Shown here piece after piece: positions 1 through 64,000 of a stretch of DNA of 64,000 nucleotides. The translations under genes and the position numbers were made by a program. The stretch covers positions 56,479,665-56,543,664 of the forward strand of contig OX419757.1 of assembly GCA_948567375.1 (NCBI GenBank). The letters run 5' to 3'. The notes under the pieces are model-generated. The model was given only the letters and a program-made list of their open reading frames with translations. It had not been told where the DNA came from and ran no database searches. Positions within the stretch are counted from its first letter, which is position 1, and every line of letters starts with the position of its first letter. The DNA comes from Lunularia cruciata (Eukaryota > Streptophyta > Marchantiopsida > Lunulariales > Lunulariaceae).

Positions 1-241
1 AGATTAGTGATGGAGATAATCTTTCAACTTATGGATAAACTATCCATGAGAGTTAGATTAATATGCACTCTAGGATTTGATGTTGCTATAGAAATCTTGG
101 AGCAACCTGAACCTTTTGTGTTCCCTAGAGTGGATTATTCTCAGATGGTGTTAGTCATGTATATACTCTATTAGTAATAGAGTGAGAGAAAAAAAAAAGA
201 AAAAAAAAATTGAGAGAAAAGAAAGATAGTGAGGGGTTAAG

Positions 242-3200
242 ATGGGGAAACTTCCGGTTTTCTTTGGCAAGGATGGAGAAGATGTGGAGGCCTTTGTGAG
301 AGACTTCAAGAGAGCTTGCATAGGAAACAATGAGAGGAGGAAGAATGAGTGGGCCTCATTATTACCAGATTTCTTTGAGGATGCAGCACTTACATGGTAT
401 GAGTCAGAATACCAAAAGAGAGAGAGGAGAGAGGGGGAAGAGGAGTCTTGGGAGACTTTGACTTCAGCACTCATTGAGAACTTTCTTCCTGATGAGAGTT
501 ATGAGAGATTGATGAGTGAGGTTACATTTCTCAAGCAAGGAGATGGAGAGAAAGTGAGGGTCTATGTGGAAAGAGTGGAAAAGTTGGAGTCCAGATTTCG
601 CATAGTGTTGAGGAAGGGTGGGGATGATGTGGAGACTACAATGATTGGCATAGGGGCCATGCTCACCAAGAATTTTGTGGGAGGATTGAGAACACAAATT
701 AGAAGCAAGGTGAGATATGAGAAACCTTCTTCCAAGGTTGAAGCTATCAAGATCGCAATTCGTATGGAGGAGAGTTTGGAAGGGGATGAGAGTGATTTGG
801 TGGTGAAGGAGGTTGTGCATCCTCCTCAAGGCTACAAGTATGGTGGAACTTCTGATACTTTGGTGACAAGGGTTGCACCACAAGTAGTAGTTGCTCCAGT
901 TCTTGCACCTCCACCAAAAGATCCACTCCAAACCATCACAGAACAACTTGCGGATCTCAAGATCAATGTGGTGCAACTAGGGGAGAAGAGAGAGGTGGAT
1001 CAGAATGTAGGGAGAGGGCCTAGGAGTTATGGAAACTATCCATATAGAGGAGGCCAACCAGCCAACAATTTCAATGATAGAAATTGTTTTGGTTGTGGAG
1101 GAAGAGGCCATATCCAAAGGAATTGCCCAAATTCCACTTACCATGGAGGAAGGGGTTATGAGGGAACCAATAGAGGGAAAGAGGGAGGTAGTGAAACCCA
1201 AGTGGCTCCTAATCCCAACAAAGGTAAGGGGATAGCATCCATAGATGTGGTTGAGAGCAAGTATGAGAAGGGAGAGTGCTCAAACTCCAAGGGTCCTAAT
1301 TTGGAGCTTTTGGCACAAGAGAAGAAGAGAGCTCGTTTTGCAGAGGATGTTCACTCTTCTCAAGGATTTACTTCAAGCAAGGATACTCCTATGTCTACTA
1401 GGAGCACTCGCACCTCAGCACCATCAACAACAAAGACTCCAAGGAAGAAGTTGGGGATGGAGGACTTCTTGATCTCAAAGCAACAATGGAACTACAATGT
1501 GTTGGAGGATGTTGGTAGTCACAAGGCTAACATCACAGTGGGCCAATTAATTGCTTTGAACCCTACCTTGAGAAAGGAGCTTAGAGGTGGTTTGAGTTCT
1601 ACAAGGAGCAAGAAGAAGAAGAAGGCAAAAGTTCCAGTATCAATGGGGGTGGTGGATGCCAAGCCAGCACCATGGGAGGCTTGTGAATATGCCTCCAAGA
1701 TTGATGTGAGAGTGAATGGTCACAACATCAAGGATGCATTGGTTGATGGAGGATCAGCAGTGAATGCCATGTCAGAAAGGTTGATGAAGAAGTTGGGTAT
1801 GATACCCTCAAGACCTTCAACATTTGTGGTGAGCATGGCAAACAAGCAACAAGTTCGACCAGTAGGAGTGATGGATAAGGTGGTAGTTTCAGTTATGGGA
1901 GTTCAAAATCTCATGACTTTCCAAGTCTTGAAGGATTCAAGCTATGACTTACTTCTTGGGAGGCCATGGTTGAGAGCAGCACGCACAACTGATCGATGGC
2001 ACAAAGGGTACTTAAGGATTGGGCCATCAAACCATAGAGTCACTGTTCCTGTGACTAACACCACCAACACTTCACATTCAGATACCCCATCTTCTGATTA
2101 TTGGGAATCTGATTCTGAAGGAAGAGCTTCAGGTGTGGACACAAGCATGGAAGAGGAGACTTCCACGGAGGAGGATGAATCTGAATCTGATTCAGATGTG
2201 TATCCTTTATGTGCTATGGATTTTGCACCTAAGCCAGAGGTTTTGAAGGACCCAGATAAATCACCATTGACACTTGAGGAGGTAGAGAGAAGGTTATCTA
2301 CCCTCAAGTATGGCCCAAATGTTACCAAGGAGTAGAAGGTGAGATTTGAGGAGATTTTCCGCAAGTTCATCCATGTGTTTGCTTTTAGTTACAAGGATTT
2401 GAAGGAAGTCACCTTGGAGGAGCACAAGATAGAGGTGGAGTCACATGCAAGACCAATCCGCCAAAAGCAACGTCGCATTAGCCCACCAATATCTTTGGTT
2501 GTGAAGGAGGAGATTGATAAGCTCAAGGAGGCTGGATTTATCTTTGAGGTGGAGAATTCAGAATGGGTGTCTCCAATTGTCATTGTGAAGAAAAAGAATG
2601 GCAAGCTTCGGGTATGTGTGGATTACAAGAAGCTCAATGCTGTTACCAAGAAGGACTACTACCCATTTCCATTCATTGATGAGATCTTGGAGGAGGTTGC
2701 AGGTCATGAGAGGTACAGTTTTGGAGATGGTTATAGTGGATATAACCAAATCAAGATTGCACCAGAGCATCAACAACTCACCACATTCACCACACCTTGG
2801 GGAACTTACGCTTTCAAGGTCATGCCTTTTGGGCTTTGCAATGCTCCAGCCACATTCCAACGGTTCATGAACAAGGTATTTGAACCTTTCATTGGGAAAT
2901 TTGTGAGAGATTTCATTGATGACTTTTGTGTCTATGGGAGCAAGGAGGAGCACTTTGAGCACCTAATCAAAGTCTTGCAACGCTTGGATGAGGCAAATGC
3001 ATCACTCAACCCAGAGAAGTGCATTTTTGGATGTGAAGAAGGTCTACTTTTTGGGCACATCATCTCCAAGGATGGAATAGCAGTTGATCCTGAGAAGGTG
3101 AGGTAAATCTCAGACCTTCCATTCCCTTCAAGCTTGACAAAGTTACGCCAATTCTTGGGAATGGTTGGGTACTATAGGAGGTTCATCTTCTCATTTTCCA

Positions 3201-5068
3201 ACAAGGCTTATGCATTGACCATCTACATGAAGAAGGGTGTAGATTACATGGTGATTTTGGAAGACAAGGAGGCTCTCAAAGCTTTTGAGGAGCTCAAGCA
3301 ATCCCTTGTTGTAGCTCCAATTCTTGCTAAACCTGATTGGAGTAAGCCTTTCATCCTCTACACTGATGCTTCTAATGTAGCTATAGGATGCACTCTTAGT
3401 CAATTAGACCAAGATGGGCATGATCATCCAATAGCTTATGCTAGTAGGCAGATGGTTTCAGCAGAGAAGAACTACTCTGTCATAGAGAGAGAAGGGTTGG
3501 CAGTGATCTTTGGTCTCAAGAAGTTTAGACACTACTTGATTGGAGGGAAAGCCACAATTGTCACGGATCACAAGGCTTTGAAGTACATCTTCAACAAGCC
3601 TAATGTTGAAGGGAGACTAGCAAGGTGGATGATATTCTTGTCTGAGTATGACTACACAATTGAGGATAGGCCAGGAAAGAAACATGCAAATGCTGATTTG
3701 TTATCTAGAGCCTATGATCATGATGGAGATGAGCTAGTAGATGATTCCTTCCCGGATGAGGAGCTCATGACAATCTCAGTCACTCAAGAGGTTCCAATGG
3801 AGTACAAGGAGATTGTGGATTTTGTGACAAGAGGTAACTATCCAAAAGGGATGCATGCTAGGGAGAGGAAGGCCCTTGCAGCAAGATCTAGACCTTACAC
3901 AATGGTGGAGGATATTCTTTTTCACCAAGGAGCAGATGGTCTACTTCGAAGAGCAGTGGGTAAGGAAGAGTCTATCCTACTCATAAAGGAGTTTCATGAA
4001 GGTTTAGTATGTGGAGGACACTTTGCAGGAAAGGTGACTGCTTTCAAGATTCTATATGCAGGTTACCATTGGAGAGGGATTTTCAAGGATTGTCTTGATT
4101 ATTGCAAAACTTGTCATGTTTGTCAAGCTTTTGCTAGAAAGTCTACATCCACTCCACCACTTAGATCAATTCCATTGCTAGGACCCTTTGAGAAGTGGGG
4201 AATTGATTTTGTAGGACCTCTCAATAGAACCCCAAGGAACAATCGGTACATTGTGGTAGTTACTGATTACCTTACCAAGTGGGTTGAGGCTAGACCATTG
4301 AGGGACAAGAATGAAGATGAAGTGGGTAGATTTCTTTATGAACGCATTATCACTAGGTTTGGATGCCCTTTGGAGTTGGTTTCTGATAGAGGAGGAGAGT
4401 TTATAGGAAGCATTACTACAGCCATGCTACGACATTTCTCTATCACACATAGAGTAACTACATCCTATAAGCCAAATTCCAATGGCTTGGCAGAGAGAAC
4501 CAATCAGACCTTGTGCATGATGTTGGCCAAAGATGCAGAAATGGAGGGGGCTAAACATCATTGGGACAAGAGGATTCATGCAGTTTTGTGGGAGTATAGG
4601 ACAACCATGAAGACTTCCACTGGATATTCTCCATTCCAGTTGGTGTATGGTATTGAGTCTACCTTACCTATTCACTTTGATCTTCCTACCTTCCAAAGCA
4701 TTCATAGGAGATTGAAGAAAGCACAAGGAAGTGATGCTGAGAAGTCAAGGAAGGATCAACTCATGGAGTTGGAAGAGGCAAGAGCAGTTGCTATGGTTCG
4801 AGTGGAGCAAGCCCAAAGGAAACAAAAGGAGAGCTATGACAAGAGGCAAGGCAAGAAGAAGGTGGAGCCTTTCAAAGAAGGTGATTGGGTAATGTTGTTT
4901 GATTCCATTCGATTCAAGAGAGTGCAAAAGAAGTTTTTGCCTAAGTACTTTGGACCTTTCATAGTAGAGAAGGTGTGGGAAAATTACACTTATGATCTCA
5001 AGGAGTTGGGAAGAAGACACTTTGATAGGATTAACCATGATAAGTTGAAGATGTACCATAGAAGGTAG
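242..5068 (+). pseudogene. gag-pol coding region of element A (fossil)
   Basis: Single coding block of a Ty3/gypsy element. The gag part begins MGKLPVFFGKDGEDVEAF and has a Retrotrans_gag-like helical core (about 260-620). The zinc knuckle CFGCGGRGHIQRNC lies at about 1087-1128, and the aspartic protease region at about 1690-1980 (LVDGGSAVNAM, LLLGRPWL). The reverse transcriptase spans about 2510-3000 (VKKKNGKLRVCVDYKKLN, then FIDDF) and RNase H about 3330-3720 (LYTDAS, TDHKAL, ADLLSR). The integrase spans about 3980-4830, with an HHCC-type finger ending CKTCHVCQ and a DDE core containing GIDFVGPL and SDRGGEF. The order PR-RT-RH-IN defines Ty3/gypsy. Broken, about two breaks. No separate gag stop is evident, so gag and pol probably form one polyprotein. 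Confidence 0.9.
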
Positions 5069-5116
5069 AGAGACCTTCACTTTGAGGACAAAGTGAAAAC
5101 TTAGTCCGGGGGTAAA

Positions 5117-5795
5117 TGTAACACCCATTTGTGCATGTGTGTGGTATTGTGATATTTAGCTTAGTATTACAAGTACTTAAGAGATATTATTTATATAGAG
5201 ATAAAGGATGGTTCTATATTAGTCATGGTTAGCTAAAGTTAGTCATAGCTAAGATAGATGGGACCTTACTTTAGAGGAAGTAGAAAAGATGAGCACCACT
5301 ATTTTGGATTTTAGTGTGTTGACTTGGTATTATTCCTAGGTGTTTGGCTTTGGGGAAAGAGTTGAGAACTCTTGGGCCCGCAAGCCTTTTTGTTTTGGAT
5401 TCTTCTTTAGTCCAAGGATAGCCCATGTGAAGGAATCCTTGCTTTAGTGGTTGGGTCAAGATAAGGGGAATATGCCCATGTGAATGGATATTCCTTTCTA
5501 CTTTTTGACTTTACTTGACTTTTAGTCTAGTAACTTGAGTTACTACGGTAATTAGTAACTTTGGTACGTAACTATTTCACAAGTATATAAACAAGGTGTG
5601 AGGAGGTACTCATCATCCTTTCATTTGCAACTATCTCTCTCTCATTGAGTTCTCTAGTGAGCAATGTCTTGAGTCTTGGAGTGTTAGCCTTGGAGGAGTA
5701 TGATGGAGTTGGGGTTCCTTGCCTTCTTAGTCCATGGTGCGCTACCATAATAGCCATCAGAGGTTCATCCTGAGTGAGAGACAGGCCGGCTCACA
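5117..5795 (+). repeat. 3' LTR of element A (679 bp)
   Basis: Begins TGTAACACCC and ends GGCCGGCTCACA, so it has TG...CA ends. It matches both LTRs of element B at the same 679-bp length, with only a few differences seen by eye. A TATA-like box TATATAAA lies at about 5584-5591, a plausible core promoter. A purine-rich stretch just upstream (GTCCGGGGGTAAA) is the likely polypurine tract. D internal sequence begins at 5796; the matching left flank is outside the window, so no target duplication can be checked. Confidence 0.92.
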
Positions 5796-6070
5796 GTCCA
5801 TGAATTTTGCTCCAAATTGATAAACTAGTAATACTCTCATTTGCTCATGCTAGATGTACATAACTTTGATGTGGAATGGATTCAAGAATGGAAAGCTAGG
5901 TGTGAGAAATTGTCTTCCTAGTGCATCCATCCCATCCGCTCTCTAAAGTCCTTCTTAAGTCTAGCAATTACTCTATGTTCTCCACCTCAAATTACTCAGT
6001 TTCAATAGTTTGTGTTCTTCCAAGAGGGGTGATCCACTCTCTTGGACTAAAACACTCACTTTGATACCAT

Positions 6071-7571
6071 TATAATAATCTGAGGACAAGAGAAGAGAGA
6101 AGACACAGATTTGACATTCAATCATCCGATGCTCCAAAGGAGCACCTTCTTTTTATTATATAGACAAAAAGGATTTTCTCCAAGGAAGCTCCACCATAAG
6201 ATTAGGCACACAGATAGGTGACATTTCAGCAAGCTCCACCTTGAATTTACTTACTTGGATGGGTGGCATGCTGGTCTTGGTCCTATCTGGTTGGTCAAAC
6301 AAGCTTTGACCAGAGGGAATCTTTTAGGGAATCTTCTTGTAGGAATCTTAAAATCACATGGGTGAGGTACCGTTGGAAAGCTCTCAACAAGACAAAGTAG
6401 CGGGGAGGGAAAGCCAACCTTTCCTCCTTTGGGGGGGGGGGTTTCAGGGGATTTTATTTTTAGGGGGTTTTATTTTTGAGACCTAATTCATCCGTTTAGG
6501 CCTCCAAAATTGCTTTCAAAAATTTCAGGCATATTTTGGTTCCTATTCTATTAGTAGAAGTCCTCTTTCTGATCTGTTTAGTCCATCATGGGTAACATCC
6601 TTCCAGATGTTACTGTAATATTCCGAGGACAAGAGAAGAGAGAAAACACAAATTACACACTCAACATTTGGTGCCCCAAGGGAGCACCTTCTCTTTATTA
6701 TATGAACAAAGAGGATCTCCTCCAAGGAAGCTCCACCATAGGATTAAGCACACATATAGATGACATGTCAGCAAGCTCCACCCTTGGGTTACTTACTTGG
6801 ATGGGTGACATGTTGGTCTAGGTCCTATCTGGTTGGTCAAACAAGCTTTGACCAGAGGGAATCTTTTAGGGAATCTTCCTATAGGAGTCTCAAAATCGCG
6901 TAAGGTACCATTGGAAAGCTCTTGATGAGACAAACCAAGGGGGAAGTATGGCGAGCCTTTTCTTTGTTTGGGGGATGGAGAGGGGGGGGGGAGGAATCTG
7001 CACATTTTTTAGGCCTAATTCATCCATTTAGGCCTCCAAAATTGCCTTTAAAGATTTTAGGCATATATCGTTTCCTACTCTATTAATAGAATTCCCCTTT
7101 TGGTGATACCTCTTTCTGATCTATTTAGTCCATCATGTGTAACATCCTTCTAGATGTTACCAAACTAATTCTCACTCTTAAATCATATATCTAGCTATTG
7201 GTTCTAAGGTTCTCAAGTCTATTTCGGTTTCTGCTCTATTAGTAAAAGTACTCTTTTGGTGATATTCCTATCTAGTTTATTTTGACTATCATGTATAACA
7301 TCATTCTAGATGTTACCAAACCAAATTTCACATCTAGATCATATGGCTAGCTCTTGGTATTACAATTACCAAACCAATTCTCACATTTAAATCATGTCTA
7401 GCTATTGGTTCTAAGGTTTTCAATTCTATTTCAGTTTTTTCACTTTTAGTAGAAGTACTCTTTTGGTGATACTTCTATCTGATCTATATTGACCATCATG
7501 TATAACATCATTCTAGATGCTACCAAACCAAATTTCACATCTGGATCATATGGCTAACTCTTGGTATTACA
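6071..7571 (-). repeat. Outer family D LTR, interrupted by a solo LTR of the same family
   Basis: The outer LTR is visible as 6071-6613 and 7365-7571. Its minus-strand start (TGTAATACCAAGAGTTAGCC) is at 7571. Its other end, next to the primer-site-like sequence, is decayed. The sequence resumes across the insert in register with uninterrupted D LTRs, in the stretch where GATGTTAC is followed by CAAACC. Confidence 0.75.
6614..7364 (-). repeat. Solo LTR, family D, nested in a D LTR (same orientation)
   Basis: A complete 751-bp D-type LTR. On the plus strand it starts TGTAATATTCCGAGG and ends CTTGGTATTACA. It is flanked by GTTAC (6609-6613) and ATTAC (7365-7369), a 5-bp target duplication with one difference. 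No internal region is attached, so it is a solo LTR. A G-rich tract (about 6960-6992) is shared with other D LTRs. Confidence 0.78.
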
Positions 7572-8940
7572 CTAACCTTCAATGTCCATGATGCAGTACT
7601 ATAGTATCAATTAGAAGGTCCTATGAGTAGGAAATAGGCTAGCTTATGACCCGATGTGGAAAACATTTGGAAGAAGACCAAAATGTTATTCTAGACTCAT
7701 CTTTGTGGTTAAATATAAACATACAATCAGACCGAGGAGATCTTATCTCTTTTAGAAGAAAAATTAGTATGTAGAGAAAGTATACTTTGGAGAATATATT
7801 TGGGGAATAAATTCTCAAATTTAATAAATATATATATAGTATGCTTTTATGATGATAATGAAAATCAAATGAGAAACAATTTCATATTTATTTTTCACTT
7901 TACATATGTAAAATTATTTCATGCTACATTCTTTGAATACTTATTTCTCAATTTATATTATTTATAAGGATTTATCTTCCTATAGCTCAACTTTCTTGAT
8001 AACTTGAAGCGCTATTCCATGGTACTCCTTGTATTTGATTATACATTGTATTTGAGAGAAGAAAGGAAGTAGATGGAGGAAGAATAGATGATTGGTAGAG
8101 AAACTATCTCAATAAATATTTGTAGAAGTATTTTCAAATTTAATGCTACAGATGACTGATATATAAATACATATGTCAAAATTTAAAATCAAACTATTTT
8201 TAACTTATTTGAATCATTTAATATTCATATTAAGTGATTACTTATATTATTCACTGTACTATTCATAATTTCTTTCAAAAAATTTATAATCTAAATCATA
8301 AAAAAGATTAAGCCATAGTTTATTGTACTGCCTTGTCATTTGAATAGTAATTTTTCTATAACATTTATCTTTAATCTGTCTTTTTCAAGATCAAATCCAT
8401 TTTCCATTCGAGATCAAATCTAGACTTTCTATATGGAACATATAAAGACATTAATGTGTGCACTGGTGGTAGGGAAAGTGGGATTTCGAATTTACATACA
8501 AACACTGTATAAGTGATCACATTTGCTGAAACTCAAGAGACATATATTTCCATCATTTCATGCTTTCTTCGTTTATTCATAGCCATGAAGCATACAAATT
8601 TTATCATCATATTTCGTCAAAACATAGTGGCTAGACATAGTTAGGATATGTAAACAATCTAAAGACAAATGTAAGGTACATCGTAGTAAGATAAGTATAT
8701 CGTAATTATAAGTATATGGTAGTAAAATCAACTCAAATTTTGAGGTGTAAACCACGGATACCCTCACTTTGCAACTGCGTTGGGGACCACATCAGGTTTA
8801 CACCTTAAGCTCTGAAGGTATTAAAGACATTCTCACATTCAATATCTACAAAGACTACTCTTCTACCGTGAAATGTTTTGGGGTTTTATCCAGCTCCTTC
8901 CAGCAGATTTACATACATGGGGCTTGGAAGCTTTGGCGTG
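7572..8940. other. AT-rich stretch with no gene recognised
   Basis: Only short, unconvincing frames occur here and no retroelement domain was recognised. The stretch is clearly AT-rich, especially 7830-8400. It could be old decayed repeat or plain intergenic DNA. Confidence 0.5.
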
Positions 8941-9060
8941 CACAAATTTGGTTTATTTGCTGTTAGAAAGTTCTCCATAGTGGAGCCATTTCAGATCCTT
9001 ATCTGAAATGGTCCCACTATCGTTGGAGGACTTTCTAACAGCAAGTAAACCAAATTTGTG
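8941..9060. repeat. 120-bp near-perfect inverted repeat (long hairpin)
   Basis: The left arm 8941-8996 (from CACAAATTTGGTTTATTTGC) pairs with the right arm 9001-9060 (ending GTAAACCAAATTTGTG) around the 4-nt loop CCTT. Mismatches are few and there is one 4-nt bulge. No obvious target-site duplication flanks it. It could be a foldback/MITE-type element or a microRNA-like precursor; the sequence alone does not decide. Confidence 0.85.
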
Positions 9061-10434
9061 TAGTCTCTACTGTAGTCTTTTTATTGCGAGATAGCCGAAA
9101 TCATAGATGTGACCAGTGAATAGTATCTGCTGAAACATGAATTGGTTGATGTTTTCCAATTTGGCACTTCGGACCATCCACTTGAAGATCCCGTGAAAAG
9201 CAGGCAGGGAATCTGAAGGCTTAAATTCACCGGCAATCTCTCGTCCTCTAACTGTAGCTCTACCTGTACCCATTACTCTCCATTACCCGTCGCTTGCGGT
9301 TGAAGTTTGAGTGGGTCTTTAAGGTAAACCACTTTGTTCTACGATGATTAACGATTTAGATAAGCAGTTTAGTTAAGGACATAAGGCTTCCCCTGCCGAT
9401 GCCCATTCTGTGACACTCTTTGTTCCAACCTTTGGTCTAATGTTCTTCCCCTGCCGATGCGTATGTCTTCGATTGGCTGTTTAGGTTCTGTACACAACTT
9501 GCAAATAGTCTAATCAAAACCAGGCACCGAGGATGTACACCCAACTTTCCTCTATGACACATCTACAGAAGTGATGTCTGAAACTGAACTCTGGAGGAAC
9601 TGTGACTTGACTGACCGCACAATCTGCTCGTTGCGCAAGGCGCTGTAACAGCTACAACAACAAATAAGAACTTCAAGCCTCAAACCGGATTAGAATTCGA
9701 ATTTGGCTCAAAAGCAGTGTGAAATCTAGAACGTAAGTCAAGAGTCTTGATAAGTTTCCTTTTACTGCTGTCAATTGGCATTACAGTTGCAGGGTGTTGA
9801 GGTTCATAGAAGTGCAATGAGTGACCTAATGACAGAGCTCCGACATGATCGGGCTGTTTTCTGAGGTCAATGTTCGAGGTCGATATTCACCTACTCTTTC
9901 CGACTGCCAGCTGTTGATGAAGAATCACAAGTTAATTTTCCTGGCGGCTACTGTACGTGGGAGAGGTAATCTTTAGTCAGAGTTTACTCTTTAATCACCA
10001 TTTCTCGTTAGTCACCACTTTAAAACTATGGTGAAGAGAGAAGTAACTATTTGTGAACTTCTCTACCTATATATTTTCGAGCAGGACTTCTATCCCGGAG
10101 ACCATTCTCTGGTATCTCCACTCTCATTCTTCACTTCATAATACCAGCGAGAGGTGTGCTGTCTACTCTAGAAGAAACTATACTGAACGTAGTATTCTAA
10201 TTAATCTAACTGATTACAATTACACGTAGGAACATGTATGACATCGTCACCTTGATAGATCTAGATGACGTAGGTTGCAAACTCTGCCTGTTGTCCTCTA
10301 ATTGAGTATGTTGTTCAGCACTCACTTCAGTAACGAACAGCACCTGTTGCAATATAGACCTGCAAGAGTTGTAGATTGCATACATGACCCATTCTGATGG
10401 AACTTTATAAGCTCGTCGAACGTTTCAAACGTTG
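9061..10434. other. Host-like stretch, no firm gene
   Basis: Base composition is more even than to the left and no retroelement similarity was seen. A minus-strand frame of 68 residues lies at 9067-9273 without recognisable domains. A short direct repeat, TTCCCCTGCCGATGC, occurs near 9388 and 9447. If 10435-10848 is an exon, this stretch could hold its intron and later exons. Confidence 0.4.
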
Positions 10435-10848
10435 CTACTTACTGGTTTCAACACAAGTTCCTAGAAGTACCGCATATGGCTGACAAACACCGCAGCATCT
10501 GCTATCAGTATCCATCAGCAAGCACGCAGATCCAAGAGACAAGCAGATAGACTCGTCGGACTTGGAGATGCTGGAAAATACATATTCTTCCTGGATTTCT
10601 GCAACTTGAATGTACGACCACGGCAAATCCAGAAAAGAGCACAGTACTTTCCCTGCTGTGGAGTAGGAGCAGAGGTCAGTTCTTTGAACGTCCATAATTA
10701 GGCCTTCTCCTACTTCGAATTCACCCTGCAAGTTGCTGAAGCCCAAGACCGCGCAAGAGGCGATTATAAGCAAAATCACTGAGCCCAACAGGAGAAAACC
10801 AATCAGCTTAGTTTCTGGTCCCTCGGGATTGGTATCTTCCTGACTCAT
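10435..10848 (-). CDS. Hypothetical single-pass membrane protein or exon
   Basis: I do not recognise this protein. From the first ATG (10848) it encodes 137 residues: a short polar N-terminus (MSQEDTNPEGPETK), one strong hydrophobic segment at about residues 15-38 (LIGFLLLGSVILLIIASCAV), then a roughly 100-residue cysteine-rich tail (SRCCGVCQPY). This layout fits a type II or signal-anchor protein with a lumenal or extracellular domain. The frame stays open upstream of the ATG to about 10986, so an upstream exon is possible. At its end the strand reads CCAGTAAGTAG, a good plant 5' splice-donor match (CCA/GTAAGT), so the apparent stop may lie in an intron and the real protein be longer. It sits in the least repetitive part of the window. 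It could also be a chance frame. Confidence 0.35.
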   Translation of the reverse strand: MSQEDTNPEGPETKLIGFLLLGSVILLIIASCAVLGFSNLQGEFEVGEGLIMDVQRTDLCSYSTAGKVLCSFLDLPWSYIQVAEIQEEYVFSSISKSDESICLSLGSACLLMDTDSRCCGVCQPYAVLLGTCVETSK

Positions 10849-11811
10849 CTTGCCAATTGTTGAGATAGAGAGACCTGGAGCAAGATGAGGTAAACACAAA
10901 CTAGAACCGCTTTCCTTACCGTTGCAAGTTGCGGACCTCGAGAGGTCCGGTTCTAAACATTCACTGTCCCTAGAGAGCCCACTCAAGCACCGCCATGGAG
11001 AAATAACAAATGTACTCGATGTCTAGGGACGACTCAAACTCAATTGGACTGTCAACTCGTTCGGGAAAAGATTCATCTTAAAGCATAATTTCCTGTCCCG
11101 TGCCGGACCCAGAGATGCAAACCTATTATCGATATTACTCCCACCGAAATTCTTTGGTATATTGACTCCACCCGTACGAGTGCCTGACTTCAAGCCTCGC
11201 TGTTCATTAGATCTACAAATTGATCTCAGTTCTCCCCCAAATTCCCCATATTGGTATCTGTGTACAGTGAACCGCCCACGATGTCTAAAACTTCATTCTC
11301 CCCACTTTCAGCAGTAACATATGGCTGCTCTAATCGCATGATTTATTCCCTTCCTATTTCGGGGACTCCTCACCACTGCTCATGGTTTGACACTGATGAC
11401 CTCCTATTGTACTCATTCCATCCTCAAAACGATCTAAGTATTCAATTGTGAAGAACGAGGGCACCTGGTCTCCAACCGAAGCCTTAACTCAGGCGAATCA
11501 ACCACATGAACAGATAACATTCATCAAATGGATTCGAATTTTCGAATCAATTTGAGCATTCTCTTTCTACAACTTGACATAGCTGGGTTCACAAGGATGC
11601 ATGCAGTTCAAATTCAGCAGTTTCGTGGTCTGCACTCTATGTAGACATCGGCAAACAAATTTTCGTCCTATTCTCCACCATCACATATTGCATCTGTCAT
11701 TCAACGCCCACTAACCACACCTTGATGAAAAGGTCAATATGTTGTTCTGTCCTGACCATCCGGGCCAAAGGTAGCGGCCATGCCGTCGGCCAAGTGTACA
11801 GAGCAGGTCCG

Positions 11812-11870
11812 CATATGGAATCGATTGTGACGTACCTACCTAACACATGGGATCGATCGTGACGTACCTA
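11812..11870. repeat. Direct repeat of 27 bp carrying TGACGTAC
   Basis: Units 11812-11838 and 11844-11870 match except for about three positions and each contains ATCGATYGTGACGTACCTA. TGACG is the core bound by plant bZIP (TGA/CRE-type) factors, so a regulatory role is possible but unproven. Confidence 0.6.
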
Positions 11871-12334
11871 GAATGGGGCTTTTAGCTCATTCATATGGTC
11901 ATGTTGGTTCTCGCTGATCATACCGGTAGAAAGGCGACCGCGTAGGGTTACAAGAAGGATGGGTAACCCTTAAAAGGTCAAATGGGGCTGAGTTCCATTA
12001 TACACTTGGCACTTGATCGGATCATACTTGTGCACTCTCGGCTAGAACAAACGACGGTCTACACTTGCACTTCCTTCAACCGTCAGGATGAGCATCAGTC
12101 GCCAATCAGAGAAGATTGCTGCCCACAAAGTCCTCTCCGAATTCTTGCCACTAGATTCAAGATGAATGGATCTAGTGATCAAAGTCTTAGTTTCAAAGGA
12201 AACGCAGGAGTTGTACAAGGGTGGTCAATCCTGCTACCCGGACCGTACTGGCACATCCTTCTAATAAATTTCTGGATTTCCATGGGGTATAATGAAAAGT
12301 TTACCACTACCATGCCTCGGATCTAAGAAAGATT

Positions 12335-12360
12335 TCTCACTTCATATCTATGAAGTGAGA
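12335..12360. repeat. Perfect 12-bp-arm palindrome
   Basis: TCTCACTTCATA (12335-12346) and TATGAAGTGAGA (12349-12360) are exact reverse complements around a 2-nt loop. It could be a protein-binding dyad or a chance hairpin. Confidence 0.6.
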
Positions 12361-12806
12361 TATGAAGTTTACATATACCGTTTTATAACATAGGAGATAA
12401 AATACACAGGCATTTTATTTGTTTCAGTTCTGACATTATCTTTTATTATATTTATCTTCATATCAAATTGTTAGAACTACTTTTGAATCTTTCACATTTT
12501 GTTTTCTCGGGGTTACTTTTGAAATCCCTAAATAATCAATTGCTGTGTTTACTTCTTAAGGCTAGGAGACGGGTACCGTTTGAAAAAGAACATTTTTGGA
12601 CTTCCAACATGATTAGATGGTAGTCCAAGTATATACCTCATTGATTTCAATACAATACAATCGAGAGATAGTACATCTCTAGATTGTTTTTTTTCGTGCT
12701 TTTTGATCTGCAAGGAACTAAACCCTTTCGGCAATCTTTTTTGCGCATACCTTACCTTAGTATACGCATATCATACCTTGGTATAGAGTTATCTGTATTG
12801 TATAGC

Positions 12807-12872
12807 TATCATAATATTATCCTAGAGATTACACCAACTTTATCGTAATATTATCATAAGGATTACGCCAAC
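12807..12872. repeat. Two imperfect tandem copies of about 32 bp
   Basis: Units 12807-12839 and 12841-12872 share TATCRTAATATTATC followed by GGATTAC/AGATTAC and CCAAC. Confidence 0.6.
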
Positions 12873-12983
12873 GTTACATATCGCGAGTGTATGCGAGGGG
12901 AGACCCTCTAGTGGATCCATTGTTTGAGGTAGTAAGTTGCTTTACAATAATGCTACTTCCTTTTACTTTCAAATGATGCACAC

Positions 12984-13212
12984 ATATTAGACCTCTTAAA
13001 GGATACTTGTACAGGGTCCTTGAAGAATGTAAGTAAAGTTGTGTCCAAGTTTATACTCGGCCTAAAACTAGAATCCCAATGAGAAGTCTAAAGGAAATAT
13101 TGGACCATTTAAGGATACTTGTATACTGGGTCTTTGAAGAATGTAAGTAAAGTTCTGTGTGCATTTATACTCAACCTAAGACTAGAACCCCAATGAGAAT
13201 GAGAATTCTAAA
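12984..13212. repeat. Tandem duplication of about 110 bp
   Basis: Units 12984-13092 and 13097-13212 share AAGGATACTTGTA, GAAGAATGTAAGTAAAGTT and CCCAATGAGAA with moderate divergence. A short inverted echo (TTCTCATTGGAGTTCTAG) follows at about 13232-13250. The block abuts the end of remnant F. Confidence 0.7.
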
Positions 13213-13293
13213 GATCTCACCTCCTTAGACTTCTCATTGGAGTTCTAGTTTCCATTAGGGAATTTGAAGGTTTTGGTTTCAGCTCTAGAAGGA

Positions 13294-13709
13294 TGTAAAA
13301 GACAGAAGAAGGTAAAAGAAAGAAATAAGAGAATGGAAGATAAGAAGGAAGAAAGGTTACATCTAAACTCTCAATTGAGTGAAACTCAGAATCTCTAGTA
13401 TGAACTTGGGCTTTGATATTTATAGTGAAGCAATACAAGGCTTTTGAGAAGCTTTCAAGGAAGTTTCCGTCTCAAATCCATTTTCTTGGAGTGCAAGCTA
13501 AGCAACTCGGGAAGTTCCTTCTAGAAGTTGCTTATTTGACATACAAGCTAAGCTAACCATTACCCAATCCTTGGAAAGTATCTAAAATCTCCACACCAAG
13601 AAACTTACTAGATACTTCTAGAATATTTTTATAATTCCTAGCTATATTTGGCTTATTTTACTAACTCATTAGCCTCTACTAACGTGACTGCTAACTCCAT
13701 ATTATTACA
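13294..13709 (-). repeat. 3' LTR of remnant F (about 416 bp)
   Basis: On the minus strand it begins TGTAATAATATGGAGTTAGC at 13709 and ends GTCTTTTACA at 13294. It is homologous over its length to 38728-39138, sharing the repeated GTGCAAGCTAAGC and AAGCTTC-type stretches. Clearly diverged, hence old. Confidence 0.7.
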
Positions 13710-15110
13710 TATTATCCTGATGCTAGCGGGTGATGTCCTCGTTACCATGGAATCCTTGAACTCCTATATAGCAATCTGTACATTTTGGAGATGAGAAAGA
13801 GACTCCCATGTGGCATCATGAAGAGGATGCCCTGTCCAAAGGACCTTATATTTAATATGTTAGGGGCAGCCACATTGGATGTAATAATGTGAAAGTATAC
13901 CATCATCATTGTATTCCTCATGATTGGTGACAAGGATTGGAAGAGGAGAGGATGGACACAAGTGGAAAAGGAAGATGGGTTAAAAATGAAGAGTTTTAAT
14001 TTTGAAACATGAAATACAAGATGGATCTGCATATGACTAAGAAAAGCAAGTTGGTAGGCAACAAGAGAAGTGATCTAAGTAATATCAAATGGATTTATCT
14101 AATTAGAAGAAAGGTTTATGAATTTGAGTGACAAAAAAATGGAGAATATACCTTATTGCCTAGTTGAAAAGTGAGATCATGATAATGTTTATTTGTAAAT
14201 TGCTTTTGCTAATTTTGAGAAATGAGAAGATGAGACTTGGCTTGGTATAAGGATTTAGATAACAAGGACAAGAAGGTGGAAGTATGAGGAAATTGAGATG
14301 ATAACGGAGTAGAAAGTGAATCTCAAACAAGTGGATTTTGCCCAAAATTAAGGTAAAGGGGAGAAGACCCAATGCTGGCTTGAAATTATTGTAGGTAAAT
14401 TCAACAACCTCAAGACAATTATCATAATTGGTATGGTGAATGTTGACAAAGGCATGAAGAATATCTTCTAAGGTGCAATTTTCATGTTTAGTTTGCCCAT
14501 CAATATGAGGATGATAGGCCGTAGACAAAGCAAGTTGGATGCCAAGTAGCTTGAAGAGTGCTTGCCAAAATTTACCAATGAATTAACAATCACAGTTGGA
14601 GATGAGAACCCTTGGAATCCATGGTGCTTGAAGACAATGTCAAAGTAAATCCTTGCTAGCATCGGATTATCCGTGGTATCCACAATAGGTGCCAAGTGAA
14701 TCTACTTGCCAAGTTTATTAAAAAACACCATTATGGCAATATGGCCTTGATCCATCTTGGGCAAGGATGTGATGAGGTCACAACTTACATGTTCCCATTT
14801 GGTAGCTAGAATGTGAAGTAGTTGAAGTATTCCACCCGGTTTCTTGTTGCTAATCTTGTTGCATTGACAGTTTTCACAAGATCAAACAAACTCTCAAACC
14901 TCTTGTGCAATGTTTGGCCACCACCATCAATATTAGAGGGTACTCAAAGTTTTTACCTCACCCAAGTGATCAATAATTGATAACTCATGGGCCTTTTGAA
15001 GCCACACAAGTTGGAGATCACCTATAATTGGAAATAGATCCGGTTCTCAAAAAATAGAAGGCACTTTTTGAAGGAAAAAATGGCGTATTCTTTGTCATGT
15101 TTTGCAAGAC
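13294..15110 (-). mobile_element. Remnant F: Ty3/gypsy integrase end plus 3' LTR
   Basis: On the minus strand this holds an integrase core (about 14160-14900: WEHVSCDLITSLPK, HHGFQ, MSTAYHPHIDGQTK), an integrase C-terminal module (about 13950-14030: VFHVSKLKLF, as in GPY/F modules) and a 3' LTR (13294-13709). The integrase style matches plant chromovirus-type gypsy elements, but no chromodomain was recognised. Old and heavily broken. Its LTR matches that of remnant G (38728-39138). The upstream limit is uncertain. Confidence 0.7.
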
Positions 15111-16285
15111 AACTTTGCAGCAATTGAAAGAAGGGGTCTTGTTGTAAAGCAGTCTTAAACTCTATGTGTAGGTTTATTTTGTCTCTAATTTTTTAGGGCT
15201 AAGTATGCTCCCCATAACTCTCAAATGAGTGGTATAGGTTACAAATACCTCTTTCCATAGTCTTGGAAGGATGTAGTCTCATATAGTAGGAGTCAATAGC
15301 ACTATTGTGTTTTTTAGGAGTATAGGCTTTGGTAGTCCTCTTACTAGTAAATAGATTCTTATAGCATTATGATTTCTAGTCATATCTTTGCTTGGCTCAT
15401 GATCTATTATCTATTTTTTCTTGCACAATACTCCTTGTTTTCATATACTTCTTATCACTAGACTATAGGAAGATTGAGTCATATTTGAGCAAGCAAATGC
15501 ACACTCACACCCATAATTAGTATTCTCTCTTATATAGAGGGAGAGGTTTGGATCTTGACCCCGTGCTTCTCCTTTGAGTAGTTTATTATGGAAATATGTC
15601 TACATTAGGCTTACTATATCCAACCTTTTTAAATCTACTAGACTAATGAGCTTGTAGATCTCCATATGATATGCACAACATACAATATTCAAGATGTGCT
15701 TTGACTGAGAGTTTAATAGAGTTCATGATGTCATTTGAGACACAATAGCCCAAATATTATAATCCATAAGGGCCTGATTACAAATTGAGTGGTTGCCTGA
15801 CTTACCTAGTGAGAGTAAATATATGGACTTTCACAAAAAATGACTTACTTGGCTTGTTGTGGTGGTCATCAAACCTCTCCAAGCAAAGTCCATTGTAATA
15901 AGTAGCCATCTAAGCTATATCCACCAAAGGCAAAAGAATCATTATACATCATTGCTACTCTATGATTCCTTTGTATCTTTGGCTATAGAGATTTTTGGGT
16001 ATCTTTATCATCATTTTGACGGTCTCCTTGGAGCAACTACACAAGAATCTTTGCAAAAGAGAAATTATTGGTTGTTTTGCCTATTATGCCTACTTCATAT
16101 TTTAAAATTTTAAATACAGAGTCTCAATTACCTTACCATGAATCAAAGTATTGTGTTTTCATAAACATGCTATAGTAATAAGAGTTCTTAACTTGTAGGA
16201 CACTTCCTCTCCCCCTACTAGATGGACCTATATCATACAATTTAGCAATATACTACTTTGTTTCTTTTCTCCCCTTGCCTAGCAT
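15111..16285. other. Unassigned stretch, probably decayed repeat
   Basis: No domain could be recognised on either strand. A plus frame at 15859-16113 lacks recognisable motifs. The stretch lies between remnant F and element E1 and may include older parts of F. Confidence 0.4.
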
Positions 16286-16380
16286 TGGTCTTTGTCATGC
16301 ATATATACATTGCTGTCAACATCATACACTATAGAAGCACAACTCACACATAAGTCATACAAAGACTCTAAAGTGCCACA
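16286..16380 (-). repeat. Extra copy of the E pre-LTR segment outside the E1 3' LTR
   Basis: This about 95-bp segment (minus strand from TTGTGGCACTTTAGAGTC) repeats the segment between the E1 polypurine tract and 3' LTR (about 16835-16945) and its counterpart in E2 (about 37519-37622). Here it lies beyond the LTR end. Its presence on both sides of the LTR suggests ectopic recombination, a tandem E remnant or template switching. Confidence 0.65.
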
Positions 16381-16830
16381 ATAATCAGATTGCTTACCAC
16401 TCTCAACTCAACTCAACTCAGATCAGTACTTGATCTGTCACTCTATAAACTGCCAACAATTGGGCACTGATTACAGTCAAGCCACACCCACTCAAGCATA
16501 GAGAATCCAGGTGACGCTCGCCGGCCTCTATCCACCATAGCCAGGAATTCGAAGGCTCAACATCAGAGAAGTGAGCTCTTTGGAGCTCACTTCAAAACTA
16601 TACCCCCTGGACTCAAGCTAGCTCTAAAACCCTAATGGTCCCGCTGACAGCACACTCAATGGTGCAAACGGTGCAAAGTGACGGTGGGCCCCACCGTGAA
16701 GTCAGTACCCTGAACACAAAATCTGAGCTTTGGAAAGTAGTCTCTGAGAAACTGCTGAAATAACTCTAACTACTATCATTGGAACTTTAGTGTCCAAGCA
16801 TCTAGATGCGGCACTACAAATTGCATGACA
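16381..16830 (-). repeat. 3' LTR of E1
   Basis: The minus-strand start TGTCATGCAATTTGTAGTGCC is at 16830 and the end is at 16381. It aligns with the 5' LTR (27648-28098) and with the E2 5' LTR. A stem-loop with 11-bp arms (GAAGTGAGCTC / GAGCTCACTTC) lies at 16568-16593. The outer end is altered and abuts the extra segment 16286-16380. Confidence 0.8.
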
Positions 16831-17106
16831 GCTATCATGCGTATATACATTGTTACACAACATACATTGTTGTCAACATCATACACTATAGAAGCACAAC
16901 TCACACATAAGTCATACATAGACTCTAAAGTGCCACAATCTCCTCCCTAGCTGGCGGTTAGGTCCCTCTAACTCCAGATAGCCATCTACTCTAAGTATAT
17001 GGTATACCCTCAAATGGGTAAAGATCAGGAGGCCTGGTGCTATGGAGCCCCATCGTTAGTTGCCTGTCTGAAATCTATACCATATAAAGAATGAACTAGC
17101 TATAGG

Positions 17107-17250
17107 TCAAGTACATCTAGGACATAACCACTGTCCTTGATGAACCACCGTGAGGGAAGGAGTCATACATGCCATATGTCATCCTCTCAAACAGCTATCA
17201 CACACTAACATAGTAGCAACTCCACCAGAAGAGCCACATAACGTACACCT
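17107..17250 (-). other. PHD-finger-like module at the 3' end of E1 coding region
   Basis: Downstream of the integrase the minus strand shows the spacing Cys-x2-Cys, about 12 residues, Cys-x2-Cys (LVCDSC), His-x2-Cys (HMAC), then WLCPRC. This is the Cys4-His-Cys3 pattern of PHD zinc fingers, with the usual Trp two residues before the last Cys pair. PHD fingers often read histone H3 tails. In chromoviruses a chromodomain occupies this position, so a targeting role is a reasonable inference. The same pattern is at 37205-37352 in E2. Confidence 0.65.
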
Positions 17251-17589
17251 CAAGCCTGTACATACAAGTGCCAAGCTTGGGTCCATAGTACTATCAATGT
17301 TTGGGAGGTGGCATGGTGCACAATTGCGCACATGATCCTTCCAAATAACACCATCACGTCCTTCTTACACAAGGACTCTAGATGGCAAAACCTTGCGCAC
17401 TCTCAAGATAGTGCGGCCTGTAGAAACATCAAGTGTTGTCGATGCTGTGTGTTGTAGATATACATAGTCGCTTGGATGAAATTGATGGATCAAGGGTTTA
17501 TAACCTCCTCCTTGAATGGTAGCATAGCGTAAAGTATCTCTATGCTGAGCAATCGCCAAGTTCTCAAAGGCCATCGGCATCACTCTCCA

Positions 17590-20150
17590 AAAGATCTTTG
17601 TCCGCTAAGAACATGCACTCATCCATACATCGGGGTCATCCAAGTCCAAAACTACAGTAGCATCTTGACGAATGGTTGTAGGTAAATTTGGATCTCATCC
17701 ATAGAGTAGAAAGTATGGAGAGAAGGATGCTAAGGAGGCTTGCCGGCTGAACCGATAGCCCATGGCCAACCAAGGTAATTGGAGATCCCAATCTCCCAAG
17801 TGGCCTCTCTGCAAACCATAATTTGCAATCTTCTCTTCACCGTCTGAACCACTCTCTTTGCTAAGCCATCTGCCTTAGAGTGATCTCGGAATGTAGTACA
17901 ATGATCAATCAAAGCCTTGTCACACAAGACCTGAAACTCCCCCAAGAACTTTGTACCTTGATCAGTCAAAACCTCAGTTGGTGCACCAAAATGACTAAGA
18001 ACTTGATCCAGGAACAAGTAAGTTGTCCCTTCACTAGACTTGTCAGGAAGTGCCACCAACTCAATCCACTTGGAGAAGTGCTCTACCATCACCAAAACAT
18101 ACCGATGATGTCTCACAGTCAGCGGTAAAGGTCCAGCGAAGTCCAAACTCCAACAATAACCCAATCCCATGATAGGTAATGGGTGTAATTGTGGCGTAGG
18201 AGCATTGAATGATGCTCTAACTTGGTCACAAACCACACATCTGGCAACAAACTGTTGTACCTTGGTCTGCATACCGTGCCACCAATAATGACTCTGGAGT
18301 AAGCTATACGTACGCTTTAGTCCAAAATGTCCTAGCTCCTCATGAGCATGACGGACCAACTGTGGTCTCTGTGATGGAAGTGGTACTACTCGCACTCTAC
18401 CATCCTCCCATACACGCAAAAGGTGTCTACTTTCCAATCTGAACCGTCTGGCTTGCTGAAGAACACGGTCTCTCTCCTTGGCCCCAATTGTGCCACCCAC
18501 GACACTAGTGCAAATATAGTCCATCACTAAGACATCGTCATGAATGTCTCGTTGAACTATACCAATATCTTTACTCTCTAGATCTATGACCTCAATAACT
18601 CCTCCTGTATGCAGTGAGAAAGATACCACCAAAGCCTCTGCAAATATACACAGAAAGGCCGATGCACGCAAACCTGGCACCGTCTCCTCATCTGTCTCAC
18701 CATGCCAACATGCTCCGGTCTGATCTTGCTGGCTGGGACATGGGTTTCTACTCAACCCATCTGCATCACGGTTCACTACTCCAGGTCTATGAACAACCGT
18801 GAAATCATACTCCTATAAAATCAAAGCCCATTGTGCAAGCTTCCCTGAAAGCTTGTTGGACTCCATCAACCACTTCAGCGGCTGATGATCAGTGATGAGA
18901 GTGAAGGGGTTACCAAATAGGTAACATTGGAAATGTGCTACTGCCCAAATTGCTTCCAAGCACTCTCCCTCATATGAACTATACTTTGCCTCCGCTGAAT
19001 TGTTGGAGCGACTAGCATAGGCCACCACAAACTCCTTCTCCTCATCATCATCCTGGGTGAGCACCGCTCCAAGCCCCAACATACTCCAATCAGTGTGAAC
19101 CTGAAATGCTCGTCCCTTGATTGATCTCCTCAAAATAGGAGCAGATGTCAACCTCTCCTTGAGCTCTACAATAGCTCTCTCTTGCTCATCTCCACAACAC
19201 CACTCTTGTGTAAGCTTGGTCAGCTTTGTCAAGGCCTTGGCAATGGCACTAAATCCTCTAACATAGCAGCGATAGAAGTTTGCCAACCCAAGGAATGCTC
19301 ACACTCTGCTCACATCTGTAGGCCAAGGAATATGTGCAATAGCCTCCACCTTGGTCTACTGAACACCAAGTCCTCCGGGGTAGATAGTGTGACCCAAATA
19401 TTGAACCTGCTCGTGAAAGAACCTACACTTCCCAAGATGTAATTTGAGTCCATGAGATCTCAACCTCTCAAACACCTCCAACAGTTGTCTCTCATGCTCC
19501 TCCACAGTAGTGCTATAAACCAAAATGTCATCAATATAGCACCAAGAAAAATCCAATCCAGCTAGGATCCTATCCATGACCCTCTGTACTCAACATGAGC
19601 GTTCTTTATCCCAAATGGTAAGAACCTCCATTGATATAACACATCCTTCCCGTGGGGATCAATAACCCAAAATGTTGTCTTGGACTTATCCTCCTCCTTG
19701 ATCGGCAACTGATGATATCCTGCTTGAAGATCCAAAGTATTGAAGACCTTTGCATGCCCAATTGCATCAAAAATCTCCTCCGGTGTAAGCATGGCATACC
19801 GATCAGCCCTAGTCTGTCGGTTGATAGGACGGTAATCTCCACACATACACCTATCTGTATAGTTGCCATGCATATCCTTCTTGGCTGGCATCACTATCGC
19901 TGATGCATACTCTCCATGTGAAATCTCCACCAAACCAGCCTCAAAAAGGTCACTACTCCGGCTCCGAATCAATATCCTCTTTTTATCACTATATCGATAA
20001 GGACGTTGGAAAACTGGTGTGTTGCTAGTCAGCTCAATCCGTATACCAAGTCCCTTCAGAGCACCCAAATCCTTTATAATGAAGGAAAAACAACTTGTGT
20101 GACTCCTCAAGAACCTCCAAACCCTACGTCTTTCCTCTCCAGTAAGCTTG
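17590..20150 (-). pseudogene. E1 reverse transcriptase - RNase H - integrase region (fossil)
   Basis: Reverse transcriptase motifs: FNTLDLQAGYHQLPI, FLPFGIKNA, then CYIDDILVYS. RNase H: FQVHTDWS, YASRSNN, YEGECLEAIWAV, LITDHQPLKWL. Integrase: HHCC-type finger HAHEELGHFG ... CVVCDQ, then the catalytic core WSLDFAGPLPL, VLTDQGTKFLGEF and a late glutamate region. Order and motifs are of Ty3/gypsy type. Broken. Confidence 0.85.
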
Positions 20151-20499
20151 GGTCCAAGATCTGGCTCCCAAGTATCCTCTGTAACTATAGTAGGAGTGGA
20201 AGACGTACTGACTGACTGGTACACTGGGCCCTTGGGAGCAATAGTGTCATGCTCCCGACCACTAGAGGTCCCAACCTCTGTGTGAAAAACTCCCTCCACT
20301 CTGGCTGCAAGCTCCACACGTCCTCTGGCTGCATCCCATGTGGACCAAGGGTGTAATCCAAGTAGCCCACGCTCACCTGGATGGACTCCAAGTAGACCAC
20401 TCTCCCTAGTAGCTACTGAATGTGTCCCAAGAATACCATGTCCACTCGGTCCATCGCCCCCAACATGTGCCTGAATTGTCTCAATAGGCAATGGGCTCA

Positions 20500-23440
20500 C
20501 AAGTGTCCGAGTGGTGATGCCTATCAAGCACATCCTATACTGCTCTGCCAAGCCAAGGCTCACAATCCAGGTCAAACAGTTCAGGTCCATAGCCTGACCT
20601 AACAACTGACGCTTGGATGCCTCTGACATTGCTGAAACAGCGGTAATACCGGTGTGAAAACCCATTGCCCGCTCTCTCTCATCAGCGTTGGGCTCCACCA
20701 ACTATTGTTACTATGTGTGACAACCCGACAAATATCACTTTTGCAGTAATCGTGTAAGTAAAGTTTGTTCCCGTAGAGATACGAGTCAGAAATGTCCAAA
20801 TATGAAGTCAAAGTAACAATTTAGTTCTTCTTGGTTGCGTCTTTAATCTCTCAAGTAGAAACCACACCCTGAAGAGAGTAACAAGCACTGACTTGCAGTC
20901 TTGTCACAAATTAACACTCCTTAATCACAACTCCATCAAATCTTTCCAAACAATCTTGATTGTGATGATTCAGGCTCTCCCGAAAACGGCATTTCACTAC
21001 AAAACGACTTTGCCTCAGAATTGTGTTCCACCTCTCCACTAAAGGCACAACTTCCTCGATTGAAATTGCTTCACATCAACTTCACACTACACTCACAAAT
21101 GCAGAATACTACCAACACTACAATTCCTCTCAGATTTGTCAAGGCATTGCTTCGATTGCACTTCACTCAGGATCAAACACACAGAATGAAGATCAAGGCT
21201 GTGGAATCTAACATCCAACAAGCACACTAACTTGCACTTTGAATTTCTCCAAACACTCACAAACACAATTACAAAGCTGATACTCAGAATCAAGCTCAAG
21301 CAACGAGCACTACTTCATAGCACTTCGCTTTATCTATTCTCAGAAATAATGAGCACTGAACAACAATTTCCTACGAATGCCACTCTTAAATAGTGAAGCA
21401 ATTGACAGTTCTAACAACTATACCGTTCTACAACAACTGTTCTAACCTGCAGATCCGAAATGACAATGCAACCTTTCATATCTATCTATTCAAATCTCAA
21501 ATCGGTTACTACTCTGATCCGATGTCTACTTCTTCCTTGGCTTTCAAACCCAAACCCGAAGTAATCTTACTTCCTACTACTCTGTCCTCGGGTTTCACAA
21601 CTCCTAATTCCTCCACTAATTCTAACATTTCTCCTTCCTAATATGAAATTCCTATCATAGTTAAGCCTTCTAAATCTCTATCTCCCAACCCACTCTTCTC
21701 TAAAGTGTCAAATGTCAAATCCAAAGACACTTGCACTCCTATCTCTCTTACTTCAGGTCTAACTATTATCAATTCTTTTGCTAATTCTACTATATCCTCA
21801 TCAAGAATTGTAATTGAAAGCATGAATACACTATCTACACCTTCAATTTGTAACCCACTTTCCCCTAATCACTCAAGTTACTAACCCGAAGACACTTACT
21901 ATCGGATCCTGCACTTCGGGTTTATTCACTATTGTTACTTCTCCTTCAATTTCTATCATATCTTCAATCAGAACTGAAATTGAAGTCATAGGTATTCTAA
22001 CTATCTTCTTTCTCTACTCTAACTTCCTCTGATCCCTCTGGCAAAACTCTCCAAGTCACCTTCATTGCACTCCGAGGTCCGCCTACCTCGGATTTAGTCA
22101 TCTTCATCTTGAGGCAAAGTCTCATGACCCAACGTCATGTGAACCCAAAGTCCGAAGTACGAAGTACGAAGTCACATTGACCCGAAGACACTTTGACCCG
22201 AAGTACATCTACTCCAGAAACTTCAAATGCTTGTTACTTATTCTACAGACCTCTAAACTTTGCGATTTTGGTGGCAACGGAAAGCCCTGGACGAGATGCT
22301 TCCAACGAGATATAGCAAGCTTGATTTGAACTTGTGTGCATTGAGATATGGCCCCTGCAAGAATCCTGACCTGCAACTTCTATTTCTCTTTCGGGTTTGC
22401 CCTCGTTCGGGTTTGCTCTCCTTAACGTCTGATCCGAGTTTTTCCCTCCTCTGACACGAAGTAAGCTTCTTTGGGTCTGATCTTAACTGAGCACTTCTTC
22501 CTCTTACATGAAGTCAACTTCATCGGGTCTGATCAAATCACAAGTTTGCAGTCATTTCTTCTCCATTTGCTTTCAATTTGGTTTCAGCAGTGCATTTCTT
22601 CTTCTAAACTCATCCAAAATGAAAAATGTGGGTACCACACTATGAGTCCCAAACAAGTCCAGGTCCTCCCTCTCGAAAAGCATGAGAGCTTGGGAAACTC
22701 ATGAGTGTGGGAAATGCGGCTCTAGGCTGTCCAACTAGGTTCACCACTGCCATAGGTGACCTATCAGCCACTACCACTGTCTGAGACTGACGCCCAACAT
22801 CCAAGATATCATCAACAACAATGTGGTACAGTCGCTGAATCCCATCATAAGCACATTGTAGAACCTCTTTGGGTAAGAGGTTCATCCACCAAAGACAAAG
22901 ACAATGAGCTCGTGATCCCACTCTGGCTGTATCTAACAATACAGCAGGTCCTATCCAAGAATGGACCTGACGTGTACTCGCCACCACTCTAGTGCAAGAA
23001 TCACCTATCAAAGGAACATTCTCCAAAAGTTAAGCTAGAGAAACAGATTGATGAACTTGGAGATGTCGTAGTATTTGTAACATCTCCCAAAACACACTAG
23101 AACAAGGATCCCGAAGACCTAATCCTCTACCAGCACGTGTATGTCCCTGACACGGCCATCCCGAAATCACCAAGTGAATAGTCCCATGTCTCTTTAGGTC
23201 ATGTGCCCCCAATAAGGAAATGTCTCCTAGTAGGGCCTTTTGGTAACCTCTGACTGCTAACATCGGTAATAACTCCGGATACCGATAGGCCAAGTGTGCC
23301 ACATGATGTAAAGAGACTCGCCTAGCAGTCTCATCTCTCTCTACATACAAGTACCTTTGTACTCGTATACCCGCCTGCAACACCGCAGTTAGTCCGGTGT
23401 TGATCCCACCAAACAACTCCAATAGGCATATCTCCTCTGC
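20500..23440 (-). other. Cytosine-5 DNA methyltransferase domain in E1 (fossil part, interrupted by solo LTR)
   Basis: Minus-strand motifs in order: motif I LLELFGGINTGL (about 23390-23425), acidic motif II-like YVERDETA, motif IV with WPCQGHTRAG (Pro-Cys-Gln codons at 23147-23155), motif VI ENV (23015-23023), a motif VIII-like stretch (VLLDTARVGSRAHCLCLWW), a motif IX-like FPTLMSFPSSHAF, then the C-terminal block ERAMGF...LLGQAMDLN (about 20560-20660). The order and the GI-x-V-x-RY spacing after motif I resemble DNMT3/DRM-type enzymes, which transfer a methyl group from S-adenosylmethionine to cytosine C5. The domain sits between protease and RT and is part of the same pol region, as in E2. 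Broken. Confidence 0.8.
20716..22639 (-). repeat. Solo LTR, C-like subfamily (1924 bp), inserted in E1
   Basis: The minus strand begins TGTGGTACCCACATTTTT at 22639 and ends GGGTTGTCACA at 20716. Flanking CTATG at 20711-20715 and 22640-22644 is an exact 5-bp target duplication. The terminal 20 bases and the last roughly 750 bases match the 3.8-kb LTR of element C, but the middle is shorter and largely different. A short frame at about 21638-21823 (TLEKSGLGDRDLEG) echoes the end of the C LTR reading frame. The promoter-like CACTATTTAAGAGTGG is shared with C. Confidence 0.88.
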
Positions 23441-23879
23441 TGGATACTGCCAAGCAATGAGTGTGGTATCCAAAGGTGTCAAAGCAATCACCTCTAGATG
23501 CTCATCCTCACACTCATCTCCTGATGGTATGAAGGCTCCATTCCAAGCCTACTACACCAACTGATCTGCATGTTGCTGCAATGCCTCCTCAGAACTCCAC
23601 AATGGAACATCCAAGGTGGATGGAACAATCCCACTCGTACTCCAAAGCCGAGTGATCTCCTCTGGTACTGGAGTATCCTCTACATGGGCATTCCCCTCCA
23701 ACAAGTCACCAAGCCACGTAACTGCACCATTGAAAGCTAAAACTGATGTTGCCATGGTCTCGGACTATAGTGAGCCAAGACTGCCACTATTGAAGCGTAC
23801 GGGTAGGCGACATACTTGTCCCTCACCAGACTGCCAACCAGGTCTATAAGAGGTTGTCTCCTCCCAATAGTCAATGCTG

Positions 23880-26380
23880 AAACCCATGGGGTATAACACC
23901 ACTCCCCCAACTAGCACATCATATGACTCAGCTATTGTTGCAATAGCCTGAGCTCTCACCACCGAGCTATCAGTCGGATGACCAGGCTGAACCTAGACAA
24001 CAAGCTCTCCATGTGTGATGTATTGTGTCAAACCACCACCTAGAGATGTTTGGATCTGAAATGGACACCTCCCCACATTGGTCTTTCGTAACTCCAGACC
24101 GACAACTACAGCCTTCCCCAACATAAAAGGCTGCACAATGGAGTCTAACAAGACTCTCTATGGTGTATAGACCTTCCCTTAAGGCCCCACCAAACAAAAA
24201 ATCCCCCTCTGGTTATCCAATAGGACAACACCAGGTGTAAATTGCACTCTCTCAAAGGCCGGTCTAGTTGGCAACTCCTCCAGTCTAGCCGCTACAGCCT
24301 GCCATAAACCACTGGTTGTTGAACGGATCCCATGCTCCTCAACCAAGTCAGCTCCACTACCAACCACCTCTGCTCTAGTAGTAGGAACTGCACCATCCCT
24401 ACTCTCACACAACATGGCAGCCAACTGGAACACTAGGGCTGGGTCGACTCCCAATGTAAACATATCACTGGTCAAAAACAAAGGACGCCACATAATCAGC
24501 TGAGCCGCCCCCAACATCATGCTAGACTTAGTCTGTGTAGGAGCAAGTGGCTGAGTAGCAAGTAGTCCATCATGTACTCCATCACCACCTACCACACCTG
24601 CATTGGGACGTCTAGGAACCATGGATGTCGTCTGCAATGCCTCAGATAGCATGAAAGATTGAGGAAGTCTGACCTGTCTCCCAGCCTCTCTTCTCTGTGG
24701 GTCCAACTCCACTGATGCTACTCTAGGCTCTCGAGCACGTACTGCACTCCTAGTCACTACTGCAGATGCATCCACCTATGCCGCTCCACACATAAAGTCC
24801 AAAGCATCTCTATCACCAACATATGAGGTGGAAGCCTCAACACCCGAATCTGATCTCCTCTGAGCAATAGCCATACTAGCCAATCTTTGCTCCAACTGCT
24901 CAATCCGCATAGCCATAACTGTGTCAGAAGTAAGGGCAAGTACTGCACCCCTACTAGGTATAGATCCTCTACCACCACCTCTACCACCTTGTCCTCCATG
25001 AATTGGAGCTCCTCTACTACCAGCCATAGCGGCCCTACCACTCCGTAACTCCGGGTGTAGGTCAAAACACCGGTCACTAGTGTGACCAAATCTGTGGCAG
25101 TGCTCACACTGCCTCTTTGCTGGATGTGATGCACTAGAATTATCAGGTCCGCTGCCCTGAGTACACTCTCTCCTATGGTGAGGTCCACCACAAGTCCAAC
25201 AAGCAACACCACCACTCACTAGCTGTTGCTGACTCAAAAATGAGGGTAAGGATCTAACTCTACTAGATCCTCCACTCGCTCCATAGGATCTGGGTTGTCC
25301 ACCTTGTCCTCGAAAACTAACTAGGCGTGGTGCACTCTGCTGCACTCTAGAAGAAGTCACAACCGTGGATGAGGTCTCCTTACCAAATCCAGATGTCACC
25401 ACTCTCTCCTCCACCATATTGAGCTCAATACGCTCAGCCAAACCACAAAGACTACTGCCAAAGTGGGCAAAGTAGCCTGCAATAATGTAGCATCATGAAC
25501 TCTACGTCATAACTCCTTGTCCAGTATCCCATACCAAAACTAGACTGCTTGGGCCTTAGTAACTCCTTGAGTGAAACTGATCAGCTGCCTCACGCGAGTG
25601 TATGCCTTGTGTAGGCTCTCTCTAGCCTTCTGCTGGAACTCTTGCAAGCTCCTCAGCTTGTAAGTCCGCACTCCCTGGTAGTTCTACCTCAAACATAGGA
25701 AGAACTCCACCATGGGGTAAAACCCCGGTACCACACCACCTCCTACAGCGGTACCTCCACTCGTAGTAGCACTAGTGCACCTCCACTAGCTCCGCCCACA
25801 CTACTTGAGCTAGAACTTGTAGGTACAGCCAATCTACTCCTGGCCACCAAGCCTGAAGTGATGGAGACATAATGTGGAGACCAACACTGTCTTCATAACT
25901 TGATCTCCTCCAAATGAGCTCTCCTTAACTCATGGTAGTCATCCATTGGCGGACCCTCCAAGTGCTAAAACAACTCCTTCCATGCCATGAAGGATGTGAA
26001 CAAAGCCGGATTCCGTATCTGCTACAGATCACACCAACTATCGAACTCCTGGATGAAGTTATCCAACTCAATGGTACCCACTGTACCAAAGTAACACCTA
26101 GGGCCTTTGGAGGCCCCATAAATCTTGTCCATGTCCTACAACAACGGTGCGAACACACCATGTTCACTCTCAACTGAATTAGCTCCTGTGTTGAACTCCA
26201 GCTCAAAGTCAATCTCCTCCCTCACTGGGACCTGAGATACAGGCTGATACCAAACACCACTCCGAGTAAACCCATTGCGTACTACAGGGCTAACTCCTTT
26301 GGAATCTCCAAAGAACTCCATCGTGACAAAGTAACCACAACAGCAAACCCAAACCACCAATTGCAACCACAAGTCGCAAC
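23880..26380 (-). pseudogene. E1 gag - protease region (fossil)
   Basis: The gag start (MEFFGDSKGVSP) is near 26321. Two zinc knuckles follow near 25050-25200: CWTCGGPHHRREC and CEHCHRFGHTSDRC. The protease region (about 23880-24180) carries an LLDS-type aspartyl site followed by a conserved VGGVVLYPMGFSIDYW stretch that may belong to the linker before the methyltransferase. Homologous to 31572-34100 in E2. Broken. Confidence 0.75.
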
Positions 26381-26874
26381 CGCAAGTGCCCCACCACCAC
26401 GTGCCAACACCAACAAAGCACCACCCACTAATGTAAATCTAACCGAGATAACTACACTAGGGGAAAGGGCAACCTGTAACCTGTCGTCATAACACGCACT
26501 CTCACGGTCTGCAGGTCATCACTTCCTGCCTCACTGGAGAGAAACAAAGGTAGTCTGACTGGTCATCACTCCAGCCTCACCATCGAGAGCACACCAGAGC
26601 ACCAATGCTCAAAAGTTAGGGCACCTCACACAAACATGATGCACAAACAGGAAATAGAGAATGGAGGGGATCCAATCACAAGAAATCTAAACAAAAACTC
26701 TAGATCTCATAACACAACACGAGACTAACTCTATCACCATTTGGCATTTGACATAAAAGAAGTTCGTATCTAAGTCCTAAGCTACAAGGATCACCAAGAA
26801 TGGGATCAAACTGCCTCTCCTAGCCAAAGCTACATGTGTATAGAAAACAGTGGCATAGTCACTATGACAACAAG

Positions 26875-26945
26875 TGAGGGTGGACCAGTTGGCTAGGGCA
26901 CCAGTCTAGGAACAAGAGATCTAGGGGTCAAACCTTGTTGCGCAC
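26875..26945 (+). repeat. tRNA-like (SINE-type) sequence in E1 leader, antisense to the element
   Basis: An A-box-like TGGCTAGGGCACC (from 26890) and a B-box-like GGGGTCAAACC (26924-26934) have tRNA-like spacing. No convincing full cloverleaf was folded by hand. The same sequence is present, also antisense, in the E2 leader (about 30960-31020), so it was already in the family ancestor. It could be a captured tRNA-derived SINE head or a chance match. Confidence 0.35.
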
Positions 26946-27647
26946 AATCTAGTAGGAAAGGCTGATTTTGCCAACCAATGACCAAGATCTACTCTAAACT
27001 AGCTAGTCTTATGCCAACAACCTGGCTTGTTGGTCCTTCTAGGCCTTCATAGCCCATAGCCCTATGCCTCGAAGCCTTTAAACGCCCAAATAAGGCCTTT
27101 CTTGTTGCCACTTCGAACCTCCTCCAAAATTGGCAAAACTTCTCCAAATTTGTGAAAGTCCTCCAAACTAGCAAAACTCCTCCAAATCTGGCCAAACAGC
27201 AAAAACTCCTCCAGATCTGGCCAAAATCTGACATAAAATCTGACATAATCCCTAAAGTTGGATGTCCGCCAAATCCCCCGCTAACTTTCCACTCGAGCTA
27301 AATTGACAACACGGGTTTTTCCAAATCACAAATTCATGAGAAGAGCTTCCCAACTCCACCTTCAATTTGACTTTTTGAGCCCAACTCGCAGCAAATTGGT
27401 CTTGCCTTCACCTCTTGAGCTCAAAATCACAACCATTGCTCGAAATTTGCTCCTTCTTTGCTCAAAATTTAGCTAGCGCTTCCGCACACCATCTGCCTAA
27501 CTGCCAAATGTACATCAATCGATTGAGCTTCTGCACACTAAGGAAACACTGAACTTGAATCAAGCTACCAACGATCCACCGAGCTTGGAGATACCACCAA
27601 CACTCAAAGTTCCTGCACCCGATTTCCCCCTGACTTCACTTCTCTGA
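26946..27647 (-). other. E1 leader between 5' LTR and gag
   Basis: Non-coding leader homologous to 30267-31000 in E2. It contains several short repeats of the type CTCCAAATCTGGCCAAA (about 27110-27240), also present in E2 (about 30690-30770). The base after the LTR starts the sequence TCAGAGAAG on the minus strand; I could not match this to a tRNA 3' end. Confidence 0.6.
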
Positions 27648-28098
27648 TGTAATCAGATTGCTTACCACTCTCAACTCAACTCAACTCAGATCAGTACTTG
27701 ATCTATCACTCTATAAACTACCAACAACTAGGTATTGATTATAGTCAAGCCACACCCACTCAAGCATAGAGAATCGAGGTGACGCTCGCCGGCCTCTGTC
27801 CACCATAGCCAAGAACTCGAAGGCTCAACATCAAAGAAGTGAGCTCTTTGGAGCCCACTTCAAAACTATACCCCCTGGACTTGAGCTAGCTCTGAAACCC
27901 TAACGGTCCCTCTGACGGCACACTCAACGGTGCGAATGGTGCAAAGTGACGGTGGGTCCCACCGTGAAGTCAGTACCCGGAGCACGAAATCTGACCTTTG
28001 GAAAGTAGTCTCTGAGAAACTATTGAAATAACTCTAACTACTATCACTGGAACTCTAGTGTTCGAGCATCTAGATGCGGCACTACAAATGGTGTGACA
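27648..28098 (-). repeat. 5' LTR of E1 (451 bp)
   Basis: The minus strand runs from TGTCACACCATTTGTAGTGCC (28098) to CAATCTGATTACA (27648). Length matches the E2 5' LTR (452 bp). It carries the same stem-loop as the other E LTRs (about 27836-27861). Confidence 0.85.
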
Positions 28099-29814
28099 TC
28101 TTCCTTCGGGTTTTGCTCGTCTTTTATAATACTTGTGCTAGTTCTTCCCTTTTCATTTCTTTGTCCTTTGTATTTTTTTCTTTTCTCTATAGGATATATT
28201 ATTTGGCTCAATCTCCTACCAAGCTTACGAAAGTCACAATTAGCTACCCTCACAGAGCTGACAAATTTACAAAACTTTGGACAAGATTAAGACGTTGATC
28301 AGCAGATAAAGCCTACTGAGCTACAACAAGATAAGCACCATTGATATTCATGACTGTAGCATACTTATGGGTAAAACAAAGAAGTTTAGGGTTAGGGCCA
28401 ACTCCTCTTGGTAATTTCTTGGTGGAATTCGGACTTGTGACTTGGTTTCATCATATAGTCGAAATAAGCAACACTTGCAAATGATCCTGCCTGCACCTGT
28501 GCTTTCCCAGTTTCATATGCACAAGTTGGAGAGTCCACTTTCCGTGGGAGAGGAGCAAGAGTGGTGGAGTATTGCCTGGTCCATGTCTCTGGATTTTCTC
28601 ATTAAAAAGATCCGATTGGCAGCCCGGGCTACTGTTACCCAGAGTGGTGCGCTTGGGCGACAGGACTAAGAAGATGGGTTCATATCATCCTTTGCAGCCG
28701 GATCAGTGTTCAGTCGGAGGCTTATGTACCGGGAAGAGATCTGCTACACCAGCACTTTTTACAGCATGTGAGAGGTCGAATAACGACCTCCGTTTTGCCT
28801 GGACCACTTGAAATCTCCAAAATCCCCAAACTTAAAGCTGTATGGTCTAGATGTGCATAAAGTAACAATTCAGCTCGAAATCATTTTCCTCAAAGCCAGA
28901 GGTACCCATGAAATTTCTTAGTGAACTCTCTAAAAACCTTTACGATAAAAATGTTTCTTTATATTACTAAATCGCGGCAAAGCACAGCGTCAAGAGGGAT
29001 AGCTAAATTAAAAAAGAATTAGAGAAGGGATTGATATTTGCTTTTAACTAGTTTTCAGTCATCTCTTATTCATTACTACTTTTTAAAGAGAAAAAAAGGC
29101 GACCACGTAGAAAAGAAGAAGAAGGATGGGAAGACCCTCTCAAGCCCAAGCCGAACATGGATGGGATGAGACAAAAAGAGGTAAAATGGGGCTACGCCCC
29201 AATAGTAATAGTATCGGTACGAGAAATCTGCCCTACAGATGTAAATACTTTTCAGTCATCTCTTATTATTTGTAATGTCACTCCCTTTTGACCCAACTAC
29301 AGTATGAGTTCCCATACTTTAAAACGATGAATGTTTTATGTACACTTTGAAGACGCCTGAGTTTAGTTCCGATATTTGGGACAAAACTATTATATTTAGA
29401 TTGAAAGTAAAATAAACTTGCATTACACATTCTCACTTGGGACATATGAATAATGTTATGCTACTGCCTTCATACACGCGGTTTGTATCACTCGTTTAAT
29501 AATGACATGGAGTTGATGATAATAAAACTTACATAGCATACCAAAAGTAGGGGAACATCTATTGATGACATATTTAATGTAGTAGCTACTACTTTCAAGA
29601 TAGTCTCATTTCATAATACATATTCTGAACACGGTCTAAGAATAACATCCTAAAAATTTGTTCATAGATCCCTGATCTATCAGATATTAGTGCAAATTAT
29701 TTGCTAAAAGCCGTTAGAGTACCAGTACAGACGCTATCCCCTGACATTATCATGCAATGAAAGCAAAATTACATATACAAGGCACCAACGGATATAGTTA
29801 TGCACGTTTTGCAT
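28099..29814. other. Spacer between the head-to-head E elements
   Basis: No retroelement domain was seen. Frames at 28442-28669 and 28572-28811 are short and overlap each other in different frames; neither is recognisable. A motif at about 29095-29205 (AAAGGCGACCACGTAG ... AAATGGGGCT) is a diverged copy of one at 11930-11980. This may be original host DNA. Confidence 0.4.
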
Positions 29815-30266
29815 TGTCACGCCATTTGTAGTTCCGCATCTAGCTGCTCGGACACTGGAGTTCCAGTGATAGTAGTTAGAGTTATTCTAGTAGTTTCTTA
29901 GGGACTACTTTCCGACAGTCTGATTTGGTGTTTGGGGTACTGACTTCACGGTGGAGCCCACCGTCACTTTGCACCGTTTGCACCGTCGAGTGTGCCGTCA
30001 GCGGGACCGTTAGGGTTCCAGTGCTAGCTCGAGTCCAGGGGGGTATAGTTTCAAAGTGAGCTCCAGAGAGCTCACTTCTCTGATGTTGAGCCTTCGAGTT
30101 CCTGGCTATGGTGGACAGAGGCCGGCGAGCGTCACCTGGATTCTCTATGCTTGAGTGGGTGTGGCTTGACTGTAATCAGTGCCCAATTGTTGGTAGTTTA
30201 TAGAGTGACAGATCAAGTACTGATCTGAGTTGAGTTGAGTTGAAAGTGTTAAGCAATCTGATTACA
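29815..30266 (+). repeat. 5' LTR of E2 (452 bp)
   Basis: Begins TGTCACGCCATTTGTAGTTCC and ends CAATCTGATTACA. It includes the stem-loop AAGTGAGCTC ... GAGCTCACTT (30053-30078) and a short run of GAGTT pentamers (TTGAGTTGAGTTGA) near its end. Confidence 0.85.
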
Positions 30267-31571
30267 TCAGAGAAGAAGAAGAAGTCAGGGGGAAATCGGG
30301 TGTAGGAACATTGAGTGTTGGTGGTATCTCCAAGCTCGGTGGGTCGTGGTAGCTTGATTCAAGTTCAGTGTTTCCCTAGTGTGCAGAAGCTCGTTCAAGT
30401 GATTCAGATTTGGCAGTTAGGCGGACGATGTGCGGAAGCGCTGGCCAAATTTTGAGCAAAGAAAGAGCAATTTTTGAGCAGTGTTGTGATTTTGAGCTCA
30501 AGAGGTGAAGGTAGGACCAATTTGATGCGAGTTGGGCTCAAAAAGTGAAATTGAAGGTGGAGTTGGGAAGCTCTTCTCATGAAATTGTGATTTGGAAAAA
30601 CCCGTTTTGTCAATTTGGCTCGAGTGGAAAGTTAGCGGGGGATTTGGCGGACAGCCATCTTTAGGGTTTACGTCAGATTTTACATCAGATTTGGAGGAGT
30701 TTTTGCTGTTTGGCCAGATTTGGAGGAGTTTCGCAGATTTGGAGAAGTTTTGCCAACTTTAGAGGAGGTTTGAAGTGGCAACAAGAAAGGCCTCATTTGG
30801 GCGTTTAGAGGCTTTGAGGCATAGGGCTGTGGGCTATGAGAGGCTACGAAGGCCTAGAAGGGCCAGCAAGCCAGCTTGCTGGCATGAGGCTAGCTACTTT
30901 AGAGTAGATCTTGGTCATTGGTTGGCAAAATCTACCTTTCTTGCTAGATTGTGCGCAATAGGGTTTGACCCCTAGATCTCTTGTTCCTAGACTGGTACCC
31001 TAGCCAACTGGTCCACCCTCACTTGTTGTCCTAGTGATTGCGCCACTGTTATCTATACACATGTAGCTTTGGCTAGGAGAGGCAGTTTGATCCCATTCTT
31101 GGTGATCTTGGTAGCTTAGGACTTAGATACAAACTGCTCTTATGTCAAATGCCAAATGGTGGTAGAGTCAGTCCCGTGTTGTGTTATGAGATGGAGGGTT
31201 TTTGTTTAGATTTCTTATGATTGGATCCCCTCCATATCTCTGCTTCTTGTTTGTGCATCACGTTTGTGTGAGGTGCCCTGACTTTTGAGCGTTGGTACTT
31301 TGGTGTGCTCTCGGTGGTGAGGCTGGAGTGATGACCAGTCAGACTACCTTTGTTTCTCTCCGGTGAGGCAGGAAGTGATGACCTGCAGACCGTGAGAGTG
31401 CGTGTTATGATGGCAGGTTACAAGTTGCCTTTCCCCTAGTGTAGTTATCTCGGTTAGAGTTACATTAGTGGGTGGTGTCTAGTCGGTGTTGGCACTTGGT
31501 GGTGCACTTGCGGTTGCGACTTGCGGTTGCAGTTGGTGGTTCGGGTTTGTTGTTGCAGTTACGTGGTCACG

Positions 31572-34100
31572 ATGGAGTTCTTTGGAGATTCCAAAGGAGT
31601 TAGCCCTGCAATACGCAGTGGGTTTACTCGGAGTGGTGCTCGGTATCAGCCAGTATCTTAGGTCCCAGTGAGGGAGGAGATTGACTCTGAGTTGGAGTTC
31701 GACACAGGAGCTGATTCAGTTGAGAGTGCACTTGGTGTGTCCGCACCGTTGTTGTGGGACATGGACAAGATTTATGGGGCCTCCAAAGGCCCTAGGCGTT
31801 ACTCTGGTACAGTGGGTACCATTGAGTTGGATGACTTCATCCAGGAGTTTGATAGTTGGTGTGATCTGCAACAAATGCGGAACCCGACTTTGTTCACACC
31901 CTTCATGGCATGGAAGGGGTTGTTTCAGCATCTTGACGGTCCACCGATGGATGATTACCATGAGTTCAGGAGAGCTCATTTGGAGGAGATTGAGTTATGG
32001 AAACAATATTGGTCTCCACACTATGTTTCCATCACTTCAGGCTTGGTGGCCAGGAGTAGATCAGCTGTACCCACGAGTTTTAGTTTGAGTAGTGTTGGTC
32101 GAGCTAGTGGAGGTGCACTAGCTAGAGATAGTGCTACTACGAGTGGAGGTACCGCTGCAAGAGGTGGTGTGGTACCGGGGTTTAACTCCATGGTTGAGTT
32201 CTTCCTATGTTTGAGGTAGAACTACCAAGGAGTGCGGACTGACAAGCTGAGGAGCTTGTAGGAGTTCCAGCGGAAGGCTAGAGAGAGCCTATGCGAGGCA
32301 TACACTCGCATGAGGCGGCTGATCAGTTTCACTCAGGGAGTTACTGAGGCCCAAGCAGTCCAGTTTTGGTATGGGATACTGGACAAGGAGTTGCGACGTA
32401 GAGTTCGTGATGCTACGTTGTTGCAGGCTACTTCGCCCACTTTGGCAGTAGTCTTTGGTTTGGCTGAGCGTATTGAGCTCAACATGGTGGAGGAGAGAGT
32501 GGTGACATCTGGATTTGGTAGAGAGACCTCATCCACGGTTGTGACTTCTTCTAGAGTGCAGCAGAGTGCATCACGCCCAGTTGGTTTTTGAGGACAGGGT
32601 GGACAGCCCAGATCCTATGGAGCGAGTGGAGGGCCTAGTGGAGTTAGACCCTTACCCTCATTTTCGGGTCAGCAACAGCCAGTGAGTGGTGGTGTTGCTT
32701 GTTGGACTTGTAGTGGACCTCATCATAGGAGAGAGTGTACTCAGGGCAGCGGACCTAATACCTCTGGTGCATCACAGCCAGCACAGAGGCAGTGTGAGCA
32801 TTGCCACAGATTTGGTCACACTAGTGACCGGTGTTTTGACCTACACCCGGAGTTACGGAGTGGTAGGGCTGCTATGGCAGGTAATAGAGGAGCTCCAATT
32901 CATGGAGGACGAGGTGGTAGAGGTGGTGGTAGAGGATCTACATCTAGTAGGGGTGTAGTACCTGCCCTTACTTCTGACACAACTATGGCTACTCGGATTG
33001 AGCAGTTGGAGCAGAGATTGGCTAGTATGGCTATTGCTCAGAGGAGATCAGATTCGGATGCTAAGGCTTCCACCTCATATGTTGGTGATAGAGATGCTTT
33101 GGACTTCATGTGCGGAGCACCACAGGTGGATGCATCTACAACAGTGACTAGGAGTGCAATACGTGCTCCATAGCCTAGAGGAGCATCAGTGGAGTTGGAC
33201 CCACAGAGAGGAGAGGTTGGGAGACAGGTCAGACTTCCCCAGTCTTTCATGCTATCTGAGGCATTGTAGACGACATCCATGGTTCCTAGACGTCCCTGTG
33301 CAGGTGTGGTGGGTGGTGATGGACTACCTACTAGTCGGCCACCTACTACTACACAGATTGAGTCTAGCATGATGTTGGGGGCGGCTCAGCTGATTATGCG
33401 GCATCCTTTGTTTTCAGCCAGTGACATGTTTACATTGGGAGTTGACCCAACCCCAGTGTTCCGGTTGGCTGCCACGTTGTGTGAGAGTAGGGATAGTGCA
33501 GTTCCTACTACTAGAGCAAAGGTGGTTGGTAGTGGAGCTGACTTGGTTGAGGAGCATAGGATCCGTTCAACGACCAGTGGTTTATGGCAGGCAGCAGCGG
33601 CTAGACTAGAGGAGTTGCCAGCTAGACCAGCCTTTGAGAGAGTGTGGTTTACACCTGGTGTTGTCCTATTGGATAACCAGAGGGGGATTTTTTGTTTGGT
33701 GGGACCTTCAAGGAAGGTCTATACACCACAGAGAGTCTTGTTAGACTCTGGTGCGCAGCCCCTTATGTTGGAGAAGGCTGCAGTTGTCGGTCTGGAGTTA
33801 CGGAAGACCGATGTGGAGAGGTGTCCATTTCAGATCCAGACATCTCTAGGTGGTGGTTCGACACAGTACATCACACGTGGAGAACTTGTTGTCCAGGTTC
33901 AGCCTGGTCATCCGACTGATAGCTCGGTGGTGAGAGCTCAGGCTATTGTGACGATAGCTGAGTCATATGATATGCTAGTTGGGGGAGCAATGTTATACCC
34001 TATGGGTTTCAGCATTGACTATTGGGAGGAGACAGCCTCTTATAGACCTGGTTGGCAGTCTGGTGAGGAACGGGTATGTCGCCTACCAGTACGCTTCAGT
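31572..34100 (+). pseudogene. E2 gag - protease region (fossil)
   Basis: The gag part opens with MEFFGDSKGVSP and contains a WD-x-KIYG ... FDSWCDLQQM core. Two zinc knuckles, CWTCSGPHHRREC and CEHCHRFGHTSDRC, lie at about 32697-32850 and are followed by a Gly/Arg-rich stretch. The protease shows LLDSGAQPLML (about 33738-33770). Broken. Confidence 0.75.
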
Positions 34101-34439
34101 AGTGGTAGTTTTGGCTCACTACAATCCGGTTCCATGGCAGCATCAGTTTTAGCTTTCAGCGGTGCAGTTACTTGGCCTGGTGACTTGTTGGAGGGGAATG
34201 CCCATGCATACTCCAGTACCAGAGGAGATCACTCGGCTTTGGAGTACGAGTGGGATTGTTCCATCCACCTTGGATGTTCCATTGTGGAGTTCAGAGGAGG
34301 CATTGCAGCAGCATGCAGATCAGTTGGTGCAGCAGGCTTGGAGTGGAGCCTTCATACCATCAAGGGATGAGTGTGAGGATGAGCCTCCAGAGGCGATTGC
34401 TTTGACACCTCTAGATACCACACTCATTGCTTGGCAGTA

Positions 34440-35420
34440 TCCAGTAGAGGGGATATGTCTATTGGAGTTGTTTGGTGGGATCAGCACCGGACTAGCTACG
34501 ATGTTACAGGCGGGTATCCGAGTACAGAGGTACTTGTATGTAGAGAGGGATGAGACTGCTAGGTGAGTCTCTCTACATCATGTGGCACACTTGGCCTATT
34601 GGTATCCGGAGTTATTACCAATGTCAATAGTCAGAGGTTACCAAAAGGCCTTACCAGGAGACATTTCCTCACTGGGGGCGCATGACCTAGAGAGACATGG
34701 GCCTATTCACTTGGTGATTTTTGGGTGGCCATGTCAGGGACATACACGTGCGGGCTGTGGTTTGGGTCTTCAAGATCCTCGTTTTGGTGTGTTTTGGGAG
34801 ATGTTACGGATACTACAACATCTCCAAGTTCATCAATCTGTTTCTCTAGCTTACCTTTTGGAGAACGTTCCTTTGATGGGTGATTCTCGCACTAGAGTGG
34901 TGGCGAGTACACATCAGGTCCATTCTTGGATGGGACCTGCTGTATTGTTAGATGCAGCCAGAGTGGGATCATGGGCTCATCGTCTTTGTCTTTGGTGGAC
35001 GAACGTTTTACCCAGAGAGGTTCTATAGCGTAGTTATGATGGGATTCAGCCACTAGACCACATTCTTGTTGATGATATCTTGGATGCTGGACGTCAATCT
35101 CAGACAGTGGTAGTGGCTGATAGGTCACCTATGGCAGTGGTGAACCTAGTTGGACAGCCTAGAGCTGCATTTCCCACACTCATGAGTTTCCCAGGCTCTC
35201 ATGCTTTTTGAGAAGGAGGACCTGGACTTGTTTGGGACTCACAGTTACAGCAGTTGGTGGAGCCCAACGCTGATGAGAGAGAGCGGGCGATGGGTTTTTG
35301 CACCGGTATTACCGCTGTTCCAGTAGTGTCAGAGGCATCTAGGCATTAGGTGTTAGGTCAGGCTATGGACCTGAACTGTTTGACCTGGATTGTGAGCCTT
35401 GGCTTGGCAGAGCAGCGTAG
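34440..35420 (+). other. Cytosine-5 DNA methyltransferase domain in E2 (fossil part)
   Basis: Motifs in order: motif I ICLLELFGGISTGL (about 34459-34500) followed by GIRVQRYLYVERDE; motif IV GWPCQGHTRAG (Pro-Cys-Gln codons 34729-34737, Cys being the usual nucleophile); motif VI LLENVPLMGD (ENV 34861-34869); motif VIII-like VLLDAARVGSWAHRL (about 34945-34990); motif IX-like FPTLMSF (about 35170-35195); and a C-terminal block with ERAMGF and LGQAMDLN (about 35280-35385). DNMT3 enzymes share LFDGIATGL, the following GIxVxRY, ENV and an IDAKEVSAAHRARYFWG stretch, so this is closer to DNMT3/DRM than to DNMT1. No regulatory domains of host DNMTs are attached. Broken. Confidence 0.82.
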
Positions 35421-35859
35421 GATGCGCTTGATAGGCATCACCACTCGGACACTTGTGAGCCCTATGCCTATCGAGACGATTCAGGCACATGCTGGGGGCG
35501 ATGGACCGAGTCGACATGGTATTCTTGGGACACATCCGGTAGCTACTAGGGAGAGTGGTCTACTTGGAGTCCATCCAGGTGAGCGTGGGCTACTTGGATT
35601 ACACCCTTGGTCCAGCTTGATGGAGTCCGATAAGCTTTCAAGGAAGCTTGCATGATGGGCTCTGATTTTACAGGAGTATGATTTCACGGTTGTTCACAGA
35701 CCTGGAGTGGTGAACCATGATGCAGATGGGTTGAGTAGAAACCCATGTCCCAGCCAGCAGGATCAGACCGGAGCACGTTGGCATGGTGAGACAGATGAGG
35801 AGATGGTGCCAGGTTAGCATGCATCGGCCTTTCTGTGTATATTTGTAGAGACTTTGGTT

Positions 35860-37030
35860 GTATCTCTCTCAACGCATATAGGAGGAGTTATTGAGGTCAC
35901 AGATCTAGAGAGTGAAGATATTGGTACAATTCAGCGAGACATTCATGAAGATGTCTTAGTGATGGACTATCTTTGCACTGGTGTTGTGGGTAGCACAGTT
36001 GGGGCCAAGGAGAGAGACCGTGTTCTTCAGCGAGCCAAACGGTTCAGATTGGAGGGTAGACACCTTTTGCGTGTATGGGAGGATGGTAGAGTGCGAGTAG
36101 TACCACTTCCATCACAAAGACCACAGTTGGTCCGTCATGCTCATGAGGAGCTAGGACATTTTGGAGTAAAGCGTACATATAGCTTACTTCAGAGTCATTA
36201 TTGGTGGCGCGGTATGCAGACCAAGGTGCAGCAGTTTGTTGCCAGATGCGTGGTTGCGACTGAGTTAGAGCATCATTCAATGCTCCTACGCCACAGTTAC
36301 ACCCATTACCTATCATGGGATTGGGTTACCATTGGAGTTTGGACCTCGCCGGACCTTTACCGCTGACTGTGAGACATCATCGGTATGTTTTGGTGATGGT
36401 GGAGCACTTCTCCAAGTGGATTGAGTTGATGGCACTTCTTGACAAGTCTAGTGAAGGGACAACTTATTTGTTCCTGGATCGAGTTCTTCGTCATTTTGGT
36501 GCACCAGCTGAGGTTTTGACTGATCAAGGTACAGAGTTCTTGGGAGAGTTTCAAGTCTTGTGTGACAAGGCTTTGATTGATCATCGTACTACATCCCGAG
36601 ATCACCCTGAGGCAGATGGCTTAGCAGAGAGAGTGGTTCAGACAGTGAAGAGAGGATTGCAAAAGTATGGTTTGCAAAGAGGCCACTTGGGAGATTGGGA
36701 TCTCCAGTTACCTTGGTTGGCCATGGGCTATCGGTTCAGCCGGCAAGCCTCCTTAGCATCCTTCTCTCCATACTTTCTACTCTATGGACGAGATCCAGAT
36801 TTACCTACAGCCATTCGTCAAGATGCTACTGTAGTTTTGGACTTGGATGACCCCAATGTATGGATGAGCGCATGTTCTCAGCGGGTAGAGATCTTTCGGA
36901 GAGTGATGCCGATGGCCTTTGAGAACTTGGCAATTGCTCAACATAGAGATACTTTACGCTATGCTTCCATTCAAGGAGGAGGTTATAGACCCTCGATCTG
37001 TCGATTTCATCCAGGCGACTATGTATATCT
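35860..37030 (+). pseudogene. E2 integrase region (fossil)
   Basis: HHCC-type finger HAHEELGHFG (about 36140) ... a Cys pair, then the catalytic core with WSLDLAGPLPL, VLTDQGTEFLGEF and a downstream EADGLAERVV stretch, then a C-terminal basic/aromatic part (FHPGDYVYLQ). Ty3/gypsy type. Broken. Confidence 0.8.
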
Positions 37031-37204
37031 ACAGCAGACAGCACCGACGACACTTGATGTGCGTGAGGTTTTGCCATCTGGAGTCCTTGTGTTAGAAGGA
37101 CGTGATGGTGTTGTTTGGAAGGATCATGTGCGCAATTGTGCACCATGCCACCTCCCAAACATTGATGGTACTATGGACCCAAGCTTGGCACTTGTACGTG
37201 CAGG

Positions 37205-37352
37205 CTTGAGGTGTATGTTATGTGGCTCTTCTGGTGGAGCTGCTACTATGTTAGTGTGAGATAGCTGTTCGAGAGGATGGCATATGGCATGTATGATTCC
37301 TCCCCTCATGGTGGTTCCTCAAGGACAGTGGTTATGTCCTAGATGTACTTGA
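37205..37352 (+). other. PHD-finger-like module at the 3' end of E2 coding region
   Basis: Shows LRCMLCGSSGG, then a downstream DSC, HMAC and WLCPRC at PHD-like spacing, immediately after the integrase tail. The same pattern is present in E1 (17107-17250). Histone-tail reading is the common PHD role; a targeting function here is inference. Confidence 0.6.
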
Positions 37353-37518
37353 CCTATAGCTAGTTCATTCTTTATATGGTATAGATTGCAGACAGGCGAC
37401 TATTGATGGGGCTCCATAGCACCGGCCTCCTGATCTTTACCCGTTAGAGGGTATACCATATACTTAGAGTAGATGGCTATCTGGAGTTAGAGGGACCTAA
37501 CCGCCAGCTAGGGGGGCA

Positions 37519-37622
37519 ATTGTGGCACTTTAGAGTCTATGTATGACTTATGTGTGAGTTGTGCTTCTATAGTGAATGATGTTGACAGCGATGTATGTTG
37601 TGTAGCGATGTATATACGCACG
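37519..37622 (+). repeat. E family pre-LTR segment in E2
   Basis: Follows the polypurine-like AGCTAGGGGGGCAAT. It begins TGTGGCACTTTAGAGTC and is shared with about 16835-16945 and 16286-16380. In E1 the 3' LTR begins directly after this segment. Confidence 0.65.
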
Positions 37623-38039
37623 ACAACACAAGTGAACGATATAATAAGAAATCAGTTATTGTGGTACGAAGGCCTTGTATAGAATGTTTTTTCCTTATAG
37701 ATAAATGCTCCTATAGTTGTTTCCAGGACAAACAGAGGGTAACTAAATAATTTCCTCAAATCTACCAATAATTATGGTAGGTATCCGATATCAAGTTCAT
37801 AAACACAAGGTTATCTTAAGATAATATCTTTAAATCCTCTCTCATAGCATATGAGAACTTCAACTTAATTGTTATTTATCCACTTCTAGGTTGGGTCCAG
37901 GTGCAAATATAAGAAGGGCATCATGGTAGGAAAGGTCCTTCTGGTTAATTTCATTTTTAGATAAGATCTTCTCCATGCAAATTATATTTAAAAAATTAAG
38001 AGTCTTGTTCCAAATAGCTATAATTCTTTATCTTAACCA
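37623..38039. other. Short unassigned stretch
   Basis: AT-rich and no frame recognised. It may be the decayed internal part of remnant G. Confidence 0.4.
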
Positions 38040-39138
38040 TCACACAAACATGATATTCCTTTAACTGAACGAAGAGAAAGTTATTCTAATGATTCAAGAT
38101 TCTAATGATTCTAAGATTGGTGCAAGAATTTTTTGTTCAGCTTGTTCCACTTGGAATCTCCACCATAGCTTTGCTACTCCATCCAATTGGCTAGAAGCCA
38201 ACAGAATCTGTTTTTGCTCGTCTTGTAGATTGGTAGCTTCAAAATAACATTCACAGTCAAACACAAAATTCTCCACTACACATGGGAGATTCTTGCCTTC
38301 AAATACCTTGGGTTTAGGGAATTTGATCCGATCTTCTCCTTCTCAAATCAGTGCACTTTCTATATGCTCTTGTCGTCAAATCTTGTTCATCCAACAATCA
38401 AGTAAGGTGCTTGATTTGTTGCTGCATAGCAAGGATAACATTGGTATTGCCGCCATGGTTGCTACTCTATCACTCCACCCCTAATCTTTCTAATTTATTA
38501 ACACATATAAACAACACGTCCACCGTTCTCCATAAGTTACAACCGAAAGTATCAAGGGTTCCTCAGATATGGTGATCATATGTAGAAAATCTTGTCCAAA
38601 GTGTGAGGTGATGAATTGCGTGAAGCGATGCTTGGGTAACACTTAGACACGGAAATCCCAATGGTTTGGTGGAAGTGGATTTGGTGGTCTATAAATTCCA
38701 TCCATCCTATTCCTGCTTTGATACCAATGTAAAAGACCAAATCCGAGGAGAGAAATAGGAGAATGGAAACTCACATTGGGACACTTGAATGAGGGAAAAA
38801 TCCGAATGCCTAGCATGAGCTTTGGCTTTGGTATTTATAGATAGCATACAAGGCCCTTGAGAAGCTTCTCAAGAAGCTTCTTCAAGCTATTTTCTTAGAG
38901 TGCAAGCCAAGTTAACAAGGAAGCTTCTCAAGAAACTTCCTTCTAGAAGCCACCTACTTGGCGTGCAAGCTAAGCTAGTTGGAAGCTTCTAGAAGCTACT
39001 TACTTGAGGTGCAAGCTAAGCTAGCCGGGAAGCTTCCCAAGAAGCTTCCTAGATACTTCCAAAATATTCTAGGCTAATTTATCTTATGTGCTACTTTGTA
39101 AGCCCAACTAACTTTGCCGCTAAACTCCATATTGTTAC
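38040..39138 (-). mobile_element. Remnant G: gypsy 5' LTR, primer site and start of gag
   Basis: The minus strand reads LTR (38728-39138), primer-site-like TTGGTATCAAAGC (about 38715-38727; tRNA-iMet type), leader, then a gag fragment at about 38094-38276 (FDCECYFEATNL, VAKLWWRFQ). Same family as F by LTR similarity. Old and broken. Confidence 0.7.
38728..39138 (-). repeat. 5' LTR of remnant G (about 411 bp)
   Basis: Ends on the minus strand with GGTCTTTTACA at 38728, next to the primer site. It contains several AAGCTTC/GAAGCTTC motifs and GTGCAAGCTAAGCTAG repeats. Homologous to 13294-13709. Confidence 0.7.
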
Positions 39139-39837
39139 TATACTCAATGTGCAAACAAATAGCAATATAGAGTTGGACGTCTCTTTGTTAATCTCCTTGA
39201 TTACATTTCCTTACTTCTCACCAAAAGAGATCCAATGGCTAAATGAAATACTAGAAATCTCCTATTAATATCTACATCATCTCTCACTAATCCTATCATA
39301 CCTTATATAATGTGGTTTACGTAAGTTTCTTCCACATGTCAAGAAAGTTGTCAAATCTTCCCTTGGAAAATTATCCACCTTTGAAATTTGACTCTTATGG
39401 TCTTTGGCTACAAAGATTCATTACAAAGATTCACTACCACAAAAGTATTTCTACTTGAAGGTCTTCCTCTACAAAGGTGTGTTCCATACCCAAGGTTTCT
39501 TTCACATTGAAAGTGTTTTACACTTAGAATATTTTCATCCTCCTAAGCCGTTGGCTACATGTATCCTACATCTTGAAGTTCTTTGACTACAAAGATCTTT
39601 GGCTACCATATTGCAAAGAACTACCTTTGCTTCTACAAAACTTAATCAACATGTCTACCTTTCCCTTATAATTTGGAAATTGGAGAAGTAGTGTGTTTGT
39701 GGACTCCATAAATTTTTGATCAATGTGCTTTTTTAATCACATTGCAAGTTGATCCAATTGCTCATTAGAGTAGACCTTTGCTCCCAAGGTCTGAACCTAT
39801 AGCTTTAGCTTGTGGAGGTTGGTGTAGTGTGGCCTCA
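39139..39837. other. Unassigned stretch, no gene recognised
   Basis: Contains loose short repeats of the type TTGGCTACAAAGATT. No domain was recognised on either strand. Confidence 0.4.
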
Positions 39838-41306
39838 TGTAATACCAAGAGCTAGCCATATGATCTCAATGTGAAATTTGGTTTGGTAACATCTAGAATG
39901 ATGTTATACATGATGGACTAAATAGATCAAATAGAAGTATCACCAAAAGTATACTTCTACTAATAGGGCAAAAACAAAATAGACTTGAAAACCTTAGAAC
40001 CAATAGCTAGACATATGATTTAAAGGTGAGAATTGGTTTGGAAAACATCTGGAACATCTAGAAGGATGCTACACATGATGGACTAAATAGAAAAAAAAAG
40101 AGGTGTCACCAAAAGTGGACTTCTACTAATAGAGTAGGAATCAAAATATGCTTGAAATCTTTGAAGGCAATTTTGGAGGCTTAAATGGATGAATTACACC
40201 TCAAAAATCTGCAGATCCCTCCCATAGTAGGACTAAGGCTGGCCTTTCCCTCTCCTCTGGTTTTTCTCATTGAGAAATTTCTGTAATACTCCGAGGACAA
40301 GAGAAGAGAGAAACAAAGATTGCACACTCAAACATTCGATGCCCCAAAGGAGCACCTTATTTTTATTATATAGACAAAGAGGATCTCCTCCAAGGAAGCT
40401 CCACCATAGGATTAGGGACACAGATAGGTGACATGTCAGCAAGCTCCACCCTTGGATTACTTACTTGGATGGGTGACATGTCTGGTCTAGGTCCTATCTA
40501 GTTAGTCAAAAAAGCTTTGACCGGAGGGAATCTTTTAGAGAATCTTCCTATAGGAATCTCATAATCACGTAAGGTACCGTTGGAAAGTTCTCGACGAGAC
40601 AAAGCTTTTTCAATGGAGGAAAGGCCAGCCTTACCTCTATTTTGGGGGGGGGGGGAATTTGCACATTTCCGAGGCCTAATTCATCTGTTTAGCCCTCCAA
40701 AATTGCCTTCAAAGATTTTCAGGCATATTTCGGTTCCTACTCTATTAGTAGAAGTCCCCTTTTGGTGATACCTCTTTCTGATCTGTTTACTCCATCATGT
40801 GTAACATCCTTCTAGATGTTACCAAACCAATTCTCACCTTTAAATCATATGTCTAGCTATTGGTTCATTGGCTATAAGGTTCTCAAGTCTATTTTGGTTT
40901 TTGCTCTATTAGTAGAAGTACTCTTTTGGTGATACTTCTATCTTATCTATTTTTACCATCATGTATAACATCATTCTAGATGTTACCAAACCAAACCAAA
41001 TGTTTCACATCTAGATCATATGGCTAGCTCTAGGTATTACAATTTCCAACGGTATCTCACCCACGTGATTTTGAGATTCCTACATGAAGATTCCCTAAAA
41101 GATTCCATCCGGTCAAATTTTGTTTGACCGACCAGATAAGACCAAGACCAACATGTCACCCATCCAAGTATGTAACCCTAGGGTAGAGCTTCCTTGGAGG
41201 AGATACTCTTTGTTTATATAATAAAGAGAAGATGCTCCTTTGGAGTATCGAATGATTGAGTGTGAAATCTGTGTTTTCTCTCTTCTCTTGTCCTTGGAGT
41301 ATTACA
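39838..41306 (+). repeat. Outer family D LTR of D1, interrupted by an inverted solo LTR
   Basis: Visible as 39838-40281 (from TGTAATACCAAGAGCTAGCC) and 41042-41306 (to GGAGTATTACA), followed directly by the primer site. Confidence 0.8.
40282..41041 (-). repeat. Solo LTR, family D, inverted inside a D LTR
   Basis: A complete 760-bp LTR (plus strand TGTAATACTCCGAGG ... CTAGGTATTACA) in opposite orientation to its host LTR. It is flanked by an exact 5-bp duplication ATTTC (40277-40281 and 41042-41046). Its ends with the host LTR create a long inverted repeat. Confidence 0.88.
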
Positions 41307-42780
41307 ATGGTATTAGAGCAAGTGTTTTAGTCTAGGAGAGTGGACCACCCCTCTTGGAAGAGCACAAACTACTGAACCAAGTAATTGAGGGGGAAAACAT
41401 AGAGTAATTGCTAGACTTGGGAAGGGCTTTAGAGAGCGGATGGGATGTATGCATTGGGAGGACAATTTCACGCACCTAACTTTCCATTCTTGAATATCTT
41501 CCACATCAAGGTTATGTACATCCAACATGAGCAAATGAGAGTATTGCTAGTTTATCACTTTGGAGCAGAACTCATGGATAGAGTGATAAACTCACCAAAC
41601 CCGGTGATTCTACTTGTGGTGGTATACGACAGAAGTGGGATTTGACAATCTACATTCTATTATGATGCTATGGATGTCAATGTCCCAAATCCTCTCCCTT
41701 TCAACACTCAAGTATATAGTGAGACCAAAAGTGATGTTTAGAGATTTTGTGGTTAGGAATTTTAGTGAGGAGTATTATCAATGAGTGATAGCCCAATAGG
41801 AGTCCCAATAGTTTGTGTGCCTTCCAGAGTGATCATATTGACTCTATATTGAAGTAGACATTAGCAATTGAGTGTTGCAAGAACCATGGATCCACAATTG
41901 CAAGAGATGGTGCAAGGAATGCAAGGGATGTTGAACAAATTTTGAGAGATTAAGATGACCATGGAGGCATTACAAAGTCAAGTGCAGATCCTCAAGAATG
42001 ACCAAGCAATGCAAGAAGAAGAGCTATCTCAAAACCCAATACCTACAACTAAAGTACTTGGAGAGGCACCCGTGCCTACAAACCCTATTAACAATGAAAC
42101 CACATTGCTACTCCAAATTATGAAGACTTGCAACATCAAGCCTTACAAGGAGCAGCGTACGATGGGAGTTTAGGATCTTGAGAATGAATCAATATCTTTT
42201 ATTGATCTCAATAGAGATCACTAAGCAAGCTACATGCATGTTTGCATGTGGATACTTGACCAATAAAGCCCTCACATGGTATGATGATTGGGAACAATCC
42301 ATGTTGGCAGAGAGAAAGGAGGTCACGTGGATAGCAATGCAAGAAGGATTGATGAAGAATTTCCAATTGGTGGATTTTGTGCAGATGGCTCAAATCTGAC
42401 TATGGGGATTGAGATAGAAGAACAACATACAAGAGTATGTGGAGGCATTTCTATATCTACAAGTTGCAATAACCAAGATGAGTCTAGCAGAAGCTCTTGA
42501 CAATTTCAAATGAGTGTTGAAAGAGCGTATTCACCAAGAAGTCATGGTGCAAAATCCTTACACAGTATTTGAAGCCATTGCTTGTGCGTAGAGAATAGCA
42601 GGAGTATTGGGTGGACCAATACTGATGGAATTGAGTAACCTTTGATTTTGAGATAGAGGAGCACAACCGTTTCAAGGAGAGTGTAGATGGGTAGAAGAAC
42701 TAAGAGATGGAGTCCCACAAGGAGAAGGAACTTGAGGAGAAAAAGTATGTTGTTACAATTGTGGTCATATTGAGCACATA

Positions 42781-45700
42781 TGTGGTGCCCACATTTTTTG
42801 TTTTTTTCAAAATAAAGGAGAAGAAGTGTATAGAGAAGTTGGATTGCGCCTGTATGGCCGAAGAAGGCGAAGAAAATTGTCTTTGGGATGAAACCCAAAG
42901 TAAAGTGACTTCGGGTCATAAGGCAAAGTACTCGGAAATGCCATGTCAGCATACAATACAAAGTAAATTGTCTTCCGATCAGGGGGAGCTCAACCCGAGG
43001 CAAAGATAGTCTAACAACCTTTCGTCGGGGCGAGAAATTCAAGAAGGGGCCGTTTCAAAACTGGCGGCTCATACACGTGAAGGTTGATTGACAGTGACAG
43101 GTGCATGCCGGTGGTGTGATTTCTTGGTAGAAACTCAAAGTGACGGAAGACGAAGAAGTGCAACTCTATAAAAATCAAAACTGCAACGACGAAATGTCAA
43201 GCAATTTTCCTTTGCCGTTGAGGAGTCGTCTTGTAGGTGATCGGGGAAAGGGAAATAGAAGTGGACTTGTGTTAGTGCGCAAGGGAGAAGTCGTGAGAGA
43301 GAAATTGAGAGTCAGTAAGAAAGCAGAAGAGATGGGAAGAGGGAAGAAGAACTCCAAATTTGCAGTGAGAAATCATGCAATTCGGAGATTAGATATAGTA
43401 GCGAGGATCGAAGTCTTGAGCCAACTTTGGATCACTTTTCTGGCATGGAATTGGACCGTTAGTTTTCCAGGATTCATGACAAAAATCATCGAGAGTAAAT
43501 GTCTCGATGGTCCTAAGGAAGAGGGGAAGAGAGGAAATCCGGCTTGCTGGACAGAGTCGGATTGGAGACTCATACTCGGGAAGGAGGCAGGCTCGGAGCA
43601 GGGAGCCACGTTCTTGGGGAAAGGAGAGATAGCCCAAGAAATGCAAGAGGTGAGAGATGCCTTCTCATCAAAGAGGACGAAGAATGGGTACAAAGTTGAG
43701 AGCTACAAAGACCCTGTGAGGAGAGGAATTGTGAGTGCACTAATGGCCATCCCGAAGCCGGAGAGAACTACCTATGTGATGAAACACCAAGCGGTGTTCT
43801 TTCACAAGTTATTTGCAGGAGAACCGATCAATTGGGCAAGGTGCTTTCACGGAAGAACAAGGCAAATGGTGTTGAATCTACAGGATAAGTCGCCTCCACA
43901 CTACATCGAACCATTTGCAGCACAATTTTACCTCGGGTTAAATTTGCTCAATTTGGCGGAGCGCAATAGAATGGTATCTCATTTCCATCCTGATTTGAGA
44001 AGAGAAGTCAACGCGGAGGAGCAGCAATACATTCTCCAAATCCGGAGCACGGACGATTACTACGCAAAGACAGGGAAGAACGTGGAGGTTGTTGAAAGTA
44101 CCCCAACGAAGAAGAGAACTCGGCAAGTAGAAGCCGAAGAAAACAAGAAACCCCGGAAGATGTAGAAAAATAACCCGAGGCAAGGAATGGTGGTGATTGA
44201 GTCGGAAGATGAAGACTCAGAAAGCAAAGCCGAGCTCAAGACGGAGGACTCGGAACGTGAGGAGGAACCTGAGCTGACATTGCAGAGTGGAAATACAAGC
44301 AGTGACAATGAAGAAGGAGGAGAGATGACATCGGTACCAGCGGCTGAAGAATACGAAGAAGAAATGCAAGCCAAAGGAGAACCCAAAGACAATGCGGCGC
44401 TGGAAGACGAAGTACCAGTGCTCGAGGAGAAGAAGATGGCAATAGAGCAAGGAATTCGCTCGAGACGTAAGGCGAAGTGTGAAGCGGGACCAAGTAGAGT
44501 GAAGGAAGAAGTAGAAGAAAGCTCGGGCAGTGAGGCATCAATCCCAATACAAAGACTCCAGAGTAGAAGGCGAGTATCGGGAGAACACGAGGAAAGAAGA
44601 GAGACCACTCCGTGGGAGGACGAAGTTGCCAGTAATGGAGTAAATTGCGGGCAGACGGTAGTATGCCCGCTGTTGGTGAAGTTGGAGAAGAAGAAGAAGG
44701 AGATGCAGTCTACTTGTCCAGAGGTAAAGACTGTGTTGCAGGTCTTATCAAGATTAGAAGAAGAAAACTCGGAGTTGAAGAAGAGTATAACCCGAGGTGA
44801 GGAAGAGAGAGAAGTACTATGAGCAGAAGCAGTCGAGAGGGGTCAGGTAATCGAAGACCTGAAGAGAGAAGTGAGTTATCGAGAAGATCTTGCGAGGAAG
44901 AGTGACATCACAAGGGAGAGACAGGTAGCGGAGCATGAAATCTTGAAGCAGCAGTTTGCTGATTCAAGAGTAGAACTTATCCATGCTATGGCGAGGGTAG
45001 CATCGAAGGATCAAGAGCTCGATCGAGTGATGGAGAGTATGGAGCAGAAGAAGCAACTCTGGCAACAAGAGTTGGCTACGAGATATAGAGAAGAAGAGAG
45101 ATTACGAGAATTACTTCGTAATCAGGAAGAGAAGGTTGAACAGAAGGAGAAAGAGAAGGAAGTAGTGAAGGCCAAATTCAAAGAAGAATTGGCGATGTAC
45201 AGAGAGGAATGGCTTGCAGATCGGGAATGAGAACGCAAGACAAGATTGGAGCCATTGAAGGAAATAGTCCTCAGAGTGAATGCGATGTTAAGTACAGAGG
45301 CCAGCGTTCGAATTGAAGAGATGAGACTGCACGAGTTGAAATTGTTGGTGCAGGAGACGAGGCGAAGACAAGCAAAAGACACCGAGATGAATGCCTTGTT
45401 GATTAAATTGAGAACTCGTGTAGATAGGAAGATATTAGAGGTAGAAGATAACATTGCGATTAGATTAGACTTAGTAAGAATAGAGTTAGAAAAGCTTCGG
45501 CAGGATGTTAAGGCAAAACCCAAAGTAGATAACATAAGAATCCAAATGTCTTTGGAGTTGCCCTCAGAGACATTAGGGAAGAGTGGGTCAAAAGATGAAG
45601 AGTTAGATAGACTACCCACTAGTTTAATTTCAGATCAGGAAAGAGAATCGCTGGATCTGGTAGAAGATGTAGGAGATCTGAAACCCGAGGAAAATGTAGT

Positions 45701-46560
45701 AGGAAGTAAGATTACTTCGGGTTTGAGTTTGAAAGCCGAGGAAGAAGTAGACATCGGATCGGATTAGTAACCGATTTGAGATTTGAAGGGGCAGATATGA
45801 AGAGGTGCATTGTCATTTCGGATCTGCAGGTTAGAACAATTGTTGTAGAACGATATAGTTGTTAGAACTGTCGATTGCTTCACTACTTAAGAGTGGCATT
45901 CGCAGGAAATTGTTGTTTAGTGCTCATTATTTCTGAGAATAAATAAAGCAAAGTGCTGTGAAGCAGTGCTCGTCGCTTGAGCTTGATTCCGAGTATCAGC
46001 TTTGCAATTGTGTTTGTGAGTGTTTGAAGAAATTTGAAGTGCAAGTCAGTGTGTTTGTTGGATGTTGGATTCCGCAACCTTGATCTTCATTCTATGTGTT
46101 TGATCTTGAGTGAAGTGCAATCGAAGCAATGCCTTGACAGATCTGAGAGGAATTGTAGTGTTGGTAGTATTCTGCATTTGTGAGTGCAGTGCAAAGTTGA
46201 TGTGAAGCAATTTTGATCGAGGAAGTTGTGCCTTCAGTGGAGGGGTGGAACACAATTCTGAGGCAAAGTCGTTTTGTTGTGAAGTGCCATTTTTGGGAGA
46301 GCCTGAATCATCACAATCAAGATTGTTTGGAAAGAATTGAAGGATTTGTGATTAAGGAGTGTGAATTTGTGACAAGACTGCGAGTCAGTGCTTGTTACTC
46401 TCTTCTAGGTGTGGTTTCTACCTGAGAGACTAAAGAAGAACTCAAGAAGAACTGAAATTTTTACTTTTCTTCGTATTTGACCAATTCTGACTCGTATCTC
46501 TACGGGAACAAACTTTACTTACTTGATTACTGCAAAAGTGATATTTGCAGGGTTGTCACA
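42781..46560 (+). repeat. 5' LTR of element C (3780 bp)
   Basis: Begins TGTGGTGCCCACATTTTTTG and ends GGGTTGTCACA, next to the primer-site-like sequence. The same sequence starts again at 60498. Promoter-like boxes: TATAAAAA at about 43167, just before the first frame, and an ACTTAAGAGTGG box at about 45885, which reads TATTTAAG in the 3' copy and in the solo LTR. A possible polyadenylation signal AATAAA lies at about 45939. It is far longer than the other LTRs in the window. Confidence 0.88.
43194..45770 (+). pseudogene. Coding block inside the C 5' LTR: basic protein, acidic block, coiled-coil blocks (fossil)
   Basis: I do not recognise the family. The first part, from ATG 43194 (MSSNFPLPLRS), gives about 320 residues. 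It is basic at the N-terminus, with a central conserved region (RRLDIVARIEVLSQLW, AWNWTVSFPGF, FHKLFAGEPINW, FYLGLNLLNLAERNRMVSHF) and a basic tail with a nuclear-localisation-like KKRTR. Downstream are a Glu/Asp-rich block (about 44187-44500) and long heptad-like Glu/Lys/Arg helices (about 44680-45500), then a tail containing KAEEEVDIGSD. The same order recurs in the 3' LTR. The tail also survives in the solo LTR at 20716-22639. It could be an element accessory protein or a captured host gene. Broken, several breaks in each copy. Confidence 0.6.
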
Positions 46561-46562
46561 TG

Positions 46563-46584
46563 ATTTTTGGTGCCGCTGCCGAGG
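46563..46584 (+). other. Primer-binding-site-like sequence of element C
   Basis: TTTTTGGTGCCGCTGCCGAG follows the 5' LTR. It resembles the TGGYGCCGTTGCCGGGGA-type primer sites of plant Tat/Athila elements (from memory), and B has a close relative at 58065-58085. Confidence 0.6.
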
Positions 46585-47029
46585 ATACAAATCTTGGAAG
46601 TGGAAGAATACAAAGCCAAACTGGAAATTGGGTATCAAGGCAATATGAATGTCTAGATTGAAAGAACAAAGGGAAGAGAGAGCTTGAAGATGAGCACTTC
46701 AGTGTGAAGAAGACGAATGTCTGAACGTCCCATCCATCATTGACAAAACTAAGCGAGAGGCGTTGGAGTTTCAACTCCTTCACGAAGTGCACGAAGCCCT
46801 GCGAGAACTTGACCACAAGAAACGCGAAGGCGGTTGGCAAAGCTACTTCGCATCTCCCTCTTCTTCCAAGAAGAAGAAAGAATCAAGTGGGCAAACATAT
46901 GCATTGCGGCCTAGTACACCAACTTCCCCTAGAGCTGTAAAGGAATTTGTTTCCTTGAAGACCTTTGTTTGAGAAAAGACAGCACGCACACTTATTGAAG
47001 ACGAGTGTCAACATCTTCTATGAACGATT

Positions 47030-50000
47030 CCTCGGTTGTCCCGAAGGAATTTTGAAGAACCCATCGAAGGTGTTGATCTTGAACCTTCCACTCGGGTTGA
47101 CGTCAACCCCCTCATAGTAGAAATTGTCAAAGAAGACCCTACGTTGAATTTGACGAATTGGAATCCCTGGGCTGACAACATGGCGTCAATTCCAGCCAAT
47201 TCTTCCGTTCCGTCAAGTTCCACATTACCTCAGCCAATCCGAGTGCATCGAACAATGATTTCACTTCCTGTCACCTGACACGCCTATCAGAAGTATAAGG
47301 GGACAGAACAAGACGAAGACCCCGATGAATTCATCAAAGAATTTGAAGTCATCTCCTTTGCTAACAAGGAGCATGACTTGGTGGATCGACTAAGAATTTT
47401 TCCAAGTCTGCTTCGCAAGAAAGCTCAGAGCTGGTACACCCATGTGACTCAGATGGGGTTTGTACCATCAGATTGGGCAAACTTGAGAAACAACTTCCTG
47501 GAACAATTCCGGGAGGTTGACTATGATAGAGGTGTCTTCGCGGCACTCAACGATTTGGACCGGGGCAAGAAGGAGAAGTTGAGAGACTACTCTGAGCGGT
47601 TCATGGCATTACTGAACAGAGTTCCCAAGCAATCGGGGGTGGTGGGATACTCCGATGCCCAAGCCATTACCTGGTTCCTCGGGGGCCTTTCACCAGAGAT
47701 ACGAATCTTTGCCAGGGAGAGGAACGTAACTTCCCTGGACAAAGTACTCAAACATGTCACTTGTTATGAAGCGGCCCACTCTCACTCTGCCAATAACCGG
47801 AGAAATTGGGAGAAGAAGGGCAAGAAGCCCAGAAGGAGAGCTTTGCGCAACACCTCCCCTTCTTCGGACGAATCCTCTACGTCTTTGAGCTCTTCTTTGG
47901 AATCCAAAGAAGAATCAAAGCCAAGACAAGTCAGAAGACGTGGAGGCAAGAAACCAGTGACTCCTCCAGCCAAGAGTGTACATAAGGCGGATACGAAGCT
48001 GGATGCCCTCATCAAGGAGTTTTCGGATTTCAAGATCCAGATGATTGGGGCTAAGGACCAAAGAAAGGCCCCAGCATTTGGACGATCTAATGTGTGGTGC
48101 ACCGCATGTGGCAAATCCGGCCACGCCAACACAGAATGCAATACTCGTAATGCATTCCCGGTGCAGCAAATTGATTGGGTTCCGGGATGGAACCAAGACG
48201 AGGACGAAGAGGCGGTGTACCAAACTCAGGAGGTACAGCCTCAACCGACCACATCGTATCAAGGTCCGAGGTTTGGACCCAGGGAGTATAACCCCAATGC
48301 TCCTTCACGAAGACCACCAATGAGCAACCAAAATCGCCCTCAGAATGTTGCGCCCAAAGCCTATTATAATTGTGGCTCGATGGGACATTGGTCTCCAAAT
48401 TGTCCCGAGCCAAGAAGGCAAATTGGGTATGTTCCCCTATGTGGAAATTGTAAAGGATCGGGGCATACGGGCAACCAATGCCCTCACCCGCCAAACCCAA
48501 AGCCTCCTGTAAAATATGTATAGACACCCACTGAGCTTGCAGCACTTCAGCCAAAGGGGGATATGAATGTAAATTGCATTACTCTTGAGGAAGAGAGACC
48601 TCAAGAAGGGAGTCCGGCCTCAGAAGGAGAATGGCCAGACCTTGAAATTTTGAAAGTTGAGACACGCTCCACCAAGAAGAAGCGTGATCCCAAAGAACTG
48701 AGTACGACCTCGTCGTCTTCCCGAAAGGCGAAGAAACAGCGCCCAAAAGCCATTCTTTCGGCCAAGGAGGAAAAGATCCTCGCAAAAGCTAAAGCTAAAG
48801 CCTTGCAGAAAGAATTAACGGAGGCATTACTCGGGAACTGAGTTTGGAAGAAGAGACGAAGACGAAGTCTCCAATTTTTCCGACGGACATCCGATCCAAA
48901 GTAAAGGGTCTGATCCAAGCTGAGGTAGGCCAACCCGAGGAAGCTCGGGTTAAGGCCATCAGCAAGCCGTCACCATTTTGAAGCATCCCAAAGTCAAGAG
49001 GGAGCATGGAGAGTCCTCGGACCCAAAGCCAAAGACGAAGACGGTCAAATTGGGAGGAGTTCCCCAATATGATATTGTAGCCGACTTGGCCACCACAAAT
49101 GCCAATGTTACATTTAAGCAATTGTGGGAAGATAACAAGTTGTACAAGAGACAGCTTAATTCGGCCCTCAAGATGAGGTCGATGTTAAAGAAAGACCTAC
49201 TTGCTATCTATCGTATTGAACAAGAAGATTTGGGATCTCCCGAGGTAGACGCGGAGATTGCAAGGTGCATGATCACATCGATACCCATTGACTCTGGGTC
49301 CGGTGTGAATGTCATGACTAAAGATACTGCGAATTGATTTGGGTATCATACGTTTGAACCAACATCCCGAGTTTTGAAGTTTGAAGATCAAACCAGGAGA
49401 CGGCTCTTGGGCATGCTGTCGAACATTACCACGATCATTGGAGGGGTACCCTTCAAGTTGAATTACATCGTGTTGCGGCCAGTGACAAAAACTGGTTACC
49501 CTCTGTTGATTGGCAGACCCTGGTTGTATAGTGCCCAAGTTGTAGTGGACTGGCATCAGTAGAAGTTAAGATTCAAGGACATTTTGTCCGAAGATCAGAA
49601 GCTGGTGACTGTGAGCTGGACGAAGGTTCTCCATCTCGGGGAAACAAGTTCGTCAGAAGAGGAGGACGAGTCCAAAGACTCATCGTCTTCGTCTTTAGAC
49701 AAATCCGAAGAAGAAGTCCAAGTTAATTACTTGGAATGCTACGAGGTAGAGGTTGACGACGAAGATCCATATGACCTCGCCTCGGGTGAACCTGACTTGG
49801 AGGAAGGGGGTTTGATGGCCGCTCGCCTTGGGATAAGCCGAGTAAGCCACATTGAAGGAGTCATCAACCTTAATGACTGTCAAGAGGTGTTACTCACTGA
49901 AGGAAAAATTTTAAAAAATCTCGAAGACAGTTAATTCGGAGGAGTTGGCAGGATACACTACCCTGTTTATAGAGTTCCTGGATGTATTTGCCTGGTCGAT

Positions 50001-50990
50001 TGATCAAATGCTGGGTATTCCATGAGAATTCGGAGAACACCGGATTGATTTGATTGAAGGTGTCGTTCCGGTTTGGCAACGACAATACCGCCTGAACCCG
50101 AAGTACTTGCTTTTGGTAAAAGATGAAATCGATAAGTACTTAGGGGCCGGAATCATATTCCCTGTCTTAAGCAGTGAATGGGTCTCCCCATTGTCATTGT
50201 CCCGAAGAAGAAAACAGGGAAGATCCGAGTGTGCCAAGACTTCCAAAAATTGAACGCAGTCACAAGGAAAGATCATCATCCCTTGCCTTTTACCGATACA
50301 ATTTTAGATCAGGTAGCTGGGCATCCTTGTTATAGTTTTCTCGATGGATTTTCAAGGTACAATCAAGTATCCATTCGAGAAGAAGACAAGGATAAAACTA
50401 CATTCACGACCGATTGGGGCACTTTTGCTTACAATCAAATGCCCTTTGGGTTGTGTAATGCTCCCACTACTTTCCAGCAGATGATGAATTTGATCTTCAA
50501 AGATTTCCTGCGCAAATTTGTCAAAGTTTTTATTGATGACTTTTGTGTGTTTGGGCAAAGAGATGTACATATATATTACCTTTGCCAAACGTTTGAAAGG
50601 TGTTGTTTTGCCGGCTTGTCATTACACCTAGAGAAATGCTTCTTCGCAATGAAGGAGGGAATTCTTTTGGGGCATCGGGTGTCAAGCCGAGGTATTGAAG
50701 TTGATGTTGAGAAGGTTAAGATAATCGCAGCTTTGGAATCCCCGAAGAACATCCGGGAGCTGAGAGCCTTCTTGGGACATGTCGGATATTACAGACGTTT
50801 CGTGTCAAACTATGCAGTGCTTGCTGCACCACTTACAAAGCTTCTGAAGAAATCCGAAGACTATCTGTGGGAAGCACATCAAGAAGAAGCTTTCTAGGTG
50901 TTGAAGAAGAAACTGGTTGAAGCACCAGTCATGAAGGCCCCAAATTGGGACGTCCCTTTTCATGTGTATGTGGACACTTTGTCCATGGCC
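47030..50990 (+). pseudogene. Element C gag - protease - reverse transcriptase region (fossil)
   Basis: Gag core at about 47300-47780 (KKAQSWYTHVTQMGF, LRDYSERFMALLNRVP). Three zinc knuckles at about 48097-48480: CTACGKSGHANTEC, a YNCGSMGHWSPNC type and CGNCKGSGHTGNQC. Lys/Glu-rich linker. Protease at about 49285-49560 (PIDSGSGVNVM, LLIGRPWLY). Reverse transcriptase at about 50170-50800 (KIRVCQDFQKLNAV, QMPFGLCNAPTTFQ, VFIDDFCVFG, GHVGYYRRFV). The block is cut by element B at 50990/50991, before RNase H. Broken. Confidence 0.85.
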
Positions 50991-51669
50991 TGTGAGCCGG
51001 CCTGTCTCTCACTCAGGATGAACCTCTGATGGCTATTATGGTAGCGCACCATGGACTAAGAAGGCAAGGAACCCCAACTCCATCATACTCCTCCAAGGCT
51101 AACACTCCAAGACTCAAGACATTGCTCACTAGAGAACTCAATGAGAGAGAGATAGTTGCAAATGAAAGGATGATGAGTACCTCCTCACTCCTTGTTTATA
51201 TACTTGTGAAATAGTTACGTACCAAAGTTACTAATTACCGTAGTAACTCAAGTTACTAGACTAAAAGTCAAGTAAAGTCAAAAAGTAGAAAGGAATATCC
51301 ATACACATGGGCATATTCCCCTTATCTTGACCCAACCACTAAAGCAAGGATTCCTTCACATGGGCTATCCTTGGACTAAAGAAGAATCCAAAACAAAAAG
51401 GCTTGCGGGCCCAAGAGTTCTCAACTCTTTCCCCAAAGCCAAACACCTAGGAATAATACCAAGTCAACACACTAAAATCCAAAATAGTGGTGCTCATCTT
51501 TTCTACTTCCTCTAAAGTAAGGTCCCATCTATCTTAGCTATGACTAACTTTAGCTAACCATGACTAATATAGAACCATCCTTTATCTCTATATAAATAAT
51601 ATCTCTTAAGTACTTGTAATACCAAGCTAAATATCACAATACCACACACATGCACAAATGGGTGTTACA
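50991..51669 (-). repeat. 3' LTR of element B (679 bp)
   Basis: Plus strand TGTGAGCCGG ... GGGTGTTACA. Appears identical to 58086-58764 and nearly identical to 5117-5795. Confidence 0.93.
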
Positions 51670-51717
51670 TTTACCCCCGGACTAAGTTTTCACTTTGTCC
51701 TCAAAGTGAAGGTCTCT

Positions 51718-54700
51718 CTACCTTCTATGGTACATCTTCAACTTATCATGGTTAATCCTATCAAAGTGTCTTCCTCCCAACTCCTTGAGATCATAGGTGT
51801 AATTGCCCCACACCTTCTCTACTATGAAAGGTCCAAAGTACTTAGGCAAAAACTTCTTTTGCACTCTCTTGAATCGAATGGAATCAAACAACATTACCCA
51901 ATCACCTTCTTTGAAAGGCTCCACCTTCTTCTTGCCTTGCCTCTTGTCATAGCTCTCCTTTTGTTTCCTTTGGGCTTGCTCCACTCGAACCATAGCAACT
52001 GCTCTTGCCTCTTCCAACTCCATGAGTTGATCCTTCCTTGACTTCCCTGCATCACTTCCTTGTGCTTTCTTCAATCTCCTATGAATGCTTTGGAAGGTAG
52101 GAAGATCAAAGTGAATAGGTAAGGTAGACTCAATACCATACACCAATTGGAATGGAGAATATCCAGTGGAAGTCTTCATGGTTGTCCTATACTCCCACAA
52201 AACTGCATGAATCCTCTTGTCCCAATGATGTTTAGCCCCCTCCATTTCTGCATCTTTGGCCAACATCATGCACAAGGTCTGATTGGTTCTCTCTGCCAAG
52301 CCATTGGAATTTGGCTTTATAGGATGTAGTTACTCTATGTGTGATAGAGAAATGTCGTAGCATGGCTGTAGTAATGCTTCCTGTAAACTCTCCTCCTCTA
52401 TCAGAAACCAACTCCAAAGGGCATCCAAACCTAGTGATAATGCGTTCATAAAGAAATCTACCCACTTCATCTTCATTCTTGTCCCTCAATGGTCTAGCCT
52501 CAACCCACTTGGTAAGGTAATCAGTAACTACCACAATGTACCGATTGTTCCTTGGGGTTCTATTGAGAGGTCCTACAAAATCAATTCCCCACTTCTCAAA
52601 AGGTCCTAGCAATGGAATTGATCTAAGTGGTGGAGTGGATGTAGACTTTCTAGCAAAAGCTTGACAAACATGACAAGTTTTTCAATAATCAAGACAATCC
52701 TTGAAAATCCCTCTCCAATGGTAACCTGCATCTAGAATCTTGAAAGCAATCACCTTTCCTGCAAAGTGTCCTCCACATACTAAACCTTCATGAAACTCCT
52801 TTATGAGTAGGATAGACTCTTCCTTACCCACTGCTCTTCGAAGTAGACCATCTGCTCCTTGGTGAAAAAGAATATCCTCCACCATTGTGTAAGGTCTAGA
52901 TCTTGCTGCAAGGGCCTTCCTCTCCCTAGCATGCATCCCTTCTGGATAGTTACCTCTTGTCACAAAATCCACAATCTCCTTGTACTCCATTGGAATCTCT
53001 TGAGTGACTGAGATTGTCATGAGCTCCTCATCCGGGAAGGAATCATCTACTGGCTCATCTCCATCATGATCATAGGCTCTAGATAACAAATCAGCATTTG
53101 CATGTTTCTTTCCTGGCCTATCCTCAATTGTGTAGTCATACTCAGACAAGAGTATCATCCACCTTGCTAGTCTCCCTTCAACATTAGGCTTGTTGAAGAT
53201 GTACTTCAAAGCCTTGTGATCCGTGACAATTGTGGCTTTCCCTCCAATCAAGTAGTGTCTAAACTTCTTGAGACCAAAGATCACTGCCAACCCTTCTCTC
53301 TCTGTGACAGAGTAGTTCTTCTCTGCTGAAACCATCTGCCTACTAGCATAAGCTATTGGATGATCATGCCCATCTTGGTCTAATTGACTAAGAGTGCATC
53401 CTATAGCTACATTAGAAGCATCAGTGTAGAGGATGAAAGGCTTACTCCAATCAGGTTTAGCAAGAATTGGAGCTACAACAAGGGATTGCTTGAGCTCCTC
53501 AAAAGCTTTGAGAGCCTCCTTGTCTTCCAAAATCACCATGTAATCTACACCCTTCTTCATGTAGATGGTCAATGCATAAGCCTTGTTGGAAAATGAGAAG
53601 ATGAACCTCCTATAGTACCCAACCATTCCCAAGAATTGGCGTAACTTTGTCAAGCTTGAAGGGAATGGAAGGTCTGAGATTTTCCTCACCTTCTCAGGAT
53701 CAACTGCTATTCCATCCTTGGAGATGATGTGCCCCAAAAGTAGACCTTCTTCACATCCAAAAATGCACTTCTCTGGGTTGAGTGATGCATTTGCCTCATC
53801 CAAGCGTTGCAAGACTTTGATTAGGTGCTCAAAGTGCTCCTCCTTGCTCCCATAGACACAAAAGTCATCAATGAAATCTCTCACAAATTTCCCAATGAAA
53901 GGTTCAAATACCTTGTTCATGAACCGTTGGAATGGGGCTGGAGCATTGCAAAGCCCAAAAGGCATGACCTTGAAAGCGTAAGTTCCCCAAGGTGTGGTGA
54001 ATGTGGTGAGTTGTTGATGCTCTGGTGCAATCTTTATTTGGTTATATCCACTATAACCATCTCCAAAACTGTACCTCTCATGACCTGCAACCTCCTCCAA
54101 GATCTCATCAATGAATGGCAATGGGTAGTAGTCCTTCTTGGTAACAGCATTAAGCTTCTTGTAATCCACACATACCCGAAGCTTGCCATTCTTTTTCTTC
54201 ACAATGACAATTGGAGACACCCATTCTGAATTCTCCACCTCAAAGATAAATCCAGCCTCCTTGAGCTTATCAATCTCCTCCTTCACAACCAAAGATATTG
54301 GTGGGCTAATGCGACATTGCTTTTGGCGGATTGGTCTTGCATGTGACTCCACCTCTATCTTGTGCTCCTCCAAGGTGACTTCCTTCAAATCCTTGTAACT
54401 AAAAGCAAACACATGGATGAACTTGCGGAAAATCTCCTCAAATCTCACCTTCTCCTCCTTGGTAACATTTGGGCCATACTTGAGGGTAGATAACCTTCTC
54501 TCTACCTCCTCAAGTGTCAATGGTGATTTATCTGGGTCCTTCAAAACCTCTGGCTTAGGTGCAAAATCCATAGCACACAAGGGATACACATCTGAATCAG
54601 ATTCAGATTCATCCTCCTCCGTGGAAGTCTCCTCTTCCATGCTTGTGTCCACACCTGAAGCTCCTTCTTCAGAATCTGATTCCCAATAATTAGAAGATGG

Positions 54701-56545
54701 GGTATCTGAATGTGAAGTGTTGGTGGTGTTAGTCACAGGAACAGTGACTCTATGGTTTGATGGCCCAATCCTCAAGTACCCTTTGTGCCATCGATCAGTT
54801 GTGCGTGCTGCTCTCAACCATGGCCTCCCAAGAAGTAAGTCATAGCTTGAATCCTTCAAGACTTGGAAAGTCATGAGATTTTGAACTCCCATAACTGAAA
54901 CTACCACCTTATCCATCACCCCTACTGGTCGAACTTGTTGCTTGTTTGCCATGCTCACCACAAATGTTGAAGGTCTTGAGGGTATCATACCCAACTTCTT
55001 CATCAACCTTTCTGACATGGCATTCACTGCTGATCCTCCATCAACCAATGCATCCTTGATGTTGTGACCATTCACTCTCACATCAATCTTGGAGGCATAT
55101 TCACAAGCCTCCCATGGTGCTGGCTTGGCATCCACCACCCCCATTGATACTGGAACTTTTGCCTTCTTCTTCTTTTTGCTCCTTGTAGAACTCAAACCAC
55201 CTCTAAGCTCCTTTCTCAAGGTAGGGTTCAAAGCAATTAATTGGCCCACTGTGATGTTAGCCTTGTGACTACCAACATCCTCCAACACATTGTAGTTCCA
55301 TTGTTGCTTTGAGATCAAGAAGTCCTCCATCCCCAACTTCTTCCTTGGAGTCTTTGTTGTTGATGGTGTTGAGGTGCGAGTGCTCCTAGTAGACATAGGA
55401 GTATCCTTGCTTGAAGTAAATCCTTGAGAAGAGTGAACATCCTCTGCAAAACGAGCTCTCTTCTTCTCTTGTGCCAAAAGCTCCAAATTAAGACCCTTGG
55501 AGTTTGAGCACTCTCCCTTCTCATACTTGCTCTCAACCACATCTATGGATGCTATCCCCTTACCTTTGTTGGGATTAGGAGCCACTTGGGTTTCACTACC
55601 TCCCTCTTTCCCTCTATTGGCTCCCTCATAACCCCTTCCTCCATGGTAAGTGGAATTTGGGCAATTCCTTTGGATATGGCCTCTTCCTCCACAACCAAAA
55701 CAATTTCTATCATTGAAATTGTTGGCTGGTTGGCCTCCTCTATATGGATAGTTTCCATAACTCCTAGGTCCTCTCCCTACATTCTGATCCACCTCTCTCT
55801 TCTCCCATAGTTGCACCACATTGATCTTGAGATCCGCAAGTTGTTCTGTGATGGTTTGGAGTGGATCTTTTGGTGGAGGTGCAAGAATTGGAGCAACTAC
55901 TACTTGTGGTGCAACCCTTGTCACCAAAGTATCAGAAGTTCCACCATACTTGTAGCCTTGAGGAGGATGCACAACCTCCTTCACCACCAAATCACTCTCA
56001 TCCCCTTCCAAACTCTCCTCCATACGAATTGCGATCTTGATAGCTTCAACCTTGGAAGAAGGTTTCTCATATCTCACCTTGCTTCTAATTTGTGGTCTCA
56101 ATCCTCCCACAAAATTCTTGGTGAGCATGGCCCCTATGCCAATCATTGTAGTCTCCACATCATCCCCACCCTTCCTCAACACTATGCGAAATCTGGACTC
56201 CAACTTTTCCACTCTTTCCACATAGACCCTCACTTTCTCTCCATCTCCTTGCTTGAGAAATGTAACCTCACTCATCAATCTCTCATAACTCTCATCAGGA
56301 AGAAAGTTCTCAATGAGTGCTGAAGTCAAAGTCTCCCAAGACTCCTCTTCCCCCTCTCTTCTCTCTCTCTTTTGGTATTCTGACTCATACCATGTAAGTG
56401 CTGCATCCTCAAAGAAATCTGGTAATAATGAGGCCCACTCATTCTTCCTCCTCTCATTGTTTCCTATGCAAGCTCTCTTGAAGTCTCTCACAAAGGCCTC
56501 CACATCTTCTCCATCCTTGCCAAAGAAAACCGGAAGTTTCCCCAT
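51718..56545 (-). pseudogene. gag-pol coding region of element B (fossil)
   Basis: Minus-strand order: gag (from MGKLPVFFGKDGEDVEAF, 56545 down) with zinc knuckle CFGCGGRGHIQRNC (about 55659-55700), protease (about 54810-55100), reverse transcriptase with FIDDFCVYG (about 53790-54290), RNase H (about 53080-53470) and integrase (about 51990-52820; GIDFVGPL, SDRGGEF). Almost the same sequence as 242-5068. The central block is open over more than 3.8 kb, the longest frame in the window, in keeping with a recent insertion. Broken, about two breaks. Confidence 0.9.
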
Positions 56546-56751
56546 CTTAACCCCTCACTATCTTTCTTTTCTCTCACTCTATTACTAATAGAGTATATAC
56601 ATGACTAACACCATCTGAGAATAATCCACTCTAGGGAACACAAAAGGTTCAGGTTGCTCCAAGATTTCTATAGCAACATCAAATCCTAGAGTGCATATTA
56701 ATCTAACTCTCATGGATAGTTTATCCATAAGTTGAAAGATTATCTCCATCA

Positions 56752-57249
56752 CTAATCTTGAGAACTAGCTGATGAAGGTGGTAGTATTTCTGTAGCTGTA
56801 CTAAGACTCTCTCCAAGATCCTTCACCAAAGTTTCCAAAAGTGCTTTTACTCCACTACACTCATGTCCTTTTGGAAGTCCTTCAACTCCACAAACCTCAC
56901 ACAACTCCTTGGTCTTAGATCTTCTCCCTCCCAATCTTGGTGAAGAAGGTCCAACATGCAAACCCAAGTCAAGTAAGCCTCTCCTTTCCCTCAATCTCTT
57001 GCTCTCAAAGGTTAATGGACATGAACTTGCCTTATGTCCCTTCTCTCCACATAGAAAGCACTTAGACTCACTCTTTCCTCCAAGTGGTGTAGGTTTTTGG
57101 ATCCTCTCAACACTCTCTTCAAATTCTATTGTAAACTCTCTTTTCCTCAAATCCACCCCTACAATCACCTCAAACCCTTGGGGAACCTTGCATAATCTCA
57201 ATTTCCACTCTTGATGACCCTCCATGTTCCCAAAGATGAATCTAAACAC
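56752..57249 (-). other. Leader frame of element B with a zinc knuckle, upstream of gag (fossil part)
   Basis: A frame of about 165 residues lies between the 5' LTR and gag. It contains CFLCGEKGHKASSC (CX2CX4HX4C) and a second cysteine-rich stretch, CEVCGVEGLPKGHEC, set in a basic Arg/Lys-rich region. Some plant Ogre/Tat elements carry an extra frame upstream of gag, so this could be an analogue. A nucleic-acid-binding role is suggested by the knuckle only. A's copy of this part lies outside the window. Confidence 0.5.
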
Positions 57250-58064
57250 TCAAACATGCTTTTTGTTGATCTCAAACTTCTCATGCATGAGATCTCCACT
57301 CTGCAGAATTGACCCTTCCTCACAATGTCACTCAAATCTCCCAACGAATATGTCACAGTCCTCTCAAATTTTCCACACTTGATCACAACTCTAGGGTGTC
57401 CCTCCCTGCAAAATTTTAGATCTTTTCATCGAGCCATTTGGCCTAGACACCTTTCTATTCAGCACCCATATTTCAGATTTGGTCTGAAAACCACCCCCCT
57501 CACTTCAAAAACTCATAACGCACTGTGCAAAAACGACCTCTCTCTAATTTTTGTGGCACCAGGTAGGATACAATGCAGTGAATTTTCTTGGAAATTTTCA
57601 GGACAATTCACTGAAAATTGAAGAAATGGCAGACTCTGTACAATTTTCCAGAGAGCATGCAGTTGCGGGAGCACTTTACCCTATCAACTTTCAAAAATTC
57701 TAGCCCAGTGCGCATAGAAGCTCTCTCAATAATTTTAAGTGTGCTAACTGAAAGATAACCCAAGCTATCATGTGTAGAAATCTCAAGTCCAGATCTCAAA
57801 CTTGAGATTTTGCCCAAAATCACCTTAATCCCCAAAATCTGCAATCCACCTCACACAATCTCTCCAATTCCTCTCATGTGTACAAGATGTACAAAATCAC
57901 CTCAAAGACATCATAATGAACTACAGGGTATACAAATGGATCTTGGTTCTCTAACATAAGTTCAGCCCTCTCCTCTCCTAATGTTCTCTCCAAGTGAGCT
58001 CTCATAGCCTCCTTCTGCCTAATGTAGAATTGGACGCGGAACATTATCTTGCCTTCTAGAGAGG
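57250..58064 (-). other. Leader of element B between primer site and zinc-knuckle frame
   Basis: Several short frames on the minus strand (for example at 57608-57844) without recognisable domains. The sequence TTTTGCAG/GGAGGG near 57415 resembles a splice acceptor. Leader splicing is known in some plant gypsy elements, so this is possible but unproven. Confidence 0.35.
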
Positions 58065-58085
58065 TCCCGGCAACGGAACCAAAAA
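58065..58085 (-). other. Primer-binding-site-like sequence of element B
   Basis: The minus strand after the 5' LTR reads TTTTTGGTTCCGTTGCCGGG, of the Tat/Athila-like type and similar to the site in element C. Confidence 0.6.
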
Positions 58086-58764
58086 TGTGAGCCGGCCTGT
58101 CTCTCACTCAGGATGAACCTCTGATGGCTATTATGGTAGCGCACCATGGACTAAGAAGGCAAGGAACCCCAACTCCATCATACTCCTCCAAGGCTAACAC
58201 TCCAAGACTCAAGACATTGCTCACTAGAGAACTCAATGAGAGAGAGATAGTTGCAAATGAAAGGATGATGAGTACCTCCTCACTCCTTGTTTATATACTT
58301 GTGAAATAGTTACGTACCAAAGTTACTAATTACCGTAGTAACTCAAGTTACTAGACTAAAAGTCAAGTAAAGTCAAAAAGTAGAAAGGAATATCCATACA
58401 CATGGGCATATTCCCCTTATCTTGACCCAACCACTAAAGCAAGGATTCCTTCACATGGGCTATCCTTGGACTAAAGAAGAATCCAAAACAAAAAGGCTTG
58501 CGGGCCCAAGAGTTCTCAACTCTTTCCCCAAAGCCAAACACCTAGGAATAATACCAAGTCAACACACTAAAATCCAAAATAGTGGTGCTCATCTTTTCTA
58601 CTTCCTCTAAAGTAAGGTCCCATCTATCTTAGCTATGACTAACTTTAGCTAACCATGACTAATATAGAACCATCCTTTATCTCTATATAAATAATATCTC
58701 TTAAGTACTTGTAATACCAAGCTAAATATCACAATACCACACACATGCACAAATGGGTGTTACA
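58086..58764 (-). repeat. 5' LTR of element B (679 bp)
   Basis: Same sequence and length as 50991-51669. A TATATAAA-type box is present on the element strand (about 58290). Confidence 0.93.
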
Positions 58765-60380
58765 GGCCATCGGGGTTGTCTTAAGTCAGAAGGACGAGAA
58801 GAAGAAGGACTACCTGGTGTATTATGCCAGCCGACAACTTTCAGTTTCTGAAAAGAATTATTCGACGACTAAAAGAGAAGCACTCGGAATGGTGTATGCT
58901 TGCAAGAAATTTCGTCATTATTTGTTGGGGTATGAGTTTATCTTCTATGTTGACCATTATGCATTGCAACATCTGGTCAAGAAGGCAGATTTATCGGGAC
59001 GAATTGCAAGATGGATCTTGTTATTACAAGAGTTCACGTATACTGTACAAGTGAGGAAGGGAGCTCCGCATTCAAATGCGGACGTCCTGTCCAAGTTAGA
59101 CACTCAAGACCAGGAGTGGGAAATTGACAATCGGTTCTCTGACAAAGCGTTGTATCACTTATCAGCAATGAGAAGTACGAGGTATGCAGATGAATATAAT
59201 TATCTGAATACTCTCCATTGTCCTGAGGGGATGGATCCAGAACAGCGGGCAGTCTTTCTCTGGAAAATGGGGCCGTACCAGCTTAAACATAACATTTTAT
59301 TTAAGATGGGCGAAGACAAAGTACTTCGGCGATGCTTGGAGTCATACGAAGTAGGAGTAGTGATTGAATCTTTACACTCTGAGGCATCGGGAGGACACTA
59401 TGCTCTGAAGAATACTGTAAAGAAAATTCTTTTGGCAGGGTATTGGTGGCCTACAATGTACAAAGATGTACATGCTCATATCCGAAGCTGTGATGCGTGT
59501 CAGAGAACGGGGAAGCCGACGGCTACTTCTCAATGGCCTTTGAGAACAATTTTGCCTTTGGCCCCCTTTGAGAAATGGGGGATTGATTTTGTGGGTCCCA
59601 TTCAACCAGTGACCCGAGTCACAAGAAAGCACTACATTTTGGTTTGCACTGACTATGCTACCAAGATGGTTGAAGCGGAAGCAACTCGCAGAGATGATGC
59701 TGAAACTATGGCGGAATTTTTCTTTCAAAACATCATCTCCCAATATGGGTGTCCTCTGGAATTGGTCAGTGACCAAGGAACACATTTTTTGAACTCTGTA
59801 ATGGAGGCGTTAACCAAGTATTTTCAGATTAAACATCGGAAGACGACTCCTTATAACCCAAAAGCAAATAGCTTAACGGAAAAAGCGAATGGGTTACTTT
59901 GTAAAATTTTGAATAAGGTGACTGTCAATTATGCCTATGACTGGGATACGAAATTACCAGCCGCATTATGGGCCTATCGGATGACAGAGAAGATTACAAC
60001 CAAACAAACCCCATACTTCTTGACATATGGCTTGCATCCCATACTGCCAGTTGAATTTGAAGTTCCAACTTATCGGGTTCTGTGCAAAGAACAAATGTCG
60101 AAAGAGGAAAGTCAGGATCTTTGGATTCATCAACTGATGTGGTTAGAAGAGAAAAGAGACGATGCAATGCAAACCACGAAAGAAGTACAAGCACAAAGGA
60201 AAGTCAGGCACGATCAGAGAATCAAGCCTGTGACTGTACGAGAAGGAGATTTGGTTTTGTTATATGACAATCGCCGAATATTTTTTCCAGGCAAAGTTGC
60301 ATTTGAGATAGATGGGTCCTTATCGAGTTCTTCATCTTTACAAAAATGGATCCATGCAACTCGTCGATTTGGAAGGTAAT
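58765..60380 (+). pseudogene. Element C RNase H - integrase region (fossil), right of the B insertion
   Basis: RNase H motifs YYASRQLSVSEKNYSTTKREAL, VDHYALQHL and NADVLSKL lie at about 58800-59100. The integrase has an HHCC-type finger (HSEASGGHY ... CDACQ, about 59380-59510) and the core GIDFVGPIQP, LVSDQGTHF and KANSLTEKANG (about 59575-59890), followed by a basic C-terminal stretch. The left edge is the B insertion. Confidence 0.85.
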
Positions 60381-60485
60381 CCTTTTGCCACTCGAGTAAA
60401 CGGGTGGAGAGTTTGGAGATATTGGACCATAGACTCGGAAGTTTCTAAGACACTCGAGGTCTATGTTTGCGGGGACGCTCACATT

Positions 60486-60497
60486 TGAGGGAGAGAG
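60486..60497 (+). other. Polypurine tract of element C
   Basis: TGAGGGAGAGTA lies directly before the 3' LTR start TGTGGTGCCC, the expected place for plus-strand priming. Confidence 0.6.
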
Positions 60498-63400
60498 TAT
60501 GTGGTGCCCACATTTTTTGTTTTTTTTTTAAATAAAGGAGAAGAAGTGTATAGAGAAGTCGGATTGCGCCTGTATGGCCAAAGAAGGCGAAGAAAATTGT
60601 CTTCGGGATGAAACCCAAAGTAAAGTGACTTTGGGTCATAAGGCGAAGTACTCGGAAATGCCGTGTCAGCATACAATACAAAGTAAATTGTCTTCGGATC
60701 GGGGGGAGCTCAACCTGAGGCAAAGACAGTCTAACAACCTTTCGTCGGGGCGAGAAATTCAAGAAGAGGCCGTTTCAAAACTGGCGGCTCATACACGCAA
60801 AGGTTGATTGACAGTGACAGGTGCATGCCAGAGGTGTGATTTCTCGGTAGAAACTTGAAGTGACGGAAGATGAAGAAGTGCAACTCTATAAAAATTGAAT
60901 CTGCAATGACAAAATGTCAAGCAATTTTCCTTCGCCATTGAGGAGTCGTCTTGCAAGTGATCGGGGAAAGGGAAATAGAGTTAGACTCGTGTTAGTGCGC
61001 AAGGGAGAAGTCGCAAGAGAGAAATCGAGAGTCAGTAAGAAAGCAGAAGAGATGGGAGGAGGGAAGAAGAACTCCGAATTTGTAGTGAGAAATCATGCAA
61101 TTCGGAGATTAGATATAGCAGCAAGGATCGAAGTCTTGAGCCGACTTTGGATCACCTTTTTGGCATGGAACTGGAACGTAAGTTTTCCAGGATTCATGAT
61201 AGAAATCATCGAGAGTAAGTGTCTTGATGGACCCAAGGAAGAAGGGAAGAGAGGAAATCCGGCTTGCTGGACAGAGTCCAATTGGAGACTCGTACTCGAG
61301 AAGGAGGCGGGCTTGGAGCAGGGAGCCACGTTCTTGGGGAAAGGAGAGATAGCCCAAGAAACTCAGGAGGTGAGAGATGCCTTCTTGTCAAAGAGAACGA
61401 ACAATGGGTACAAGGTTGAGAGTTACAAAGATCCAATGAAGAGAGGGATTGCGAGTGCTCTCATGGCAATCCTGAGGCCGGAGAGAATGACTTATTTGAT
61501 GAAGCACCAAGTGGTGTTCTTTCATAAATTGTCTGCAGGAGAACCAATTAATTGGGTGAGGGGTTTTCACGGGAGAATGAGGCAGATGGTGTGGAATCTG
61601 CGGGATAAGTCACCTCCACATTACATTGTGCTGTTTGTAGCACACTTCTACCTCGGGCTCAATTTGCTGAACTTGGCGGAGCAGAATCGGATGGTGTCGC
61701 ACTTCCATCTTGATGTGCGGAAGGAGGTCAATGTCGAGGAGCAGCAATATATTCTCCAAATCCGGAGCACGGATGACTACTACGCGAAGACAAGGAAAAA
61801 TGTGGAGGTCATAGTGAGTATCTTGACGAAGAAGAGGACTCGGCAAGCAGAAGCCAAAGAAAACAAGAAACCTTGAAAGATGCAGAGAAGTAACCCGAGG
61901 CAAGAAATGGTGGTAATTGAGTCAAAAGATGAAGACTCAGAAGGCGAGGCCGAGCTCAAAATGGAGGACTCGGAGCATGAGGAGGAACCTGAGCTGACAC
62001 TGCAGAGCGGAGATACGAGCAGTGATAGTGAGGACGGTGGAGAGATGACCTCGGTGCCAGCGGCTGAAGAATACAAAGAAGAAGTGCAAGCCGAGGTAGA
62101 AGCCAAAGACAATACAGCGCTGGAAGATGAAGTACCAATGCCAGAGGAGAAGAAGATTGCAGTGCAGCAAGGAGTTTGCTCGCAACATAAGGCAAAGTGT
62201 GAAGCGGGGCCGAGTCAAGTGAAGGCAGAGGTAGAAGAAAGCTTGGGCAGTGAAGCATCAATCCCGATACGAAGAGTCTAGAGAAGAAGGCAAGTATCAG
62301 GAGAACACGAGGAGAGAAGAGAGACCACTCCGCAGGAGGAAGAAGTTGCCAGTGATGGAGTGACGTACCTACGAGAAGTAGTGTGCCCGTTGTTGGTAAA
62401 GTTGGAGCAAAAGAAGAAGGAGATGCAGTTGACTTGTCCCAAGGTGAAGACTATAGTGCAGGTGGTAGCAAGATCAGAAGAAGAGAACTCGGAGTTGAAG
62501 AGGAGTGTAACCCGAGGTGAGGAGGAGAGAGAAGTACTGCGAGTGGAGGCAGTAGAGAGAAGTCAGGTTATTGAAGACCTGAAGAGGGAAGTGAGCTATT
62601 GAGAGGATCTTGCAAGGAAGAGTGATATCGCAAGAGAGAGACAGGTAGCTGAATACAAAATCTTGAAGCAGTAGTTTGCAGATTCAAGAGTAGAGCTTAT
62701 TCATGCTATGGTGAGGGTAGCAGCGAAGGATCAAGAGCTCGATAGGATGATGGAGAGTATGGAGGAGAAGAAGCAACTATGGCAACGAGAGTTGGCTGTG
62801 AGATATAGAGAAGAAGAGAGATTACGAGAGTTACTTCGTAATCAGAAAGAGAAGATTGAACAGAAGGAGAAAGAGAAGGAAGCGGTGAAAGCCAAATTCA
62901 AGGAAGAATTGGCGATGTACAGAGAGGAATGGCTTGCAGATTGGGCATGAGAAAGGAAGACAAGATTGGAGCCATTGCAGGAGATAGTCCTCAGGGTAAA
63001 CGTGATGTTAAGTACAGAGGCCAGCATTCAAATTGAAGAAGCGCGTCTACACGAGTTGAAGTTGTTGGTGCAGGAGACGAGGCAAAGACAAGCGAAGGAC
63101 ACAGAGATGAATGCCTTGTTAATAAAATTAAGAACTTGTGTAGATAGAAAGGTTTTGGAGGTAGTGGATAACATTTCCATTAGATTAGACTTAGTGAAAG
63201 TAGAGCTAGAAAAACTTTGGAAGGATATTAAAGCAAAACCCAAAGTAGATAACATAGGAGTCCAAATGTCTTCGGAGTTGCCATCAAAGATATTAGAGAA
63301 GAGTGGGTCAAGAGATAAGGAGTTAGATAGATTACCCACTAGTGGAATTTCAGATCAAGAAAGAGAATTGCTTGATCTGGTAGAAGAAGTAGAAGATCTG

Positions 63401-64000
63401 AAACCCGAGGACAGAATATTAGGAAGTAAAGTTACTTTGAGTTTGGGTTTGAAAGCCGAGGAAGATGTAGACATCGGATCGGATTAGTAACAGATTTGAG
63501 ATTTGAAGGGGCAGATATGAAGAGATGCATTGTCATTTTGGATCTGCAGGTTAGAAGAGTTGTTGTAGAATGGTATAGTTGTTAGAACTGTCAATTTGTT
63601 CACTATTTAAGAGTGGCATTCGCAGTCAGATGTTGTTCAGTGCTCATTATTTTTGAGAATAGATAAAGCAAAGTGTTGTGAAGCAGTGCTTGTTGCTTGA
63701 GCTTGATTCCAAGTATCAACTTTGTGTTTATGTTTGTGAGTGTTTGGAGAAATTTGAAGTGCAAGTCAGTGTGTTTGTTGGATGTTGGATTCCACAGTCT
63801 TGATCTTCATTGTGTGTGTTTGATCCTGAGTGAAGTGCAATCGAAGCAATGCCTTGATAGATCTGAGAGGAATTGTAGTGTTGGTAGTATTCTGCATTTG
63901 TGAGTGTAGTGCAAAGTTGATGTGAAGCAATTTTGATCGAGGAAGTTGTGCCTTTAGTGGACGGGTGGAACACAATTCTGAGGCAAAGTCGTTTTGCAAT
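60498..64000 (+). repeat. 3' LTR of element C, cut by window end
   Basis: Matches 42781 onward for 3503 bp with several percent difference. About 280 bp should lie beyond the window. It carries the second copy of the LTR coding block. Confidence 0.88.
60914..63490 (+). pseudogene. Coding block inside the C 3' LTR (fossil, second copy)
   Basis: Counterpart of 43194-45770 and begins MSSNFPSPLRSRLASDRG. The same order is kept: a basic protein of about 320 residues, Glu/Asp-rich block, coiled-coil blocks and the KAEEDVDIGSD tail. Frames survive at similar length in both LTR copies although the copies differ by several percent. Broken. Confidence 0.6.

What the first reader, a model, noticed from the sequence alone, without database searches (positions are those of the whole stretch)
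34440..35420. Ty3/gypsy element E2 carries a DNMT3-like cytosine-5 methyltransferase domain
Seen: LLELFGGISTGL, then GIRVQRYLYVERDE, WPCQGHTRAG, LLENVPLMGD, a VLLDAARVGSWAHRL stretch, FPTLMSF and a C-terminal ERAMGF / LGQAMDLN block, in the canonical order of C5 methyltransferases, lying between protease and integrase of a gypsy element. Known: motif I, PCQ/PCN, ENV and the C-terminal G-rich block define the C5-MTase fold, and the TGL and VSAAHRARYFWG-like features are DNMT3 traits. From memory, retrotransposon-borne methyltransferases have been reported in a few eukaryotes (dinoflagellates, a charophyte alga), so the principle may not be new, but this family and type may be. Inference: the element could have methylated its own or host DNA to evade or exploit silencing.
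Basis: partly seen in the sequence, partly recalled or inferred. Interest (0 to 1): 0.92.

Follow-up and report, generated by a model that had tools for sequence, protein, structure and literature searches.

The report
Plant retrotransposon carrying DNA-methylating enzyme
A decayed plant retrotransposon in this window carries its own DNMT3-type DNA methyltransferase, belongs to a lineage found in liverworts, peat moss and green algae, and has an unusual split-repeat layout that suggests a circular step in its life cycle.

The parts
34441..35420 (+). E2: DNMT3-like C5 cytosine methyltransferase domain, broken by 4 in-frame stops
29815..37625 (+). E2: whole element A-internal-B, without the second A-B and without RT
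29815..30263 (+). E2: repeat A (begins TGTCA, ends just before the primer-binding site)
30264..30275 (+). E2: primer-binding site, 12-nt complement of 30075-30086 inside A (self-primer)
31572..33170 (+). E2: gag region with CCHC-like knuckles (broken frame)
   Evidence: only a sub-threshold Pfam gag hit (14.2 bits, cut-off 24.1)
33603..34100 (+). E2: protease region (LLDSGAQP), placed by similarity to Marchantia and L001 proteins; no Pfam hit of its own
35614..35617 (+). E2: point where RT and most of RNase H (1471 bp in E1) are missing
36109..36608 (+). E2: integrase zinc-binding and core (rve) domains
37212..37346 (+). E2: PHD finger at integrase C-terminus
   Evidence: PF00628, 34.0 bits, cut-off 24
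37507..37516 (+). E2: polypurine tract two bases before B (GCTAGGGGGG, shared with L001)
37519..37625 (+). E2: repeat B, ends GCACGACA
16293..28098 (-). E1: second copy, A1-internal-B1-GC-A2-B2
27651..28098 (-). E1: repeat A1
27636..27650 (-). E1: primer-binding site, exact 15-nt complement of 16560-16574 in A2
22640..23461 (-). E1: MTase N-terminal part (one in-frame stop; motifs I, IV and VI intact, motif VIII arginines changed)
20718..22638 (-). E1: unrelated nested insertion splitting the MTase (bounds approximate)
20527..20717 (-). E1: MTase C-terminal part
18807..19846 (-). E1: reverse transcriptase and RNase H (frame shift and stops)
17892..18158 (-). E1: integrase core
17113..17247 (-). 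E1: PHD finger
   Evidence: PF00628, 36.5 bits
16833..16939 (-). E1: repeat B1 (ends GATA where B2 and E2 end GACA)
16831..16832 (-). E1: GC between B1 and A2, centre of the abutted-end palindrome
16383..16830 (-). E1: repeat A2
16293..16382 (-). E1: repeat B2, joined directly to A2
28099..28102 (.). E1: 4-bp target-site duplication AAGA, left copy (right copy 16289-16292)

Best explanation
SHOWN: window 34441-35420 is a broken DNMT3-type cytosine-5 methyltransferase domain. It is native to a lineage of Ty3/gypsy-type elements whose polyprotein order is Gag-PR-MTase-RT-RNaseH-IN-PHD. INFERRED: the RNA primes its own reverse transcription from a stretch of repeat A, giving cDNA with B-GC-A at each end. 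The cDNA ends are joined into a circle. The DDE integrase recognises the internal palindrome GACA-GC-TGTC and inserts A-int-B-GC-A-B (E1); a one-repeat circle, or later B-by-B recombination, gives A-int-B (E2). The MTase, made with Gag-PR, is carried into the particle and methylates the new cDNA before integration, so that the copy enters the nucleus already marked like host heterochromatin. The PHD finger would tether the integrase to a histone H3 state. Both window copies look dead.
For: Identity. Native to the lineage: the same place in the 8 Marchantia, Calypogeia and Sphagnum proteins tabulated, MTase 49-72% identical, PR 44-73%, RT/RNase H pieces 56-80% where present; PR-MTase rows group apart from RNaseH-MTase/MTase-IN rows, 100/99. 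Kept catalytic: motif IV Cys in 128 of 129 rows with a letter there (4 more gapped), ENV Glu in 133 of 133. Split repeats and TSD. Self-primer: 15 nt in E1 (against A2), 0 of 2000 shuffles reach 13, 0 of 2115 interior windows reach 12; 13 nt in L001, 0 of 2000 shuffles reach it, 0 of 1316 coding windows reach 12. The B-GC-A junction in L001 reads CACGACA-GC-TGTCACG, matching the E2 ends GCACGACA and TGTCACGC. E1's A2-B2 join equals the A end before the primer site plus the B start after the purine tract, to within one ambiguous base. L001 has an open gag-PR-MTase frame, one in-frame stop, then an open RT-RH-IN-PHD frame.
Against: No activity data. The K. nitens element enzyme showed no activity in yeast, judged inconclusive by its authors (PMC5890265). 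CpG o/e gives no clear footprint: E1/E2 0.37-0.45, window 0.41, MTase-less gypsy stretches 0.13, 0.13, 0.57 and 0.70. The full A-int-B-GC-A-B form rests on one copy (E1), and its B1 end reads GATA, not GACA. E2's flanks show no clear TSD. A 4-bp TSD match has a 1 in 256 chance. L001's circular contig could be an assembly collapse of many copies, and it shows only one A and one B. E1's own A1 pairs with its primer site over only 10 nt, and E2's pairing (12 nt) was not tested against shuffles.
Confidence: 0.6

Rival explanations
1. The MTase acts on host chromosomal DNA (in trans), for example methylating host regulators or defence loci, rather than on the element's own cDNA.
For: Symbiodinium element DNMT3 domains methylate yeast genomic DNA when given a nuclear signal (PMC5890265). 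A PHD finger, as recalled a chromatin reader, sits in the same element.
Against: In L001 the MTase is made in the Gag-PR frame before a stop and in many relatives it lies in the frame next to IN, both pointing to the particle. The K. nitens methylome was land-plant-like.
Confidence: 0.17
2. The domain is kept for binding, not for methyl transfer (cDNA or RNA chaperone, or dimer scaffold).
For: The Pro of motif IV, usually invariant (recalled), is Glu in 70 of 129 relatives. E2 keeps one and E1 none of the two motif VIII arginines seen in most relatives, though both copies are decayed.
Against: Catalytic Cys in 128 of 129 and ENV Glu in 133 of 133 rows.
Confidence: 0.1
3. The substrate is RNA (genomic RNA or a tRNA) rather than DNA.
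For: RNA methylation was considered for SymbioLINE enzymes by the authors of PMC5890265.
Against: Nearest relatives are the DNA enzymes DNMT3A/3B; DNMT2 is far weaker (E 0.004 against 7e-24).
Confidence: 0.06
4. The repeat layout is an accident: an ordinary LTR element truncated or rearranged in E1 and E2, with standard linear integration.
For: Only one full copy in the window; purine tract and primer site lie where an LTR element would have them.
Against: E1 and E2 start and end at the same bases (TGTCA...GACA), E1 is flanked by AAGA on both sides, the B-GC-A junction recurs in L001, and the same layout is stated for K. nitens elements.
Confidence: 0.07

Closest known systems
KnitGypsy-Dnmt3 of Klebsormidium nitens (de Mendoza et al. 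2018, PMC5890265)
   Same: DNMT3-type MTase in the Pol ORF of a Gypsy element; repeats stated to be arranged as in DIRS elements while the domains are those of Gypsy.
   Different: Here in a lineage with land-plant members; MTase between PR and RT, PHD finger at the integrase end, self-primer and B-GC-A junction described.
SymbioDIRS-Dnmt3 (dinoflagellates, PMC5890265)
   Same: Element-borne DNMT3 in Pol, split repeats, two domain orders.
   Different: Uses a tyrosine recombinase; here the integrase is a DDE/rve type.
Human DNMT3A/DNMT3B catalytic domain
   Same: Best sequence and structure match; un-permuted motif order.
   Different: 19-26% identity in the structure alignments listed; no ADD or PWWP hit in the pieces scanned; longer stretch between motifs I and IV.
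Tf1-type self-primed Ty3/gypsy elements (recalled)
   Same: 5'-region stretch complementary to the primer-binding site.
   Different: Those have ordinary LTRs and, as recalled, no methyltransferase.

Membership tests
C5 cytosine methyltransferase (PF00145) | Profile score above curated cut-off | tested here: met
   30.4 and 28.2 bits for E2, 25.8 for the E1 part, cut-off 22
C5 cytosine methyltransferase (PF00145) | Motifs I, IV (PC), VI (ENV), VIII, X in canonical order | tested here: met
   (motif names recalled)
C5 cytosine methyltransferase (PF00145) | Fold | tested here: met
C5 cytosine methyltransferase (PF00145) | Methyl transfer activity | not testable with these tools
   both window copies are broken
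DNMT3 | Closer to DNMT3 than to DNMT1, DNMT2, DRM or bacterial enzymes | tested here: met
   profile A2 against PDB: DNMT3A 7e-24, DNMT3B 9e-22, 4onj (plant DRM, recalled) 1e-11, DRM2 4e-8, HaeIII 3e-8, HhaI 4e-7, DNMT2 0.004; no row named DNMT1 among 57 at E<=1
DNMT3 | Grouping with host plant DNMT3 in a tree | not tested
   no host plant DNMT3 sequence was obtained; only human DNMT3A (partial) and M.HhaI as references, both on long branches
Host plant DNMT3 gene | C-terminal DUF3444 beside the MTase (PMC6453930, passages) | tested here: not met
   no DUF3444 hit in the window pieces or in L001
Ty3/gypsy | RT, RNase H and rve integrase in that order | tested here: met
   E1, L001
Ty3/gypsy | Ordinary LTR at both ends | tested here: not met
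   E1 is A-int-B-GC-A-B; E2 is A-int-B
DIRS | Split direct repeats | tested here: met
   E1
DIRS | Tyrosine recombinase | tested here: not met
   rve DDE integrase instead; no phage-integrase hit in the pieces scanned
KnitGypsy-Dnmt3 | DNMT3 in a Gypsy Pol plus DIRS-like repeats | tested here: met
KnitGypsy-Dnmt3 | Sequence kinship with the K. nitens copies | not tested
   no row named K. nitens or the 120 of 139 rows listed; unnamed rows cannot be excluded

The most novel reading that the evidence does not exclude
A self-primed retroelement lineage of land plants and green algae does not integrate the linear cDNA of an LTR element. It joins the cDNA ends into a circle that its DDE integrase opens at an internal abutted-end palindrome (B-GC-A), so that it is inserted in circularly permuted form, and it carries a DNA methylation writer (DNMT3) and a histone reader (PHD) to pre-mark that circle and choose its chromatin.
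Probability: 0.4. Interest if true: 0.88.

Novelty: new variant of a known kind. Interest (0 to 1): 0.72.

Why it matters
DNA methylation is the usual weapon against retrotransposons, so a lineage that keeps a catalytic-looking DNMT3 in its polyprotein, in Marchantia, Calypogeia, Sphagnum and several green algae, extends a trait reported from one charophyte to land plants and chlorophytes. The Marchantia copies make its purpose testable in a genetic model. The B-GC-A junction shared with a divergent relative, together with a DDE integrase, raises a concrete question about how such elements integrate.

Full report

The element. The window holds a second copy, E1, on the minus strand (28098-16293), about 90-93% identical to E2 in the aligned blocks. 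E1 shows what E2 has lost: reverse transcriptase and most of RNase H lie between the MTase and the integrase. E1 also carries a 1.9-kb nested insertion inside its MTase. The order is gag-PR-MTase-RT-RNaseH-IN; gag and PR are placed by similarity and motifs, not by Pfam hits above cut-off. Both copies end the integrase frame with a PHD finger above Pfam's cut-off (36.5 and 34.0 bits, cut-off 24), which the finding did not mention. tblastn of the E2 domain against the window finds only E2 and E1, and ten other ORFs scanned, several gypsy-type, show no PF00145. By their stops, frame shifts, deletion and insertion both copies look dead.

Relatives. Three protein searches gave 203 distinct proteins (41 of 51 candidates; 51 of 7996; 139 of 7996, of which 120 were listed). 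Named sources are Marchantia polymorpha and M. paleacea, Calypogeia fissa, Sphagnum fallax and S. troendelagicum, Haematococcus, Monoraphidium, Cymbomonas, Closterium and one Spirochaetia MAG (P0203, likely contamination). Ids with the prefix Chrzof1 I take, from recall, as Chromochloris. Two domain orders appear: PR before MTase, and RNase H before MTase, often with IN and PHD behind it. The tree of 137 rows used 133 of the 203 proteins; the other 70 had too little of the domain, and six named rows were kept whatever their length. The order could be read in 89 of the 133 rows. Of these, 22 of 23 PR-MTase rows fall on one side (support 93) and 66 of 66 RNaseH-MTase or MTase-IN rows on the other (96); 44 rows had no readable order (36 on the second side, 7 on the first, 1 elsewhere). 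The exception, P0086, is a long branch. In a careful tree of 43 chosen rows the split has 100/99 support, and the window pair is sister to 13 rows (97/93) from Marchantia, Sphagnum, Calypogeia and one unnamed source. The host of the window is therefore probably a bryophyte or near it; this is inference. The catalytic Cys is present in 128 of 129 rows with a letter there and the ENV Glu in 133 of 133, which argues for long selection on catalysis.

The ends. E1 does not have ordinary LTRs. It reads A1 (448 bp), internal, B1 (107 bp), GC, A2 (448 bp), B2 (90 bp), with 92% identity between the A copies and 97% over 78 bp between the B copies. Its outer ends are TGTCA...TGACA, flanked by AAGA on both sides (a 1 in 256 chance). 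At the inner junction B1 ends GATA where B2 and E2 end GACA. E2 starts and ends at the same places but is A-int-B only, without a clear TSD. Directly after A lies a stretch that is the exact reverse complement of 15 nt inside A2; E1's own A1, decayed there, gives 10 nt and E2 gives 12. None of 2000 shuffles reached 13 nt and none of 2115 interior windows reached 12. This is the signature of self-priming as in Tf1 (recalled). A purine tract lies next to B. The A2-B2 join in E1 is the end of A before the primer site plus the start of B after the purine tract, to within one ambiguous base, which is what end-joining of the linear cDNA would give.

Independent check. A scan of the genome-contig collection found one relative matching the whole domain, L001, a 9285-bp contig binned as a cyanobacterium and most likely from a contaminating eukaryote. 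It has a 127-bp exact end overlap, an open gag-PR-MTase frame (PF00145 45.9 bits; protease hits below cut-off), a single in-frame TAG, and then an open 1047-aa RT-RNaseH-IN-PHD frame. The stop context AAG-TAG-CAA-TCA fits the tobamovirus type of leaky stop (recalled). So the MTase would be made with Gag and PR, and the rest by readthrough. In E1 the frame is open from MTase into RT (ORF 19562-20701). L001 shares the purine tract (GCTAGGGGGG), the junction CACGACA-GC-TGTCACG, and a 13-nt self-primer not reached in 2000 shuffles. At 49% MTase identity this is good support that junction and self-primer are functional parts. Its circular contig may be a collapse of many copies and proves nothing about circles; it shows one A and one B, so it does not test the second A-B.

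How it may work. Reverse transcription from the self-primer would make B-GC-A at both cDNA ends. The observed insert instead starts at A and ends at B, so the integrase must have cut inside, at the palindrome GACA-GC-TGTC, after the cDNA ends were joined. A two-repeat circle gives E1's form. A one-repeat circle, or recombination between B copies, gives E2's. The MTase would methylate the cDNA in the particle. Its benefit (hiding as host-like DNA, protection, or choosing a quiet but heritable state) is open, as the 2018 authors also say (PMC5890265, part 4 of 7). CpG content decides nothing: E1 and E2 (0.37-0.45) lie between MTase-less gypsy stretches of 0.13 and of 0.57-0.70. E1-E2 differences are 307 transitions to 46 transversions over 4348 aligned bases, and 68 of 141 CG sites changed, which fits decay by methylation of dead copies.

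Known and new. De Mendoza et al. 2018 (PMC5890265; parts 1-4 of 7 read) described KnitGypsy-Dnmt3 in K. nitens: DNMT3 in the Pol of a Gypsy element with DIRS-like repeats. The window's element is of that kind. [quoted passage not shown] 12 of 19 passages seen). In ten searches of the open-licence library I saw no report, in the listings or in the passages opened, of such elements in liverworts, Sphagnum or chlorophytes, nor of the PHD finger, self-primer or B-GC-A junction in them. Subscription papers, preprints and supplements were not covered. I therefore rate it a new variant of a known kind.

Noticed in passing
window 20718-22638: Nested insertion in E1, about 1.9 kb, similar (87-88%) to parts of repeats at 45534-46560 and 63254-63996.
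   Followed up: no
window 1-5802 and 50984-56758: Inverted pair of gypsy elements 98.7% identical, one with an open 1290-aa gag-PR-RT-RNaseH frame (52682-56554), CpG o/e only 0.13, no MTase hit.
   Followed up: partly
window 42779-46276 and 60498-63996: Direct repeats 88% alike; the ORFs of 344, 218 and 325 aa tested there have no Pfam hit.
   Followed up: no
window 6073-7577 and 39838-41578: Cluster of short direct and inverted repeats shared by two places.
   Followed up: no
element MTases, mainly of the RNaseH-MTase type: The Pro of the PCQ motif, usually invariant (recalled), is Glu (WECQ) in 70 of 129 rows with a letter there; 41 of 64 in the RNaseH-MTase/MTase-IN rows, 1 of 21 in the PR-MTase rows.
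   Followed up: partly
L001:3489: In-frame TAG in the context AAG-TAG-CAA-TCA between MTase and RT. Of 11 Marchantia proteins listed, five (P0045, P0046, P0048, P0049, P0053; the last three named as partial) end 71-73 residues after the MTase, one (P0051) 11 residues after it, and five (P0050, P0052, P0055, P0062, P0081) run on.
   Followed up: partly
L001 (CADCWO010000201.1): A probable eukaryotic retroelement contig binned into a cyanobacterial MAG; P0203, named from a Spirochaetia MAG and bearing IN and PHD domains, is likely the same kind of contamination.
   Followed up: partly
L008-L024: Viral contigs with partial C5-MTase matches of 27-50% identity, presumably phage enzymes.
   Followed up: no
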